Assembly (NCBI RefSeq): GCF_021405525.1
Contig: NZ_JAGQAG010000001.1
Span: forward strand, 2,232,001 to 2,296,000
Direction of reading: 5' to 3'
DNA: 64,000 bases
Origin: Ruegeria pomeroyi
GTDB lineage: Bacteria > Pseudomonadota > Alphaproteobacteria > Rhodobacterales > Rhodobacteraceae
Below are positions 1 through 64,000 of this stretch, piece by piece; positions within the stretch are counted from its first letter, which is position 1, and each line of letters begins with the position of its first letter. Position numbers and translations under genes: made by a program. The notes below the pieces were generated by a model. That model worked only from the letters and a program-made list of their open reading frames with translations. It made no database searches and was not told the origin of the DNA.

Positions 1-1
1 C

Positions 2-643
2 AGCTTCCAGGCCGCATTCGAGGCGGCGGGTGGCACCGTGACCATCTCGGCCGCGCATGAGGACGGCAAGGCCGACTATTCGGCCGAAGTGGGCGCACTG
101 GCGGCTGCTGGCGGCGACCGTCTGGTGGTTGCCGGTTACGTTGATCAGGGCGGTTCGGGCATCGTGCGCTCGGCCATCGACTCGGGCGCGTTCGACACCT
201 TCCACTTCCCCGACGGCATGATCGGCGCCAAGCTCGAAGAGAATTTCGGCGACGAGATCGAAGGGTCGAGCGGCCAGCACCCCGGCACCGACAGCCCGGG
301 CGTGGCCAAGTTCTCGGAAATGGTGGGCGGCGCGTTCGATTCCACCTCGCCCTTTACCCCGGAGTCCTATGACGCGGCGGCCCTGATCATGCTGGCCATG
401 CAGGCGGCCAACTCCAAGGACTCGAGCGACTACAAGGGCAAGATCATGGATGTGGCCAACGCACCGGGCGAGAAGATCTATCCCGGCGAACTGGCCAAGG
501 CGCTTCAGATCATCAAGGACGGCGGCGAGGTCGACTATGTCGGCGCCACCGCGGTCGAGCTGATCGGACCCGGCGAAAGCGCCGGCAACTACCGCCAGAT
601 CACCATCGAAGGCGGCAAGATCACCACGGCCAAGTACCGTTGA
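2..643 (+). CDS. ABC transporter substrate-binding protein, branched-chain amino acid type (5' truncated)
   Basis: This is the C-terminal part of a periplasmic binding protein of the LivK/type 1 periplasmic-binding fold. The frame is open to the left edge, so the signal peptide and first lobe lie outside the window. The visible part has the usual second-lobe features: a VVAGYVDQGG strand-turn and an ESYDAA segment followed by a long helix. It ends in a ligand-lobe tail with a YRQITIEGGKI strand, typical of the family. livG, livF, livH and livM follow on the same strand, which supports its role as the ligand receptor of that transporter. Ligand specificity (branched-chain amino acids, other amides or aromatics) cannot be read from this fragment. 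A hairpin separates it from livG. Confidence 0.9.
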   Translation, partial: SFQAAFEAAGGTVTISAAHEDGKADYSAEVGALAAAGGDRLVVAGYVDQGGSGIVRSAIDSGAFDTFHFPDGMIGAKLEENFGDEIEGSSGQHPGTDSPGVAKFSEMVGGAFDSTSPFTPESYDAAALIMLAMQAANSKDSSDYKGKIMDVANAPGEKIYPGELAKALQIIKDGGEVDYVGATAVELIGPGESAGNYRQITIEGGKITTAKYR

Positions 644-667
644 TCGCCCCGCGATGAGATGACACTG

Positions 668-696
668 AACAGCCCGGGCCTTGTGTCCGGGCTGTT
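668..696 (+). terminator. Hairpin between binding-protein gene and livG
   Basis: A 10-bp perfect stem (AACAGCCCGG at 668-677, CCGGGCTGTT at 687-696) with a 9-base loop and only a short T run. Hairpins in this position of ABC operons usually protect or attenuate the message so that the binding protein is made in excess over the membrane parts. That role is inferred here. Confidence 0.7.
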
Positions 697-781
697 TCAA
701 TGACAAAAGGCCGCACCTCTTTTCGGGGGATGAGGCAACAACCAACAAGGCCGCAGAAAACAAGCGGCCCCGGGGGAACAC

Positions 782-1570
782 ATGATCGTCGTCGAAGACG
801 TGCACAAGCACTTCGGCGGATTCCATGCCGTCGATGGTGCGACGCTGGAAATCGCCAAGGGCTCTGTCACCGGTCTGATCGGACCGAACGGAGCCGGCAA
901 GACCACCCTGTTCAACGTGATCGCCGGCGTCCTGCCGCCAACCAGCGGCAAGGTCACCATGGATGGCGAGGATATCACCGGCCTGCCGCCGCACGAGCTG
1001 TTCCACAAAGGCCTGCTCAGGACCTTTCAGATCGCGCATGAATTCAGCTCGATGACCTGCCGCGAGAACCTGATGATGGTGCCGGGCGGCCAGTCGGGCG
1101 AGACGCTGTGGAACACCTGGTTCGGGCGCAAGCGGATTGCGGACGAGGAACGCGCCCTGCGTGCCAAGGCCGACGAGGTGCTGGAGTTCCTGACCATCGA
1201 ACATCTGGCCGACCACAAGGCGGGCCAGGTCTCGGGCGGGCAGAAAAAGCTGCTGGAACTGGGCCGCACCATGATGGTGGACGCCAAGATCGTGTTCCTG
1301 GACGAGGTCGGCGCCGGGGTGAACCGGACCCTGCTGATGACCATCGCCGACACCATTCTGCGGCTGAACAAGGAACGCGGTTATACCTTTGTCGTGATCG
1401 AGCATGACATGGATTTCATCGGCAAGATCTGTGATCCCGTCATCTGCATGGCCGAGGGCAAGGTTCTGGCTCAAGGCACTCTGGACGAGATCAAGGCCAA
1501 TGAACAGGTGATCGAGGCCTATCTGGGCACCGGCCTGAAGAACAAGGCACAGCTGGAGGCGGACGCATGA
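782..1570 (+). CDS. livG: Branched-chain amino acid ABC transporter ATP-binding protein LivG
   Basis: A 262-residue ABC ATPase. The Walker A is GPNGAGKT at residues 34-41, followed by a VSGGQKKLLELGR signature and a Walker B ending in VFLDEVGAGV. The long insertion between Walker A and signature and the C-terminal IEAYLG motif are typical of LivG rather than LivF. Purine-rich GGGGGAAC precedes the ATG. It would power import together with LivF on the inner face of the membrane. Its last four bases overlap the livF start, so translation is probably coupled. Walker B carries DEVGAGV where DEPxAGL is usual, a mild deviation that keeps the catalytic Glu. Confidence 0.93.
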   Translation: MIVVEDVHKHFGGFHAVDGATLEIAKGSVTGLIGPNGAGKTTLFNVIAGVLPPTSGKVTMDGEDITGLPPHELFHKGLLRTFQIAHEFSSMTCRENLMMVPGGQSGETLWNTWFGRKRIADEERALRAKADEVLEFLTIEHLADHKAGQVSGGQKKLLELGRTMMVDAKIVFLDEVGAGVNRTLLMTIADTILRLNKERGYTFVVIEHDMDFIGKICDPVICMAEGKVLAQGTLDEIKANEQVIEAYLGTGLKNKAQLEADA

Positions 1571-2397
1571 GCGACAATCCCTATCAGGACGGTCGCGGCA
1601 ACAAGGATGCCTCGATCACCAACACCAAGGGCATGGGCACCATGACCCCCGCCCATCGCAAGAGCGGCCCCACGACCAAGGTCGATGGCGGTCCCTTTCT
1701 GATCGGCGACACCATGACCGGCGGTTACGGCAAGGGTCCCGATATCCTGCATGAATGCACCATCGCGGTGAACCCGGGTGAGATCGCCGTGATCGTCGGC
1801 CCCAACGGCGCCGGCAAGTCGACCGCGATGAAGGCGGTGTTCGGCATGCTCGACGTGCGCTCGGGCTCGGTCCGGCTGGATGGCGAGGACATCACCAAGC
1901 TCACCCCGCAGGACCGGGTGGTCAAGGGCATGGGGTTCGTGCCCCAGACCAACAACATCTTCACCTCGATGACGGTCGAAGAGAACCTGGAAATGGGCGC
2001 CTTCATCCGCCGCGATGATATCCGCGAGACCATGGAACAGGTCTATGACCTGTTCCCGATCCTGCGCGAGAAACGCTATCAAGCCGCCGGAGAGCTGTCA
2101 GGCGGCCAACGCCAGCAGGTCGCCGTGGGCCGGGCGCTGATGACCAAGCCCAAGGTGCTGATGCTGGACGAACCCACCGCAGGCGTCAGCCCCATCGTGA
2201 TGGACGAGCTTTTCGACCGCATCATCGAGGTCAGCCGCACCGGCCTGCCGATCCTGATGGTCGAGCAGAACGCCAAGCAGGCGCTGGCCATCGCCGACAA
2301 GGGATATGTGCTGGTTCAGGGCCGCAATGCGTTTACCGGCACCGGCAAGGAACTGCTCGAAGATCCCGAAGTCCGCAAATCCTTCCTGGGGGGCTGA
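1567..2397 (+). CDS. livF: Branched-chain amino acid ABC transporter ATP-binding protein LivF
   Basis: A 276-residue ABC ATPase with Walker A GPNGAGKS, signature LSGGQRQQVAVGR and Walker B VLMLDEPTAGVSP. LivF proteins are usually about 235 residues. Here the ATPase core is preceded by roughly 45 residues, low in hydrophobics and rich in Asn, Gly and Thr. The first ATG overlaps the livG stop (ATGA), which favours using it, but internal Met codons at residues 23 and 26 could give a shorter form. It ends four bases before livH. The role is second nucleotide-binding subunit of the importer. Confidence 0.92.
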   Translation: MSDNPYQDGRGNKDASITNTKGMGTMTPAHRKSGPTTKVDGGPFLIGDTMTGGYGKGPDILHECTIAVNPGEIAVIVGPNGAGKSTAMKAVFGMLDVRSGSVRLDGEDITKLTPQDRVVKGMGFVPQTNNIFTSMTVEENLEMGAFIRRDDIRETMEQVYDLFPILREKRYQAAGELSGGQRQQVAVGRALMTKPKVLMLDEPTAGVSPIVMDELFDRIIEVSRTGLPILMVEQNAKQALAIADKGYVLVQGRNAFTGTGKELLEDPEVRKSFLGG

Positions 2398-2400
2398 GAC

Positions 2401-3411
2401 ATGGAAATCCTCAACGCCCTTGTGGCGCTTTCTAACTTTGTCCTGATCCCCGCGATCGCCTATGGCAGCCAGCTGGCGCTGGGTGCGCTGGGCGTCACGC
2501 TGATCTATGGCATCCTGCGGTTCTCGAACTTTGCCCATGGCGACACCATGGCGTTCGGCGCCATGATCACCGTGCTGGTGACCTGGTGGATGCAATCGCA
2601 TGGCATTCACCTTGGTCCGCTGCCCACCGCGCTTCTGGCGCTGCCCTTCGGCATTCTTGGCTGCATGGCGCTGGTTCTGGTCACCGACCGCGCGGTCTAT
2701 CGCTTTTACCGCGAGCAAAAGGCGAAACCGGTGATCCTGGTCATCGTGTCGATGGGCGTCATGTTCATCATGAACGGGCTGGTGCGTTTCATTATCGGCC
2801 CCAATGACCAGAACTTTGCCGATGGCACCCGCTTCCTGATCTCGGCCCGTGATTTCAAGAAGATGACCGGGCTGGACGAAGGGCTGGCGATCAAGACCAC
2901 GCAGGCTCTGACCGTGGTTGTGGCGGTGATCTGCGTGGCGCTGTTGTTCTGGTTCCTGAACCGGACCCGCACCGGCAAATCCATGCGCGCCTATTCCGAT
3001 AACGAGGATCTGGCGCTGCTCTCTGGCATCAACCCAGAGCGCGTGGTCATGTACACCTGGCTCATCGTGGCGGCGCTGGCCACCACGGCGGGTGTGCTCT
3101 ACGGCCTCGACAAAAGCTTCAAGCCCTTTGTCTATTTCCAGCTTCTGCTGCCCATCTTTGCTTCGGCCATCGTGGGCGGTCTGGGCAGCCCGCTGGGCGC
3201 CATCGCGGGCGGCTTCGTCATCGCCTTTTCCGAGGTGACGGTGACGTATGCGTGGAAAAAGGTGCTGGGCTATCTGGCGCCCGAGGGCATGTCACCCGAC
3301 GGGTTGCTGCAGCTTCTGAGCACCGATTACAAATTCGCGGTCAGCTTCGTCATCCTGCTGATCGTGCTGCTGTTCAAGCCTACGGGCCTCTTCAAGGGGA
3401 AAGCGGTATGA
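2401..3411 (+). CDS. livH: Branched-chain amino acid ABC transporter permease LivH
   Basis: A 336-residue polytopic membrane protein of the LivH/LivM permease family. It has the conserved early segment ALGVTLIYGILRFSNFAHGD and the late IVGGLGSPLGAIAGG segment that forms the coupling helix region facing the ATPases. About eight hydrophobic segments are visible. The stop codon overlaps the livM start as ATGA, so the two permease chains, which form a heterodimer in this family, are likely made in equal amounts. Confidence 0.93.
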   Translation: MEILNALVALSNFVLIPAIAYGSQLALGALGVTLIYGILRFSNFAHGDTMAFGAMITVLVTWWMQSHGIHLGPLPTALLALPFGILGCMALVLVTDRAVYRFYREQKAKPVILVIVSMGVMFIMNGLVRFIIGPNDQNFADGTRFLISARDFKKMTGLDEGLAIKTTQALTVVVAVICVALLFWFLNRTRTGKSMRAYSDNEDLALLSGINPERVVMYTWLIVAALATTAGVLYGLDKSFKPFVYFQLLLPIFASAIVGGLGSPLGAIAGGFVIAFSEVTVTYAWKKVLGYLAPEGMSPDGLLQLLSTDYKFAVSFVILLIVLLFKPTGLFKGKAV

Positions 3412-4712
3412 CCGAGACAGTGAAGAACACCGCCCTGTTTCTGGGCGTCGCCGTGCTGGTCGTGATCACCGGTTTCATGCAGAGCTGGAACTCGGCCATC
3501 CTGATCGTCAACATGGGGTTGATCTCGGCCATCATGGCGATCGGGGTGAACCTGCAATGGGGCTTTGCCGGGCTTTTCAACGTGGGTGTTATGGGCTTTG
3601 TCGCGCTGGGTGGCCTGGCCGTGGTGCTGGTGGCCGAGCCGCTTTCGCCCGAGGCGTGGAGCGCGGGCGGCTTCGGCATCGTGCTGGCGCTGCTTCTTGG
3701 TGCTGCCACCGTGGTGGCCGCCGTTCTGGTATCACGACACATGCCCAAGGGACGCGGGCGTAATCTGGCGATGCTGGCGGTGCTGGTGCTGGGCTTTGTC
3801 CTCTATCGCGCGGTGTTTGACCCCAACGTGATGGCGGTCGAGGCAATCAACCCGGCCGCGGCGGGCAATATCGGTGGCCTCGGTCTGCCCGTGCTGCTGG
3901 CCTGGCCCGCCGGTGGTCTCTTGGCCGCAGGCGCGGCCTGGCTGATCGGCAAGACGGCGCTGGGCCTGCGCTCGGACTATCTGGCCATCGCCACGCTGGG
4001 CATTGCCGAGATCATCATCGCGGTGATGAAGAACGAGGACTGGCTGGCGCGCGGGGTCAAGAACGTGATCGGCCTGCCCCGCCCGGTGCCTTACGAGATC
4101 GACCTGCAAAACGATGCCGGATTCGTCGAAAGCGCCGCGTCGCTGGGCATCGACCCGGTCACCGCCTCTACCCTCTATGTGAAACTGGGCTACTCTGTCC
4201 TGTTCATGGTGGTGCTGCTGGTCCTTCTCTGGATGGCGCAGATGGCGCTCAAAAGCCCCTGGGGCCGGATGATGCGGGCCATTCGCGACAACGAGGTCGC
4301 GGCCGAGGCGATGGGCAAGGACGTCACCCGCAGACACCTGCAAATCTTCGTTCTGGGATCGGCGGTCTGCGGCATCGCCGGTGCGATGATGACCACGCTT
4401 GACGGGCAGCTGACACCGGGCACTTATCAGCCGCTGCGGTTTACCTTCCTGATCTGGGTGATGGTGATCGTGGGCGGCTCGGGCAACAATTTCGGCGCCG
4501 TTCTGGGCGCGATGCTGATCTGGTTCCTTTGGGTTCAGGTCGAGCCTCTGGGCCTCTTCCTGATGCAGGTGATCACCAGCGGCATGGCCGAGGGCAGCGC
4601 ATTGAAATCGCACCTGATCGACAGCGCCGCCCATATGCGGCTCCTGACCATGGGGATCATCCTGCTCCTGGTGCTCAGGTTCAGCCCACGCGGCCTGATC
4701 CCGGAAAAGTAA
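3408..4712 (+). CDS. livM: Branched-chain amino acid ABC transporter permease LivM
   Basis: A 434-residue permease partner of LivH. The start at 3408 is chosen because it overlaps the livH stop as ATGA; the frame is open further upstream but lies inside livH. The family hallmark QWGFAGLFNVGVMGF (substrate-path helix) is near the N-terminus. The AIRDNEVAAEAMGKDV loop that contacts the ATPases and the IVGGSGNNFGAVLG segment lie in the C-terminal half. Extra hydrophobic segments around residues 80-190 make it longer than a minimal LivM. A strong hairpin follows the stop, ending the operon. Confidence 0.92.
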   Translation: MTETVKNTALFLGVAVLVVITGFMQSWNSAILIVNMGLISAIMAIGVNLQWGFAGLFNVGVMGFVALGGLAVVLVAEPLSPEAWSAGGFGIVLALLLGAATVVAAVLVSRHMPKGRGRNLAMLAVLVLGFVLYRAVFDPNVMAVEAINPAAAGNIGGLGLPVLLAWPAGGLLAAGAAWLIGKTALGLRSDYLAIATLGIAEIIIAVMKNEDWLARGVKNVIGLPRPVPYEIDLQNDAGFVESAASLGIDPVTASTLYVKLGYSVLFMVVLLVLLWMAQMALKSPWGRMMRAIRDNEVAAEAMGKDVTRRHLQIFVLGSAVCGIAGAMMTTLDGQLTPGTYQPLRFTFLIWVMVIVGGSGNNFGAVLGAMLIWFLWVQVEPLGLFLMQVITSGMAEGSALKSHLIDSAAHMRLLTMGIILLLVLRFSPRGLIPEK

Positions 4713-4717
4713 CATCC

Positions 4718-4752
4718 AGAAAGGCCGCGCCCCACCCGGACGCGGCCTTTCT
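4718..4752 (+). terminator. Terminator at the end of the first liv operon
   Basis: A 12-bp perfect inverted repeat, AGAAAGGCCGCG (4718-4729) and CGCGGCCTTTCT (4741-4752), followed by TCTCT. It sits just after livM and upstream of the convergent HerA-like gene, and could serve both strands. Confidence 0.85.
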
Positions 4753-4780
4753 TCTCTGGCGCGACGCGCCCCTTCCTCTT

Positions 4781-4830
4781 GCTCCAAATATCCCCGCCGG
4801 AGGCATGGGCTTCAGCCCATACCCCCGCCG
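4781..4830. repeat. Probable Rhodobacterales intergenic repeat element
   Basis: The string CCAAATATCCCCGCCGGAGG and the following hairpin ATGGGCT-TC-AGCCCAT (4805-4820) resemble short intergenic elements that I recall as common in Rhodobacteraceae genomes. A related string, GAAATACTCCGGGGGGAGG, lies near 27271. The family assignment rests on memory of the motif, not on a search. Confidence 0.45.
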
Positions 4831-4836
4831 AAATGG

Positions 4837-6390
4837 TCACCGCCCCTTGAACAGACTGCCCAGAATGCCGCGCACGATGCGGCGGCCGGTGGTGCCTTTC
4901 AGCTCCTTGATCACCGCCTTGCCCATGGCACTGGTCAACGTGTCCTCGCTGCGGCTTCGACTGCGCGGCTGGCGTGCAGTCGAGCGGCCAACCCGGCTGC
5001 CGGAATAGCGGCGGGCCGAGTTGTATTCGCGCTCCCAGGGGCTGGCCTCCTCGGCGCGCTCCTCGGCCTGTTCGGCCTCTTTCGCGGCCTCCTCGGCCCG
5101 TTTCGCCAGGATCTCGAAGGCCGATTTGCGGTCTAGCGGCGTGTCGTATTTCCCCGCCATGTCCGATGTGGTCAGAATCGCCTTGCGCTCGGCCGGGGTG
5201 ATCGGGCCCAGTTGCGACGAGGGTGGGCGGATCAGGGTGCGTTCCACCACCCCCGGTACGCCCTTCTTCATCAGCATCGAGGTCACCGCCTCGCCCACGC
5301 CCACCTCGCGGATCGCCTCTTCGGTGTCGAATGCGGGGTTCTCGCGATAGGTCTCGGCCGCCAGCCGCAGGTTCTTGCGGTCGCGCGCGGTAAAGGCGCG
5401 CAGCGCGTGCTGGATGCGGTTGCCCAGCTGGCCCAGCACATCCTCGGGCACATCCGCCGGGTTCTGGGTGATGAAATAGACCCCGACCCCCTTGGACCGG
5501 ATCAGGCGCGCCACCTGTTCCACCTTGTCCACCAGCGCCTTGGGCGCGTCGTCAAAGAGCAGATGCGCCTCATCAAAGAAGAACACCAGTTTCGGCTTGT
5601 CGGGGTCGCCCACCTCGGGCAGTTCCTCGAACAGTTCACTGAGCAGCCAGAGCAGGAAGGTCGAATAGAGCCGCGGCGAGGCCATCAGCGTATCGGCGGC
5701 CAGGATGTTGACCATGCCGCGCCCCTGATCGTCGACCCGCATCATGTCGGCCAGATCCAGCGCCGGTTCCCCGAACAGGCGCGCGCCGCCCTGGTTCTCG
5801 ATCACCAGAAGGCGACGCTGGATCGCCCCCACCGAGGCGGTCGAGATATTGCCATAGCGCAGCGACAGCGACTTGCCATTCTCGCCGATCCAGACCAGCA
5901 GCGCCTGAAGATCCTTGAGGTCAAGCAGCGGCAGCCCCTCCTCGTCCGACAGCCGGAACGCGATGTTCAGAATGCCCTCCTGCGCCTCTGTCAGCTCCAG
6001 CAGTTGCGACAGCAACAGCGGCCCCATCTCGGCCACCGTGGTGCGTACCGGGTGGCCCTGTTCGCCGAACAGGTCCCAGAAGGTCACCGGACAGGCGCGA
6101 TAGGCGTAATCGGTCAGGCCGATTTTTGCGGCGCGCGCGGTAAAGGCCGCGTGCAGCTTGTGATCGGCCGACCCCGGTTTGGCCATGCCCGACAGGTCGC
6201 CTTTGACATCGGCCAGAAACACCGGCACGCCTGCCTCGGCAAAGCCCTGGGCCAGGATTTGCAGCGTCACCGTCTTGCCGGTGCCGGTGGCGCCCGCGAT
6301 CAATCCGTGCCGGTTGGCATATTTCAGGTCCAGCCCCTGCGCCACGCCGTAGTCCGGGCCGCCGCCGCCCAGGAAAATCTTTCCATCCAT
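4837..6390 (-). CDS. HerA-like/DUF853 P-loop ATPase
   Basis: A 517-residue cytosolic ATPase. It opens with a short strand-rich segment and Walker A GATGTGKT at residues 33-40. [12 protein letters not shown] motif follows, and Walker B is [13 protein letters not shown] in the middle. [21 protein letters not shown] sensor-like motif is typical of HerA/FtsK/VirD4-type ATPases. This matches the DUF853 (HerA C-terminal) family. Relatives are annotated as bipolar helicases, but the role in bacteria is not settled. The last 100 residues hold an Ala/Glu-rich coiled-coil-like stretch and an Arg/Ser-rich basic tail, which could bind nucleic acid. It is a single gene, convergent with livM. Confidence 0.85.
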
Positions 6391-6435
6391 TTGGTTATGC
6401 CTCGAAATTCATCGTCTCACCGCAACCATACAAAG

Positions 6436-6464
6436 TTAACCTTTGCCTGCGATAGTCCTTATTG
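6436..6464 (+). promoter_or_regulatory. Predicted sigma-70 type promoter for small RNA candidate 1
   Basis: TTAACC at 6436-6441, a 17-base spacer and TTATTG at 6459-6464. It lies divergent from the HerA-like gene, with no coding sequence downstream before a terminator at 6513-6538. Confidence 0.4.
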
Positions 6465-6470
6465 CCCCTC

Positions 6471-6540
6471 TGGCGTCTGGTGCTGCGGGGGCACTTCCTC
6501 CCTGTCAGACTGGCCGTGCCTTCGGGCACGGCTTTTTTCG
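6471..6540 (+). ncRNA. Candidate small RNA 1 with strong intrinsic terminator
   Basis: The region has no plausible protein frame but ends in a textbook terminator, GCCGTGCC-TTCG-GGCACGGC followed by six T (6513-6538). Upstream of it, GTCTG and CAGAC can pair around an inner GTGC/GCAC stem. They enclose a single-stranded CTTCCTCCC, which is complementary to ribosome-binding sites. A promoter-like sequence ends 7 bases before the proposed start. Small RNAs with exposed CCUCC motifs that block translation are known in Rhodobacter and other alphaproteobacteria. Expression and the exact start are inferred. Confidence 0.45.
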
Positions 6541-6609
6541 ACCTTGCGGTCAAAAATCGTGCATCTCCAATCAATTGCCGCCAAGAGACGAAAAAACCTG
6601 CGATAGATG

Positions 6610-6638
6610 TTGACCCGTTGGCGCACCTCTCGTAACGT
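6610..6638 (+). promoter_or_regulatory. Predicted promoter for small RNA candidate 2
   Basis: TTGACC at 6610-6615, a 17-base spacer and TAACGT at 6633-6638. The CCTGCGATAG string just upstream (6598-6607) also occurs at 6446-6455 near the first promoter. Confidence 0.45.
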
Positions 6639-6644
6639 CTGCTC

Positions 6645-6716
6645 ACAATACTAAGTCGGCCAGTCCGACGGGGAGACAGATAAGAGGGAATCCGGTCACT
6701 CGGGTTCCCTTTTTTA
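6645..6716 (+). ncRNA. Candidate small RNA 2 ending in intrinsic terminator
   Basis: A good promoter is followed by a small hairpin GTCGG-CCAGT-CCGAC. Then comes a purine-rich GGGGAGACAG linker and a terminator stem GGGAATCC/GGGTTCCC (6686-6693 and 6702-6709, one G-U pair) with six T. No open frame of useful length lies between promoter and terminator. It could be an independent RNA of about 70 bases, or a leader attenuated ahead of the IalB-family gene at 6827; a terminator this complete favours the former. Confidence 0.45.
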
Positions 6717-6826
6717 GTTCCCCTTCACCGTCATCAAATCACCGCTGATGCGCTGCTTTGTCCCTGACAGCGGCGAACACTCGTGCTAGACGGGGCGCGA
6801 GCAGCTCATCTTTTGACGAGGCATTC

Positions 6827-7447
6827 ATGACCAAGACCCTGATTACCCTGTCCGCCGCCGCCCTGCTGGTCCTGACCGGCGCAGCGACGGCACAGGACAC
6901 GACCACACCGGCCGAAACGGCCCCGGCACAGGAAGAGCAGAAGACGGCCGACCAGCTTCTTGATCTGGGCACGCCGGCAGATGGTTCGCCACAGCTGGGA
7001 CAGCGTTATTCCAAAGAGAAGATCGGCGACTGGGACATGGCTTGCATCAAGACAGAGGGTGAAATCGACCCCTGTTCGATGCTCCAGATCCTGACCGACG
7101 CCCAGGGCAACCCGATGGCCGAGTTTTCGATGTTCCGGCTCGAAGAGGGCGGTGTTGCGGTTGCAGGGGCAACCGTGATCGTTCCGCTGGAAACCCTGTT
7201 GCCGGCCCAGTTGACGATCTCGATCGATGGGGCACCCGGCAAGCGGTACAACTACTCGTTCTGCAACCCGATCGGCTGCATCGCGCAAATCGGTCTGACC
7301 CAGGCCGATATCGACGCGATGAAGAAGGGGGCCAAGGCAACGGTATCGCTGGTTCCCGCCCCGGCCCCGGATCAGACCGTGTCGCTGGAATTGTCGCTGA
7401 CGGGCTTCACCTCCAGCTATGACAAGGTGGACGTGGTCAGCAACTGA
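6827..7447 (+). CDS. Invasion-associated locus B (IalB) family periplasmic protein
   Basis: A 206-residue exported protein. The start at 6827 gives a clean signal peptide (KTLITLSAAALLVLTGAATA, cleavage near residue 22); the frame is open upstream but without export signal. A Pro/Thr/Glu-rich linker follows, then the IalB domain with the KIGDWDMAC strand, DPCSMLQIL, and a late NYSFCNPIGCIAQIGL segment. The four cysteines in these motifs are placed for two periplasmic disulfides. The family is named from a Bartonella erythrocyte-invasion locus but is widespread in free-living alphaproteobacteria, where its role is unknown. A bidirectional terminator follows. Confidence 0.88.
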   Translation: MTKTLITLSAAALLVLTGAATAQDTTTPAETAPAQEEQKTADQLLDLGTPADGSPQLGQRYSKEKIGDWDMACIKTEGEIDPCSMLQILTDAQGNPMAEFSMFRLEEGGVAVAGATVIVPLETLLPAQLTISIDGAPGKRYNYSFCNPIGCIAQIGLTQADIDAMKKGAKATVSLVPAPAPDQTVSLELSLTGFTSSYDKVDVVSN

Positions 7448-7467
7448 CCCTGTTTACCGGAGTGCAG

Positions 7468-7502
7468 AAAGGCCGCCGGTTCGGGGGAACCTGGCGGCCT
7501 TT
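7468..7502. terminator. Bidirectional terminator between IalB-family gene and fabF-like gene
   Basis: A 10-bp perfect stem AAAGGCCGCC (7468-7477) and GGCGGCCTTT (7493-7502) flanked by A and T runs, placed between convergent genes. Confidence 0.85.
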
Positions 7503-7529
7503 TCATATCCGTCTGATCCGGGACGCGGG

Positions 7530-8738
7530 TCAGACCTTGCGCAGCGCCAGCACCGCGTTCAGCCCGCCAAAGGCAAATGCGTTGCTCAGCACCACATCGA
7601 CCTTGGCCTCGCGCGCCTCGTTCGGGACCACATCCAGCGCGCATTCGGGGTCGGGTTCCTCATAGCCGATGGTGGGAGCGATCACCCCGTCGCGCAGCGC
7701 CATGATACAGGCCAGCAGTTCCACCGCGCCAGTGCCGCCGATCAGGTGGCCATGCATCGACTTGGTGGACGAAATCATCAGGCTGTCGGCATGACGCCCG
7801 AACACATCGGCCACCGCGGCGCATTCGGTCTTGTCATTGGCCGCCGTGCCGGTGCCATGGGCGTTGATATACCCCACGTCACCCGGATTGATCCGCGCAT
7901 CGGCCAGCGCGCCCGCCATCGCCCGCGCCGCCCCCTGTTTCGATGGCATCACGATATCGGAGGCATCCGAGGACATGGCAAATCCCGCAACCTCGCACAG
8001 GATCTCGGCACCACGGGCCTTGGCGTGCTCCATCTCTTCGAACACGAAGATACCCGCGCCCTCGCCCTGGACCATGCCGTTGCGGTTGGCGCTGAACGGG
8101 CGGCAGGCATCCTTGGACATCACCCGCAGCCCTTCCCAGGCCTTGACCCCGCCGAAACACAGCATCGATTCCGATCCGCCGGTGACCATCACCGGCGCCA
8201 TGCCGCTGCGCACCATGGAAAAGGCCTGCGCCATCGCATGATTCGACGAGGCGCAGGCGGTCGAGACGGTAAAGGACGGACCCTTGAGATTGTGTTCCAT
8301 CGACACATGGCTGGCGGCCGCGTTGTTCATCAGCTTGGGCACGACAAAGGGATGGACCCTGTTCTTGCCCTCTTCATAGACCGAGCGGTAATTCTCGTCC
8401 CAGGTGCTGACGCCGCCACCCGCAGTGCCCAGCACCACGCCCGATTTCGCTGCCAGTTCACCGTGAAAGTTCAGCCCCGACTGGTCGATCGCCTCTTTGG
8501 CGGCGGTCAGGGTGAATTGGGTGAACCGGTCATAGAGCGACATCTGTTGGCGGTTGAAGCGGCCCTCGGCCTCAAACCCGCGGACCTGACCGCCGATGCG
8601 AATGGCCAGCCGCTCGACATCGCGAAATTCCAGCTCGCCGATGCCGCAATGGCCCTCGCGCATGGCGTGCAGCGTCTCGGGCACCGAATGCCCCAGCGCG
8701 TTGATGGTGCCGGCTCCGGTGATGACAACCCGTTTCAT
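7530..8738 (-). CDS. 3-oxoacyl-ACP synthase II (FabF/NodE-like)
   Basis: A 402-residue thiolase-fold condensing enzyme. The Cys-His-His catalytic set is intact: Cys162 in STACASSNHA, His294 in INAHGTGTAAND and His331 in the KSMHGHLIGGTGA loop. It would elongate acyl-ACP with malonyl-ACP in the cytosol. It follows a dedicated acyl carrier protein (8 bases apart) and lpxD, not the housekeeping fabD-fabG-acpP-fabF set. This suggests a special acyl chain for lipid A or another envelope lipid, much as rhizobia use AcpXL with extra FabF enzymes. That link is inference. Confidence 0.9.
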   Translation of the reverse strand: MKRVVITGAGTINALGHSVPETLHAMREGHCGIGELEFRDVERLAIRIGGQVRGFEAEGRFNRQQMSLYDRFTQFTLTAAKEAIDQSGLNFHGELAAKSGVVLGTAGGGVSTWDENYRSVYEEGKNRVHPFVVPKLMNNAAASHVSMEHNLKGPSFTVSTACASSNHAMAQAFSMVRSGMAPVMVTGGSESMLCFGGVKAWEGLRVMSKDACRPFSANRNGMVQGEGAGIFVFEEMEHAKARGAEILCEVAGFAMSSDASDIVMPSKQGAARAMAGALADARINPGDVGYINAHGTGTAANDKTECAAVADVFGRHADSLMISSTKSMHGHLIGGTGAVELLACIMALRDGVIAPTIGYEEPDPECALDVVPNEAREAKVDVVLSNAFAFGGLNAVLALRKV

Positions 8739-8746
8739 GGGCGCGG

Positions 8747-9004
8747 TCAGACCTTTTCCGCCACCAGTTTCTCGATCCCCGCGATGATCGCGGCCACGTT
8801 CGAGATGTCGAAATCGCTCTGGCTGGGTTCATTGGCATTGAAGGGGATCGAGATGTCGAATTCTTCTTCGATGGCAAAAATGCTTTCCACCAGGCCCAGG
8901 CTGTCGATGCCCAGATCCTCAAGCGTGCTTTCGGGGCTGACGTCGGAGGGCTCCAGCACGGCCTGCTCGGCGATGATGGCGATGACGCGGTCGCTGATGC
9001 TCAT
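8747..9004 (-). CDS. Acyl carrier protein, AcpXL-like
   Basis: An 85-residue carrier protein. Ser35 in the DLGIDSLGLVE motif is the predicted 4'-phosphopantetheine site. The segment after the motif, SIFAIEEEFDISIPFN, has the long acidic helix and IP turn seen in AcpXL, and the protein is longer than the 77-residue housekeeping AcpP. It sits between lpxD and a FabF-type synthase, so it probably carries the acyl chain used by these two enzymes. AcpXL identity is suggested by context and length only. Confidence 0.85.
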   Translation of the reverse strand: MSISDRVIAIIAEQAVLEPSDVSPESTLEDLGIDSLGLVESIFAIEEEFDISIPFNANEPSQSDFDISNVAAIIAGIEKLVAEKV

Positions 9005-9035
9005 GTCGATCCTCTGGGTTCTGTCTGGCGCTGAT

Positions 9036-10127
9036 TTACTCGCTCGGTCCCGGTTTGGAAACCGCCTTTTTCAGTGCCGCGATGTCGCGCAACAGGCGAG
9101 GAAGACGGCGCTGCGCCTTGTAGATCTCGGTATGCAGATCCATTTTCACGCCGGGATAGCCCATGATCACCCGGCCCGCCGGTACGTTCGACAGGATCTT
9201 GGTGCCACCCCCCGCGATCACCCCGTCGCCAATAAAGATATTGTCGACCACCCCGGTCTGGCCGCCCAACACCACGTTGTTGCCGATCTCGACCGAGCCC
9301 GACACGCCGGTCTGGCCACACAGCAGACAGTCGCGCCCGACACGTGTGTTGTGGCCGACATGCACGAGGTTGTCGAGCTTGCTGCCATCGCCGATGCTGG
9401 TATTGCGGATGGTGCCGTTGTCGACGGTGCAGTTGGCGCCGACCTCGACATCGTCGCCGATCTCGACCGCGCCCAGCGAATGGATGCGGGTCCAGGCCTG
9501 CGCCTTGGCCTCGCCCTGATCGCCCATTGTTTTGCGGGCGTTTTCGGCGCCCGACACCTCGGGCGTAACAAACGAGAAGCCGTCGCCGCCGATCCGTGCG
9601 CCGGGTTGCGCGATGAAACGGGCGCCGATGGTGGCGCGGGCACCAATGCTGACCATCTCGCGCAGGAAAGCGCCCGGCCCCAGCACCACATCCATGCCGA
9701 TCACGCAATGCGGCCCGATGACCGAGCCCTCGCCGATCCGGGCCCGTGCGCCCACAACGGTCAGCGGCCCGATGCTGACATCGGCGCCGATCTCGGCGCT
9801 GGGGTCGATCACCGCCGAGGGATGGATGCCCGCCGCGACGCCCTGACCGGGGTCGAGCATGGCGGTCACGCCCGCCATGGCCAGACGCGGTCGGGTGGCA
9901 AAGATCGCGGCCTCAAGCCCCATCGCCTGCCATGCGGCGCCGGGCCACAGGATCGCGGCGCGCGCCCCCCCCTGTGCCAGCGCCTCGGCATATTTCGGTG
10001 ACATCGCCAGCGCCAGCTGGTCGCGCCCGGCATCGCCCGGTTCCGCCGCGCCGGTGACGGTCAGGTCGAGATTGCCTGCGGCCTCGGCCCCGAGGGCCTT
10101 GGCGATCTGCGAAATGGTATAGGTCAT
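9036..10127 (-). CDS. lpxD: UDP-3-O-acylglucosamine N-acyltransferase LpxD
   Basis: A 363-residue acyltransferase of lipid A synthesis that adds the second 3-hydroxyacyl chain to UDP-3-O-acylglucosamine. An N-terminal uridine-binding domain (about 1-100) is followed by a left-handed beta-helix of hexapeptide repeats from about 105 to 330. The catalytic histidine is in NLVHVGHNTRVG. A DVEVGANCTVDNGTI turn matches the family. The usual lpxC/fabZ/lpxA neighbours are absent; instead it leads an operon with an acyl carrier protein and a FabF-type enzyme, so it may be a specialised paralogue. Whether another lpxD exists elsewhere cannot be seen. Confidence 0.9.
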   Translation of the reverse strand: MTYTISQIAKALGAEAAGNLDLTVTGAAEPGDAGRDQLALAMSPKYAEALAQGGARAAILWPGAAWQAMGLEAAIFATRPRLAMAGVTAMLDPGQGVAAGIHPSAVIDPSAEIGADVSIGPLTVVGARARIGEGSVIGPHCVIGMDVVLGPGAFLREMVSIGARATIGARFIAQPGARIGGDGFSFVTPEVSGAENARKTMGDQGEAKAQAWTRIHSLGAVEIGDDVEVGANCTVDNGTIRNTSIGDGSKLDNLVHVGHNTRVGRDCLLCGQTGVSGSVEIGNNVVLGGQTGVVDNIFIGDGVIAGGGTKILSNVPAGRVIMGYPGVKMDLHTEIYKAQRRLPRLLRDIAALKKAVSKPGPSE

Positions 10128-10161
10128 CTGGGGCCTGCTTCTTGTGGTTGGCCCCGTGGAT

Positions 10162-11775
10162 TTAACCCTGAACCGCGCTCAGAACCACCCCTGCCCGACT
10201 GAGCGCGTCCCAAATCTTTGCGTCACGCCCATAAACGTCGCGCCGATAGCCGGGCTGCCCCCGGTCATCCACCACCGCCGTGCGATAGATGATATGTACC
10301 GGCACATGGCGTTCCAGATCGACCTTGGTTTCGCGGCCGGTGTTCAGCACGTTGTGAAAGAAGGCTTTCGGATCGGTTTCTTGCAGAGCGAGCAGCGCGT
10401 AAGCGAATTCAAAGGGTTGCGCCAGCCGGATGCAGCCATGCGAATAGGCGCGGACCTCGCGGGCGAACAGGTGTTTCTGCGGCGTGTCGTGCAGGTAGAT
10501 GTTGTATTTGTTCGGGAACATGAATTTCACCAGCCCCAGCGCATTGCTCTTGCCCGGCGGCTGGCGCATGGCAAAGGGAAAGCTGCGGCTGGAGAACTGG
10601 CTGAAATCCACTGCACCGCGATTGACCTGGCGGCCACGGCTGTCCGTGATTTCCAGATGCCGGACCGCATTGGGGTTTGCGCGCAGCTTGGGCAGATATT
10701 CCTTGGTGATGATCGAGCGCGGCACGTACCAGCTCGGGTTGATCACCATATGCTCCATCTCGTCCGAGAATTCGGGGCTGCGCCGGTCGCTGACATTCTT
10801 GCCGATGACCGAACGGGTCTCAAAGGTGACGCGGCCATGATCCACGATCTTGGCGGTGAAATCGGTCTGGTTGACCAGGATATGCCGCTCGCCGCGATCA
10901 CGCGGCAGCCAGCGTTCGCGCTCCAGCCCGACAATCACCGATTTCAACCGGTCGGCCACGGATTTGTTGATCTCGTCCAGGGTGCCGTCGCCGGCAACCC
11001 CGTCGGGCTCCAGCCCATGGGCCAGCTGAAACGCCTGAACCGCCTTTTGCAGCGTGCCGTCATAGCTCGCCACCGCGCTGCGATCCATGTATCCCATGGC
11101 GATAAGGCGGTTGCGCAGCGCCACGACCCGCGGGCCGCTGTTGCCCGGTTCCAGCTTGCCGCCCGAAACGGTCGGCCCCCAGCCACCGGTGGCCAGCGCA
11201 TGTTCGAGGTCGAGCTTGAGTTTCAGAAGCGCCCGGTATTGCGGGGTATCCGGGGCCAGTGCGCGCATATAGGGGGCAGGCTCGGCGGCCTGAAGCTCCT
11301 TCAAATAGGCCTCGGCGCCTCGACGCTCAACAACCCGCACCATACCTTCGTCGATCTGGGAGGGGGTCAGCAGCCCGGTTTGCAGATCGCGGGCGAACCG
11401 GGCGAATTCACGGCTCAATGCGACCTCGACCATGCCAATGTCGCGGGTGGTACGGGCGGCGGCCATCTGCGCCTTCAGCCCGTCGATGTCATAGCGCCCG
11501 GAGGGCAGGCCATGCACATCTGCCATGCTCAGCGCCTCGATCAGGGCGACGCGGCGGGCGGTGAATACTGCCCCTTCTCCGGTCCAGAGCGGCTGGTACC
11601 CGTTCTTTCGGTAATAGGCGGCAACCCCCTCATCGCCGTAGCTTGCCTCGGCAACCGCTTGTTTATAAGCGGTAACTTGCGCATCCGCCGCACCCGGAGC
11701 CCCCAAAGCCGTCACACCGGCAAGCAGCAAAGCTGTCAGGGTGAGACGAATGGCAGGGCGTTTGAGATGCGGCAT
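10162..11775 (-). CDS. L,D-transpeptidase, YcbB/LdtD-like, with peptidoglycan-binding domain
   Basis: A 537-residue exported enzyme that would form 3-3 cross-links in peptidoglycan. The ATG at 11775 follows CAGGA at a good distance and gives a signal peptide ending in GAPGAADA; a GTG eight codons upstream is less likely. Order: N-terminal scaffold (about 30-250), a peptidoglycan-binding type 1 domain (LIAMGYMDRS to DGVAGDGTLDEINKS), then a YkuD catalytic domain containing NPSWYVPRSI. The active site is in HDTPQKHLFAREVRAYSHGC-I-R, with His and Cys in the SHGCIR motif. The divergent neighbour is a predicted murein peptidase, which fits a role in wall remodelling. Confidence 0.9.
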   Translation of the reverse strand: MPHLKRPAIRLTLTALLLAGVTALGAPGAADAQVTAYKQAVAEASYGDEGVAAYYRKNGYQPLWTGEGAVFTARRVALIEALSMADVHGLPSGRYDIDGLKAQMAAARTTRDIGMVEVALSREFARFARDLQTGLLTPSQIDEGMVRVVERRGAEAYLKELQAAEPAPYMRALAPDTPQYRALLKLKLDLEHALATGGWGPTVSGGKLEPGNSGPRVVALRNRLIAMGYMDRSAVASYDGTLQKAVQAFQLAHGLEPDGVAGDGTLDEINKSVADRLKSVIVGLERERWLPRDRGERHILVNQTDFTAKIVDHGRVTFETRSVIGKNVSDRRSPEFSDEMEHMVINPSWYVPRSIITKEYLPKLRANPNAVRHLEITDSRGRQVNRGAVDFSQFSSRSFPFAMRQPPGKSNALGLVKFMFPNKYNIYLHDTPQKHLFAREVRAYSHGCIRLAQPFEFAYALLALQETDPKAFFHNVLNTGRETKVDLERHVPVHIIYRTAVVDDRGQPGYRRDVYGRDAKIWDALSRAGVVLSAVQG

Positions 11776-12141
11776 GATGAGATCCTGAGCAAAATACACT
11801 TAACAACGTTCAAAGACGTTAATCTGGACAAATCTTCAAGAAAAACAGGGGGAAATGTCCATTCACAATCGCTTCAATGGGTGACAATTCAGCTTGGCTG
11901 ATGCGCGGATGCATCGCCCAGTCGCGGATGGCGCGCATGTCCTGCCTGTCTAAAGCAGTGTTCTCATCACCTGTTTGGGCGAAAAACTGCCGAAATTTCC
12001 CCCTTGGCTGTCACATTTTGAAAGAAAACTTGGCGAACGAATCCCCCTGTGCCATACAAATGCGCAACCGGGGGATGGTTATTAACAATGTACACGTAAC
12101 ATCGTGTGCAGGCAGGACGAAGTACGGGACGAAACAGTCAC
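11776..12141. promoter_or_regulatory. Divergent intergenic region between two cell-wall genes
   Basis: This 366-base gap is AT-richer than its surroundings and holds the promoters of both flanking genes. A promoter-like TTGGCG-N17-CATACA lies about 100 bases before the DUF882 gene. An ACACG-N6-CGTGT inverted repeat at 12092-12107 lies about 35 bases before that gene's start. No convincing small gene was found. Confidence 0.4.
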
Positions 12142-12711
12142 ATGACTCAACACAACTCGACGAGCCTTTCTCGGCGCGCACTTCTTCAGGCATTCGCCGC
12201 GACTGCGGTTGCCGCAACTCCAACATACTCGATGGCAGCAGGGTTTCTGCGCGGAGGTGGCGACATCCGCCGTATTCGCATGTACTCCGGTCGTACCGGG
12301 GAACGCATTGACATGGTGTATTGGATCGACGGCAACTACATCAAGGACGCGGTGAAGGAGATCAATCACTTCATGCGCGACTGGCGCGTTGACCAGGTCA
12401 AGTCCATAGATCTGCGCACCATCGACATCATGGCCGCCGCTCATAACCTGATGGATGTGAACGAGCCCTATATGCTTCTTTCGGGCTATCGGAGCCCGCA
12501 GACCAACGCCATGCTGCGCAGCCGCTCGCGCGGGGTGGCCCGCAACTCGCTGCATATGCAAGGGCAAGCAGCCGACCTGCGGCTTGCCTCTCGCTCGGTC
12601 AGCCAGATGGCAAATGCCGCGATTTCCTGCCGCGCCGGCGGTGTCGGCAAATACTACCGCTCGAATTTCGTGCACATGGATTGCGGAGAGGTCCGCTCCT
12701 GGGGCGGCTGA
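12142..12711 (+). CDS. DUF882/YcbK-like M15 family peptidase, Tat-exported
   Basis: A 189-residue protein. The chosen ATG at 12142 places a twin-arginine signal (LSRRALLQAFAATAVAA) at the N-terminus. The mature part matches DUF882 (peptidase M15A-like, related to MepA/MepK murein endopeptidases). Metal ligands appear as His and Asp in SLHMQGQAADLRL and His in FVHMDCGEVRSW, with a conserved SGYRSPQTN before them. In Escherichia coli MepK cleaves 3-3 cross-links, the product of L,D-transpeptidases. The divergent L,D-transpeptidase gene therefore suggests a make-and-break pair. The Tat signal implies that it folds, perhaps with its zinc, before export. Confidence 0.88.
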   Translation: MTQHNSTSLSRRALLQAFAATAVAATPTYSMAAGFLRGGGDIRRIRMYSGRTGERIDMVYWIDGNYIKDAVKEINHFMRDWRVDQVKSIDLRTIDIMAAAHNLMDVNEPYMLLSGYRSPQTNAMLRSRSRGVARNSLHMQGQAADLRLASRSVSQMANAAISCRAGGVGKYYRSNFVHMDCGEVRSWGG

Positions 12712-12741
12712 CCGTCCCTAAACAGGAAAAAGACCGGATGT

Positions 12742-12770
12742 CCCCCGTGCCGCAGGCTCGGGGGTTTTTG
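12742..12770 (+). terminator. Terminator after the DUF882 gene
   Basis: CCCCCG (12742-12747) pairs with CGGGGG (12759-12764) with an inner GCC/GGC stem, followed by five T. Confidence 0.85.
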
Positions 12771-13040
12771 TTTTACGAGTGCATGCCGCCTCGTCATCCG
12801 CTCTGGCAGGATGGGCCGCGAGCCGAAGTATGGAGAGGGCCGCGAACTCCCCAAAGGCTCATCCCCTTCGGAACCACCACCCCACCCCCTGGCATATTCA
12901 TGTTGCAAGCGGCATCCGCGCCTGTTCCAGGATCAGAACTGCAAATACCGTCGGTTCGGGCACAATGGCCCGATCGCGGAACCGGATATCGCCCCCCGAA
13001 TGAATGTGCCTCTATTCGCCCGTGGTACCCGGCCTCCCGC
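12771..13040. other. Non-coding gap between convergent genes
   Basis: About 270 bases with only short, compositionally poor open frames on either strand. No conserved motif, repeat or RNA gene was recognised. Confidence 0.4.
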
Positions 13041-14741
13041 TCAGTCCAGCACCTCGGTCAATGGAACCCCGGTCGCGCCAGAGGGCGGCTTGGTGCCCAG
13101 ATAGGCCGCGATGGTCGGCGCCACGTCCACCGTTTCGACATGGCGCGCAATGCGTGCCGGGGGGATGCCCGGGCCATGAAAGATCACTGGTACATGGGTG
13201 TCATAGGTCCACGGCGACCCATGCGCCGAGGCCACCGTCAGCCCGTCAAAATCGGCGATGAACCAATGCGGTTCGAACACGACATAGATATCGCCCGACC
13301 GGTCGCGGTGAAAGTTGCGGCGCACCGCGTCCACCACCTTGCCCTCGCCGATCTGCCCCTCGCGCAAGCGGCGGCTGGATACGGCAAGGTCGATGCCCGG
13401 CAGCAGGTCGAGTTCACGCGCAACCGAATCCTCGACCGTCGCCGGATCGAGCCCCTTCTCTGCAATCAGCTCGCGGTTGAGATAGACATAGGGGCTGGAA
13501 AAGTTGCGGATCAACGCGCGCGCCTCGCCGAATTGCGCGCCCAGACGCACGAAACCGGGCTCTGTATCGACGCGCTCGAAATCGAAAGTGCCGGCCTTTA
13601 TGCCATGGGTGGCAAGGTAGCCCGGGTTCTCGGGAGAGCCATGATCGGCGGACAGCACCACCAGCACCTGATCCAGCCCGACCCTGTCATCCACGAAATC
13701 AAGGAGATCGGCCAGCGTCCGGTCGAGGCGGCGCATGTTGTCTTCGGCCTCCAGGCTCGACGGCCCGAAGACATGCCCGACATAGTCGGTCGAAGACAGC
13801 GAGATGGACAGGTAATCGGGCACCGCGTCCTGCCCGATGCCCTCGGCCTCGATCAGCGCCTTGGCAAAATCCACGGTGATCTCGTCGCCTGCCGGGCTCA
13901 GCGTCAGTCGGGTGGTGTAATACTTGTCATCCGCCTTTCCCCAGGGATGGGGAAAGCTGCGCCCGAAACCGGGAAAGTCGGTCTCCCACGGCTGGTCGTC
14001 GCGGGTGCCGAACATGTAGCTTTCGGGCGCGTCCGCGAGCGTCCAGCTTGTCCCGGCATAAGATGCAACCATGCCCGAACCGTTCCAGTCGCTCACCCAG
14101 CCGGGGTAATCGTCGCGGTAAAAGGTCGAGGTTACGAACCGCCCCTCGGATTTCGAGAACCAATAGGCCTGACCGGTATGGCCGGCCATCGAAATCGCGC
14201 CCCGATCCTTGATCGACACGCCAAAGATCAGCGCCTCGGGACCAAAGAACATGCCGATCTCGTCGGCGATGGTCGAGGTCAGGATGTTGCCGGGCGAGCG
14301 GCCATCGGTGGTGGCGGCACGCTGGGTCGGGTCGATCTCGGTCGCCGCATCGACCCCGGCGGCGCCCACCAGCGGATAGTCGGGATCCTGCACGTTATAG
14401 ACCTGACCGCCCTCGACCCGGTCGAACCAGACATTGGCGACCATCCCGTGCACCGCCGGATCGGCACCGGTGGCCAGCGTGGTGTGGCCGACGATGGTTT
14501 CGGTATTGGCATGGCCGTGATGGGCCTGGGTGAAATGGACACCGCCCCGGATCAGGCGGCGGAACCCGTCCTCGCCAAGTCCGGCACCGAACCTCTCGAT
14601 CAGGTCGCCGCGCAATTGGTCGACGGTGATCTGCAAGACCAGTTTCGGACGTTCCTGTGCCAGGGCGGGTATGGCGGGTGCAATGCAGGCTAGTGCCGCA
14701 ACCAGCGCAGGCGCCGTCATTCTTGGGCTGCTGTTCACCAT
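13041..14741 (-). CDS. PafA-like alkaline phosphatase superfamily protein
   Basis: A 566-residue periplasmic metallo-hydrolase. The start at 14741 follows an excellent GGAGGAGG site and gives a signal peptide ending near PAIPALAQ. Motifs fit phosphate-irrepressible alkaline phosphatase: LQITVDQLRGD (metal Asp), the Thr nucleophile region HANTETIVGHTTLATG, HGMVANVWFD, STDYVGHVFGP, LSADHGSPE and a C-terminal AHGSPWTYDTHVP (metal His). It would cleave phosphate esters. It is the last gene of the sulfatase-MoxR-Bat-octaheme array, 45 bases after the cytochrome gene. The substrate is unknown; a phosphodiesterase activity is possible because the superfamily is promiscuous. Confidence 0.87.
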   Translation of the reverse strand: MVNSSPRMTAPALVAALACIAPAIPALAQERPKLVLQITVDQLRGDLIERFGAGLGEDGFRRLIRGGVHFTQAHHGHANTETIVGHTTLATGADPAVHGMVANVWFDRVEGGQVYNVQDPDYPLVGAAGVDAATEIDPTQRAATTDGRSPGNILTSTIADEIGMFFGPEALIFGVSIKDRGAISMAGHTGQAYWFSKSEGRFVTSTFYRDDYPGWVSDWNGSGMVASYAGTSWTLADAPESYMFGTRDDQPWETDFPGFGRSFPHPWGKADDKYYTTRLTLSPAGDEITVDFAKALIEAEGIGQDAVPDYLSISLSSTDYVGHVFGPSSLEAEDNMRRLDRTLADLLDFVDDRVGLDQVLVVLSADHGSPENPGYLATHGIKAGTFDFERVDTEPGFVRLGAQFGEARALIRNFSSPYVYLNRELIAEKGLDPATVEDSVARELDLLPGIDLAVSSRRLREGQIGEGKVVDAVRRNFHRDRSGDIYVVFEPHWFIADFDGLTVASAHGSPWTYDTHVPVIFHGPGIPPARIARHVETVDVAPTIAAYLGTKPPSGATGVPLTEVLD

Positions 14742-14786
14742 CTTGTTCCTCCTCCAAGTCAATTGTCCGGACCGCACGCGCCGCCG

Positions 14787-16745
14787 CTACTGTTCGGCAA
14801 CCGAGCGTTTCATCTCGTTGAGCGCCGCACTATGCGGCAATTTCTCCAACGCCTCGTCAAGCACCCCGGCCGTAGCGTCGGGCCCGTCCATCGCCGCAGC
14901 GATGCGCGCCAGCATGATCCAGGCCTCTTCGCGTTGCGGGTCCATCGCGACCACCTGCCGGAACGCGCCGCGCGCGGCCGGGATGTTGCGCATGGTCAGC
15001 GCCATGCCCGCCATCACCATATGGGTTTCGGGAAAATCGACACGTGCTGCAAGCGCCCTGCGCCAGTCGGTCATCGCTGCCTGCATCTGCGCCTCGATGC
15101 GGGCCGGCAGCCGCGCAATGGGAGCATCCAGCATCGCCTTGGCGGTCTCGATCCGCACCATGCGCACCGGATCCGCCAGCAGCGGGATCAGCCGCTGCAC
15201 ACGTGTCTGCGGGGGCGCCGCGCGCTGAACCCCGATCGCCGCGGCGCGCACGAGGGGATCGTCGTCCTCTAGCAGCCCGGCCAGGAACTCGGCACTGTTG
15301 GCATCGCCGCCCTGAGACAAGAGCCAGAGTGCCGTTGCACGGACCAGCCCGGCCTGATCCCGATCCTGGGCCAGGATGCGCAGCCCCGGCCCTGCCGCGA
15401 CCGGATCGGCCCGCCCGGCTGCCAGCACCGTGCCGTAATGCGGACGTTTGGCCGCATCGGGATACCGTTGGGCGATTTCGGCCGCCGCCCAGCCCGCATC
15501 CTGATCCGCATGGCAATCGGTACAGGCATCGGGCCCGCCGGTCACCGCCGCCAGATCCGGGCGCGGGATGCGGAAACTGTGATCGCGCCGTCCGTCTATC
15601 CCCATGTAATCACGCTCGATCATATGGCAGGACTTGCATTCTGCCCCGGCAGAGCCCTTGGGGTGGAACGTATGCGCGGGATCGTCGTAAAGCGCTGCTT
15701 TCAGGCTGGGAAAGCGCGGGTTCGCCGCCGGTGAATGGCACTGGGTACACAGGCTGTTATCCTCGGCCCGCAGCGTCGCGCCATGCGGCTCGTGACAGTC
15801 CAGACAGCCCACCCCGCGCTGATACATCTTCGATTGCAGGAACGAACCATAGACATAGACCTCGTCCAGGATCTGGCCGTCGGCGTGATAGAGACCCGGC
15901 CGCAAAAGCGACAGCGTATAGGCGTCGTGATAGGGCGTCCCCGGTATCGGGTTGCCCTGCCCCATCGGCTCGCGCCGGGAATGGCAGCCGGCACATTGCT
16001 GGATCATCGCCTCGGTGCCGGCGGTGTCGAAGTCCATGGCAAGCCCATAGCCCTCGGGCGGCAGCAGCGGGTCCTGCGAGCTTCGCTCGCGGGCGGTTTC
16101 GGCCCAGGTCACATGCGCGGAACCGGGGCCATGGCAGGCCTCGCAGCCCACGCCGATCTCGGCCTGTTGCGAGTGGTAGCTGTCGCTTGCCGCATCGTAA
16201 TTCTTCTCGAACCCGGTTGCGTGGCATTCGGCGCAGCGTGCGTTCCAGTTCTTGTAGGGGCCGGTCCAGTGCAGGCCGTCGCCCGGCGGCAGGTCCTGTT
16301 CGGGGTAAAGGTGGTACCAGCGGGCGCCGTCGACATCCCAGACCACGTCGAAGCTCTGAAGTCGCCCCGGTTCGGTCTCGATCAGGTATTGCTGAAGCGG
16401 CGCGATCCCGGCGACCGAGTGGATTTCATGGGTCTTTTCGCTGCCGTCGGCCTCGGTGATGGTGACGCGAAACTGTTCGCCCGCGCGGCTGAACAGATAG
16501 CGTACCCCGTCATGGTTGAACTCGATGTCATCGAAATCGGCCAGCACGGTCTCGGGCGTCGGCAGGGTCCAGGCCAGCGCGTGATGCGAGCCTTGCCAGG
16601 CCTTGGCTTCTCCCTCGTGGCAGTAGGCGCAACTGGCCGAGCCGACGTAATCGGCGCTTCCGGTCTCCGTGTCACCGGTCTGCGCCAGGGATGGCATCGC
16701 CAGGCTGATACAGGCCAGAACCGCGACAAGGAGGGAACGAAACAT
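14787..16745 (-). CDS. Octaheme c-type cytochrome with C-terminal HEAT/TPR-like repeats
   Basis: A 652-residue exported protein with signal peptide (cleavage after SLAQ, about residue 22). Eight CxxCH heme motifs begin at residues 39, 171, 201, 251, 314, 333, 370 and 408. Between the first and second lies a strand-rich domain of about 120 residues. From about 430 to the end the sequence is helical, HEAT-like then TPR-like (for example RGAFRQVVAMDPQREEAWIMLARIA). Related multiheme/TPR proteins are known as sequence families, but I know of no established substrate. It starts 21 bases after the BatD-like gene and precedes the PafA-like gene, so it is probably part of the MoxR/Bat operon. Confidence 0.9.
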   Translation of the reverse strand: MFRSLLVAVLACISLAMPSLAQTGDTETGSADYVGSASCAYCHEGEAKAWQGSHHALAWTLPTPETVLADFDDIEFNHDGVRYLFSRAGEQFRVTITEADGSEKTHEIHSVAGIAPLQQYLIETEPGRLQSFDVVWDVDGARWYHLYPEQDLPPGDGLHWTGPYKNWNARCAECHATGFEKNYDAASDSYHSQQAEIGVGCEACHGPGSAHVTWAETARERSSQDPLLPPEGYGLAMDFDTAGTEAMIQQCAGCHSRREPMGQGNPIPGTPYHDAYTLSLLRPGLYHADGQILDEVYVYGSFLQSKMYQRGVGCLDCHEPHGATLRAEDNSLCTQCHSPAANPRFPSLKAALYDDPAHTFHPKGSAGAECKSCHMIERDYMGIDGRRDHSFRIPRPDLAAVTGGPDACTDCHADQDAGWAAAEIAQRYPDAAKRPHYGTVLAAGRADPVAAGPGLRILAQDRDQAGLVRATALWLLSQGGDANSAEFLAGLLEDDDPLVRAAAIGVQRAAPPQTRVQRLIPLLADPVRMVRIETAKAMLDAPIARLPARIEAQMQAAMTDWRRALAARVDFPETHMVMAGMALTMRNIPAARGAFRQVVAMDPQREEAWIMLARIAAAMDGPDATAGVLDEALEKLPHSAALNEMKRSVAEQ

Positions 16746-16766
16746 GGGCGACTCCGGTTTGCGCGG

Positions 16767-18026
16767 TCAGCGCGGATTGAGCGGGGGCAACCCGGCCAGC
16801 TGATGATGGCCCGCGCGGTCGGGGCTGTAAACCGCAAGTGCCCGGTCAAGCGCACGCCAGTCCGCCAAATCGCCTCTGGGTGCAGGTCCATAGAGCGCCG
16901 CGCCGAGCGCCCTGAGCGCGCTGGCGATGGCCGGATCGCGGCGCGGGTCCGTGGTGCCGAGCCGCGCCGCCCAGAGATCGAGCGCGGCCAGCGTCGCCGA
17001 CAGATCGCGCCGCCGCGCCGCGGAGATGGCCAAGCTGCGCGCGTGCGCAGGCGAGGCAAGATAGCGGCTAAGTCTGGTCGCGCGCCAGCGTTTCCAGCGC
17101 CGCAGCACGGGCCGGACGGCAAATACGACGACACCCAGCACCAGCACCAGCACCAGCACACCCAAGATCAGCAGCTGTGGCGAAAGCGCGGGCACACTGC
17201 GCGCGACGGGCGCGTCCACGGTCAGATCGACCCCCGGCACCGAGGCCGTTTCCACCTGACCGGTTTCCAGGTTGTACCAGTCGAGCGTGACCGGCGGGGC
17301 GGCGCCGCTTCCGCCGCTTTGCGCCAGATAGGTCACCCGCTCGACCCGGCTGCCGCCCGGTTCGCCGCGCGTTTCGGTTTCGCTCAGCACCGGTTCGGAC
17401 GGGTAGACTGTCAGCCCGGTGACCGGTTCGACAGCTAACAACCCCGGCAGCAGCATCGCCGGTCCACCCTCGATCGTGGCGGTCACTTCACGGATCACGC
17501 TGTCACCGGGGCCAAGCGGTGCGGTGGCCCCGGTGACCTCTTGCGTCAGCGTCACCGCGCGGGCGGCGATGAACGGGTCCAGCCCCTCGGCGCCATCGGG
17601 CAGGATGCCGGTGATCGTGATCGCCTCAATTGGCACGACCTTCTCACGGGGGGCAGAGCTGTCGGGATCGGCCCAGGTCACGATCAGTTCCTGCGGCGGG
17701 ATCACGAAGCGGCCCGGCACCAGCGGCGTGATCCGGTAGCGCCGCGAGACCCCGGACCAGGTGTCGCGGTCAATCCGTTCGCTGATCGGGTTTGTTGCCC
17801 GTTCGGGCAGGCGAACCATCAGGTTCGGCGCCTCGAAAGTGGGGAAGACCACCGGTTTGGGCAACCATGTGGGCACCAGCACCGTGATCCGCAGGTCAAG
17901 CGGCTGGCCCGGTATCGTCTCGGCGGTCTCAAGCTCCACCGTCACGCGGGGCACGTCCTGCGCGCGGGCCGGTCCCGTCACGATAAGCGAGAGCACCGCG
18001 ACGATCAGGAACAGCGCACCTCTCAT
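16767..18026 (-). CDS. BatD-like membrane-anchored protein
   Basis: A 419-residue protein. The ATG at 18026 overlaps the upstream stop (ATGA) and gives a signal peptide (GALFLIVAVLSLIVTGPARA). The periplasmic part has strand-rich repeats such as RVTVELETAETIPGQPLDLRI and YRITPLVPGRFVIPP, typical of BatD. One transmembrane segment (about residues 275-300, Leu/Val-rich LILGVLVLVLVLGVVVF) leads to a short basic cytosolic tail. BatD partners with BatA and BatB in the Bacteroides aerotolerance operon; the biochemical role is unproven. Its periplasmic face could contact the octaheme protein encoded next. Confidence 0.82.
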   Translation of the reverse strand: MRGALFLIVAVLSLIVTGPARAQDVPRVTVELETAETIPGQPLDLRITVLVPTWLPKPVVFPTFEAPNLMVRLPERATNPISERIDRDTWSGVSRRYRITPLVPGRFVIPPQELIVTWADPDSSAPREKVVPIEAITITGILPDGAEGLDPFIAARAVTLTQEVTGATAPLGPGDSVIREVTATIEGGPAMLLPGLLAVEPVTGLTVYPSEPVLSETETRGEPGGSRVERVTYLAQSGGSGAAPPVTLDWYNLETGQVETASVPGVDLTVDAPVARSVPALSPQLLILGVLVLVLVLGVVVFAVRPVLRRWKRWRATRLSRYLASPAHARSLAISAARRRDLSATLAALDLWAARLGTTDPRRDPAIASALRALGAALYGPAPRGDLADWRALDRALAVYSPDRAGHHQLAGLPPLNPR

Positions 18027-19564
18027 TGACCCGCCCCCGATGCCTCGAACCGGAAGCGATAGCGCAGGAAATCCCCCGTTCGGGTGTCGACCGTGTTCAT
18101 CCACTGGTCACTGGTCAGAATCGCCTCTTCGCCGCGCGGTTGCCGGTCAGTCTGGGTGTCGACGCCCCGGTTGGCCTCGTTGTCAAACACAACGTCATCG
18201 GCGCCGATGCCGGTTTCTTCGCCCGTGTCCGAGGCCTCGCGGGCATCCTCGACATAGGTCACGATGCGCCGCGCGGTTTCCAGGTTCTCTGCCGCGCCGG
18301 GAAAGTCCGGGTCGCGCTCCAGCGTGGTTTCAAAGGCGCGCACGCCGTCGCGATACTGGCGGTTCTTAATATGGGCGAGGCCCTGGGTAAAAGAGGCCTC
18401 GGGCGTCTCCAGCCGGTTCAGCACCTCGATCGCCTCGTCATAGCGCCCGGCCCGATAGAGCGCGTGACCCTTCCACATCGGATCGGCAAAAAGGTCACCC
18501 GCGCCTGTGAAGTCGTTCCGGTTGAACGCACGATAGCCCTGCTGGTCGGGTGTCAGGAACCAGTCGGCCAGCCCGTCGGCCCGTGCGGCACCAGGGTTGA
18601 GACCGACCGAGGCGACAAGGCAAAGCGCGCCCCAGCGCATGGTCCAGCCTTGCCGGAACCACAACAGCGCCAGCAGTACGGCGGGCACCGCCAGCCACCA
18701 GCCACGATCCTCCCAGGGCTGGCTGTCATCATCCAGCAGCGCGCGGCGGTAATCCACATTCAGGATCCGGTCCAGCCGCTGCACGTCGCTGTCATCCGTT
18801 GTTGCCCGGACCACCGGCACCGTGCCAAGCCGGTCCAGCCCGATATCCGAAACGCCATCGGGCAGCATCGCCAGAACGGTCGTCGCCGCACCAGCCCCGG
18901 CGGAGTCGAAGGCTGCCACATCGGCACTGTCCAACCCGTCCGCCACGACCAGCACCCCGCCTACGCCTTCGGCGGCTAGGATCTCTTGCGCCAAAGACAG
19001 CGCGGCGGTGGCATTCGCGCCCTCCTGCGGCATCACATCGGGCGTCAGCCCCTCAAGATAAGGCAGCATCACCTGCGCGTCCTCGGTAAAGGGCAAGACC
19101 CGGTGCGCCGTCCCGGCATAGGCCACAAGGGCGGTGCGCGCCCCGGCGCGCAGGTCCAGCAGGTCGCGGATCTTGAACTTGGCGCGCTCCAGCCGGCTTG
19201 GCGCCAGATCGGGCGTGGTCATCGAAGGCGTAACCTCGAGCACGATGACCACAGGTCCGGTCTGGGCCAGAAAGGGATCGGCCTGCCGGGTCCAGGACGG
19301 GCCTGCGGCGCCGATCACCGCCAATGCCAGCAGCGCCGAGACATGGTCGATGGGCAAAAATCGCCGGGCCGCGCCACCGCCCACGGTCAACGCCGCCAGC
19401 AGATGCGGCGCGATCCCCTCGGGCAGCGGCGGCTCGCGGGTCGCCGCGCGCCGGTTCATCCACCACAGCGCCGCCAGCGGCACCAACAGGAGCAGGAACA
19501 GCGGACGAAGGAAGTGGAATGCGTCAGCCACCAGCCCGAGTTCGGAAAGCAGGATCTCGCTCAT
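18023..19564 (-). CDS. BatB/BatC-like fusion: von Willebrand A domain plus TPR
   Basis: A 513-residue inner-membrane protein. The start overlaps the previous stop (ATGA). Two N-terminal membrane segments flank a DUF1355/BatA-type region, a VWA domain follows (about residues 90-290), then a membrane helix near WWLAVPAVLLALLWF. A TPR-rich part (ALYRAGRYDEAIEVLNRLE and onward) corresponds to BatC fused to BatB. The metal-site motif is unusual: where VWA domains carry DxSxS, this has EVTPS (Glu for Asp, Thr for Ser), so metal binding may be weakened. BatA next door keeps a normal DISDS. Confidence 0.83.
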   Translation of the reverse strand: MSEILLSELGLVADAFHFLRPLFLLLLVPLAALWWMNRRAATREPPLPEGIAPHLLAALTVGGGAARRFLPIDHVSALLALAVIGAAGPSWTRQADPFLAQTGPVVIVLEVTPSMTTPDLAPSRLERAKFKIRDLLDLRAGARTALVAYAGTAHRVLPFTEDAQVMLPYLEGLTPDVMPQEGANATAALSLAQEILAAEGVGGVLVVADGLDSADVAAFDSAGAGAATTVLAMLPDGVSDIGLDRLGTVPVVRATTDDSDVQRLDRILNVDYRRALLDDDSQPWEDRGWWLAVPAVLLALLWFRQGWTMRWGALCLVASVGLNPGAARADGLADWFLTPDQQGYRAFNRNDFTGAGDLFADPMWKGHALYRAGRYDEAIEVLNRLETPEASFTQGLAHIKNRQYRDGVRAFETTLERDPDFPGAAENLETARRIVTYVEDAREASDTGEETGIGADDVVFDNEANRGVDTQTDRQPRGEEAILTSDQWMNTVDTRTGDFLRYRFRFEASGAGQ

Positions 19565-20544
19565 GCCGCCCTCCGCCCTCTTTGGGGAAGGCTCAGCAGC
19601 CCCAGCGCCCCGATCCCAAGCGCAGCCGCCAGCCCAAGCAGCCATGAGGACAGAACCCTGCGCGGACGATACGACACCTGTTCGACCAGCCGGGGGGACA
19701 GCGCGTCGATCCGCTGATAGACCCCGGCCAGCGCCTCTACGTCCGAGGCGAAAAAGGAGCTGCCGCCGGTGCGGCTGGCGATATCGGCCAGCGTGCGGGT
19801 GTCGACGCGGGTATCTCCGCTGGCCTGCGGGTCGCCCACCGCAATCGTGTGGATCTCGACCCCGCGCGCGCGAGCGATCTCGGCCGCGTTGAGCGGGCTC
19901 ATCCGGCTGCCGGTATCGGCGCCGTCCGACAACAGGATCAACAGGCGCTGCTCGACCTCGCTGATTTCAAAGGTGCGAATGGCCAGACCGATCGCGTCGC
20001 CGATGGCGGTATGTGGCCCGGCCATGCCGACCTCGGTCTGCGCGACCAGTGCGGCGATAGTGGCCAGATCCTCGGTCAGCGGCGCCTGGAGAAAGGCCTG
20101 GGTGCCGAACACGATCAGCGCGATCCGGTCGCCCTCGCGCTCGGCCACGAAGCGGCTCACCACCTCTTTGACCGCATCCAGACGTTGCAGACGGGTGCCA
20201 TCGGGGGCGGCGAAATCGACGATGTCCATCGAGTCGGAAATGTCGATGGCCAGAACCACATCGCGGGCCGAGCGTGTCATCTCGATCGGGGCGCCCAGCC
20301 GTTCGGGTCGTGCCAACGCCAGCACTAGCAGCACCCAGACGGTAATCGCCACCGTCATCTGGAGCCGGGTCCGCCGCAGGATCACCGCCCCCTCGCCCGG
20401 TGTCACCTCTGCCACACGTACGATCTGGCGAAAGAAGGGAAAGCGCAGTGCCGAGACGTGCTCGCGCCGCGCGGGCAGATAGCGCCAGACCACAAGCGGC
20501 AGCGGCAGGAGCAACAGCGCAAGTGGAAAGCCAAGGGCGATCAT
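19561..20544 (-). CDS. BatA-like von Willebrand factor A domain protein
   Basis: A 327-residue inner-membrane protein starting at an ATG that overlaps the DUF4381 stop. N-terminal helices (MIALGFPLALLLLPLPLVVW and a second near residue 80) precede a VWA domain with an intact MIDAS motif, AIDISDSM, followed by the conserved LSDGADTGS. A C-terminal helix (LLGLAAALGIGALGLLSL) anchors the end. In MoxR systems such VWA proteins are thought to act with the AAA+ ATPase as chaperones for metal or cofactor insertion. Gene order DUF58-DUF4381-BatA-BatB-BatD supports that assignment. Confidence 0.88.
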   Translation of the reverse strand: MIALGFPLALLLLPLPLVVWRYLPARREHVSALRFPFFRQIVRVAEVTPGEGAVILRRTRLQMTVAITVWVLLVLALARPERLGAPIEMTRSARDVVLAIDISDSMDIVDFAAPDGTRLQRLDAVKEVVSRFVAEREGDRIALIVFGTQAFLQAPLTEDLATIAALVAQTEVGMAGPHTAIGDAIGLAIRTFEISEVEQRLLILLSDGADTGSRMSPLNAAEIARARGVEIHTIAVGDPQASGDTRVDTRTLADIASRTGGSSFFASDVEALAGVYQRIDALSPRLVEQVSYRPRRVLSSWLLGLAAALGIGALGLLSLPQRGRRAA

Positions 20545-21026
20545 CGCGACACCTCGCGCCGATGGCGGCGGATCCAGTTTGCGGCCAGATCGGCGAGACC
20601 GGAGGACGCGGTACTGCCCGACCGATAAGGCGCGCTGGCCAGTGCCTGTCCGGGTCCCTGGGTGAACGCCGTGCCACCCCCACCGGTCCGGTCGAGAAAA
20701 ACCAGCCATTCAGTACCGCTCAACCCGGCCACCTCATGTCGCGGAAAGGCCACCAGCGCGGTGCGCCGCAGCACTTCGGCGATCGCCACCGGGTCGCCGC
20801 CCGCGCGTGCCAGCGCGGCCAGCGCCGCGCGCCGGTAGCGATTGGCGTGATAATGGCGCCACCAGCGCCAGAGGCCATAGATCACAGCAACGCCGGCAAG
20901 CACTGCCAGCACCGCCCAACCGGCGGTTTGCGGCAGCATCGACACTGGCGGCGGCGGGTCGGGTGGCACCAGCTGGCCGATCAGATCGACCAGAGTGACC
21001 GGCGGGTCCTGTCCCTGCTCGCTCAT
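20541..21026 (-). CDS. DUF4381 domain membrane protein
   Basis: A 161-residue protein with one transmembrane helix (about residues 34-52, GWAVLAVLAGVAVIYGLW). A cytosolic basic/helical part follows (YRRAALAALARAG, ALVAFPRHEVAGLSG), matching DUF4381. This family is found almost only between DUF58 and VWA genes in MoxR clusters and has no assigned activity. Both ends overlap neighbours by four bases (ATGA), so its amount is probably tied to theirs. Confidence 0.85.
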   Translation of the reverse strand: MSEQGQDPPVTLVDLIGQLVPPDPPPPVSMLPQTAGWAVLAVLAGVAVIYGLWRWWRHYHANRYRRAALAALARAGGDPVAIAEVLRRTALVAFPRHEVAGLSGTEWLVFLDRTGGGGTAFTQGPGQALASAPYRSGSTASSGLADLAANWIRRHRREVSR

Positions 21027-22006
21027 CTCGGGCCAAGCCCCATCAGACGTTTCATCTGGGTCAGGCTGTCCTCGGCCGCGCTCAGCGGCAGCACCGGCAC
21101 GCGATAACGGCGCTGCCAGTCCAGCACCTCGGCCAGACGTCCGCGCGACATCTCGCGCAGGTCGCGATGCACCGTCGTGTTTCCGGTGTCGATCTCGGCC
21201 TGAAGCTCACCATCAGAGATCACCAGTTTCAGCCCCTCGGGAACATCGTCCGCGATTGGGTCGGTCACCAGCCCCAGGATCAGGTCGTTCTGGCGCGACA
21301 GAGCATTGACCAGTTTCTGCGTCAGCTCGTCGATCACGTCGAAATCGGAAAAGACAAGGATCAGGTGATTGCGCGGCGCGATCCGTCCCACCGCTTGCAA
21401 CACGTCGTTCAGGCCGACCGGCGCCACCTTGGGGGCATCGGCCCGCAACAGCGCATTGGCCCGCGTGATGGCCAGCAGCAACCGGTCGAGCGCGGCGCGG
21501 CTGCGCTGGGGCCGGATCTCGGCCAGGGTTTCGTCGCCAAAGACGATGCCGCCGACCCGGTCGCCCTGATCGAGAATGCGGAAGGCGGCAAGTGCAGCGC
21601 ATTCCGCCGCCGTGACCGATTTCATGTTCAGCACCGAACCGAAGAACATCGACATCCGCTGATCGACCACGATCAACGTCGGGCGGTCGCGCTCTTCGGT
21701 GAAGACCCGGACATGCGGCTTGCCGGTGCGCGCCGTCACCTTCCAGTCGATCGAGCGGATATCGTCCGAAGGCAGGTAGTCGCGCAATTCCTCGAAATTC
21801 AGCCCGCGCCCGCGCATCCGCGACGCATGGCGTCCGTTCAGCGCGCTGCCGGCGGGTTGGCGTGGCAGAAAGCTGAGCGTCCGGGCGCGGCCTTCGAGCT
21901 TGCGCAGATGCGCAAGCTCCACATGCACGCGCGGATCGGTTCCCGCCCCTGCCGGTGGCAGGGCGGGCAGTGTACCGGTCCGTATGCGGGCGGCCCTGTC
22001 GAACAT
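21023..22006 (-). CDS. DUF58 domain protein
   Basis: A 327-residue soluble protein. The DUF58 signature is clear: SRMRGRGLNFEELRDYLPSDDIRSIDWKVTART in essence, followed by a degenerate VWA-like fold (LIVVDQRMSMFFGS, LILVFSDFDVIDEL). The protein begins with MFDRAARI 10 bases after moxR. DUF58 proteins accompany MoxR ATPases across bacteria and likely act as cytosolic adaptors. The VQDxSxS-like loop reads VDQRMSMFF, keeping Asp and Ser at two of the metal positions. Confidence 0.88.
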   Translation of the reverse strand: MFDRAARIRTGTLPALPPAGAGTDPRVHVELAHLRKLEGRARTLSFLPRQPAGSALNGRHASRMRGRGLNFEELRDYLPSDDIRSIDWKVTARTGKPHVRVFTEERDRPTLIVVDQRMSMFFGSVLNMKSVTAAECAALAAFRILDQGDRVGGIVFGDETLAEIRPQRSRAALDRLLLAITRANALLRADAPKVAPVGLNDVLQAVGRIAPRNHLILVFSDFDVIDELTQKLVNALSRQNDLILGLVTDPIADDVPEGLKLVISDGELQAEIDTGNTTVHRDLREMSRGRLAEVLDWQRRYRVPVLPLSAAEDSLTQMKRLMGLGPR

Positions 22007-22016
22007 CGTGACGGTC

Positions 22017-23009
22017 CTAGGTCAGTGCAACTTGCGCGATCATCTCAGAAATCACCCGGTCCGGGGTGATCCCGTCGCCCATCGCCTCGTATGTCAGTCC
22101 CAGCCGGTGGCGGAACACGTTGGGGGCCACCGCGCGGATATCGGCGGGATCGACATAATCGCGCCCTTCCAGCCAGGCATGGGTGCGCCCGCATTTATCA
22201 AGCGCCAGCGAGGCGCGCGGGCTGGCGCCCACCCCGATCCAGCGGCCCAGATCGGGGCCGAAACGGTCCGGCACCCGCGTCGCGTTGACCAGATCGGCCA
22301 TGTAGCGTTCCATCGCGTCCGAGACGTGAATGCCGACGATCTCGCGCCGCGCCTCAAAAACCGTCTCTTGCGAAATCGCGGGCGGGCGTTCCTTTGCCAC
22401 CTTGTCCTTGGGCGCATTGGCGGCGGCCTCTTCGCCACGCACGAGGCGGATCACCTTCACCTCGTCCTCGACCGGGGGATAGGTGATCATCACATGCATC
22501 AGGAACCGGTCCATCTGCGCCTCGGGCAAGGGATAGGTGCCCTCTTGTTCGATCGGGTTCTGGGTCGCCATCACCATGAACAGCGGCGGCATCTTGTGCG
22601 TGGTGCCGGAAACGGTCACCTGCCGCTCTTCCATTGCTTCCAGCAGCGCCGCCTGCACCTTGGCCGGGGCGCGGTTGATCTCGTCGGCCAGCACGATATT
22701 GGCAAAGATCGGTCCCGGCTCGAAGCGGAACTCCGACCCCTTGTCTGTCTGGTAATACACCTCGGTCCCGGTCACGTCCGAGGGCAACAGGTCGGGCGTG
22801 AACTGGATGCGGCTGAAATCGGTCTCGAGGTTCTTGGCCAGCGCTTTGATCGCGCGCGTCTTGGCCAGGCCCGGCAGGCCTTCGACCAGCAGGTTGCCAT
22901 TGGCCAGAAGCCCGATCACCAGCATCCGGACCACGTCCTGCTGGCCGATGATGGAATCGCCCATGCGCGCAATCAGGGTGTCGATGTCGTCGCGCGGCGT
23001 GCTGCCCAT
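22017..23009 (-). CDS. MoxR-family AAA+ ATPase
   Basis: A 330-residue AAA_3 ATPase. The start at 23009 follows GGAG; the frame is open upstream but lacks conserved residues. Walker A is EGLPGLAKT, Walker B is VLADEINRAPAKVQAALLEAMEE, and the sensor motifs MATQNPIEQEGTYPLPEAQMDRF are canonical for MoxR. The C-terminal lid has ASPRASLAL. MoxR ATPases are proposed chaperones for maturing enzyme complexes, classically methanol dehydrogenase. Here it heads a run of seven further genes ending in a multiheme cytochrome and a phosphatase. Confidence 0.93.
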   Translation of the reverse strand: MGSTPRDDIDTLIARMGDSIIGQQDVVRMLVIGLLANGNLLVEGLPGLAKTRAIKALAKNLETDFSRIQFTPDLLPSDVTGTEVYYQTDKGSEFRFEPGPIFANIVLADEINRAPAKVQAALLEAMEERQVTVSGTTHKMPPLFMVMATQNPIEQEGTYPLPEAQMDRFLMHVMITYPPVEDEVKVIRLVRGEEAAANAPKDKVAKERPPAISQETVFEARREIVGIHVSDAMERYMADLVNATRVPDRFGPDLGRWIGVGASPRASLALDKCGRTHAWLEGRDYVDPADIRAVAPNVFRHRLGLTYEAMGDGITPDRVISEMIAQVALT

Positions 23010-23101
23010 ATGCGCCTCCGTCTTTCTCGGGTTTCGCGGCCGTCCCCTTGGTGGGGGCCGAACCGGGTGGCGGCCTGCCTGCCCGCCTCGGCAAGACAAG
23101 A

Positions 23102-23123
23102 CCGGCGGGAATACACCCGCCGG
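23102..23123 (-). terminator. Hairpin between sulfatase and moxR genes
   Basis: An 8-bp perfect stem CCGGCGGG/CCCGCCGG with a 6-base loop, followed on the minus strand by TCTTGTCTT. It may end or attenuate the sulfatase transcript before moxR, so joint transcription of the two is uncertain. Confidence 0.6.
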
Positions 23124-23139
23124 CCCAGATGGCATCAGA

Positions 23140-24696
23140 TCAATTCGAACTGGTGTTCGATGTCAGTTTCTCCAGCGCGGCACCCAGGTTGAAGCTGCCC
23201 GGCGACTGGCGCGGCGGGTAGTCCTTGTAGGTTTCCAGATGCTGGGTCACATAAGCCACTGCCGGCAGCACCATGAACGCCCGGTCGAACCGCCACATGT
23301 CGTAATTGGCCGATTCGTGATCCGCCCGCTCGAACGGGTCGCCCAGCAGATCGAACAGCTTGGGCAGACGCAGTTCAAAGAACGGTTCCTGCCAGACCTC
23401 GAAGCCGTGGCCGCGCTGCTCCAGGAACACCATCTTCCAGCGGCCATAGCGCAGGTTGGCCAGATCGCCGTCATCGGTCCAGTAGAAGAACTCCTTGCGC
23501 GGGCCCTCCTCGACCTCGCCCGAGAAATAGGGCAGCAGGTTGTAGCCGTCGAGATGCACCTTGTACTCGCGCCCGATCGCCGAATGACCGGTCAGGAGCT
23601 TGTCCTTGACATCGGTCTCGCCCACGGCCGCGAGGATGGTGGGCAGCATGTCCTCGTGCGAGAAGATGTCGTTATAGACGGTGCCCGGTTCGATGACGCC
23701 GGGCCACTTGATCAGGGTCGGCACACGATATCCGCCTTCCCAGTTCGAGTTCTTCTCGTTGCGGAAGGGGGTGGTGCCGCCATCCGGCCAGCTGAACACC
23801 TCGGCGCCGTTGTCCGAGGAATACATGATCACCGTGTTGTCGGCGATGCCCAGCTCTTCGACCTTGTCGAGAACCTGGCCCACGTGACCGTCATGCTCGA
23901 CCATGCCATCGGCATAGATACCCAGCCCGGTGACGCCATCGGATTCCGGCTTCAGGTGGGTGTTCACGTGCATCCGGGTGGTGTTGTACCACAGGAAGAA
24001 CGGCTTGTCGGCGGCCACCGCGCGTTCCATGAAGTCGATGGCCGAGGCAGTCACCTCTTCGTCCACCGTCTCCATCCGCTTCTTGGTGAGCGGGCCGGTA
24101 TCCTCGATCTGGCCGTCCGAAGTTGCGCGAATGACGCCGCGCGGGCCGAAATTCTCGCGGAAACCGGGGATCTTCGGATAATCGGGATGCTCTGGCTCTT
24201 CCTCGGCATTCAGGTGATAGAGATTGCCAAAGAACTCGTCAAAACCGTGATTGGTCGGCAGATGCTCGTCCAGGTCGCCCAGGTGGTTCTTGCCGTATTG
24301 GGCGGTCATATAGCCGTGATTCTTGAGCAAGCCCGCGATGGTCGGGTCCTTCTCGGACAGACCTTCCTTGGCGCCTGGCAGCCCGACCTTGAGCAGGCCG
24401 GTCCGAAGCGGGCTTTGCCCGGTGATGAAAGCCGCGCGCCCGGCGGTACAGCTCTGCTGGCCGTACCAGTCGGTGAACAGCGCACCCTCGGAGGCGATCC
24501 GGTCGATATTCGGCGTCCGGTATCCCATCATGCCCCGGTTATAGGCCGACGTGTTCATCCAGCCCACGTCATCGCCCCAGATGATCAGAAAATTGGGCTT
24601 CTGATCCTGCGCGATCGCGAAACTTGGCGCGATCGCCAACGTTAGTGCAACAGCGGCCTGCACCGCGCGTTGCCTCATCCTCAATGTGGCAGCCAC
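23140..24696 (-). CDS. Arylsulfatase A-type sulfatase
   Basis: A 518-residue exported sulfatase. The GTG at 24696 is preferred because AAGGAG lies seven bases before it; it yields a signal peptide ending IAPSFAIAQ. Metal ligands are in IIWGDDVGW and SSDNGAEVF. The cysteine converted to formylglycine is in CTAGRAAFITGQ, a CxAxR form of the sulfatase motif. YGKNHLGDLDE and TRMHVNTH supply further active-site residues. The enzyme hydrolyses a sulfate ester in the periplasm; its substrate is unknown. No formylglycine-generating enzyme or anSME maturase is visible in the window. A Crp-type regulator is divergent. Confidence 0.9.
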   Translation of the reverse strand: MAATLRMRQRAVQAAVALTLAIAPSFAIAQDQKPNFLIIWGDDVGWMNTSAYNRGMMGYRTPNIDRIASEGALFTDWYGQQSCTAGRAAFITGQSPLRTGLLKVGLPGAKEGLSEKDPTIAGLLKNHGYMTAQYGKNHLGDLDEHLPTNHGFDEFFGNLYHLNAEEEPEHPDYPKIPGFRENFGPRGVIRATSDGQIEDTGPLTKKRMETVDEEVTASAIDFMERAVAADKPFFLWYNTTRMHVNTHLKPESDGVTGLGIYADGMVEHDGHVGQVLDKVEELGIADNTVIMYSSDNGAEVFSWPDGGTTPFRNEKNSNWEGGYRVPTLIKWPGVIEPGTVYNDIFSHEDMLPTILAAVGETDVKDKLLTGHSAIGREYKVHLDGYNLLPYFSGEVEEGPRKEFFYWTDDGDLANLRYGRWKMVFLEQRGHGFEVWQEPFFELRLPKLFDLLGDPFERADHESANYDMWRFDRAFMVLPAVAYVTQHLETYKDYPPRQSPGSFNLGAALEKLTSNTSSN

Positions 24697-24834
24697 GAAC
24701 CTTCTCCTTTTTGAACTGACCGGATGTCTCAAAATGGTATCAAGAAACGAGTAGACAAAAGTATCATTTGATTGCTTTGTGAAAATTCTCTCTTATTTTC
24801 TGAGGGTAACGGAAGACGTCAAGGAGTGCGCATC

Positions 24835-25509
24835 ATGCCTGTCGATCCGGCTCTCTTTGGAGACAGCGGGTGGTTCGCCGCGTGTCCCGAGAGCCTGCGC
24901 GAGGCACTGGTTGCAAGGGGGCAGTGGCGCAAATACGCGCCGGGGGAACGGGCCACGGGCGATGTCGAGGCGCCGCAGGCCGGCATGTTCGGTGTCTATC
25001 AGGGGACCTTTGACATCAAGACTCCGCGCGCGGATGGTGAACTTGTCACCTTTCATTCCCTTTCGCGCGGGCACTGGATCGGCGATATCTCGATCCTGTC
25101 GGAGCAAAACCAGCTTGCCGTGATGGAGGCACGAGTCGCATCTGAAGTGCTGTTCGTTCCGGCCCCGGTGGTTCTCGACATCGTTACACGGACCCCAGCC
25201 CATTATCGCGATTTCTACCGGCTGACCCGGCGCAACATGAACATCGCGATCGAGGCGCTGATTGGTCTAGTCGCTTCGGATGCCGATCACAAGATCGCCT
25301 TTCGCCTGCTCCAGCTTGACCGCATGAACTGTGTTCCCGGCGGATGGCTGGACATGTCCCAGAACGACCTGGCCGAGATGCTTGGCCTGTCCATCGCCTC
25401 GGTCCGTCGCGGGCTGACAGAACTCGCCAGAGCAAATGCGATAGAACTCGGCTATGCCCGAATGCGTGTTCACCGGGCTAAGCTGGCTTCGTGGATCGAA
25501 ACACACTGA
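24835..25509 (+). CDS. Crp/Fnr family transcriptional regulator
   Basis: A 224-residue regulator. The ATG at 24835 follows AAGGAG with eight-base spacing. The N-terminal part has a cNMP-binding beta-barrel (GVYQGTFDIKTP, FHSLSRGHWIGDISILSE). The C-terminal part has a Crp-type helix-turn-helix (MSQNDLAEMLGLSIASVRRGLTEL). The cysteines needed for an Fnr-type Fe-S cluster are absent in the N-terminus, so it is more likely to sense a small molecule or nothing known. It faces the sulfatase across 138 bases and is the obvious candidate to control the sulfatase and perhaps the whole array. Confidence 0.88.
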   Translation: MPVDPALFGDSGWFAACPESLREALVARGQWRKYAPGERATGDVEAPQAGMFGVYQGTFDIKTPRADGELVTFHSLSRGHWIGDISILSEQNQLAVMEARVASEVLFVPAPVVLDIVTRTPAHYRDFYRLTRRNMNIAIEALIGLVASDADHKIAFRLLQLDRMNCVPGGWLDMSQNDLAEMLGLSIASVRRGLTELARANAIELGYARMRVHRAKLASWIETH

Positions 25510-25591
25510 CGCCGGGGGGAACCTGTTCCAATCCGCCCTACCGCCTTGCGGTTCAAGGCGTTGGGTCAGGGATCAACAAAAGGGTTTGATA

Positions 25592-25674
<83 letters not shown>

Positions 25675-25756
25675 CCCGGGCTATACGGTATCGCCGCGGC
25701 CTCTGCAATCGTCAATCTGCGGATTTTTCTTGCCTTCGTCACAACAGCTTCGCCAA

Positions 25757-27253
25757 ATGCGCGGCATGGCTCGTACCCCATCTTTGATGTTGCTGATCCT
25801 GCTTCAGGTCACCGTCTCCGCCGCCTCGCTGGTGGTCGAGATCGTGGCCGGTCGCATGTTGGCGCCCTATGTGGGCATGTCACTTTATACCTGGACTTCG
25901 GTCATCGCGGTGGTGCTGGCAGGGTTTTCTTTGGGGCACTGGATCGGCGGTGTCCTGGCCGAGCGTCCCGCAGCACGCGCGCTAAGGCTGACTGGCTGGA
26001 CACTTGTCGCGGCCGCCCTCACCACCGCCGCTGCGGCGCTTCTTTTGCGCAGTCTTTCGGAGCCGGTGCTGGAACTGGTCGCGCATCCTGTCTGGGGGAT
26101 CGCGCTGCTGACATTGGCGGTGTTCTTTCTGCCCTCCTGCTTTGCCGGGGTGCCCGCACCGGTATTGGCCGCGTTGTCGGTGCAACGCGGCACGGGCGCG
26201 GGCCGCGCCCTGGGGGCGATGTTTGCCGCCGGGGCCATCGGCGCCATAGCCGGAACCCTGCTGGCGGGGTTCGTTTTCATTTCCTGGCTGGGTTCATCGC
26301 TCACGCTGATGGCGGTGACGGCGGTTTATGCGCTGTCGGCGCTGCTCTGTTTCCGCCTCGGTGGCGGGCGCTGGCTGGCGCCTCTCGTCGCTCTGGGGCT
26401 GGTTTTGTCGCTGGCTGTCGCGGCGCTGGCTGCGCCCGATCCCTGCACCCGCGAAAGCCGCTACTACTGTATCCGCGTGATCGAGCTGGGCACGCCCGAG
26501 GCGCCCGAACGGCTGATGGTGATCGACCATCTGGGCCACGGGATCAGTGCCCGCGATATGCCGCTGACCATGTATACCGACCATGCCGCCATGTTGGACG
26601 CGCTGGCCCGCATCCGCGCGCCGCGCCCCGATTTCTCGTCCTTCTTCATCGGCGGCGGATCCTACTCGATCCCGCGCGCCTTTGCGCTGCGCGGCACCGG
26701 CCCGCGCGTGGTGGCCGAGATCGACCCCGAGGTGACCCGCATTGCCGCTGCGCAATTCTGGTTCGATCCCGCCAGTGCCGAGATCCTGCACGAGGATGCC
26801 CGCCGGGCGCTGCTGACCCGGCCCGAGCGGCGCTATGATGTGATCCTGGGCGATGCCTTTACCGATGTGGCGGTGCCCGCCCATCTGGTGACGCGTGAAT
26901 TCTTCGAACTGGCGCGCGACAGGCTGACCCCTGAAGGCACCTATCTGATGAACGTGATCGACTATCAGGATCGCTTGCAGGCACTGGCCGCGCTGGTGCA
27001 CACGCTGGGCGCCGTCTTTCCCATGGTCGAGGTCTGGACCAGCACCACCCCGCCGCCACCGGGCGAACGCGCGGTCTTTGTCCTGGTCGCGGGCAACAGC
27101 CCCACCCCGCATTCGCGTTTCGTCACCCGTGCGCCCGAGCCCACCGAATATGGCGCGCTCGCCCCGGACTGGGTGGCCCAACTGGCCGCCATGGGCGCGC
27201 TGCTGACTGACGACTTCGCGCCCATCGACCGGCTGATCGGCCGGCCCGACTAA
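25757..27253 (+). CDS. Membrane-fused spermidine synthase-like protein
   Basis: About 498 residues. The N-terminal half (to about residue 230) has seven or more hydrophobic segments, starting MLLILLQVTVSAASLVVEIVAGRMLAPY. The C-terminal half is a Rossmann methyltransferase-like spermidine synthase domain with FFIGGGSYSIPRAF, VVAEIDPEVTRIA and VILGDAFTDVAVPAHL. Such fused MFS-like/spermidine synthase proteins are widespread, and polyamine synthesis by them is rarely shown. The start is uncertain: ATG codons at 25757 and 25766 and a TTG at 25730 all lack a clear ribosome site. It has no partner genes: tRNA-Arg is upstream and the suf operon is convergent. Confidence 0.82.
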   Translation: MRGMARTPSLMLLILLQVTVSAASLVVEIVAGRMLAPYVGMSLYTWTSVIAVVLAGFSLGHWIGGVLAERPAARALRLTGWTLVAAALTTAAAALLLRSLSEPVLELVAHPVWGIALLTLAVFFLPSCFAGVPAPVLAALSVQRGTGAGRALGAMFAAGAIGAIAGTLLAGFVFISWLGSSLTLMAVTAVYALSALLCFRLGGGRWLAPLVALGLVLSLAVAALAAPDPCTRESRYYCIRVIELGTPEAPERLMVIDHLGHGISARDMPLTMYTDHAAMLDALARIRAPRPDFSSFFIGGGSYSIPRAFALRGTGPRVVAEIDPEVTRIAAAQFWFDPASAEILHEDARRALLTRPERRYDVILGDAFTDVAVPAHLVTREFFELARDRLTPEGTYLMNVIDYQDRLQALAALVHTLGAVFPMVEVWTSTTPPPPGERAVFVLVAGNSPTPHSRFVTRAPEPTEYGALAPDWVAQLAAMGALLTDDFAPIDRLIGRPD

Positions 27254-27270
27254 GCCCCTTCATTCCGCCA

Positions 27271-27334
27271 GAAATACTCCGGGGGGAGGTGACAAAATTC
27301 GACGAATTTTGTCAGCGGGGGGCAGAGCCCCCCG
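27271..27334. repeat. Intergenic repeat with 23-base palindrome and G/C hairpin
   Basis: GAAATACTCCGGGGGGAGG is followed by a perfect palindrome GACAAAATTCG-A-CGAATTTTGTC (27291-27313) and a hairpin GGGGGGC-AGA-GCCCCCC (27317-27333). The layout resembles Rhodobacterales intergenic elements. It lies between convergent genes, where it may also stop transcription. The palindrome shares its TTCGNCGAA core with one at 43380-43402. Confidence 0.6.
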
Positions 27335-27354
27335 ACGCCCTTGCCGATCAGCGA

Positions 27355-28575
27355 TCAGGCAAACAGCTCATGGGCCAGTTCCAGCGCCTCGATCAGCGTG
27401 TCCACCTCGGCACGGGTATTGTAGAGGCCAAAGCTCGCCCGGCAGGTCGCGGTCACGCCCAGATGTTCCATCAGCGGACCCGCGCAATGATGGCCCGCGC
27501 GCACCGCGACGCCCTTCTTGTCGAGAATGGTCGAGATGTCATGCGCATGTGCCGCACCCTCAAGCGTGAAAGAAAAGATCGCCGCCTTGCCCGGCGCATG
27601 GCCCTGCACGTTCAGCCAGTTCAGCCCGGCAAAGCGGCCGGCCGCATAGTCGCGCAGCCCGGCCTCGTGGGCGGCGATGTTCTCCATCCCCAACGCCATC
27701 ATGTAATCCAGCGCCACACCCATGCCGATGGTCTGTACGATGCCCGGCGTACCGGCCTCGAACTTCATCGGTGGATCGTTATAGATCACCGTGTCCTTGG
27801 TAACCTCCTTGATCATGTCGCCACCGCCCATGAACGGGCGCATCTCGGCCAGCCGCTCGGCCCGGGCATAGATCGCGCCCGAGCCGGAGGGACCATAAAG
27901 CTTGTGCCCGGTGATGGCGTAGAAATCGCAGCCCAGATCCCGCACGTCGACTGGCATATGCACCGCGCCCTGAGAGCCGTCGATCAGAACCGGCACGCCC
28001 TTGGCCCGGGCGCCCGCGCAGATGGATTTCACATCGACAACGGTGCCCAACACGTTGGAACACTGGGTGATCGCCACCAGTTTCGTCCGGGGGCCGATCG
28101 CGTCCAGCACCGCCTGCGGATCCAGCGACCCGTCGGGTTCGGGGTCGACCCATTTCAGCACCACGCCCTGGCGTTCGCGCAGGAAATGCCAGGGCACGAT
28201 ATTGGCGTGATGTTCCATGGTCGACAGCACGATCTCGTCGCCTGCCTGCATAAGCGGCATGGCCCAGCCATAGGCGACCATGTTGATCCCCTCGGTGGTG
28301 CCCGAGTTCAGCACGATCTCGTCCTCGGAACCCGCGTTCAGGAACCGCGCCACGATGCCGCGCACCGCCTCGTATTTCTCGGTCGCGAGATTGGACAGGA
28401 AATGCAACCCGCGATGCACATTTGCATATTCCTCGGCATAGCCCCGGGTCACCGCGTCGATCACCGCCTGCGGTTTCTGGGCCGAGGCGCCATTGTCGAG
28501 ATAGGTCAGCGGTTTGCCGTTCACCTGACGGGACAGGATCGGAAAATCGGCACGGATGCGGTCGACGTCATACAT
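27355..28575 (-). CDS. sufS: Cysteine desulfurase SufS
   Basis: A 406-residue PLP enzyme that removes sulfur from cysteine for Fe-S assembly. The start at 28575 (MYDVDRIRADFP) is the conserved SufS N-terminus. PLP Lys is in TGHKLYGPSG, and the persulfide-forming Cys is in TATCRASFGLYN near the C-terminus, the short loop of group II desulfurases. It overlaps the upstream membrane-protein gene by 8 bases. No sufE, sufT or sufA follows inside the window, unlike many suf operons. Confidence 0.95.
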   Translation of the reverse strand: MYDVDRIRADFPILSRQVNGKPLTYLDNGASAQKPQAVIDAVTRGYAEEYANVHRGLHFLSNLATEKYEAVRGIVARFLNAGSEDEIVLNSGTTEGINMVAYGWAMPLMQAGDEIVLSTMEHHANIVPWHFLRERQGVVLKWVDPEPDGSLDPQAVLDAIGPRTKLVAITQCSNVLGTVVDVKSICAGARAKGVPVLIDGSQGAVHMPVDVRDLGCDFYAITGHKLYGPSGSGAIYARAERLAEMRPFMGGGDMIKEVTKDTVIYNDPPMKFEAGTPGIVQTIGMGVALDYMMALGMENIAAHEAGLRDYAAGRFAGLNWLNVQGHAPGKAAIFSFTLEGAAHAHDISTILDKKGVAVRAGHHCAGPLMEHLGVTATCRASFGLYNTRAEVDTLIEALELAHELFA

Positions 28576-29155
28576 AGGGGGTCGCTCCGGGGATTGGCCC
28601 TCCGAGGAAGGACAACAGGACAAGTACGCCAACGGCGATGGCCAGAACCGACAGGATCAGCACTCCCGCCGCGCGCATGAGGGAATTCAGGCGATGCGCC
28701 TGGTCGATGAAATGCAGGGTGACATACAGCGCCACCAGATTGGCAGCCAGCGCCAGCAGCGCCGATAACAGCGGGACGGTCAGTGCCAACAGCAAGGTGG
28801 CGGCCTGTACAACCACCAGCACCAGCTGGATCCAGACCATCACCGCCATCACGTCCAGGAACGAGCCCTGCCCGCCCAGATACCGACCGATCCGGTGAAC
28901 CGCCGCGATGGTCAGCACCAGACCACCGCCCATCAACGCACCGTAGCCGACCACGGATTGCGGGATGCCCGGCATCGCCATCGCACCAAAGGCCATGTTG
29001 GACAGTCCATGCAGCAGGCTGGTCAGCGCCACCGACAGGGCCAGCGCCAACCACAGCGCCTCGCGCCCGGGATTCTGGGCCAGGATCAGCCGCGCCGCGC
29101 TGGCGGGATCGGTCACGGTGAGGGCGGCCAGCGACCGCAGCTCGGCAGATATCAT
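28568..29155 (-). CDS. Yip1-family membrane protein
   Basis: A 195-residue protein with about five hydrophobic segments (LWLALALSVALTSLLHGL, LVLVVVQAATLLLALTVPLL and others). A RIGRYLGGQGSFLDVMAVMVWIQL motif is typical of bacterial Yip1-domain proteins. Its stop lies inside the sufS start region and its start overlaps the stop of the next upstream gene, so it is translated as part of the suf operon. Function is unknown; genes of this type are, to my recollection, common between sufD and sufS in Rhodobacterales. Confidence 0.8.
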   Translation of the reverse strand: MISAELRSLAALTVTDPASAARLILAQNPGREALWLALALSVALTSLLHGLSNMAFGAMAMPGIPQSVVGYGALMGGGLVLTIAAVHRIGRYLGGQGSFLDVMAVMVWIQLVLVVVQAATLLLALTVPLLSALLALAANLVALYVTLHFIDQAHRLNSLMRAAGVLILSVLAIAVGVLVLLSFLGGPIPGATPYV

Positions 29156-29637
29156 GGGGCGGGCCTCTGAGCTTCTCTGAGATTGGTTAGCCAGAACCAG
29201 GCAAAGACCGCAACCCAAATCAGGCCAACCAGGCTCAGCGCCGGGCCGGGGCCGATGAACCCCGCCACCAGCCCGTTGAGCAGCACCAGCGGGGTCGAGG
29301 CCAAAAGCGACCAGAACAATGCCAGCCGCGCGCCATAGGCACTGCCCTGCCCGCCCAGCATGCGCGCGACCCAATGGGACAGCAGCGCGATGACATAGAA
29401 AAGCAGCGGCAGCAGAAAGACGCTGCCCAGCAGCGCACCGCCCATCAGCATGTTCAGATCGGCCTGTTCCAGATGCGCCCGCCGGGCCAGCGCCGGCAGT
29501 TGCGCGACAAAGGCGATGACGCAGAACGCCATCACAAAGGCCAGCGCGCGATCCTCGCGCTGGCCCATGTCCAGCAGGTGACGCATCACCCGCGCCGGCC
29601 CGCGATAGCTGGCCGCGATATCGCTGGTGACCGGCAT
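29152..29637 (-). CDS. Yip1-like membrane protein
   Basis: A 161-residue protein with four predicted membrane segments. SHWVARMLGGQGSAYGARLALFWSLLASTPLVLL aligns in pattern with the GGQGS segment of the next gene, so the two are probably diverged copies. The start shares bases with the sufD stop (TGATG). Function is unknown. Confidence 0.75.
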   Translation of the reverse strand: MPVTSDIAASYRGPARVMRHLLDMGQREDRALAFVMAFCVIAFVAQLPALARRAHLEQADLNMLMGGALLGSVFLLPLLFYVIALLSHWVARMLGGQGSAYGARLALFWSLLASTPLVLLNGLVAGFIGPGPALSLVGLIWVAVFAWFWLTNLREAQRPAP

Positions 29638-30917
29638 CAGGCCCGCCGCGCCAGCCAGCCTTCGAGCCGCGAGACGATATCGGCGGCCAGCGCCTCGTCC
29701 TCGATCTCTTCGACGGCCTCTGCCAGAAAGGCGAGCGTCAGCAGATCGGTGGCCTCTTTCTGCGGCACCCCGCGCGAACGCAGGTAGAACAGAGCGGTTT
29801 CGTCGATGGCGCCACTGGTCGAGCCATGCGAACAGGCGACGTCATCGGCATAGATCTCCAGTTCGGGCTTGGCCAGGAACTGGCTGTCATCGTCCAACAG
29901 CAGCGACTGGCTGATCTGATAGCCGTCCGTTTTCTGCGCGCCGGGCTGAACCAGGATCTTGCCCTGGAACACGCCGGTGGCGCCATTGCGCAGCACCTTC
30001 TTGAACACCTGACGGCTTTCGCAGTTGACCGCGTCATGGGTCACGAACACGGTGTCGTCATGGTGGAAGTCACCATCGCCCACGCAGGCGCCGGCCACAT
30101 GGGCCACGCCCTCGTCGCCGGTCAGCTCGACCACCTGTTCGTTGCGGGTCAGAACGCCGTTCACGGTCAGGGTAAAGGACTTGTAGACCGAACCCGCGCC
30201 CAGCCGGGTGAACATATGCGTCACCGCGCGGCGTTCATGGTCGCGGCCCTGGGCGCGCACATGATGCAAGGTGCCGCCATCAGCGATGTCGATCTCCATG
30301 CATTTGTTGAAGCGCGATGCGGCGGGGCCGTTTTCCAGGATCGTCACCTCGGCACCGCTTTCCACCCGGATCACATGATGCAGCAGCGCGTCCGAGCTTT
30401 CCGAGGCATGGCGGTAGATCAGGCTGATCGGTTTCGACGGTTTGCCGGTCACGTGAATGGCGATGCCATCACCGGCAAAGGCGGTGTTCAGCGCCGCCAG
30501 CGGGCGCGGCACCGGCGACTGGCCACGTGCTTCAAGAACGCCGTACAAGTCCTTGGCCCAATGGATATCCTTGCAGCAGATATCCTCGATCCGCTCGATC
30601 CGCACGCCGTCCATCTCCAGCGCATCCGATGCCTCGGCATCGAAAACCCCGTCGACAAAGACGATCTTGAGCCGGTCAATGGCGTCGAACATCATCGGTT
30701 CGTCGGTGTGGAATGTCGCGGCGCGCGGCGCCTCGGGGGCGATCAGCGTATCGGGACGGGTGTATTTCCAGTACTCGTCGCGCCGTCCGGGCACGCCCAT
30801 TTCCCGCAGCCGCGCCAAAGCGGCCTCGCGCGCGGACCGGGTGCAGCCGGCGGTGGGCAGCGTCAGCGTCGACAGCAGCGCCTCGGTCGCGGTCTGTTTC
30901 TGTGCAGGCACACCCAT
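29637..30917 (-). CDS. sufD: Fe-S cluster assembly protein SufD
   Basis: A 426-residue beta-helix protein of the SufBD scaffold. The N-terminal helical part (EALLSTLTLP, RRDEYWKYTRPDTL) and C-terminal core (VACSHGSTSGAIDETALFYLRSRGV) are diagnostic. The His in CSHGST is the conserved residue at the SufB-SufD interface where the cluster is thought to form. Start and stop overlap neighbours by one base (TGATG), so it is coupled to sufC. Confidence 0.95.
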   Translation of the reverse strand: MGVPAQKQTATEALLSTLTLPTAGCTRSAREAALARLREMGVPGRRDEYWKYTRPDTLIAPEAPRAATFHTDEPMMFDAIDRLKIVFVDGVFDAEASDALEMDGVRIERIEDICCKDIHWAKDLYGVLEARGQSPVPRPLAALNTAFAGDGIAIHVTGKPSKPISLIYRHASESSDALLHHVIRVESGAEVTILENGPAASRFNKCMEIDIADGGTLHHVRAQGRDHERRAVTHMFTRLGAGSVYKSFTLTVNGVLTRNEQVVELTGDEGVAHVAGACVGDGDFHHDDTVFVTHDAVNCESRQVFKKVLRNGATGVFQGKILVQPGAQKTDGYQISQSLLLDDDSQFLAKPELEIYADDVACSHGSTSGAIDETALFYLRSRGVPQKEATDLLTLAFLAEAVEEIEDEALAADIVSRLEGWLARRA

Positions 30918-31672
30918 CAGTTCACCTCGGCCAGGATATCGGCGTAACCGTTGTTCTCGACCTCCAGCGCCAGCTCGGGGCCGCCGGATTTCACGATGCG
31001 GCCATCGGCCATGATATGCACGACATCGGGTTTGATGTGATCCAGCAGGCGCTGGTAATGGGTGATCACAAGGAAGCCGCGCCCGGCATCGCGCAGCGCG
31101 TTCACGCCCTCGGCCACCAGTTTCATCGCATCCACGTCAAGGCCCGAGTCGGTCTCGTCCAGGATGCACATCTTGGGTTCCAGCATCGCCATTTGCAGGA
31201 TCTCGTTGCGCTTTTTCTCACCGCCCGAGAAGCCCACGTTGACCGGGCGTTTCAGCATGTCGGCGTCGATTTTCAGTGCCTTGGCCTTGGCGCGGACTTC
31301 TTTCAGGAAGTCGGCGGCGCTCAGCTCTTCTTCGCCGCGCGCCTTGCGCTGGGCGTTCACCGCGGTGCGCAGAAAGGTCATGTTGCCCACGCCGGGGATC
31401 TCGACCGGGTATTGAAAGGCCAGGAACAGGCCCGCGGCGGCGCGTTCCTCGGGCTCCATTTCCAGCAGATCGGCGCCCGACAGGGTGGCGGCGCCCTCGG
31501 TCACCTCGTACCCGTCGCGCCCCGACAGAACATAGCTGAGCGTCGATTTGCCCGACCCGTTCGGCCCCATGATCGCATGCACCTTGCCCGCCTCGACGGT
31601 CAGGTCCACACCTTTGAGGATCTGCTTGTCCTCTTCTTCAAGTTTCACGTGCAGGTTTTTGATTTCAAGCAT
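30917..31672 (-). CDS. sufC: Fe-S assembly ATPase SufC
   Basis: A 251-residue ABC-type ATPase. Walker A is GPNGSGKST, the signature is FSGGEKKRNEILQ and Walker B is CILDETDSGLD, all in the SufC-specific forms. It binds SufB and SufD and drives their rearrangement during cluster assembly. Uniquely for this operon, four genes of other function lie between it and sufB. Confidence 0.96.
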   Translation of the reverse strand: MLEIKNLHVKLEEEDKQILKGVDLTVEAGKVHAIMGPNGSGKSTLSYVLSGRDGYEVTEGAATLSGADLLEMEPEERAAAGLFLAFQYPVEIPGVGNMTFLRTAVNAQRKARGEEELSAADFLKEVRAKAKALKIDADMLKRPVNVGFSGGEKKRNEILQMAMLEPKMCILDETDSGLDVDAMKLVAEGVNALRDAGRGFLVITHYQRLLDHIKPDVVHIMADGRIVKSGGPELALEVENNGYADILAEVN

Positions 31673-31684
31673 GGTTTCCTCGTC

Positions 31685-32521
31685 TCAATTCGGTTCCGCC
31701 ACAGCGGCGGAGGCAGGGGTTTGGGCGCGCATATGCGCCGGGAAAGCGGTCAGCAGATCGGCGCGGGCGCGGGCGATGCCCTCGGCCCAGGCCAGTCCGT
31801 CGTCGTCCTTGAGGCCACGCAGATGCGCGGGTACCTCGTCCAGCGTCAGCGGCATGTCCAGCGGACGGCCCACCGAGGCGGCATAGTCGTAATATTTCAG
31901 ATGCTGCTGCCCGCCCGGCATCAGCCAGGTCGAGGGCACGTCGCAGGCATCGGCAACGATCAGCCCGTGCAGGCTGGCCGAGATCACATGCCGACAAGAT
32001 GCGATGCGGCGGCAGACCTCCAGCGCGTTACCCGCGACGTCGATCAGTTCCAGCGCCGGTTCTGCGTCCAGCAGTGCCGCCAGCGCCGGATCGGCCAGCA
32101 TCGAGTGATGCGGCACCAGCGCGATCCGGTCATCGCGCGCGGGCAGCTCGCCCAGCAGGTCGCCCACCAGCAGGCCGGGATCGCCAAAGGCGCGCATCCT
32201 CAGCCCCAGCAGATCGGCGCTCAGCGGTCCACGTAACAGCGCCACCTCGACATTCTCAAGAAATCCGATGGAACCCACCGGATGCAACAGCCCCGCGCCC
32301 CAGATCACCGGACGGCGCCCGTCGGGTGCCGGGTCGCCATAGTTGCGGCGCATCACCTGGATCAGCGAGCCGATGGCCAGCATCTCGCAGCCCTTGGGCC
32401 CGGCATGGCGCACCGCGCGGCCAGACACATGCGCCACCACCAGCGCCGACAGGGCGTCGCCGAAATTCGGCACGCCCCTCCACCAATACAGGCGGATCGG
32501 ATCTGTGGGCAGCGCGCGCAT
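31685..32521 (-). CDS. Polysaccharide pyruvyl transferase family protein
   Basis: A 278-residue protein of the CsaB/polysaccharide pyruvyl transferase type. The N-terminal YWWRGVPNFGDALS is the family's GNFGD-like start. VIWGAGLLHP, LRGPLSADLL, LVPHHSML and the C-terminal HVISASLHGLIVADACDVPSTWL (with the His of the SxHG motif) follow in order. It would transfer pyruvate ketal groups to surface sugars. It lies 12 bases before sufC in the same direction, inside the suf operon, with a FkbM methyltransferase gene two bases upstream. Confidence 0.88.
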   Translation of the reverse strand: MRALPTDPIRLYWWRGVPNFGDALSALVVAHVSGRAVRHAGPKGCEMLAIGSLIQVMRRNYGDPAPDGRRPVIWGAGLLHPVGSIGFLENVEVALLRGPLSADLLGLRMRAFGDPGLLVGDLLGELPARDDRIALVPHHSMLADPALAALLDAEPALELIDVAGNALEVCRRIASCRHVISASLHGLIVADACDVPSTWLMPGGQQHLKYYDYAASVGRPLDMPLTLDEVPAHLRGLKDDDGLAWAEGIARARADLLTAFPAHMRAQTPASAAVAEPN

Positions 32522-32522
32522 C

Positions 32523-33452
32523 CTAACTCCCCTTCAGCATCCAGGCAGGCAGCGTATCGACGAACTGCCCGGGCACCTCGGGCGCCGCCAGACCGCGCCG
32601 CACCAACTCGTCGAGGCAGAACACGGTCAGGTCGAAACTGGCAAACACGCAAGCCGAGGCTACCGCCAGCTGGCGCAGCTGCTCATCGCTCCAGTCCGCG
32701 ACCGTTTCCGGGTCGCGGATATAGATCGCATCGCCATCCATCATCTGATTGCGGAACGCTTTGCCAGCCAGCCGCGCCCGCTGCGAATTCATGACCTGCA
32801 TCGACTTGGTGAACTGGAAGGTATGGAACCGGAACCCCTGGTCGTGCAGCTCAACATCCAGCGGGCCAAACAACGGCTCGTCCTCGTAAATGCGGTAGAA
32901 CCGGACCTCGGGGATGATACAGACCGCGTCAGAGAGCTTGTCGCGCCCGGTGCGGATCACGTCCAGCTCGCCGCCCTGGATGTCGATCTTCAACAGATCG
33001 GGGCACGGCAGCGAGCTCTCGTCCAGATCGTCCAGCGCCACCAGCTCCATCTCGATCGGTTCGATCCCCTCGCGATGCCAGCCGGGCTTGCCCAGAAAGG
33101 TCACCGACCGTTTGCGGATCGGATAAAGCGAGCCAAGCCCGCTTTGCGGATGCGGATGGAACCGGCCCGGCCCGGTTGGCCCGACCGCCTGCTGCAGGTA
33201 ATGGGTACCCGGGCGCGGATCGGCCATCAGCGCGTCATACGAGGCCTGATCGGGCTCGAAGCCCCAGACCTCGCAACCGCCCAGCCGCAACAGCCCGTCA
33301 TAATCGGGCACGTTGATCGGGTTTGCACCCACATCGGCGATACGCAAGGGGCGCGCTGGCGCGATGGTATCGGCGAGGAACGCATAGCGTCGCGCCAGCA
33401 TCTGGTCTGCGCGGCTCAGCTGCGCGGCGGGTGCGATGTCTTCGGTACTCAC
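32523..33452 (-). CDS. FkbM family methyltransferase
   Basis: A 309-residue class I methyltransferase-like protein. A GTG start at 33452 follows GGGAGGA closely. RIADVGANPINVPDYDGLL provides the SAM-binding GxN loop, CEVWGFEPDQASYDAL the acidic loop, and LPCPDLLKIDIQGGELDVIRTG the FkbM hallmark. These enzymes commonly O-methylate sugars or polyketides. Together with the pyruvyl transferase it suggests surface-glycan decoration, although the genes sit in the suf operon. Confidence 0.87.
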   Translation of the reverse strand: MSTEDIAPAAQLSRADQMLARRYAFLADTIAPARPLRIADVGANPINVPDYDGLLRLGGCEVWGFEPDQASYDALMADPRPGTHYLQQAVGPTGPGRFHPHPQSGLGSLYPIRKRSVTFLGKPGWHREGIEPIEMELVALDDLDESSLPCPDLLKIDIQGGELDVIRTGRDKLSDAVCIIPEVRFYRIYEDEPLFGPLDVELHDQGFRFHTFQFTKSMQVMNSQRARLAGKAFRNQMMDGDAIYIRDPETVADWSDEQLRQLAVASACVFASFDLTVFCLDELVRRGLAAPEVPGQFVDTLPAWMLKGS

Positions 33453-33468
33453 GTCGATCCTCCCACAA

Positions 33469-33783
33469 TCAGTCCAGCACGACGGCGGTGCCCGAGGCCG
33501 AGACCATCAGCATCGACTGGCCCACCACCTCGTAATCCAGATCGACGCCAACGACCGCATTGGCCCCCAGCGCGGCGGCGCGGCCCTCAAGCTCGGACAG
33601 CGCGGTTTCGCGGGCATCCTGCAACTTGCTTTCATATGCGCCAGAGCGGCCACCGACGATATCGGTGATCGAGGCGAAGACGTCGCGCACAACATTGGCG
33701 CCCATGATCGCCTCGCCCACCACGATGCCCTTGTAGGCGGTGATGCGGTGGCCTTCGACACTTGGAGTAGTGGTCACGATCAT
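33469..33783 (-). CDS. YbjQ/UPF0145 family protein
   Basis: A 104-residue protein with the family's ordered motifs: a [23 protein letters not shown] start, an [29 protein letters not shown] middle and a short C-terminal strand. Members form ring-shaped oligomers and are sometimes called heavy-metal-binding, on weak evidence. It may have moved with its neighbours, as nothing in Fe-S assembly is known to need it. Confidence 0.9.
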
Positions 33784-33810
33784 GGGTCGGGTCCTTGTTG
33801 CGGGTTCAAT

Positions 33811-34416
33811 TCACGGGCTGGTCATGGTGCGGATCACCCGCAACAGCGCGCCGGGGGGGATCGGCTGCGGCTCGACCTGAAAGGCAGCCAGGCGTCCGAT
33901 CATCAGCGGGGCGCCGAGGTATTCCTCGACCTGGTGTTGCCAGCGTCGCTGGCTGTAGTCGTCAAACAGCAACGTCACCGGACGGGTGATCGAAAAGGCG
34001 GTGGCCAGCGCACAGCCAACCCGGAACCGCCCATCCACCAGCACCACATCGGGATGGCGGAACCCCTCGGCCCGCCAGACCGCGAGCGGATAGTCGGGAT
34101 AGCTGCGCCATTTGCTGTCCGAAACAGGATGCCCCCAATCGCCGGTCGGGCCGATATCGGTCCAGACGATATTGACCTCGGTCCCCTCGGCGGGCGGGTT
34201 GGCGGCCAGCCAGGCCTTCATCATCCGTGCCCAGGTCCGGTCGCTTTCGATCGAGGTGACATGCTTGCCCGGCAGTTCCGACGCCAGCACGGTCGAGCCG
34301 CCGGACCCGTATTCCAGGATCACCCGCGCCTCTTCATAGGCCGTGCGCAGCGCCTCTGCCTCTGCCGGGGGCATGGTCAGCTCTGGCCGCATCTGTTCGC
34401 CGGTCTGGTCGTCCAC
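33811..34416 (-). CDS. Class I methyltransferase-like protein, function unknown
   Basis: A 201-residue protein. ARVILEYGSGGSTVLASEL resembles a SAM-binding motif I, VTSIESDRTWARMM an acidic loop, and VDVVLVDGRFRVGC-like HPDVVLVDGRFRVGCAL a motif with catalytic-side Asp. This pattern is seen in uncharacterised Rossmann proteins next to glycan genes. It has no clear methyl-acceptor domain. It follows sufB after a GGCCCC-GAA-GGGGCC hairpin (34438-34452). Confidence 0.7.
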   Translation of the reverse strand: MDDQTGEQMRPELTMPPAEAEALRTAYEEARVILEYGSGGSTVLASELPGKHVTSIESDRTWARMMKAWLAANPPAEGTEVNIVWTDIGPTGDWGHPVSDSKWRSYPDYPLAVWRAEGFRHPDVVLVDGRFRVGCALATAFSITRPVTLLFDDYSQRRWQHQVEEYLGAPLMIGRLAAFQVEPQPIPPGALLRVIRTMTSP

Positions 34417-34437
34417 TGGCCTGATCCCTGCCGCAAC

Positions 34438-34452
34438 GGCCCCGAAGGGGCC
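34438..34452. other. Short hairpin after sufB
   Basis: GGCCCC-GAA-GGGGCC, a 6-bp stem with no T run on the minus strand. It may act as a weak pause or as a message-protecting hairpin between sufB and the inserted genes. Confidence 0.5.
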
Positions 34453-35973
34453 TTAGCCCACCGAGCCTTCGAGGCTGATCGCCACCAGTTGCTGTGCCTC
34501 CATGGCAAACTCCATCGGCAGCGCCTGCAACACGTCCTTGCAGAACCCGTTCACCACCAGCGCCACCGCCTCTTCCTCGTCCATCCCGCGCGAGCGGCAA
34601 TAGAACAGCTGATCCTCGTCCACCTTGGACGTGGTCGCCTCGTGCTCGCAGCGCGACGAGTTGTTCTTGACCTCGATATAGGGCACCGTATGCGCCCCGC
34701 ATTTGTCGCCGATCAGCAGGCTGTCGCACTGGGTATAGTTGCGGCTGTTCTTTGCCTTGGGATGCATCGAAACGAGGCCGCGATAAGTATTCTGCGCCTT
34801 GCCCGCGCTGATCCCCTTGGAGACGATGCGCGATTTGGTGTTCTTGCCCAGATGGATCATCTTGGTGCCGGTATCGGCCTGCTGCATGTTGTTGGCGATG
34901 GCGATGGAATAGAACTCGCCCTGGCTGTCATCGCCGCGCAGGATGCAGGAGGGGTATTTCCAGGTCACGGCCGAGCCGGTTTCCACCTGGGTCCACATCA
35001 CCTTGGACCGGTCGCCCCGGCAATCGGCGCGTTTGGTGACGAAGTTGTAGATGCCGCCCTTGCCGTTCTCGTCGCCCGGATACCAGTTCTGGACGGTCGA
35101 GTATTTCACCTCGGCGTCTTCCTCGACGATGATCTCGACCACGGCGGCATGCAGCTGCGCGGTGTCGCGCTGGGGGGCGGTGCAGCCTTCCAGATAGGAC
35201 ACATAGCTGCCCTTGTCGGCGATGATCAGGGTGCGTTCGAACTGGCCGGTGTTTTCCGCGTTGATGCGGAAATAGGTCGACAGCTCCATCGGGCAGCGCA
35301 CACCGGGCGGCACATAGACAAAGGAGCCGTCCGAAAACACGGCAGAGTTCAGCGTGGCATAGAAATTGTCGCTGACCGGCACCACGGTGCCCAGGTATTT
35401 CTTCACCAGTTCGGGATGTTCGCGGATCGCCTCGGAAATCGAGCAGAAGATCACGCCCGCCTTTTTCAGTTCGGCCTGGAACGTGGTGCCCACGGACACG
35501 GAATCAAACACCGCGTCCACGGCGACCTTGCGACCCTCGGCGGGGGCGTTCTCGGCGCCTTCGACACCGGCCAGGATCATCTGTTCCTTGAGCGGAATGC
35601 CCAGCTTTTCATAGGTGGCGAGCAGCTTGGGGTCGACCTCGTCCAGCGATTTGGGCTTTTCGGTCATGCTCTTGGGGCGAGCATAGTAGTACTGATCCTG
35701 AAAGTCGATTTCGGGATAGTTGACCATCGCCCATTTCGGTTCGCTCATGCCGGTCCAGCGTTCGAACGCGGCCAGCCGCCATTCGGTCATCCATTCGGGC
35801 TCTTCGTTCTTGCCCGAGATCAGCCGCACGATATCGGGGTTCACGCCCTTGGGGGCATATTCCATCTCGATCTCGGTTTCCCAGCCGTATTTATAGGTGC
35901 CCGCCTCGCGGACGGCATCCACCGTCTCCTGATCGACGCCTTCTTTTACCTGGGTCTGGTCCAATGCGGCCAT
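34453..35973 (-). CDS. sufB: Fe-S cluster assembly protein SufB
   Basis: A 506-residue scaffold protein. The ATG at 35973 follows AAGGAGGG and begins [14 protein letters not shown]; upstream open frame has no homologous features. Diagnostic segments are [55 protein letters not shown] and the C-terminal [25 protein letters not shown]. The Cys in [11 protein letters not shown] matches the SufB cysteine that receives sulfur and builds the cluster. It follows the cysteine desulfurase gene by 40 bases. Confidence 0.96.
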
Positions 35974-36013
35974 GAGAGCCCTCCTTCGCGCTGAGCGCGC
36001 TGTTTGTTCTGTG

Positions 36014-37054
36014 TCACGCGGCGCGCGCGCGGTGTTTCTTTTCTTTGTCCAGCCACGCTTCGGCAAAGCGCAGCACATCCGTTTCGGTCGTCTCGGGCCC
36101 CAGTGACACGCGGATCGCGCTTGTCGCCGTTGCCTCGTCAAACCCCATCGCCTGAAGCACCGCACTGGCGCGGACCTTGCCGCTGGAACAGGCGCTGCCG
36201 GCGCTGATGGCAAATCCGGCCAGGTCCATCTGCATCACCTGCGTCTCGCCCTTCCAGCCCGGCGTGGCCAGGCACAGGGTGTTGGGCAGGCGGGGCCGAC
36301 CTTTCCCGACAAAAATAGTAGATTTAGCTCCGGCCTCAAGAGCATTTTCTAGAATATTTCTAAGTTTCTCGACGCGGCTCCAGACCCCGTCCGCAAGATC
36401 GCGCGCGGCGGCCTCGGCAGCGGCGCCGAAACCGGCGATGCCGATCACGTTTTCAGTGCCCGAGCGACGCCCCATTTCCTGCCCGCCACCCTTGATCTGC
36501 GCCGCCAGATCGGTGCCGCGTCGCATCACCAGCGCGCCGATCCCCTTGGGGCCGCCCAGCTTGTGCGCCGAGATCAGCGCCATCTCGGCCCCCAGCCAGT
36601 TGAAGGCGACCGGCAGCTTGCCAAACCCCTGCGTCGCATCGGTCACCGCCAGCCCCTGCGGCAGGTCCTGAAGGAGACCGGTCTCGGAATTGGCCAGTTG
36701 CAATGTCGATCGGGCGGGATCCGAAACCGCGACCAGCCCATCGGCGGACACCTGCAAATCCTCGTTGATCCATGCCCTTACCGCATCATGCTCAAGCGCG
36801 CATCCATGCAACCCACGATCCTTGAGCGCCAGCGCCGCGGCCTCTGTCGCGCTGGAGGTAAAGACGATGTCTGCCCCCTCGGCGCCAAAGGCGGCGGCGA
36901 CCTGCGCGCGCGCCTTTTCCACCACCGCCTTGGCCGCGCGGCCTTCGGCATGGACCGAGGACGGGTTGCCGCAGACATCCATCACCGCGATCATCGCCGC
37001 CCGCGCCTCGGCGCGCAGCGGTGTGGTGGCATTGTGATCGAGGTAAACGCGCAT
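36014..37054 (-). CDS. IscS/NifS-type cysteine desulfurase
   Basis: A 346-residue PLP enzyme, shorter than IscS (about 404). The N-terminal [17 protein letters not shown] Lys in [13 protein letters not shown] and the active Cys in [13 protein letters not shown] define a group I desulfurase. The operon therefore encodes two desulfurases, this and sufS. About 20 codons at 36311-36370 are strikingly AT-rich (CTT AGA AAT ATT CTA and similar), against strong C/G third positions elsewhere, and include an iron-box-like palindrome. Confidence 0.93.
36348..36364. promoter_or_regulatory. Iron-control-element-like palindrome inside the desulfurase gene
   Basis: TCTAGAA-TAT-TTCTAAG, one core mismatch from the TTAGAA-N3-TTCTAA form. 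It lies about 375 bases upstream of sufB in an AT-rich patch. On the minus strand TTGAGG-N16-TATTTT nearby could be a weak internal promoter. Confidence 0.35.
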
Positions 37055-37132
37055 CAGAGAGTCATCATTTCTTGGCGGTTGGGTCCAGATAGACGGACCC
37101 GGCAAAAATGGCAATCAGGGGTCCAGACAGGG

Positions 37133-37591
37133 CTAGTCGTCAACGACCGAAAACAGATTGGGCACCGCCGGGCACGGCGCCAGATCGTTCTTGACCACAT
37201 CCGACAGCCGGGTCTGGTGCAGGAACACATAGACATGCGCGCTCAACCCCTCCCACAGCCGGTTGGTCAGCGATTGCGCGCGACTGCCAGACGACGCACC
37301 CGAGGCGCCCGCCCCCTTGTGCATCGCGTTCACCGTCTCGTCCACGGCGGCCAGAATATCGACCACCCGGATATCCGAGGCCGGCCGAGCCAGACGATAG
37401 CCCCCACCCGGACCGCGCACCGAGGCGACCAGATCCGCCCGCCGCAGCTTGACGAACAGCTGTTCCAGATAAGGCAGCGAGATATCCTGACGCTCGGAAA
37501 TGTCACCCAGCGTGACCAGCTTGTCCGCCGGTTGCAGGGCAATATCGGTCAGCGCGACCATCGCATAGCGCCCCTTTGTCGATAGCTTCAC
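37133..37591 (-). CDS. iscR: Rrf2-family iron-sulfur regulator IscR
   Basis: A 152-residue winged-helix regulator. The N-terminal MKLSTKGRYAMVALTDIAL, the recognition helix region DISLPYLEQLFVKLRRADLV and the wing SVRGPGGGYRLAR are typical of IscR. Escherichia coli IscR uses three cysteines and a His to bind [2Fe-2S]. This protein has only one Cys, near residue 140 (LAPCPAVPNLF). This is the single-cysteine type reported for Rhodobacter sphaeroides. As first gene of the suf operon it probably represses it when iron is adequate. Confidence 0.93.
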   Translation of the reverse strand: MKLSTKGRYAMVALTDIALQPADKLVTLGDISERQDISLPYLEQLFVKLRRADLVASVRGPGGGYRLARPASDIRVVDILAAVDETVNAMHKGAGASGASSGSRAQSLTNRLWEGLSAHVYVFLHQTRLSDVVKNDLAPCPAVPNLFSVVDD

Positions 37592-37672
37592 GCTCCTACC
37601 CTCCTCAACCGCGCCCAGATGCGCGAAATCATTGACCTTATCGCCCTCAGTGCGTATCTCCCACTGACAGCG

Positions 37673-37731
37673 TTGCCGGCAAGCGGCACGTTACTTAGAA
37701 CCATTCTAAGATGCCCGAGGGAATTCGTCAA
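37673..37731. promoter_or_regulatory. Divergent promoters overlapping an Irr-type iron control element
   Basis: The palindrome CTTAGAA-CCA-TTCTAAG (37694-37710) matches the Irr-binding ICE form TTAGAA-N3-TTCTAA. On the minus strand TTGACG (37726-37731) and TAGAAT (37703-37708), 17 bases apart, make a promoter for iscR. On the plus strand TTGCCG (37673-37678) and TAGAAC (37696-37701), also 17 apart, face the hydrolase operon. Both -10 elements lie within the palindrome, so one bound protein could block both. Confidence 0.65.
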
Positions 37732-37775
37732 GTTTAGCCCGGCATCTCAGACCGCGAGACAGGACGAAAGCACAT

Positions 37776-38429
37776 ATGCCCGAGGTGATTTTTCCCGGAC
37801 CCGAAGGCCGCCTGGAAGGCCGCTACCACCCGCAAAAGGAAAAAGACGCACCCATTGCCATCGTGCTGCACCCGCATCCGCAATTCGGCGGCACCATGAA
37901 CAACAAGGTCGTCTATAACCTGCATTATGCCTTTTACAATCTGGGTTTCACCGTGCTGCGGTTCAATTTCCGCGGAGTCGGGCGCAGCCAGGGCGAATAT
38001 GATCAGGGCATCGGCGAGTTGAGCGATGCGGCATCGGCACTCGACTATCTCCAGTCGATGAACAACAACTCGAAACATTGCTGGGTCGCGGGCTTTTCCT
38101 TCGGCGCGTGGATCGGCATGCAGCTGTTGATGCGCCGCCCCGAGATCACCGGGTTCATCAGCGTGGCCCCGCCGGCCAACATGTATGATTTCTCGTTCCT
38201 GGCGCCCTGCCCGTCCTCGGGCCTGATCATCAATGGCACATCGGACCGGGTTGCGCCGCCAGCAGATACCCGCTCGCTGGTCAACAAACTGCACGAGCAG
38301 AAAGGCATCACCATCACCCATACCGAGGTCGAGGGCGCCGATCATTTCTTCCAGAACCAGCACATGGACACGATGATCACCAGCGTGACCGATTATGTGA
38401 AGCGTCGCCTGACCGAGACCTCGCGCTGA
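37776..38429 (+). CDS. Alpha/beta hydrolase
   Basis: A 217-residue serine hydrolase-like protein. IVLHPHPQFGGTMNNKVV is the typical start of this small hydrolase family. The nucleophile Ser is in VAGFSFGAWIG, the acid in INGTSDRVAP and the His in EGADHFF. Such proteins are predicted esterases or peptidases of unknown substrate. It begins a tight three-gene operon (its stop overlaps the next start as TGATG) and is divergent from iscR across a shared iron-box promoter region. Confidence 0.88.
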   Translation: MPEVIFPGPEGRLEGRYHPQKEKDAPIAIVLHPHPQFGGTMNNKVVYNLHYAFYNLGFTVLRFNFRGVGRSQGEYDQGIGELSDAASALDYLQSMNNNSKHCWVAGFSFGAWIGMQLLMRRPEITGFISVAPPANMYDFSFLAPCPSSGLIINGTSDRVAPPADTRSLVNKLHEQKGITITHTEVEGADHFFQNQHMDTMITSVTDYVKRRLTETSR

Positions 38430-38668
38430 TGGCAGGCACGATCGAGACGCTGGCCGCCAAACTGGCCGAGGACACGCTCAAGGCGATGGACGCGACCGGC
38501 GACGAACGGCTTTATGTCGAGATTGGCAAACAGCTGGCCGCCTCTTCGCAATCGCTGGAAGAGGCGTTTCTGACCGAGGTCCGCGTGCGGCTGGCCGAAC
38601 GTGGCGCGCGCCGGGTTCTGATGCGACGCGTGGCCGAGTTGAAGGCCAAGAAGCAGGACAACGAATGA
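38429..38668 (+). CDS. Small helical protein of unknown function
   Basis: A 79-residue protein, highly charged and helical, without signal or membrane segment. Start and stop overlap both neighbours (TGATG and ATGA), which supports a real, translationally coupled gene. I do not recognise a family. Its length and Leu/Arg-rich heptad-like spacing (LTEVRVRLAERGARRVLMRRVAEL) suggest a coiled-coil partner. Confidence 0.75.
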   Translation: MAGTIETLAAKLAEDTLKAMDATGDERLYVEIGKQLAASSQSLEEAFLTEVRVRLAERGARRVLMRRVAELKAKKQDNE

Positions 38669-39825
38669 GCGCGCGGCTTGACGCCCAGTTTACCTTTCTG
38701 AAGCAGGCTGACAGGCTGAAAACGGTCGTGCGGGCCAATGTGCTGCTTGATTTGTCGCGCCCCGAAAATTCCGCCGAACACAGCTGGCATCTGGCGCTTT
38801 GGGCGCTGGTGCTGGCGCCTTTTGCGGCACCGGATGTGGATGTCGACCGCGCCATCCGCATGTTGCTGCTGCACGATCTGGTCGAGATCGAGACCGGCGA
38901 CCACCCGATCCACGAGGCGACCGACTGGCTGGCGGTGGAACGGGCCGAGCGGGCAGCGGCGCGCAAGCTGTTTGGCCTGCTGCCCCCCGATCAGGCGGCG
39001 GATTTCCATGCGCTCTGGACCGAGTTCGAGGCCGATGAAAGCCCCGACGCCCGCTATGCCAAGATGCTGGACCGCTGCCAGCCGATGTTCCAGGTGCTCT
39101 GCGCCGACACGCCGCGCCCCGACCATGTCGAGGTGGTGCGTGAAAATCTGAGCAGCGGGCGTGCCGCCTATCTGGCCGAGGTTTTCCCCGAGGCGCATGC
39201 GCACGCGCAGGCGCTGCTTGACGGGCGCGCGCCCGCTGCGGGTGGTTTTGCCGACCGGCTGGCGTTTCTGGCCGAGGCGGACCAGCTCAAGACCGTGCTG
39301 CGCGCCTCGCGCCTGATCGATGACAGCCGGTTTGAAAACTCGGCCGAACACAGCTGGCACATCATGCTTTATGCTTGGGTGCTGGGGGAATACGCGGCCC
39401 ATCCGATCGACACGGACCGGGTTCTGCGGATGCTGCTGCTCCACGATCTGGTCGAAATCGACGCCGGCGACAACCCGATCCACGGCGATGTGGACCATGC
39501 CGCGCAAGAGGCGCTGGAAGCCGCCGCCGCCGAACGCCTGTTCGGCCTTCTGCCCGTGGAGCAAGGCGCCGCTCTGTGCGCGATCTGGCAGGAATTCGAG
39601 GCTGCCCAAAGCGCCGATGCGCTGTTCGGCAAGGCGGTGGACCGGGTGCAGACCCCGATCGCCAACCTGGAAAACGGCGGTGGATCGTGGATCACCTATG
39701 ATGTCAGCCTGCCGCAACTGGTGGCGCGGGTCGGCACCCCGGTCAGCCGGGGCGCCCCGGGCCTGTGGGATTGGCTGCATCCCCAGCTGAGCGATTGCTT
39801 CACCCGTCTGGGCCTGCGGCTCTAA
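38665..39825 (+). CDS. Tandem HD-domain phosphohydrolase (YfbR-like, two fused copies)
   Basis: A 386-residue protein made of two similar halves. Each has a full HD_3-type metal site: ENSAEHSWH, LLLHDLVEIxxGD and a late DR pair (MLDRCQ and AVDRVQ). Repeat 1 spans about residues 1-190 and repeat 2 about 195-386. Single-domain relatives such as YfbR act on deoxynucleoside monophosphates as dimers, so this may be a covalent dimer. All metal residues look intact in both halves. It is the third gene of the hydrolase operon, overlapping the previous gene by four bases. Confidence 0.88.
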   Translation: MSARLDAQFTFLKQADRLKTVVRANVLLDLSRPENSAEHSWHLALWALVLAPFAAPDVDVDRAIRMLLLHDLVEIETGDHPIHEATDWLAVERAERAAARKLFGLLPPDQAADFHALWTEFEADESPDARYAKMLDRCQPMFQVLCADTPRPDHVEVVRENLSSGRAAYLAEVFPEAHAHAQALLDGRAPAAGGFADRLAFLAEADQLKTVLRASRLIDDSRFENSAEHSWHIMLYAWVLGEYAAHPIDTDRVLRMLLLHDLVEIDAGDNPIHGDVDHAAQEALEAAAAERLFGLLPVEQGAALCAIWQEFEAAQSADALFGKAVDRVQTPIANLENGGGSWITYDVSLPQLVARVGTPVSRGAPGLWDWLHPQLSDCFTRLGLRL

Positions 39826-39830
39826 GCGGA

Positions 39831-39968
39831 TCAGACACCGCGAGCGGGCTGTGGATGGTCCAATTCGGCGGCGGGAACAGGTGCTTCTGACCGCGGAGCA
39901 AGGCCGAAGCCAACCCCAGCAACGAGTAATGCAACAACAACAATCGCTTTGGCAAATGGCGTAATCAT
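39831..39968 (-). CDS. Possible small membrane-anchored protein, 45 residues
   Basis: An ATG frame of 45 codons encodes MITPFAKAIVVVALLVAGVG as its first 20 residues, one membrane or signal segment. A short polar tail (PRSEAPVPAAELDHPQPARG) follows. AGG lies about 10 bases upstream. The 227-base gap around it would otherwise be empty. The hydrophobic-then-Pro/Ala layout resembles many small inner-membrane proteins. No homology can be claimed. Confidence 0.45.
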   Translation of the reverse strand: MITPFAKAIVVVALLVAGVGFGLAPRSEAPVPAAELDHPQPARGV

Positions 39969-40052
39969 AGTGAACCTAACTATAAATGCGGAATTAGAAT
40001 AAGGTCAGGCTAACCCGCCCTACCCCGACGCGCCAGTAAGGTATTCAACACC

Positions 40053-40847
40053 TTACGCTGCGCACCCGAAATCCTCGGGTGCAAAGTCACGCTCCTGCGC
40101 GCCCTCGGCCCCGATAGTCAGCATCCGGCCCGGACGCAGCTCGCTCCAGTCCCCTTCATCGGTTTCCAGCGGCTCGGACACCACCGCCCACCCCTGGCGC
40201 GCGTGGCTGTAGCGGTAGTAGACCGAAGGCGCGATATGGTCCGATGAATAACGTGCGGCGTAAAGGGTCTGCCCGTCGCTGAAGGCCGCAGATAGACGCA
40301 TGTGCGGCGTTGAGCCATGGGCACGGCTCAGCGCTTCGAGCCGTGCCACTGCCCGCGCCAACGCGCCATGGGGGTCACTTTCCAACCCTTCGCTCAGGGC
40401 TAACAGGAACAGTACCTCGGAATCGGTGCTGCCCTTGCGATAGGTATAGAACTCGTCGGCAATCGCCATGTCTGCCTGCTTGCGGAACGCCTCGAACCCA
40501 CCGACCTGGCCGTTATGCATGAAACACCAGCGCCGCGCCGCGAAAGGATGGCAGTTGTTGCGGCTGATACACGACCCGGTCGAGGCGCGCACATGGCTGA
40601 GAAAGAGCCCCGAGCGCACGTGATGGGCCACCGCCCGCAGGTTCGGGTCGGACCAGGCCGGATAGACATCGCGATACAGTCCCGGTTCGGGCCGGGCGTC
40701 ATACCAGGCCACGCCGAACCCGTCGCCATTGGTGGCGGTCTTGCATTCCTCGGCATGGGCGCTTTGCGCGATCAGCGAATGCCCCGGACGGGAAATGACA
40801 TCTTCGAGAAAGATCGGGGTTCCATGATAGGCGGCCCAACGGCACAT
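40053..40847 (-). CDS. Class II glutamine amidotransferase (YafJ-like)
   Basis: A 264-residue N-terminal-nucleophile enzyme. Cys2 (MCRWAAYHG) becomes the catalytic N-terminus after Met removal. GDGFGVAWYD, LFLSHVRASTGS, FMHNGQVGGFEAF and STDSEVLFLLAL are the ordered motifs of the YafJ/EgtC-like group. It would release ammonia from glutamine or act as a related amidase. No synthetase domain is attached, and egt genes for ergothioneine are not nearby, so the acceptor is unknown. Confidence 0.88.
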   Translation of the reverse strand: MCRWAAYHGTPIFLEDVISRPGHSLIAQSAHAEECKTATNGDGFGVAWYDARPEPGLYRDVYPAWSDPNLRAVAHHVRSGLFLSHVRASTGSCISRNNCHPFAARRWCFMHNGQVGGFEAFRKQADMAIADEFYTYRKGSTDSEVLFLLALSEGLESDPHGALARAVARLEALSRAHGSTPHMRLSAAFSDGQTLYAARYSSDHIAPSVYYRYSHARQGWAVVSEPLETDEGDWSELRPGRMLTIGAEGAQERDFAPEDFGCAA

Positions 40848-41074
40848 GGTTCGCTCTCCGGCTGGGGCGACTGCTCCCGCGCCCCACGGGTCCGGGGCAG
40901 CGGCCCCGTCTGATCGCTCTCATTATCGTGAACGAGCCTTTCCGTCGAGTGAATCGCCGAACAGGTACCTGTGCGAATTTTAGCCGTTTTCGGCCCCCTG
41001 TCCCGAATCCGGAATTTGCGCTAGTCCGGGTCTGACACCCGGTTTCGACCGATTCACCTGACCGGAGACCGGCC

Positions 41075-41410
41075 ATGCCCCTGCACTATATCTATCTGAT
41101 CCTTGCCGTCGCGGCCGAGACCGTGGGGACCACCGCGCTGCAGGCCAGCCAGCAGTTCACCCGGCTGGTGCCCTCGCTGATCGTGGTGGGCGGCTATGGC
41201 ATCGCCTTTTTCCTGTTGTCGCTCACGCTGCGCGTCATGCCGGTTGGCATCGTCTACGCGATCTGGTCGGGGCTGGGCATCGTGTTCATCGCCGTCATCG
41301 GGCTGGTCGTGTTCGGCCAACGACTGGATCTGCCTGCCATTCTGGGGATTTCGATGATCATGGCCGGCATCCTTGTCATCCATCTGTTCTCGGGCGCCTC
41401 GCCGCATTGA
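41075..41410 (+). CDS. Small multidrug resistance (SMR) family transporter
   Basis: A 111-residue protein with four transmembrane helices. The essential membrane Glu is residue 15 in ILAVAAETVGTTAL, and IVYAIWSGLGIV carries the conserved Trp-Gly region of helix 3. This is the EmrE/QacE pattern for proton-driven export of cationic compounds or guanidinium. It stands alone as a single gene, unlike paired SMR systems. The substrate cannot be assigned. Confidence 0.9.
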   Translation: MPLHYIYLILAVAAETVGTTALQASQQFTRLVPSLIVVGGYGIAFFLLSLTLRVMPVGIVYAIWSGLGIVFIAVIGLVVFGQRLDLPAILGISMIMAGILVIHLFSGASPH

Positions 41411-41513
41411 TGCCGCGCCGCGGCGTATATCGGCGTTAAAGATGCATTTCCTCTGGCCTTTGGCCGGATCTCGGGCTATGCGCCGGGCCAACTCCCTTAC
41501 AAAGGCGGACCTC

Positions 41514-43334
41514 ATGGACCTGCGCAACATTGCGATCATCGCTCACGTGGACCACGGCAAGACGACGCTGGTGGATGAACTGCTGAAACAATCCGGTGCC
41601 TTTCGCGAAAACCAGGCCGTGGCCGAACGCGCCATGGACAGCAACGACCTGGAACGCGAGCGCGGGATCACCATCCTGGCCAAGGCGACCTCGGTCGAGT
41701 GGCAGGGCACCCGTATCAATATCGTCGACACCCCCGGCCACGCCGATTTCGGCGGCGAGGTCGAGCGCATCCTCAGCATGGTCGATGGTGTCGTGCTGCT
41801 GGTCGATGCCGCCGAAGGCCCGATGCCGCAGACCAAGTTCGTGACCTCCAAGGCGCTGGCGCTGGGCCTGCGCCCCATCGTCGTGCTGAACAAGGTCGAC
41901 AAGCCCGATGCCGAACCCGACCGGGCGCTGGACGAATGTTTCGACCTGTTCGCCAATCTGGGCGCCAATGACGAACAGCTCGATTTCCCGCATCTTTATG
42001 CCTCGGGGCGTTCGGGCTGGGCCGACACCGATCTGGACGGACCGCGCAAGGATCTGACCGCTCTCTTCGAACTGGTGGTGCGCCATGTGCCCGCCCCGGC
42101 GCAGATCGCCCGCAAGGACGAGCCGTTCCGCATGCTGGCCACCACGCTGGGCAGCGATCCGTTCATCGGTCGCATCCTGACCGGCCGGGTGGAAAGCGGC
42201 ACGCTCAAGGCGGGCGAGAGCCTGAAAGCGCTCAGCCGCGACGGCACCCAGATCGAAAGCTTCCGAGCCTCGAAGATCCTGGCCTTTCGCGGCCTGGGCC
42301 AGCAGCCCATCGACGTCGCCGAAGCGGGCGATATCGTCACCATCGCCGGCATGAGCAAGGCCACCGTGGCCGACAGCCTGGTCAATCCTCAGGTGACCGA
42401 GGCCCTGCCCGCCCAGCCGATCGACCCGCCGACCATCAGCGTGACCTTCGGCATCAATGACAGCCCGCTGGCCGGGCGCGACGGCAAGAAGGTGCAAAGC
42501 CGGGTGATCCGCGACCGCCTGATGAAAGAGGCGGAATCGAACGTGGCCATCCGCGTTACCGACACGCCCGGCGGCGAGGCCTTCGAGGTCGCGGGCCGGG
42601 GCGAATTGCAGATGGGCGTCCTGATCGAGAACATGCGCCGCGAAGGGTTCGAGCTCAGCATCTCGCGCCCGCAGGTCCTGTTCCGCGAGGAAGACGGCCA
42701 GCGCATGGAGCCGGTCGAGGAAGTCACCATAGACGTGGATGACGAATATACCGGCGCGGTGATCGAAAAGGTGACCGGCCCCCGCAAGGGTGAACTGGTC
42801 GAGATGAAACCCGCCGGCGCCGGCAAGACGCGGATCATCGCGCATGTGCCCTCGCGCGGGCTCATTGGCTATCACGGCGAGTTCCTGACCGATACGCGCG
42901 GTACCGGCGTGCTGAACCGGGTGTTCCACGGCTGGACCCCACATAAGGGCGCCATCCCGGGCCGGCGCGCGGGCGTGCTGATCTCGATGGAGAACGGCCA
43001 GTCGGTGGCCTATGCGCTGTGGAACCTCGAAGAGCGTGGCCGCATGTTCATCGGCCCGCAGACCGATGTCTACGAGGGCATGATCATCGGTGAACACAGC
43101 CGCGACAATGACCTGGAAGTGAACCCGCTCAAGGGCAAGAAACTGACCAACGTGCGCGCCTCGGGCACCGATGACGCGGTGCGGCTGACCCCGCATATCC
43201 AGTTCAGCCTGGAAGAGGCGATTGCCTATATCGACGATGACGAACTGGTCGAGGTGACCCCGACCACCATCCGGTTGCGCAAACGCTATCTCGACCCGCA
43301 TGAACGCAAACGCATGGCCAAGGCGGCCAGCTGA
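41514..43334 (+). CDS. typA: Translational GTPase TypA/BipA
   Basis: A 606-residue ribosome-associated GTPase. The start at 41514 gives the conserved [25 protein letters not shown]-terminus (P-loop AHVDHGKT). The switch region [26 protein letters not shown] and [12 protein letters not shown] form the G domain. EF-G-like domains III and V and the TypA-specific C-terminal domain with [19 protein letters not shown] follow. It assists ribosome assembly at low temperature and stress. A strong bidirectional terminator follows the stop. Confidence 0.96.
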
Positions 43335-43337
43335 TAG

Positions 43338-43369
43338 AAAAAGGGGCGCCCGGCAGGGCGCCCCTTTTT
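43338..43369. terminator. Bidirectional terminator after typA
   Basis: A 14-bp perfect inverted repeat, AAAAAGGGGCGCCC and GGGCGCCCCTTTTT, with a 4-base loop. It serves typA and the convergent alaS operon. Confidence 0.9.
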
Positions 43370-43379
43370 GATCCGGTCC

Positions 43380-43427
43380 GAGATTATTCGTCGAATAATC
43401 TCTGACTCCAAAAATTCGCAGAATTTT
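43380..43427. repeat. Two adjacent palindromes in the typA/DUF1330 gap
   Basis: GAGATTATTCG-T-CGAATAATCTC (43380-43402) is a perfect 23-base palindrome, and AAAATTC-GCA-GAATTTT (43411-43427) a second. The first has the same architecture and TTCGNCGAA core as the palindrome at 27291-27313, while the outer arms differ and still pair perfectly. Confidence 0.6.
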
Positions 43428-43428
43428 C

Positions 43429-43716
43429 TTATTCGTTGGTCTCGACCACCATCAGTTCGCGTTCCGATGCGCCGCGCGCATGGTCCAGCGCCGCCTGATA
43501 TTCGGGCGAGTTGTAACAATCCACCGCCGCCTCGACGCTGGGAAATCTGGCGACCACGTTGCGCGGGCGCTCCTTGCCCTCAAGCTGAACGAAACGGCCA
43601 CCCCGCGCGACAAATGTGCCGCCGTGTTTGGCAATGGCGGGCCCGGCCAGTTCGGCATATTTTCCATATGCTTCGGCGTCTGTCACCGTCACATGTGCAA
43701 TCCAGAGTGCACCCAT
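43429..43716 (-). CDS. DUF1330 family protein
   Basis: A 95-residue ferredoxin-like-fold protein. The start at 43716 (MGALWIAHVTVTDAEAYGKY) aligns with family members; upstream open frame lies in alaS. FVARGGRFVQLEGKERPRNVVARF and the CYNSPEYQAALDHA segment are DUF1330 hallmarks. It starts four bases after alaS ends and is likely cotranscribed. Function is unknown. Confidence 0.88.
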   Translation of the reverse strand: MGALWIAHVTVTDAEAYGKYAELAGPAIAKHGGTFVARGGRFVQLEGKERPRNVVARFPSVEAAVDCYNSPEYQAALDHARGASERELMVVETNE

Positions 43717-43720
43717 CGTC

Positions 43721-46393
43721 TTATCCTCCCAATACCTGTTCCGCGGCCTTGATCGCCGCATCCGCTTTGCCTGCATCCTGACCGCCGCCCTGGGCCATGT
43801 CGGCACGGCCACCGCCGCCCTTGCCACCCAGTTCGGTCACGGCCGCGCGCACCAGATCGACCGCCGACACCCGGTCGGTCAGATCGGCCGTCACCCCGGC
43901 AGCCACCGCTACCTTGCCGCCGGTATCGGCGATCAGCAGCACCGCACCCGACCCCAGCCGGTCCTTGTGCTCGTCGATCAGCGCCGGCAGGTCCTTGCCC
44001 GATACACCCGACAGGACCTGCGCAAGGAAAGGCACACCGTTCACCTCGCGCGCCTCGGCGCCACCGCCCTGCCCGGCCCCACCGGCCATGGCCAGATCGC
44101 GGCGCAACTGCGCCACCTCGTTCTGGAGCGCCTTGCGCTCGTCCAACAGCGCCCGCACCCGCTCGGCCACCTCGGCCGGTTGCGCCTTGAGCATCGCTGT
44201 CACCTCGGACAGACGACCAACCTCCTGCGACAGGTGTTCGAACGCGGCCTGCCCGGTCAGCGCCTCGATCCGGCGTACCCCGGCGCTCGACGCGCTATCG
44301 CCCAGGATCACGAACATGCCGATATCGCCGGTCTGCGCCACATGGGTGCCGCCGCACAGCTCGATCGACCAGGTCTTGCCATCGGCACCCTTGCCGGTCT
44401 CGGCCCGGCCCATGGACACCACCCGGACCTCGTCGCCGTATTTCTCGCCGAACAGCGCCTGCGCCCCGATGGCGCGGGCATCGTCGGGGGTCATGATCCG
44501 CGTCTCGACCCGCGAGTTCTGCCGGATGAACCGGTTCACCTCGGTGCCGACCCGGGCAAGTTCCGCCTCGCTCAGTGCCTTGGCATGGCTGAAATCGAAG
44601 CGCAGCCGGTCGGCGGCGTTCAACGAGCCGCGCTGGGCCACATGATCGCCCAATGCCTCGCGCAGCGCCTCGTGCAACAGGTGCGTGGCCGAGTGGTTGG
44701 CCCGGATCGCGCTGCGGCGGGCATGATCCACCTCCAGCTCGACCGCATCGCCCTTGGCCAGCGTGCCGCGCTCCATCGTCACCTTATGGGCATAGACCTT
44801 GCCATCGGCGAACTTGCGCGTGTCCTCGACCAGGGCCACGTGATCGCGGTTCTCCAGCCGGCGGATCACGCCGCTATCACCGACCTGACCACCGGATTCG
44901 CCATAGAACGGGGTCTGGTTGGTCACCACCCAGCCGCTGCCGCCCTCGGCAATCCTGTCGCTGACCGCACCATCGACCACCAGCACCAACACCTGCCCCT
45001 CGGCCTTTTCGGTGTCATAGCCCAGGAAATCGGTCGCGCCCGCGACATCCAGCACGTCGAACCAGACGGCATTGTCCGCCGCCTCGCCCGAGCCCGCCCA
45101 GGCGGCGCGCGCCTTGGCCTTCTGCTCGGCCATCGCGGCGTCGAACCCGTCGGTATCGACCTTGCGGCCCTTCTCGCGCAGCGCGTCCTGCGTCAGGTCC
45201 AGCGGAAACCCGTAAGTGTCATACAGCTTGAACGCCGCCTCGCCCGGCAGCGGCGCGCCCTCGGGCAGCGCGCCCAACTCGTCATCCAGCAGTTTCAGGC
45301 CCCGGTCCAGCGTCTGCTTGAACCGGGTTTCTTCCAACAGCAGAGTTTCTTCGATCAGCGCCTGCGCCCGTCCCAGTTCCGGATAGGCCGCGCCCATCTG
45401 GCCCACCAGCGTGCGCACCAGCCGGTGCATCACCGGGTCCTTGGCACCCAACAGATGGGCATGCCGCATCGCCCGCCGCATGATCCGGCGCAGCACATAG
45501 CCGCGCCCGTCATTGCTGGGCATCACCCCATCCGCGATCAGGAACGAGGTAGACCGCAGGTGATCGGCGATCACCCGGTGGTGCGCGTTCTGATCGCCAT
45601 AGGGATCGACACTGGTGGCATCGGCCGAGGCCTCGATCAGCGCCTTGAACAGGTCGGTGTCATAGTTGTCATGGCTGCCCTGAAGCAGCGCGCCGATCCG
45701 CTCCAGCCCCATTCCGGTGTCGATCGACTGCATGTCGAGATCGACCATCGAGCCGTCCTCGAACTTCTCGTTCTGCATGAAGACGATGTTCCAGATCTCG
45801 ATGAACCGGTCGCCATCCTCTTCCGGGCTGCCCGGAGGGCCACCCCAGATATGGTCGCCATGGTCATAGAAGATCTCGGTGCAGGGGCCGCAGGGGCCAG
45901 TCGGGCCCATCTGCCAGAAATTGTCCGAGGTGGCGATGCGGATGATCCGGTTCTCGGGCACGCCCACCTTCTTCCAGATCTCGAAGGCCTCGTCATCGGT
46001 GTGATAGACCGTGGTATAAAGCTTGTCCTTGGGGATGTCGAAATCGCGGGTGATCAGTTCCCAGGCAAAGGGGATCGCCTCGGATTTGAAATAATCGCCA
46101 AATGAGAAGTTGCCGAGCATTTCGAAAAACGTGTGATGCCGGGCGGTATAACCCACATTGTCGAGGTCGTTGTGCTTGCCGCCCGCCCGCACGCATTTCT
46201 GTGCGGTGGTGGCGCGGACATAGTCGCGCTTGTCTACCCCGGTAAAGCAGTTCTTGAACTGCACCATGCCCGAATTGGTGAACATCAGCGTCGGGTCGTT
46301 GCGTGGCACCAGCGGGCTGGACGGGACGATCGTATGCCCCTGCTTCGCGAAATAGTTCAGAAAGGTCGATCGGATATCGTTCAGGCTGGGCAT
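43721..46393 (-). CDS. alaS: Alanyl-tRNA synthetase
   Basis: An 890-residue class II synthetase, the usual length. The start at 46393 gives the conserved [20 protein letters not shown]. Catalytic motifs are [10 protein letters not shown] and [10 protein letters not shown]. The editing domain has metal residues in [13 protein letters not shown] and [15 protein letters not shown]. The C-terminal Gly-rich region [16 protein letters not shown] is the C-Ala linker. It charges tRNA-Ala and edits misacylated Ser and Gly. Confidence 0.97.
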
Positions 46394-46481
46394 TCTGGCT
46401 CTCTCGGCGCGAATTCGACAAGGTCTGAGCCGGTTTAGCCGCAGCGTAAGCGATAGTCCACTCCTCGCAGCCGCAGCGCAG

Positions 46482-46511
46482 AAAAATGGGGCGCCCGCCA
46501 TTGGACGCCCC
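46482..46511 (-). terminator. Terminator after recA
   Basis: On the minus strand GGGGCG and CGCCCC (46506-46511 and 46488-46493) form a stem, followed by ATTTTT, between recA and alaS. Confidence 0.75.
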
Positions 46512-46541
46512 CGTTGTCAGATTGCCTGGCCGCGGGTCTGG

Positions 46542-47603
46542 TCAGGCTTCGAGGATGTCCTCGCCATCTTCGGTCATGTCGAACTCCAGCCCGTGCGCGG
46601 CGCGGATCTTGTCTTCGATCGCCAACGCAATCGACTGGTTTTCCTTGAGAAAGGTCTTGGCGTTCTCACGGCCCTGGCCGATCCGCTCATCTCCGTAAGA
46701 GAACCAGCTGCCGGATTTCTCGACCACGCCGGCCTTGACGCCCAGATCCAGCAACTCACCGGTCTTCGAGATACCCTCGCCATACATGATGTCGAACTCG
46801 ACCTGCTTGAAGGGTGGCGCCACCTTGTTCTTGACCACCTTGACGCGGGTGGCGTTGCCCACAACCTCGTCACGGTCCTTGATGGCACCGATGCGGCGGA
46901 TATCCAGGCGGACCGAGCTGTAGAATTTCAGCGCGTTGCCACCGGTGGTGGTTTCCGGGCTGCCAAACATCACGCCGATCTTCATCCGGATCTGGTTGAT
47001 GAAGATCACCATGCATTTCGAACGGCTGATCGAACCGGTCAGCTTGCGCATGGCCTGGCTCATCAGGCGCGCCTGCACGCCGACGCTGGAATCACCCATG
47101 TCGCCTTCAAGTTCCGATTTGGGGGTCAGCGCAGCGACCGAATCGACCACGACCATGTTGACCGCGCCCGAGCGCACCAGCGTGTCGGTGATCTCCAGCG
47201 CCTGTTCACCGGTATCGGGCTGGCTGATCAGAAGTTCATCCAGATCGACGCCCAGCTTGCGCGCATATTGCGGGTCGAGCGCATGTTCGGCATCGACGAA
47301 TGCACAGACGCCACCGCGTTTCTGCTGTTCGGCGATGCAATGCAGGGTCAGCGTTGTCTTGCCCGAACTTTCCGGCCCGTAAATCTCGACAATCCGCCCC
47401 ATCGGCAGACCGCCGATTCCCAGCGCGATATCCAACCCCAGCGAGCCGGTCGAACTTGCCTCGATCTCCTGAATGGCGTTCTCGCCGCCAAGTTTCATGA
47501 TCGAGCCTTTGCCGAACTGCCGCTCGATCTGGGCCAGGGCGCTGTCCAGCGCCTTTTGCTTGTCCGCGTTCTGTTTGCTGCTCATCGTCAGAAGATCCGC
47601 CAT
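46542..47603 (-). CDS. recA: Recombinase RecA
   Basis: A 353-residue DNA strand-exchange ATPase. Walker A is [14 protein letters not shown], Walker B is [10 protein letters not shown], loop L1 lies before [20 protein letters not shown], and L2 is [16 protein letters not shown]. It acts in repair and as coprotease for LexA. A GTTC-N7-GTTC SOS box lies about 55 bases before the start, so it is very likely LexA-controlled. Confidence 0.98.
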
Positions 47604-47657
47604 AATCCTGTCCCCTTCCTTGTGTCACAGGCCGTCTCGGGCCGCAATCGGGTCTTT

Positions 47658-47672
47658 GTTCACCTCTTGTTC
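47658..47672 (-). promoter_or_regulatory. SOS (LexA) box upstream of recA
   Basis: GTTC-ACCTCTT-GTTC on the plus strand, the direct-repeat LexA box known in alphaproteobacteria. A TTGACC (47680-47685, minus strand) just upstream may be the -35 of recA. Confidence 0.85.
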
Positions 47673-47795
47673 CTTATGGGGTCAAAAGGAGAACATTTCA
47701 AACAAAATCTTTCTTATTCACTCTTTTCCAATTGTGTTAAGGAGTGGTTTACGCTGAACAGGTTCCATGGGTCAGGCAGGAGGGTTGGAGAGCAG

Positions 47796-48389
47796 ATGCT
47801 TGTTTTCTTTAAGGAAAGACTCGTACTTCTCTCTGTCCCCAAGACCGGAACCACCGCTTATCAGACCGCGCTGCGTGCCCGCGCTGACATTGTCGTGTCC
47901 GACCCGCCCGAGTTGAAACATGCGCCCATTTACCGCTATGACCGGTTTTTTCGACCGATTTTCGAGAAGATGTTCGGGGTCGAGATGGAGATCATGGCCG
48001 TGGTGCGCGAGCCGGTCGACTGGCTTGGCAGCTGGTATCGCTATCGCCAGCGCCCTTTCATGCAGGGCAAACCGAACGCGACCCATGGCATCAGCTTCGA
48101 TGACTTCGTGAGCGCCTATATGCAGGGCAAGCGCCCAGGGTTTGCCAATGTCGGCTCCCAGGCGCGGTTTCTGACCCCGCGTCCCAATGGCTGTACCGTC
48201 AGCCATCTGTTCAAATACGAGAACCAACCGGGCATTCGCGCCTTTCTGCAAGACCGCTTGCAGACCGAGATCGCTCCGGCCCGGGAGAATGTCTCGCCCG
48301 ATCTGCCGCTTGAGCTGTCCCCCGACATCGCCGAGCGGCTGCGCCGCAAATGCGCCGACGAGTTCGAGTTGCACGCGCGCGCCACCTGA
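47796..48389 (+). CDS. Sulfotransferase-like protein
   Basis: A 197-residue protein starting MLVFFKERLVLLSVPKTGTT. The VPKTGTTAYQTAL segment matches the 5'-phosphosulfate-binding loop of PAPS-dependent sulfotransferases, and AVVREPVDWLGSWYRYR the 3'-phosphate-binding RxPxxxxxS motif. It is shorter than typical sulfotransferases and ends convergently six bases before cckA. The real acceptor is unknown. Its upstream region also holds the divergent recA promoter. A sulfatase exists elsewhere in the window, without a shared operon. Confidence 0.75.
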   Translation: MLVFFKERLVLLSVPKTGTTAYQTALRARADIVVSDPPELKHAPIYRYDRFFRPIFEKMFGVEMEIMAVVREPVDWLGSWYRYRQRPFMQGKPNATHGISFDDFVSAYMQGKRPGFANVGSQARFLTPRPNGCTVSHLFKYENQPGIRAFLQDRLQTEIAPARENVSPDLPLELSPDIAERLRRKCADEFELHARAT

Positions 48390-48395
48390 ACAGGA

Positions 48396-50702
48396 TCAGT
48401 GCAGCTGCTGGTGCACCGTTTCGGTCAGCTGCGTCAGAGAGAAGGGTTTGGGCAGGAACACGGAATTGGGCAGCGCACTTTCGGTCTCGCCAAAAGCCCC
48501 CTCGGAATAGCCGGAAACAAAGACAACACGCACATCGGGCCGTTCCTGCAACGCCTTTCGGACCCAGGTGGGGCCGTCCAGTCCGGGCATCACAACATCG
48601 GTAACAAAGACATCGACGGCCAGTTCGGGATCCTCAAGCAGGCGCAGCGCCTCTTCGGCCGAATCCGCCTCGATCACAGTATAGCCGCGCAGCCGTAGCG
48701 CGCGCGAGGCGAATGCCCGCACTGGCGCCTCGTCCTCGACCAACAACACGACACCCGCGCCATGGGTCGCCAAAGGTTTCTCAGGCCGCGTGGGCGCCGG
48801 GATCTCTTCGTCCGCCACCGCCTGATAGGCTGGCAGGTAGAGTGTGAATTCAGTTCCCTTGCCCAGAACGCTGTCGACGAAGATAAATCCGCCGGTCTGC
48901 TTGACGATACCGTAAACTGTAGAGAGGCCAAGGCCGGTGCCTTCGCCGGTGCGCTTGGTGGTGTAGAAGGGTTCGAAGATTTTTTGCAACTTGTCAGGCT
49001 CGATCCCGGTCCCCTCGTCCCGCACTTTGACGGTGACATATTCACCGATCGGAAGGGTGGCTCGGTCCCGCTCCAGCGGTTCTTCCAAGCTCACCATTTC
49101 GGTTTCAATTCGGATTTCACCCCCTTTGGGCATCGAGTCTCGGGCATTGACGACTAGGTTCATCAGCACCTGTTCCAGCTGTCGCTTGTCAGCACGCACC
49201 GATTTCAGCACCGGATCATGACTTAGGGTGAGCGTTACCTTCTCCCCCACAAGCCGGTTCAGCAGGTGGATCAGGTCCGCCAGCGTGTCGCGCAGGTCCA
49301 GGACCTCAGGTCGCAGGGTTTGTTTGCGCGAAAAGGCCAAGAGCTGGCTGACCAGCGCCGCAGCCCGGTTAGCGTTCTGGTTGATCTGCACCAGATCACC
49401 ATAGTCAGGATCACCCTGATCGTGGCGCAGCAGCAAGAGATCGCAATGGCCCGAAATCGCCGTCAGCAGGTTGTTAAAATCATGCGCGACGCCACCCGCA
49501 AGTTGACCAACCGCCTGCATTTTCTGACTTTGCACGAATTGCGCCTCAAGCGTCTTGAGTTCGGTGGCATCGTTCAGCACCGCTATCAACCCGGTCTGCC
49601 CTGCCTCGCTGATCGGGCTCAGCGTGACCTGCACGAACATTTCGCTGTCACACCCACTTAGGCGCAGGAATTCCGACCGGGGGGCACCGGCCTCTTCCGC
49701 GGTTTGGCGTAGCCAGTCGGGAATCGGCCGTCCCAAACCCATCATCAACTGGTCGAGCGTCGTGTCAGGCTCTACCGGTCCGCCCAGCAGGTCCTGCGCT
49801 AGCCGGTTCACCTCCAGCACCTTGCCCGTCGCCGTCAGACGCATCATCGCCACCGGCAGGGTGGCGAAATCGGGCGCCTCGCCCTGCCCAAGTTCCCCCT
49901 TGAAGGGGATCAGGAACAGTTCCTGCCGGCCCGGACTGTTGGAGATTTCGACCACGATCGCAGGCGCGTTGCCCTCGCCCGTGCTGACATGGTTGATCTC
50001 GCCCGGGCGATACGGCAGTTGCAGAAACAGCCGGTCCAACGATTTTATCCGCGAACCGACAAAGCTGCGCGCCGCCTCGTTCATGAACAGCACCGCGCCC
50101 GAGCGCCCGATGGTCAGCATCGGCAATGGCAGGTTGTCGGCGCGGCTGCTGGCGGCGGTGCGATCGGTGATATCCTCGACCCGCCAAAGAAATCCGACGT
50201 CGCCCAGCACATGCACCGACAGGCGGATATGGCCGCGCCGTGTCACCACATCCTCGCGCGCGTTACCTTCGATCCGGGCCCGGCATTGCAAGCGGTAGAG
50301 CACCGCCGAGGGATTGCCGAAGATCGAGCGCAGCGTGGCGCCAAGTGTCTCGTCCGCGGTGCCCGAGAACCGGATCGAGGCGGCGGCGTTGCGGGCCTGT
50401 ATCGCGCCCTCTTCATCGGTCACAAAACTCGGGGTGGCGTCCTTTTCGATGAATCCCGCCAGAAACCCGCGCATCTGGGTTTCGACCCCGCGCGTGTTGC
50501 GTCCCTGATAAAGCAGCCATCCGGTGACCAGCACCGAGGCCCCTCCCGCCGCGACTAACGCCTTCTGCGCGAATCCGGACAGGTCCCAGAAGACGGCCGC
50601 GCCAAAGGCCGCCAATGCCAGCAACAGCATCGCGACCGCCCGCGCGCGGGCACTGCGCCACGTGGACTGCACAGGTGGGATCGAGGCGGTGAATTCGGTC
50701 AC
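48396..50702 (-). CDS. cckA: Hybrid sensor histidine kinase/response regulator CckA
   Basis: A 768-residue bifunctional kinase-phosphatase. Two N-terminal membrane helices (about residues 22-62) precede PAS-like regions. The phosphorylated His407 is in LAGGVAHDFNNLL, N and G boxes are LMNLVVNARDSMPKGG and DEGTGIEPDKL, and a receiver domain (about 645-765) has Asp in FVTDVVMPGLDG. This is the CckA order. In alphaproteobacteria CckA phosphorylates ChpT, then CtrA; in Rhodobacterales this affects motility and gene transfer agents. chpT and ctrA are outside the window. Confidence 0.95.
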   Translation of the reverse strand: MTEFTASIPPVQSTWRSARARAVAMLLLALAAFGAAVFWDLSGFAQKALVAAGGASVLVTGWLLYQGRNTRGVETQMRGFLAGFIEKDATPSFVTDEEGAIQARNAAASIRFSGTADETLGATLRSIFGNPSAVLYRLQCRARIEGNAREDVVTRRGHIRLSVHVLGDVGFLWRVEDITDRTAASSRADNLPLPMLTIGRSGAVLFMNEAARSFVGSRIKSLDRLFLQLPYRPGEINHVSTGEGNAPAIVVEISNSPGRQELFLIPFKGELGQGEAPDFATLPVAMMRLTATGKVLEVNRLAQDLLGGPVEPDTTLDQLMMGLGRPIPDWLRQTAEEAGAPRSEFLRLSGCDSEMFVQVTLSPISEAGQTGLIAVLNDATELKTLEAQFVQSQKMQAVGQLAGGVAHDFNNLLTAISGHCDLLLLRHDQGDPDYGDLVQINQNANRAAALVSQLLAFSRKQTLRPEVLDLRDTLADLIHLLNRLVGEKVTLTLSHDPVLKSVRADKRQLEQVLMNLVVNARDSMPKGGEIRIETEMVSLEEPLERDRATLPIGEYVTVKVRDEGTGIEPDKLQKIFEPFYTTKRTGEGTGLGLSTVYGIVKQTGGFIFVDSVLGKGTEFTLYLPAYQAVADEEIPAPTRPEKPLATHGAGVVLLVEDEAPVRAFASRALRLRGYTVIEADSAEEALRLLEDPELAVDVFVTDVVMPGLDGPTWVRKALQERPDVRVVFVSGYSEGAFGETESALPNSVFLPKPFSLTQLTETVHQQLH

Positions 50703-50807
50703 ATTCCGGCTCCGGCATTTGAGTCGTCAGGACTTTGTCGCCCATCAAGGGTTAAGTCCGCTTTAACGCGACCCATCCGCCCGTGACTCCAACTATCCTT
50801 ATGGTTG

Positions 50808-51983
50808 TTAAAACTCGGAATGTATTCTCGTCAAGAGTGCAAGATAGAAACCGTCTGTGCCTGATAGCACATCCCAACGGCGACAATCGTCCTGTTTCCA
50901 GTCGCCCGCATCCAGAAACGCCTGCACCGCGCCGTCATTCTCCTCGGTCAGCATCGAGCAGGTGGCATAGGCCAGCACCCCGCCCGGTGCAGTCAGAGCA
51001 GCGGCGCGTTGCAGGATCTCGCGCTGGACTGCCAGCAAGGCGGTGAATTTCTCTTCGGTCAGGTCCCACTTGCCAGCGGGCGCCCGACGCCACGAGCCGC
51101 TGCCCGAACAGGGCGCATCGGCCAGCACCAGGTCGAAAGGCGCCGCTCGCGTCGCTTCGTCGGTATCAAGCAGACGCACCCGCGCCCCGGCCCGGGCCGC
51201 GCGCGCCGGCAGGTCGCGCATGCGCTGCGGGGCGGCGTCATGGGCGAACACCTCGATCCCCGGAACCGCCGCCAGCGCCAGCGTCTTGCCCCCGCCCCCG
51301 GCGCAATAATCAAGCACGCGCATGCCCGGCGCCAGCGGCAGGGCAGCCACGATGGCCTGGCTGGCGGCATCCTGCAACTCGACCAGCCCGTCCAGATAGG
51401 CGGTCGAGCGGGCGATACCACGGGCGCCTTCGGTCACTTCCAGCGCGGTGTCGCAGGCGGGATGCGGCTGGGTTGCGATCCCTTCACCCGCCAATGCGGC
51501 GATGGCGCCGGGGCGGTCGGTGCGGGCGGTATTGACCCGCAGATGCACCGGCGCGCGGCTCTGCATGATTTCGCCCGCCTGTTGCGCCTGTGCGCCCAGG
51601 CTGGCCTGGAAACGGGGCCAGAGCCAGTCGGGAATATCCGCCGCTTCGGCCCCCGGCGCGGGGTCGCGTCCACCGGCCTGTTCCTCGGGTGCAAGCGGCG
51701 CGGGCGCATGGCCGATACCGGTAAACAGATCCGCAACGGTCAAGCCCTGTGCCCGGCACAGGCCCAGGATCAGGCCGCGCCCGGTCTCGGCCCCGCCGCG
51801 TGCCGCAAAGGAGCGTCGGGCGCGCAGCGCGTCGAACACATGGTCACGCAGCGCCGCGCGATCCTTGGACCCGGCAAACCGCGAGCGGCGCGCCCAGCCA
51901 GTCAGCGCCCGTTCGGCGGGCTTTCCGGCCAGGATCTCGTCCAGAACCTCGATCGCGGCCTGAAGCCGGGCGGCGGGGGTCAT
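50808..51983 (-). CDS. 16S rRNA m5C methyltransferase RsmB-like
   Basis: A 391-residue RNA methyltransferase. An N-terminal NusB-like helical domain (about 1-70) is followed by a SAM-binding core (MRVLDYCAGGGGKTLALA). The two catalytic cysteines of the RsmB/Nop2 family lie in LADAPCSGSGSWRRAP and YATCSMLTEEN. It would methylate position 967 of 16S rRNA. Spacing suggests an operon guaB-MBL-rsmB, with 3 bases to the upstream gene. Confidence 0.88.
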   Translation of the reverse strand: MTPAARLQAAIEVLDEILAGKPAERALTGWARRSRFAGSKDRAALRDHVFDALRARRSFAARGGAETGRGLILGLCRAQGLTVADLFTGIGHAPAPLAPEEQAGGRDPAPGAEAADIPDWLWPRFQASLGAQAQQAGEIMQSRAPVHLRVNTARTDRPGAIAALAGEGIATQPHPACDTALEVTEGARGIARSTAYLDGLVELQDAASQAIVAALPLAPGMRVLDYCAGGGGKTLALAAVPGIEVFAHDAAPQRMRDLPARAARAGARVRLLDTDEATRAAPFDLVLADAPCSGSGSWRRAPAGKWDLTEEKFTALLAVQREILQRAAALTAPGGVLAYATCSMLTEENDGAVQAFLDAGDWKQDDCRRWDVLSGTDGFYLALLTRIHSEF

Positions 51984-51986
51984 CTC

Positions 51987-54268
<2,282 letters not shown>

Positions 54269-54392
54269 TTATCCACCGGGTAAAAGGGCCAGCGCGCAGA
54301 AAACGGACGCGCCCGACCCTGATCTGTGTCAAGGCAGCGTCACGCAGGCGCGCTATCCCTGCCTCTTGCGCGAATGAAGAAAGGAAACGCCC

Positions 54393-55550
54393 ATGTCCGG
54401 CCCTCTCAGCGGCACCCTCGTTCTGGACCTGACCCATGTTCTGGCGGGACCCTTTGCCAGCATGACACTGGCCGATCTGGGCGCTCGGGTCATCAAGGTC
54501 GAGCGCCCCGGACAGGGCGATGACACCCGCGCCTTTCCCCCGTTCAAGGGTGGCAAGAGCGCCTATTTTGCCACCATCAATCATGGCAAGGAAAGCATCG
54601 CGCTCGACCTCAAGGCGCCCGAGGACCGGGCCATTTTCGACCGGTTGCTGGCGCGGGCCGATATCCTGCTGGAAAACTACCGCCCCGGCGTGATGGAGCG
54701 GCTGGGCTACGGCTGGGAGGCGCTGCATGCGCGTCACCCAAAGCTGATTTATGGCGCCGTCTCGGGCTTTGGCCATACCGGCCCCGAGGCGCAGCGTCCC
54801 GCCTATGACATGGTGGTGCAGGCGCGTGGCGGGGTGATGTCGATCACCGGCGAGCGCGACCGCGAACCGGTGCGCGTCGGCGCCTCGATCGGCGATATCG
54901 TGGCGGGCATGTATCTGGTGCAAGGCGTGCTGGCCGCCCTGTTGCAGGTAGACCGCGGCGGCGCGGGGCAAAAGATCGATGTGGCGATGCTCGACAGCCA
55001 GTTAGCACTTCTGGAACATGCTATCGCCATCACCAGCGTCACCGGCGAGCCGCCACGCCCCTCGGGTGCGCGGCATCCCTCGATCACCCCGTTCGAGACC
55101 TTTCACGCCGAGGATGGGCTTTTCGTCATCGCCGCCGGCAATGACGGCCTTTTTGCCCGCCTCTGCGACGCGCTGGAGCTGCCGCTGGCGGATGATCCGC
55201 GCTTTGCCACCAACCCGGCCCGCTGCCAGAATGCGCGGCTTTTGAAACGGCTGATCGAGGCGGTGACCATCGACCGGCCAAAGGCGCATTGGATCGACAC
55301 CCTGACCCGCGCGGGCATTCCCACCGGCCCGATCCAGAACGTGGCCGAGGTGTTGAACGATCCGCAGATCCGCGCCCGCAACATGGTGGTCGATGTGCTG
55401 GGACCCGATGGCGCCCCGGCCTATACCGCTGCTGGCAACCCGATCAAGATGACCGACTTGCCCGACCCGGCCACCCGCGCCCCGGCGCCGGATCTGGATG
55501 CGGATCGGGCCGCGATTCTGGATTGGCTCGACAAAGACGCAGCCGACTGA
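54393..55550 (+). CDS. CaiB/BaiF family (class III) CoA-transferase
   Basis: A 385-residue CoA-transferase. LDLTHVLAGPFASMTLADLGARVIKVE is the family N-terminus, with ENYRPGVMERLGYGWEAL and a YDMVVQARGGVMSITG segment. The catalytic Asp is expected near residue 170 in ASIGDIVAGMYLVQG. It transfers CoA between carboxylic acids. A GAAAGGAA site precedes the ATG. The substrate is unknown; the downstream ferredoxin-ASKHA gene shares no obvious pathway with it. Confidence 0.88.
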   Translation: MSGPLSGTLVLDLTHVLAGPFASMTLADLGARVIKVERPGQGDDTRAFPPFKGGKSAYFATINHGKESIALDLKAPEDRAIFDRLLARADILLENYRPGVMERLGYGWEALHARHPKLIYGAVSGFGHTGPEAQRPAYDMVVQARGGVMSITGERDREPVRVGASIGDIVAGMYLVQGVLAALLQVDRGGAGQKIDVAMLDSQLALLEHAIAITSVTGEPPRPSGARHPSITPFETFHAEDGLFVIAAGNDGLFARLCDALELPLADDPRFATNPARCQNARLLKRLIEAVTIDRPKAHWIDTLTRAGIPTGPIQNVAEVLNDPQIRARNMVVDVLGPDGAPAYTAAGNPIKMTDLPDPATRAPAPDLDADRAAILDWLDKDAAD

Positions 55551-55636
55551 ACCCACATCCAGGCCACATCTTTTTGCGGTAAATGCCGCCACCGGACAGG
55601 AAAATGCCGCGCGTCGCCTTTCCGTCGGCTCAAAAC

Positions 55637-55656
55637 ACAATATTGTCGCGCACAAT
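55637..55656. promoter_or_regulatory. Overlapping palindromes upstream of the ASKHA activator
   Basis: ACAATATTGT (55637-55646) is a perfect palindrome, and ATTGT-CGCGC-ACAAT (55642-55656) shares its right arm. Three ACAAT half-sites lie about 25-45 bases before the start codon, suggesting an operator. Confidence 0.35.
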
Positions 55657-55680
55657 CGGTACTCCGGAAGGCAGAAAGTC

Positions 55681-57723
55681 ATGAGCAGCGATCCCCTCGT
55701 CGTATTCACCCCCTCGGGCAAGCGCGGGCACTTTCCCGTGGGCACTCCCATTCTGACCGCGGCGCGGCAGTTGGGAGTCGATCTCGATTCGGTCTGCGGC
55801 GGGCGTGGCATCTGCTCGAAATGCCAGATCACCCCGTCCTATGGTGAATTCCCCAAACATGGTGTCACCGTACGTGACGGCGCGCTTAGCGACTGGAACG
55901 CGGTCGAGCAGCGCTACAAGGACAAGCGCGGCTTGATCGACGGGCGCCGGCTGGGCTGTCAGGCGACGGTACAGGGCGATGTGGTGATCGACGTGCCGCC
56001 TGAAAGCCAGGTCCACCGCCAGGTGGTGCGCAAGCGGGCCGAGGCGCGCAAGATCACCATGAACCCCTCGACCCGGCTGTTCTATGTCGAGGTCGAAGAG
56101 CCCGACATGCACAAGCCCACCGGCGACATGGAACGCCTGATCGCGGCGCTCGCCGAACAATGGCAGCTGACCGGCGTACAGACCGACCTGCATATCCTGC
56201 ACCAGTTGCAGCCGGTGTTGCGCAAGGGTGGATGGAAGGTCACCGTGGCGGTGCATCTGGGCGATGCCAGCCACCCGCCCAAGATCATGCATATCTGGCC
56301 CGGTTATTACGATGGCACCGTCTATGGGCTGGCGGTCGATCTCGGCTCGACCACCATCGCCGCGCATCTGTGCGACCTGCACAGCGGCGAGGTGGTGGCC
56401 TCATCCGGCATCATGAACCCGCAGATCCGCTTTGGCGAGGATCTGATGAGCCGGGTCAGCTACTCGATGATGAACAAGGGCGGCGACCAGGAGATGACCC
56501 GCGCGGTGCGCGAAGGCATGAACGCCCTGTTTACCCAGATCGCAGCCGAGGCCGGGATCGACAAGGCGCTGATCGTGGATGCGGTGTTTGTCTGCAACCC
56601 GGTCATGCACCACCTGTTCCTGGGGATCGACCCGTTCGAGCTGGGTCAGGCGCCGTTTGCGCTGGCCACCTCGGATGCGCTGTCGCTGCGGGCCTGGGAA
56701 CTGGATCTGAACATCCACCCCGCCGCGCGCGTCTATATCCTGCCCTGTATCGCGGGCCATGTGGGCGCCGATGCCGCCGCCGTCGCCCTGTCCGAAGCGC
56801 CCGACAAATCCGAGGATCTGGTGTTGGTGGTCGATGTGGGCACCAATGCCGAGATCCTGCTGGGCAACAAGGACAAGGTGCTGGCCTGCTCCTCGCCCAC
56901 CGGCCCGGCCTTTGAAGGCGCACAGATCTCCAGCGGCCAGCGCGCCGCCCCCGGCGCCATCGAACGGGTCGAGATCGACCCGGTCACCAAGGAACCGCGT
57001 TTCCGCGTGATCGGTTCGGAGATCTGGTCCGATCAGGAAGGCTTCGCCGAAGCGATCGCAACCACCGGCATCACCGGCATCTGCGGCTCGGGCATCATCG
57101 AGGTGGTGGCCGAGATGCGCATGGCGGGCATTCTGGACGCCTCGGGCCTGATCGGCTCGGCCGAGCAGACCGGCAGCCCCCGTTGCATCCAGGACGGGCG
57201 CACCAATGCCTATCTGCTGTGGGATGGCTCCGCCGACGGCGGCCCGACCATCACCGTCACCAACCCCGATGTGCGCGCCATCCAGATGGCAAAGGCGGCG
57301 CTTTACTCCGGCGCCCGCCTGCTGATGGACAAGCTGGAGGTCGACAAGGTGGACCGGGTGGTGCTGGCCGGGGCGTTTGGCGCCCATATCTCGGCAAAAC
57401 ACGCGATGGTGCTGGGCATGATCCCCGATTGCCCGCTGGACAAGGTCACCAGCGCTGGCAACGCGGCGGGCACCGGCGCGCGGATCGCGCTGCTCAACAC
57501 CGACGCCCGGACCGAGATAGAGGCCACCGTGCGCGCCATCGAGAAGATCGAGACCGCGGTCGAACGCCGATTCCAGGAGCATTTCGTGAATGCCTCGGCA
57601 ATCCCGAACTCGGCCGAACCCTTCCCCGAACTGGCCAAGGTCCTGACCCTGCCCAAGGTCTCGTTCAACACCGGGGGTGGTGACGACGAGGGGTCTGGCC
57701 GCCGTCGCCGCCGCAGGGCATGA
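55681..57723 (+). CDS. Ferredoxin-ASKHA corrinoid protein activator (RACo/RamA-like, DUF4445)
   Basis: A 680-residue reductive activator. The start at 55681 is MSSDPLVVF. The N-terminal [2Fe-2S] domain has DSVCGGRGICSKC and a later RRLGCQA, the four cluster cysteines. A linker leads to a large ASKHA ATPase domain: AVDLGSTTIAAHLCDL (phosphate 1), VVDVGTNAEILLG, ICGSGIIEVVAEM and AGAFGAHISAKHAMVLGMIP. It ends in an Arg-rich tail (SGRRRRRRA). In methanogens and acetogens such proteins reduce Co(II) to Co(I) in corrinoid proteins. In aerobes they serve cobalamin-dependent demethylation. No corrinoid protein or methyltransferase partner is adjacent. Confidence 0.9.
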   Translation: MSSDPLVVFTPSGKRGHFPVGTPILTAARQLGVDLDSVCGGRGICSKCQITPSYGEFPKHGVTVRDGALSDWNAVEQRYKDKRGLIDGRRLGCQATVQGDVVIDVPPESQVHRQVVRKRAEARKITMNPSTRLFYVEVEEPDMHKPTGDMERLIAALAEQWQLTGVQTDLHILHQLQPVLRKGGWKVTVAVHLGDASHPPKIMHIWPGYYDGTVYGLAVDLGSTTIAAHLCDLHSGEVVASSGIMNPQIRFGEDLMSRVSYSMMNKGGDQEMTRAVREGMNALFTQIAAEAGIDKALIVDAVFVCNPVMHHLFLGIDPFELGQAPFALATSDALSLRAWELDLNIHPAARVYILPCIAGHVGADAAAVALSEAPDKSEDLVLVVDVGTNAEILLGNKDKVLACSSPTGPAFEGAQISSGQRAAPGAIERVEIDPVTKEPRFRVIGSEIWSDQEGFAEAIATTGITGICGSGIIEVVAEMRMAGILDASGLIGSAEQTGSPRCIQDGRTNAYLLWDGSADGGPTITVTNPDVRAIQMAKAALYSGARLLMDKLEVDKVDRVVLAGAFGAHISAKHAMVLGMIPDCPLDKVTSAGNAAGTGARIALLNTDARTEIEATVRAIEKIETAVERRFQEHFVNASAIPNSAEPFPELAKVLTLPKVSFNTGGGDDEGSGRRRRRRA

Positions 57724-57745
57724 TACTTTCCCAAAGGGAGGTATC

Positions 57746-58603
57746 ATGACAGAGACAAACCAGGAGCAGGCCGAGTATTGGGGCAAATCCGCCTCGGGCA
57801 TGAAATGGCTCACCTTCGAGGAGCAGATCGCGGCCTCCTTCGCGCCGGTCGTCGGACTTCTGCTTGATCGCGCGGAGTTGAAGCCGGGCCAGCGTGTACT
57901 GGATATCGGTTGCGGTCTGGGCGACGTCACCCTGGCGGCAGGTCGGACGGTCGGGCCGTGCGGCCATGTGTTGGGGGTCGATATCTCGGCGCCGTTCCTT
58001 GAGCGGGCCCGGGAGCGGGCCGAGGGTATGGAGAATGTGGGGTTTGCCCGCGCCGATGCCCAGACCGAGCCCTTTCCGCCGGCTGCGCGCGACGCGATGA
58101 TCTCGCGTTTCGGCATGATGTTCTTTTCCGACAATGTCGCCGCGTTCACCAATATCGCCGGTGCATTGAAACCCGGCGGGCGCATGACCTTTGCCGCCTG
58201 GGGTCCGCTGGCCGGAAACCCCTGGTTCTACCTTCCCCACCGCGCGGCCACCGACCGGCTGGGCCAGATGCCCAAGGCAGACCGCAACGCACCGGGACCT
58301 CTGGCCTTTCACGACATTGACCGCGTCACCGGCTTCATGGCCGAAGCCGGTCTTGCCGATATCGAGGCCCATGCGGTTGAAGTTAAGCTGACCCCGCCCG
58401 GCGGGTTGTCAGGGGCCTCGGCCCTCTGCACCCGATTGGGACCAGCCGCACGGGTGCTGGCACATTTCGACGGGTCCGAGGCGGACGAAGCCGCGATCCG
58501 CAACGCGGTCAGCACTGCGCTCGAACCTTACGTCGAAGACGGCCGGATCCTGATGCCGGCCACCATCAACCTGTTCCAGGCCCGGCGCGCCGGAACCGCT
58601 TGA
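57746..58603 (+). CDS. SAM-dependent methyltransferase (class I)
   Basis: A 285-residue methyltransferase. AAAGGGAGG precedes the ATG at 57746. VLDIGCGLGDVTLAAG is motif I, VLGVDISAPFLERAR the acidic loop, and DAMISRFGMMFFSDN plus LKPGGRMTFAAW the later motifs. It resembles UbiE/COQ5-like and small-molecule methyltransferases. It starts 22 bases after the ASKHA gene and may be cotranscribed, but it is not a cobalamin methyltransferase. Substrate unknown. Confidence 0.87.
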   Translation: MTETNQEQAEYWGKSASGMKWLTFEEQIAASFAPVVGLLLDRAELKPGQRVLDIGCGLGDVTLAAGRTVGPCGHVLGVDISAPFLERARERAEGMENVGFARADAQTEPFPPAARDAMISRFGMMFFSDNVAAFTNIAGALKPGGRMTFAAWGPLAGNPWFYLPHRAATDRLGQMPKADRNAPGPLAFHDIDRVTGFMAEAGLADIEAHAVEVKLTPPGGLSGASALCTRLGPAARVLAHFDGSEADEAAIRNAVSTALEPYVEDGRILMPATINLFQARRAGTA

Positions 58604-58640
58604 CGCGGCTCCGGCCATTGCGTATTCGAACCCGGTGAGC

Positions 58641-58714
58641 GCGGGTATGGTGTAGTGGTAGCGCGCCGGCTTCCCAAGCCTGAAGTGCGGGTTCGATTCC
58701 CGCTACCCGCTCCA
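58641..58714 (+). tRNA. tRNA-Gly (CCC)
   Basis: A 74-base cloverleaf with acceptor stem GCGGGTA/TACCCGC and anticodon loop TTCCCAA (anticodon CCC), a T loop TTCGATT and encoded CCA. The anticodon stem has one mismatched pair (CCGGC/GCCTG). Confidence 0.93.
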
Positions 58715-58957
58715 GTTCCAACGGCAAACTCTGTTAACAACTGCGCTCGACGCAGCTGCTTTGTCGGACGCAAGGGTCATGTCCATCTAAATCCACGTTG
58801 GTTTCGCGCTTCTTGGCGGGGTGTTGCCGCTTGCCCCTTTTGTCATCCGCGTAAAAGCGCCGGTCCCATCGATTTGCCAGTACATTCCGAAATTTCCCCC
58901 TAGCCCCCGACAATTCAGACCCCCATGTACAGCCCACTCAAATATTGGGAGACCGCA

Positions 58958-59620
58958 ATGAATCGCATTCTGATCCTCGTCGCCCTGGGCGCTATCGGTG
59001 CCGGGGCTTATGTTTTTTTCACACAGGGCGAACAACCGGCTGAAGTGCAGCAATCCAGCACTGTTACCCCTGCCGAGCCGGTCACCGAAGCGCCCGTGCA
59101 GTCGACAACCGAAGAGGTCGCAACCGCAGCCGATGAAGCGGTGGATCAGGCTGCAGCGGCCGTGACCGAAACACTGTCCCAGGTCGGTGAAGCCGCCAGC
59201 GAAGCTGTACAGGACGCAACCGATAGCGTCGCACAAGCGGTGGATCAGGCAAGAGAGGCTACCTCGGACGTTGCGACGCAAGCAACCGAGACAGCCAGCA
59301 GCGCGGCCGATACTGCCACCGAGGCGGCAAACAGCGCGGTTGATACGGCAACCGAAGTCGCAAACGATGCTGCCACCGCAGTTGGTGAACAGGTGGCCGC
59401 CGCGCAAACCGGTGCCGCCGAGCTTTACAAGAGCTGGCAAGACAACGGGCTGTTGACCGAGACAGGCTTCGACTATGACAAGATGGTCGAGAATGTAGAG
59501 ACCAGCGCGCTGAACGAGACGCTCAAGACCGGGGTGCTCAAGGTGCTGTCCGGGATCAAGGCCGCGCCCGAGACCATCTCGGTTCAGGCCCAGGCTCTGC
59601 GCGCGCTGATGGCGAACTGA
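58958..59620 (+). CDS. Alanine-rich helical envelope protein with repeats
   Basis: A 220-residue protein. The ATG at 58958 follows GGGA and opens a signal-anchor (RILILVALGAIGAGAYVFF). Residues about 40-150 form Ala/Thr/Val/Glu repeats of about 11 residues (AVDQAREATSDVA, AADTATEAANSAV, AVDTATEVANDAA) with amphipathic helical spacing, as in apolipoprotein-like or LEA-like proteins. The final 60 residues are a more globular, conserved-looking part (SWQDNGLLTETGFDYDKMVENV, SGIKAAPETI). No function is known. It follows tRNA-Gly after a 243-base gap in which I saw no other gene. Confidence 0.8.
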   Translation: MNRILILVALGAIGAGAYVFFTQGEQPAEVQQSSTVTPAEPVTEAPVQSTTEEVATAADEAVDQAAAAVTETLSQVGEAASEAVQDATDSVAQAVDQAREATSDVATQATETASSAADTATEAANSAVDTATEVANDAATAVGEQVAAAQTGAAELYKSWQDNGLLTETGFDYDKMVENVETSALNETLKTGVLKVLSGIKAAPETISVQAQALRALMAN

Positions 59621-59649
59621 GCCGATCACCCGGCCAGACCAGAACCTTG

Positions 59650-59676
59650 CGTGACGCAAGGGACCCTTGCGTCACG
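59650..59676. other. Perfect 12-bp inverted repeat with overlapping palindrome
   Basis: CGTGACGCAAGG-GAC-CCTTGCGTCACG. The left arm also belongs to a shorter palindrome TTGCGT-G-ACGCAA (59647-59659). There is no T run, so an operator or a weak terminator for the upstream gene are both possible. Confidence 0.5.
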
Positions 59677-59694
59677 TTCTACCATCCTCCCGGC

Positions 59695-59859
59695 TCAGGC
59701 GGCTGTCAGCCCACGGTTGGCGACAATCGACAGGCCCGCCGAGCCGGGGTTCACGATAGTCACAAAACCCAGATCGTCTCTGGCGCTCAGTGCCGCGACC
59801 GCTGGCTGAACCGCGTCGATCAGGAAGTTTTGAGCAAAGGCAAGGTCCGCGTCATCCAC
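59695..59859 (-). pseudogene. Possible gene remnant, C-terminal fragment
   Basis: A 54-codon frame from a GTG has coding-like third positions and protein-like text (LAFAQNFLIDAVQPAVAALS, LGFVTIVNPGSAGLSIVANR). It lacks a ribosome site and an N-terminal domain. It may be the tail of a decayed gene or chance. No family recognised. Confidence 0.2.
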
Positions 59860-59934
59860 CGCGCGTCTCGCCACGCCCCAAAATCTTAAACCGAACCGAC
59901 ACGACCGTGTGGATACCAAAATCACACAGTTGCC

Positions 59935-59965
59935 GGGGCGGGAAATAGAACCGCGCCCCTTTTTT
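59935..59965 (+). terminator. Orphan intrinsic terminator
   Basis: GGGGCG (59935-59940) pairs with CGCCCC (59954-59959), followed by six T. No plus-strand gene ends nearby: the closest ends 315 bases upstream. The terminator therefore serves a long 3' end or an unannotated RNA. Confidence 0.65.
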
Positions 59966-60086
59966 CATGCGTTCTCTCCCGTAATAACCACGATGACGTT
60001 GAAAAAAACGCTTGCAGGGCAACCTGCCTGCGCCCTGCCCCGCATTCGTTCCTTTGCCGCCACGTCATGCAAGTGTCGGATTGATC

Positions 60087-60125
60087 CATACCCGCGCGTA
60101 TGTATCCTTCATACCCAAGAGTATG
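60087..60125. promoter_or_regulatory. Twin TetR-type operator
   Basis: Two CATAC-N6-GTATG palindromes at 60087-60102 and 60110-60125, 23 bases apart centre to centre. Both read CATACCC on the left arm. They lie 35-73 bases before the regulator's GTG start, as expected for autorepression and for control of the downstream operon. Confidence 0.75.
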
Positions 60126-60159
60126 TTTCCCGCCGCAGACAGCCAAAGGCCAAAGCCCC

Positions 60160-60801
60160 GTGAGCGATACCACCACCAACAGCCCCAGCCGCAGCGAGCG
60201 CTACGAGGAGTTGCTTGACGCCGCCGCCGAATGTTTCCAGAGCCGTGGTTTTGACGCCACCTCGATCGATACGGTGGCGCGGCATCTGGGTGCGACCAAG
60301 GGGCGGGTCTATCACTATTTCCCGTCCAAGATGGACCTGTTCAACGCGGTGCGCGACCGGGGCATGGATATCGTGTTCCAGGCCACCGACCCCGGCTATC
60401 AGGCCGATCTGCCGGTGCTCGACCGGCTCGAGGCGATGGCGCGCGGCCATGTGCGCGCGATGCTGTTTCACCATTCCTTCATGCTGGTGCTCAAGGACGG
60501 GCTGCTGATGCGCCGCTATACCACCACGACCGAGTTCCAGAAGGAATCGCTGTCCCAGCATATCGCGCGCCGCGATGCCTATGAGGCGCGGTTCCGCGAA
60601 TTGCTGGCCAAGGGTCTGGCCGAGGGCAGCCTGCGCGCCGGCCCCGACCCGGCGATCACAGTACAGACCTTCATGAGCGCGCTGAACGGGCCGGTCGCCT
60701 GGTTCCGCCCCCGCCCCGGCGATACGCCACAGAAATACGAAGCCATCGTCGAAGAGATCGTGCGCTTCGCCATGCAGGGCCTGCGGGCCTATCCCTCCTG
60801 A
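60160..60801 (+). CDS. TetR/AcrR family transcriptional regulator
   Basis: A 213-residue repressor. The GTG at 60160 is chosen because the frame's only upstream ATG (60100) would lie within the twin operator. The N-terminal helix-turn-helix is clear: ERYEELLDAAAECFQSRGFDATSIDTVARHLGATKGRVYHYFPSK. The C-terminal ligand domain is unassigned but has a TetR_C-like layout. It leads a same-strand run with an oxidoreductase and a branched-chain type ABC transporter, so it probably controls their uptake and first-step metabolism. Confidence 0.9.
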   Translation: MSDTTTNSPSRSERYEELLDAAAECFQSRGFDATSIDTVARHLGATKGRVYHYFPSKMDLFNAVRDRGMDIVFQATDPGYQADLPVLDRLEAMARGHVRAMLFHHSFMLVLKDGLLMRRYTTTTEFQKESLSQHIARRDAYEARFRELLAKGLAEGSLRAGPDPAITVQTFMSALNGPVAWFRPRPGDTPQKYEAIVEEIVRFAMQGLRAYPS

Positions 60802-60819
60802 CCCCGATCGAGGACGACA

Positions 60820-61848
60820 ATGACAGATATCCCCACCACCATGTTCGCCGTTTTGCAGACCGGCGACGGGTATTCCGGCAAGGCCACCGGCCCGGCCATC
60901 GCGGACGCCGCCGACTGGCTGGAGCCGGGCGAGATCGCGGTGCCCCAACCCGGCCCCGGCGAGGCGCTGATCCGGCTGCGCATGGCCTCGGTCAATCCCT
61001 CGGACCTGCATTTCATCAAGGGCGAATACGGCCAGCCGCGCGTCAAGGGCGCGCCGGCGGGCTTTGAAGGTTGCGGCGACGTGGTCGCGGCGGGCAAGGG
61101 CGCCGAGGGTCTGGTGGGCCAGCGCGTCGCCTTTGTCGCCGCCAGCTCGGGTGCCTGGGCCGAATATGTGCTGACCAAGGCGCAGATGTGTATTCCACTG
61201 CGCCCCGATATCAGTGACGAGGACGGATCGGCGCAGATCGTCAACCCGCTGACGGCGATGGCCATGGTCGATATCGCGCGCTCCGAGGGCGAGGCGTTCG
61301 TGGTCTCGGCGGCCACCAGCCAGCTGGGCAAGCTGATGGTGTCGCTGGGGCGCGATCTGGGTCTGAAACCCATCGCACTGGTGCGCCGGGCCGAGGCGGT
61401 GGAGCCGCTCAAGGCATTGGGCGCGGTCGAGGTTCTGGTGACGTCCGATCCCGAACTGGTTCAGAAATTCACCGCCATCAGCCGCGCACTGAAACCGCGC
61501 GTGTTCCTGGACGCGGTGTCGGACCAGACCTCGGAACGCATCTTTACCGCCATGCCGAATGGCGCGCGCTGGGTGTCTTATGGCAAGCTCGATGCCGAAT
61601 TGCCGGTACTGACCCAGATGGGCCAGCTGATCTTCATGAACAAGCGAATCGAGGGGTTCTGGCTCACCCAGTGGATGATGACCACCCCGCCCGCCGATCA
61701 GGCGCGCGTGGCGGCCGAGGTGCAGGCGCGTTTTGCCGACGGGCGCTGGAAAACCGATGTGTCGGGACACCTTCCGCTTCGTGACGTTGTGTCAGGATTG
61801 GCCAACGCTCTGAAAAAGACTGACGGAAAGGTGATGATCACGCCATAG
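60820..61848 (+). CDS. MDR superfamily oxidoreductase (quinone/enoyl reductase-like)
   Basis: A 342-residue medium-chain reductase. It has an N-terminal GroES-like fold (GEALIRLRMASVNPSDLHFIKGEYG, APAGFEGCGDVVAAG) and a C-terminal Rossmann part (AATSQLGKLMVSLGRDLG). The catalytic-zinc cysteine and structural-zinc Cys cluster of alcohol dehydrogenases are missing, so it is of the zinc-free quinone oxidoreductase or enoyl reductase type with NADPH. It follows the TetR gene by 18 bases and precedes livH by 77 bases. Confidence 0.87.
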   Translation: MTDIPTTMFAVLQTGDGYSGKATGPAIADAADWLEPGEIAVPQPGPGEALIRLRMASVNPSDLHFIKGEYGQPRVKGAPAGFEGCGDVVAAGKGAEGLVGQRVAFVAASSGAWAEYVLTKAQMCIPLRPDISDEDGSAQIVNPLTAMAMVDIARSEGEAFVVSAATSQLGKLMVSLGRDLGLKPIALVRRAEAVEPLKALGAVEVLVTSDPELVQKFTAISRALKPRVFLDAVSDQTSERIFTAMPNGARWVSYGKLDAELPVLTQMGQLIFMNKRIEGFWLTQWMMTTPPADQARVAAEVQARFADGRWKTDVSGHLPLRDVVSGLANALKKTDGKVMITP

Positions 61849-61925
61849 TGAGAGCCAAGCCCCGGTCCGATACTCGGTCCGGAGCACAGGAAAGGACGCC
61901 GGAAAACCGGCGCAGGGAGGAAAAT

Positions 61926-62801
61926 TTGGACAACGTACAGCTGCTGATCAGCGGGCTGGCGAATGGCTGCGTCTACGGCCTGATCGCGCTTGGCTTCGTT
62001 CTGATCTACAAGGCGACCGAGGCGGTGAATTTCGCGCAGGGCGATTTCATGATGCTGGGCGCCTTTGTCACCATCGGGCTGACCAATGCAGAGTATATGG
62101 GCCTGCCGTTCTGGATGGCTGTGCCGATCTCGCTGGGGATCATGGCGGGGCTGGGCTATCTGCTCGACCGGCTGGTGATCCGGCGGATGTTCGGCGAAAG
62201 CCAGACGGCGGTGGTGATCCTGACCATCGCGCTGGGTTTCGTCATCCGTTTCGTCGCCGGTCTGATCTGGGGCCACGAGCCGCAGACGCTGCAAAACCCT
62301 CTGGCGGGCAAGGAGCTGTCATTTGGCGGGCTGGTCCTGGGGCTGGAGGATGTGGCGGTGATCATCGTCACCCTGGCGCTGACCGGGTCGCTCTACCTGT
62401 TCTTCAGCCGTACCAAGCTGGGCCTGGCGATGCAGGGCGCGTCGCAGAACCAGCTGGCCGCCTATTACATGGGCATCCCGGTCAAGCGGGTGCAGGGCTT
62501 TATCTGGGCGCTGGCCGGTGCTGTGGCCGCGGTGGCGGGCATCCTCTTTGCCGCCAAGGGTTCGGTCGATCCCTCGACCGGCCTGTTGGGCATCAAGGCC
62601 TTTGCCGCCGCCGTGATCGGCGGGTTCGGCAGCCTGCCCGGCGCGCTTGCGGGCGGGTTGATCGTCGGTGTCATCGAACCCTTTGCCAGCCGCTATATCG
62701 CCGCCGGTTACAGCCAGATCGCGCCTTATGCGCTGCTTGTGGCGGTGCTGGTCTTCCGTCCCCACGGCCTGTTCAGCCAGGTCCGCGTGAAGAAGGTCTG
62801 A
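61926..62801 (+). CDS. Branched-chain amino acid type ABC permease LivH (second locus)
   Basis: A 291-residue permease. The TTG at 61926 is preferred as the start: GGGAGG lies five bases before it and no ATG fits. LISGLANGCVYGLIALGFVLIYKATEAVNFAQGD and FAAAVIGGFGSLPGALAGG are LivH motifs. About eight membrane segments are visible. Its partner permease starts four bases downstream. Context (TetR, MDR reductase) suggests uptake of an organic acid or aromatic rather than leucine, but that is inference. Confidence 0.9.
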   Translation: MDNVQLLISGLANGCVYGLIALGFVLIYKATEAVNFAQGDFMMLGAFVTIGLTNAEYMGLPFWMAVPISLGIMAGLGYLLDRLVIRRMFGESQTAVVILTIALGFVIRFVAGLIWGHEPQTLQNPLAGKELSFGGLVLGLEDVAVIIVTLALTGSLYLFFSRTKLGLAMQGASQNQLAAYYMGIPVKRVQGFIWALAGAVAAVAGILFAAKGSVDPSTGLLGIKAFAAAVIGGFGSLPGALAGGLIVGVIEPFASRYIAAGYSQIAPYALLVAVLVFRPHGLFSQVRVKKV

Positions 62802-62805
62802 GATC

Positions 62806-63903
62806 ATGCGCATCGTTTTCAAAACCGACTACATGCAGGATATCCGCCCCTGGAAGGACGGATACCAGCTGAGCCTCTACATGATCCTGCTGGCCATCGT
62901 GATCGCCGCACCCTGGCTGCTGGACACGTTCTATCTGGGCGAGCTGACCAACGTGCTGATCTGGGCCATCGCGGGCATGGGGCTGATGGTGCTGACCGGC
63001 CATACCGGTCAGGCCAGTCTTGGTCACGCGGCCTTCCTGGCCTTTGGCTGTTATGCCAATGTCATCCTGCTCGAGGCGGGCGTACCCTTCCTGATCGCCT
63101 TTCCGCTGGCCGGAGTGATCACCGGGCTGATCGGCGCCACGGTGGCGATCCCTGCCTTGCGGCTGCACGGTATCTATCTGGCCATTTTCACGCTGGCCCT
63201 GTCGATCCTTGTCGACGACATCATCGTGCTGACCGAACCCTGGACCGGTGGCGTCAGCGGCAAATACATCGCCGGGATCGACCTCTTTGGCCTGACCATC
63301 GACCGCTGGGGCACGCCGATGCTGTTCTATTGGCTGGTGCTGGCAGTCACCGTGATCGTGACGCTGGGCTATATCAACCTGCTCCGCTCGCCGCTGGGGC
63401 GCAGCTTCATCGCGGTGCGTGACAGCGAAGTGTCGGCCCAGGCGATGGGTGTCGATATCGCGCGGACCAAGACCATCTCGTTTGGCCTCTCGTGCATGGT
63501 CACCGGCTGGGCGGGCGCCTTCATGGGCCTGTTCGCCGGCGCCTTCAACAACGAGACCTTCAGCGTCGTGATCTCGATCGAGCTGTTGATGATGATCGTG
63601 ATCGGCGGGCTGGGCTCGATCCACGGCGCCTTTTTCGGCGCCATCGTGATCGGGTTCCTGCCGCAGTTCCTGTCGATCGCCAAGGAATACGTGGGCGCCG
63701 TCTTTGGCGGCAGCACCGTGGCCATTCCGGGGCTGGAATTCGGGATCTTCGGCATGATCCTGATCGCCTTCATCCTGCTCGAACCGATGGGCATCTATGG
63801 CCGCTGGCTCAAGATCCGCACCTTCTTCGAGCTGTTCCCATTCTACCGCAAGGACATGTTCAAGCGGCAGAAATCCTATCTGAAGACGGAGCGCCTGAGA
63901 TGA
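62806..63903 (+). CDS. Branched-chain amino acid type ABC permease LivM (second locus)
   Basis: A 365-residue permease. The hallmark VLTGHTGQASLGHAAFLAFG helix, LRLHGIYLAIFTLALSILVD, the AVRDSEVSAQAMGVDIAR coupling loop and IVIGGLGSIHGAFFGAIVIG are present. The N-terminal FKTDYMQDIRPWKDGYQ extension lies on the cytosolic side, and the C-terminus ends in a basic tail. The stop overlaps the next ATP-binding gene's start (ATGA). Confidence 0.92.
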   Translation: MRIVFKTDYMQDIRPWKDGYQLSLYMILLAIVIAAPWLLDTFYLGELTNVLIWAIAGMGLMVLTGHTGQASLGHAAFLAFGCYANVILLEAGVPFLIAFPLAGVITGLIGATVAIPALRLHGIYLAIFTLALSILVDDIIVLTEPWTGGVSGKYIAGIDLFGLTIDRWGTPMLFYWLVLAVTVIVTLGYINLLRSPLGRSFIAVRDSEVSAQAMGVDIARTKTISFGLSCMVTGWAGAFMGLFAGAFNNETFSVVISIELLMMIVIGGLGSIHGAFFGAIVIGFLPQFLSIAKEYVGAVFGGSTVAIPGLEFGIFGMILIAFILLEPMGIYGRWLKIRTFFELFPFYRKDMFKRQKSYLKTERLR

Positions 63904-64000
63904 GCCTGTTGGAGCTGGAAAACGTCACCCTGAAATTCGGCGGGCTGACGGCGGTGGACAACCTGTCCTTCTCCGTCGAAGAGGGCGAGGTCTTTGCCAT
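63900..64000 (+). CDS. ABC transporter ATP-binding protein, LivG type (3' truncated)
   Basis: The first 33 codons only: MSLLELENVTLKFGGLTAVD is the standard N-terminus of a LivG-type ATPase, leading to NLSFSVEEGEVFA just before where Walker A should appear. It is cut by the right edge. The ATGA overlap with livM confirms the operon. Confidence 0.88.
   Translation, partial: MSLLELENVTLKFGGLTAVDNLSFSVEEGEVFA

Follow-up and report, generated by a model that had tools for sequence, protein, structure and literature searches.

What does an eight-heme cytochrome do in an array that also holds a sulfatase, a MoxR/Bat module and a phosphatase? The question is raised by a locus of Ruegeria pomeroyi lying in a stretch of 64,000 nucleotides of DNA, here called the window, for which an earlier note had described nine uninterrupted minus-strand genes with a divergent Crp-type gene beside them. 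Using Pfam and NCBIfam profile searches to identify the genes, we recovered the same set (Table 1), with every one of the nine reading frames open and intact. MoxR, DUF58 and two VWA proteins stand together in the array, which thus shares MoxR, DUF58, DUF4381, BatA, BatB with TPR, and BatD with known MoxR/Bat operons, except that here a sulfatase and an octaheme cytochrome are tied to it. The BatD-like protein drew no family match in the Pfam and NCBIfam searches.

Table 1. Genes of the array and its divergent neighbour, with positions in the window
Feature	Position	Strand	Basis
S1 sulfatase, signal-like N-terminus	23140..24696	-	PF00884 172 bits; CTAGR; own signal rule
MoxR AAA+ ATPase	22017..23009	-	PF07726 (AAA_3) 214 bits, AAA_lid_2
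DUF58 protein	21023..22006	-	PF01882 125 bits
DUF4381 membrane protein	20541..21026	-	PF14316 109 bits
BatA-like VWA membrane protein	19561..20544	-	PF00092 73 bits; BatA_Lepto 124 bits, under cut-off
BatB-like VWA protein with TPR	18023..19564	-	PF13519, PF13432
BatD-like protein, signal-like N-terminus	16767..18026	-	array position, architecture, ATGA overlap
Octaheme c-type cytochrome, 652 aa, signal-like N-terminus	14787..16745	-	8 CXXCH, PF13435, PF13646, TPR
PafA-like phosphatase, alkaline phosphatase superfamily, signal-like N-terminus	13041..14741	-	NF042991 448 bits; PDB 5tj3
Crp/Fnr-type regulator, divergent	24772..25509	+	PF13545, PF00027

The junctions within the array are mostly tight. 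Four-base ATGA overlaps join DUF58 to DUF4381, DUF4381 to BatA (ATG at 20544), BatA to BatB and BatB to BatD; MoxR and DUF58 are spaced by 10 bases, and recomputation returned the same gaps of 21 bases before the cytochrome and 45 before the phosphatase that had been given previously. The claim that all nine genes form one coupled array holds for the gene order and the Bat overlaps, and fails at the sulfatase-MoxR junction, which is not tightly coupled given its gap of 130 bases counted from the MoxR ATG at 23009. The fold of this intergenic region was not better than those of shuffled sequences (z -1.2), terminator-like sites were not in excess (7 against a shuffled mean of 7.6), and the promoter and terminator scan found nothing clearly exceeding shuffles. 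The Crp/Fnr-type gene is a likely local regulator, and a Crp-related gene is present at 25 of 80 related loci.

The window sulfatase has the active-site motif CTAGR, which, together with its PF00884 match, conforms to the C-x-[PA]-x-R pattern of S1 formylglycine sulfatases. Its catalytic cysteine is residue 95 in the TTG-started reading of the gene (23140-24732), and in our alignment A2 the column of this cysteine is invariant, as are D54, R99, K148 and D307, with H150 and K327 nearly so; we take all six to be conserved sulfatase active-site residues. By its sequence, it is thus a Cys-type S1 sulfatase that is predicted to be exported. The phosphatase at the other end of the array falls short of the NF042991 equivalog cut-off of 650 bits, and is for this reason termed PafA-like, in line with its first description; it matches PDB 5tj3 with an e-value of 3.6e-89, and its KDR aligns with the KDR of that structure, in agreement with the K-x-R motif of the PafA active site. 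PafA is an occasional neighbour of the cytochrome (7 of 80 loci), less frequent than a HAD phosphatase, which occurs at 33 of the 80.

The cytochrome consists of a region with eight CXXCH motifs and a C-terminal HEAT/TPR solenoid, as had been recognized before. All 126 aligned homologs retain the eight motifs, and six additional histidines are invariant. All eight CXXC sites being CXXCH, there is no CXXCK, which, like CX15CH, we take to be a special heme site marking reductases of the MccA or NrfA type. Profile searches detected neither a PF03781 match nor a radical SAM domain (Pfam, NCBIfam) in the protein, and a search of a phage collection gave no match. The profile did recover weak matches across the heme stretches of the multiheme chains 6i5b (listed as an uncharacterized protein and presumably OcwA), 1bvb (c554) and 4rkm (MccA). 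These three have other heme counts than the present protein or special heme sites, and we know of no sulfatase link for any of them. A structural route to a catalytic heme gave no fold support: the AlphaFold model is confident for a beta domain (58-160) and the solenoid and poor in the heme region, Foldseek gave no match at an e-value of 0.001 or better, and nearly all of the 50 matches listed were solenoid proteins. Current annotations of the family read 'tetratricopeptide repeat protein', 'cytochrome c3 family protein' or 'multiheme c-type cytochrome'. A relative of 412 aa with 28% identity in Granulicella (L302) and relatives with 28-29% identity in three other genomes (G082, G072 and G099; L098-L100) had no sulfatase at their loci that our queries could detect.

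To which of its neighbours the cytochrome is tied was assessed in a family sample of 198 genomes, 27 with and 171 without the cytochrome, in which 28 genomes encode this type of sulfatase; sulfatase, cytochrome and FGE were each called at a different score limit. The sulfatase is found in 26 of the 27 cytochrome genomes and the cytochrome in 26 of the 28 sulfatase genomes (Fisher test, kinship ignored, p 4e-29). The octaheme-MoxR/Bat neighbourhood on which the earlier note staked its case is likewise conserved, DUF4381 being present in 19 of 27 cytochrome genomes versus 2 of 171 others (same test, p 3e-18) and lying within 15 kb of the cytochrome on the same contig in 13 of 27. These counts, along with the mere 21 bases between BatD and the cytochrome, are what favors the idea that MoxR/Bat assembles the octaheme protein and perhaps the two hydrolases too. 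We consider this very improbable: DUF4381 goes unmatched in 8 of the 27 cytochrome genomes, though MoxR and further Bat genes persist in some of these (L121, L141), and more distant cytochromes occur near Cys-type sulfatases in Rhizobium, Sinorhizobium, Vibrio, Pseudoalteromonas, Methylosinus and Methylocystis, where the loci that we read are free of MoxR/Bat. Moreover, all eight heme sites are of the ordinary type that is served by the general cytochrome c maturation machinery. MoxR/Bat seems not to be needed for the cytochrome, contrary to the earlier proposal that it matures this protein.

The tightest partner of the cytochrome is the sulfatase, not MoxR/Bat. It lies within 15 kb of the cytochrome in only 15 of 27 genomes, neither it nor MoxR is near the cytochrome at 8 of the 69 loci that span 20 kb or more (the locus set being rich in Ruegeria), and two class-sample genomes with partial cytochrome matches (G254, G385) have no sulfatase in the fetched locus. 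The cytochrome is also found near other Cys-type sulfatase subfamilies, with the motifs CTPGR, CSPTR and CSPSR. On plasmids, the sulfatase-cytochrome pair often stands with a HAD phosphatase only or without any further partner detected by our queries. A 126 kb ulvan plasmid carries seven annotated sulfatases together with the cytochrome and no annotated FGE, according to incomplete PLSDB gene tables that are a weak guide for bases 1-20000, outside the scan. In S. meliloti 2011, which also has a putative FGE, pSymA carries a locus of sulfatase, HAD gene and cytochrome (L300); an expression table for a tolC mutant of this species includes the SMa1683 arylsulfatase, which may correspond to the sulfatase of this locus.

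Two routes to formylglycine are known, namely FGE (SUMF1, PF03781), and the radical-SAM anSME. The cytochrome is absent from two of the 28 family-sample genomes with the sulfatase and from four of the eight such genomes in the class sample. In all six, an FGE gene with a CxxxxC pair lies inside the sulfatase cluster, directly adjoining the sulfatase in five, with a HAD gene intervening in the sixth (G083). Conversely, FGE was found at none of 80 cytochrome loci, with flanks of up to 10 kb. When 74 sulfatases were placed on a quickly built tree, the label for the partner (cytochrome or FGE) switched at least 5 times, and the FGE label is somewhat clustered by this quick method (5 changes versus a shuffled mean of 6.8). 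Given that the sulfatase is the constant partner and that clusters devoid of the cytochrome have FGE instead, the cytochrome is more probably a sulfatase maturase than a MoxR client. The earlier view of a distinct assembly system looks right as regards the system, with the roles apparently reversed: the cytochrome probably matures the sulfatase.

Multiheme c-type cytochromes are for the most part electron carriers, and the protein could instead serve electron transfer while a sulfated compound is broken down, for instance by accepting electrons from the desulfated product, which would make the sulfatase link metabolic. The weak resemblance to known multiheme chains and the HAD and PafA phosphatases at the same loci, suggestive of a catabolic set, fit such a role. 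It leaves unexplained why, on at least five occasions, FGE should have replaced the cytochrome next to one and the same kind of sulfatase, or why several sulfatase subfamilies and the ulvan plasmid share the association, and we regard it as unlikely.

The window genome yielded no match to FGE, and nothing in it scored above the cut-off for the radical-SAM maturase. More widely, a PF03781 match is lacking entirely in 10 of 27 family cytochrome genomes and in 17 of the 48 genomes behind named loci, a set overlapping the former, and of 46 genomes searched for the radical-SAM maturase (TIGR03942), 44 with and two without the cytochrome, two have a match over the cut-off. We dropped genome-wide depletion of FGE as an argument, FGE-domain proteins being no rarer in the family cytochrome genomes (17 of 27 versus 86 of 171 others, p 0.30), 8 of 27 of which have a PF03781 match of at least 200 bits. 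The class sample adds nine cytochrome genomes, and since eight of these encode an FGE-domain protein elsewhere, matched at an e-value of 1e-50 or better, the cytochrome route does not appear to be exclusive.

We then compared export between genomes with and without the cytochrome, calling N-termini signal-like by a rule of our own that looks up to 75 residues upstream. In 26 loci from 9 of the 10 FGE-less family cytochrome genomes (G119 was left out), chosen mostly by sulfatase matches and not exhaustive, there are 25 sulfatase ORFs, 23 with the Cys motif, of which 19 are signal-like. In 66 genomes lacking both an FGE match and the cytochrome, none of 102 Cys-type sulfatases is signal-like; this control comprises 103 of 112 matches, the nine to the C-terminal half alone being left out. 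A methionine lies within 62 residues of the cysteine in 100 of the 103, the exceptions being two without one, whose start is ambiguous (L250, L254), and one that is cut (L286). As non-exported Cys-type sulfatases occur in these 66 genomes, the lack of a known maturase is by itself no proof of a novel one.

A subtler role would be that of a redox helper of maturation rather than its catalyst, with the cytochrome keeping the active-site cysteine reduced after export, disposing of H2S or feeding another converting enzyme. The co-occurrence and the partner swap are equally compatible with this, and a 2015 paper describes the E. coli sulfatase maturation machinery as elusive and ascribes the conversion there to an unidentified factor (PMC6189696). 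We nevertheless judge it improbable: outside the Ruegeria-type backbone, family clustering of the 80 loci brought up no uncharacterized gene matching the constancy of sulfatase and cytochrome, and at the plasmid loci our queries often detect no partner beyond the pair other than HAD.

The array as a whole is best explained, in our moderately confident view, as encoding a Cys-type S1 sulfatase destined for export along with a dedicated system for its maturation, in which the octaheme cytochrome would replace FGE. The best reading of the octaheme protein, drawn from genome comparison, is that it takes part in an FGE-independent conversion of cysteine to formylglycine in exported sulfatases. After export, its HEAT/TPR solenoid would grip the sulfatase, not yet folded, around CTAGR, and its heme region would carry out a two-electron oxidation of the active-site cysteine. 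Hydrolysis of the resulting thioaldehyde would yield formylglycine and H2S, and the electrons would leave by way of the hemes and enter the respiratory chain. MoxR, DUF58, DUF4381, BatA, BatB and BatD may be an accessory ATP-driven chaperone, aiding folding or presentation at the membrane in one lineage group, and the PafA or HAD phosphatase may act with the sulfatase on its substrate.

The product proposed is the same as that of FGE, formylglycine from the cysteine of C-x-[AP]-x-R. The two proteins are unrelated: FGE is heme-free, and bacterial FGE acts before export, whereas the cytochrome carries a signal-like N-terminus and does not match PF03781. The two-electron oxidation that we propose for the cytochrome, with a conduit for electrons inside the protein, would recall anSME, which is a cytoplasmic iron-sulfur enzyme. 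A third sulfatase maturation system was reportedly inferred in E. coli by Benjdia in 2007; cysteine conversion there is ascribed to neither known maturase, and we do not claim that the cytochrome is the E. coli factor. In Verrucomicrobia, genes for Planctomycete-specific cytochromes c, described as PSCyt domain proteins, likewise adjoin sulfatase genes (PMC5615132); the likeness noted here is one of gene neighbourhood, and the available portion of that paper proposes no maturation role. Among the literature matches listed, with little coverage of subscription journals, we found no link between multiheme cytochromes and sulfatase maturation.

A bolder proposal, to which we give somewhat less than an even chance, is that octaheme HEAT/TPR cytochromes are a third, hitherto unrecognized class of formylglycine-generating enzymes: periplasmic dehydrogenases with neither FGE fold nor radical SAM, acting on exported sulfatases after secretion and mobile with sulfatase genes and polysaccharide plasmids. 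If true, such periplasmic, heme-based maturation would add a new type of chemistry to protein modification, would account for how genomes that lack an FGE match come to have exported Cys-type sulfatases, and would make the present annotations of the family more precise. It might also become a tool for producing aldehyde-tagged proteins and active seaweed-polysaccharide sulfatases. For bacteria that carry it, the octaheme protein may be a third means of sulfatase activation.

Reading frames and family searches confirmed that all nine genes of the minus-strand array are intact and that the earlier note had named them correctly in outline. The octaheme cytochrome has exactly eight CXXCH motifs and a signal-like segment at its N-terminus; its predicted model shows a beta domain in the stretch that separates hemes 1 and 2, and this model and family matches point to a C-terminal HEAT/TPR solenoid. 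Over a heme stretch it also matches, below cut-off, the UshA-like (seleno)protein family NF041198 (61 bits; cut-off 275), a name that suggests a nucleotidase-like hydrolase and heme motifs joined in one chain. The array sulfatase bears the Cys-type active-site motif CTAGR, and the motif Cys is invariant across an alignment of 14 diverse sulfatases. The PafA-like enzyme scores under the PafA equivalog cut-off and retains the KDR motif of 5tj3. A second strong MoxR of the window genome lies far from the array.

Positions of the octaheme cytochrome, the array neighbours and two further genes
Feature	Position	Strand	Remark
Octaheme cytochrome	window 14787-16745	-	
L,D-transpeptidase	window 10162-11799	-	array neighbour
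Protein with weak, below-cut-off spermine synthase match	window 25730-27253	+	array neighbour
Second strong MoxR	G000:C1:55883-56284 (locus L002)		AAA_3, 196 bits
HAD phosphatase family member	L034:8991-9974		matches PF12710

MoxR/Bat had been proposed to mature the cytochrome, and perhaps both hydrolases, and a MoxR/Bat-cytochrome neighbourhood is indeed conserved across species, DUF4381 being present in 19 of the 27 cytochrome genomes among 198 family genomes (cytochrome called at E <= 1e-200; 15 more have weak matches only, E 1e-15 or worse). In the same sample DUF4381, called over its cut-off, occurs in 21 genomes and the array-type sulfatase (E <= 1e-100) in 28, of which 26 also have the cytochrome. 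Counted from coordinates on one contig, the sulfatase lies within 15 kb of the cytochrome in 15/27 genomes and DUF4381 in 13/27. The 80 named cytochrome loci, with flanks up to 10 kb and 11 of them shorter than 20 kb, contain a sulfatase in 52 cases, MoxR in 37, a HAD phosphatase in 33, PafA in 7 and a formylglycine-generating enzyme (FGE, PF03781) in none; when only the 69 loci reaching 20 kb or more are counted, the sulfatase is found in 45, MoxR in 37, both in 21 and neither in 8. Since the sulfatase leads in shared genomes, in proximity and in named loci, it is the closer partner of the cytochrome, rather than MoxR/Bat.

A PF03781 search of the window genome (99.97% complete) gave no match, and the best match there to the radical-SAM maturase model scored 35 bits (cut-off 349). 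The only family genomes with the sulfatase and without the cytochrome (G036 and G083) both have an FGE in the sulfatase cluster, directly adjoining the sulfatase in the former and with an intervening HAD gene in the latter. Among 385 class-sample genomes the sulfatase occurs in eight; four have the cytochrome (the window genome, G267, G252 and G486), and the other four (G389, G393, G524 and G601) have an FGE directly next to the sulfatase, G601 having a second sulfatase without an adjacent FGE. The catalytic CxxxxC pair of FGE is kept in all six sulfatase-cluster FGEs. In a tree built from 74 sulfatases, 67 of them taken from cytochrome genomes and 7 from FGE genomes, the partner label switches at least five times, even with starred branches alone counted. 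When two unrelated genes repeatedly replace each other next to one enzyme, they typically do the same job, and FGE and the cytochrome would appear to be equivalent beside this sulfatase.

In the family sample, cytochrome genomes carry FGE-domain proteins no less often than the others do (17/27 versus 86/171), with a PF03781 match of at least 200 bits in 8 of those 17, and 8/9 further cytochrome genomes of the class sample have an FGE-domain match elsewhere at E 1e-50 or better. The FGE loci of the eight strong-FGE family genomes hold a different sulfatase in three (G125, G038, G092), and none was found at those of the other five. Given strong FGE matches elsewhere in many cytochrome genomes, the two systems can coexist in one genome; they exclude each other within a locus but not genome-wide.

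If one of the two is required, exported Cys-type sulfatases are expected to be absent where both are absent. As a control we took 66 family genomes that match the Cys-sulfatase profile A2, built from 14 diverse sulfatases, and that lack both the cytochrome and any PF03781 match, fetching 103 of 112 A2 matches (L177-L184, L196-L290) and scoring signal-like N-termini by our own rule. The Cys motif is present in 102/103 of these sulfatase ORFs, the remaining one being cut; a signal-like N-terminus was scored in 0/102. In 100/103 an M lies at most 62 residues from the Cys (the starts of L250 and L254 are ambiguous), an arrangement shared with choline sulfatases and related enzymes. In cytochrome genomes without an FGE match, 19/23 Cys-type sulfatases are signal-like, with L155 a twentieth by eye. 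The control enzymes pose a puzzle, because their host genomes have no match to a known maturase: either they work without modification, or there is another maturase in the cytoplasm.

The cytochrome is matched by 147 plasmid records, of which 13 loci were read (L292-L304; genes of the unannotated L293 and L300 were identified by our own search). The cytochrome has a Cys-type sulfatase next to it or close by in Rhizobium johnstonii, Sinorhizobium terangae, S. meliloti ml45 and 2011, Vibrio, two Pseudoalteromonas, Methylosinus, Methylocystis and Rhodobacteraceae SC52. In the Alloyangia locus, the only one of the 13 with MoxR/Bat, the annotated sulfatase runs off the locus edge and its motif falls outside the sequence read; no Cys-type sulfatase was seen within the Alteromonas 76-1 and Granulicella loci. 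The usual third gene of sulfatase-cytochrome loci is the HAD phosphatase (L292, L293, L299, L300, L303, L304). In Alteromonas 76-1, able to grow on ulvan according to PMC6431674, one octaheme cytochrome resides on the 126 kb ulvan plasmid NZ_LR136959.1 (L296, L305-L307) with seven annotated sulfatases; the scanned stretches cover six, five with the Cys motif and one with none by pattern, and on this plasmid no FGE is annotated or was found in those stretches. Class-sample genomes lacking the array sulfatase subfamily have CSPTR, CSPSR and CTPSR sulfatases at cytochrome loci (G311, G361, G428, G430); no Cys-type sulfatase was found in the fetched cytochrome loci of G254 and G385, where the cytochrome matches are partial, or at a second G361 locus. 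Frames of ~650-690 aa in G082, G072 and G099 (L098-L100) are 28-29% identical to the octaheme protein over its N-terminal half; a query search of these loci found no sulfatase, and the frames may form a sister family that serves a different function.

All eight CXXCH motifs are conserved in 126/126 aligned cytochrome homologs, as are H55, H211, H321, H358, H361, H389, M307 and M381, and H159 is present in 124/126. Because the near-invariant His number seven and the distal sites eight, one heme may be open or Met-bound, leaving room for a catalytic site. The cytochrome profile has weak PDB matches to chains of 6i5b (which we take to be OcwA), c554 and MccA. In the proposed mechanism, the active-site Cys of the sulfatase would undergo two-electron oxidation to a thioaldehyde, the electrons exiting via the hemes, and the thioaldehyde would be hydrolysed to formylglycine and H2S. 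MoxR/Bat would be an accessory chaperone, since it is common near the cytochrome in one lineage group and absent near it in others.

PMC6189696 describes identification of the E. coli sulfatase-maturation machinery as elusive and cites work from 2007 about a third system of maturation; among the matches listed, no literature title or abstract opening joins a multiheme cytochrome to sulfatase maturation. The most likely reading, held with moderate confidence, is that the array encodes a sulfatase maturation system that is independent of FGE and has the octaheme cytochrome at its core. If the formylglycine role is true, this system would be categorically new, because the octaheme cytochrome is unrelated to either known maturase class.
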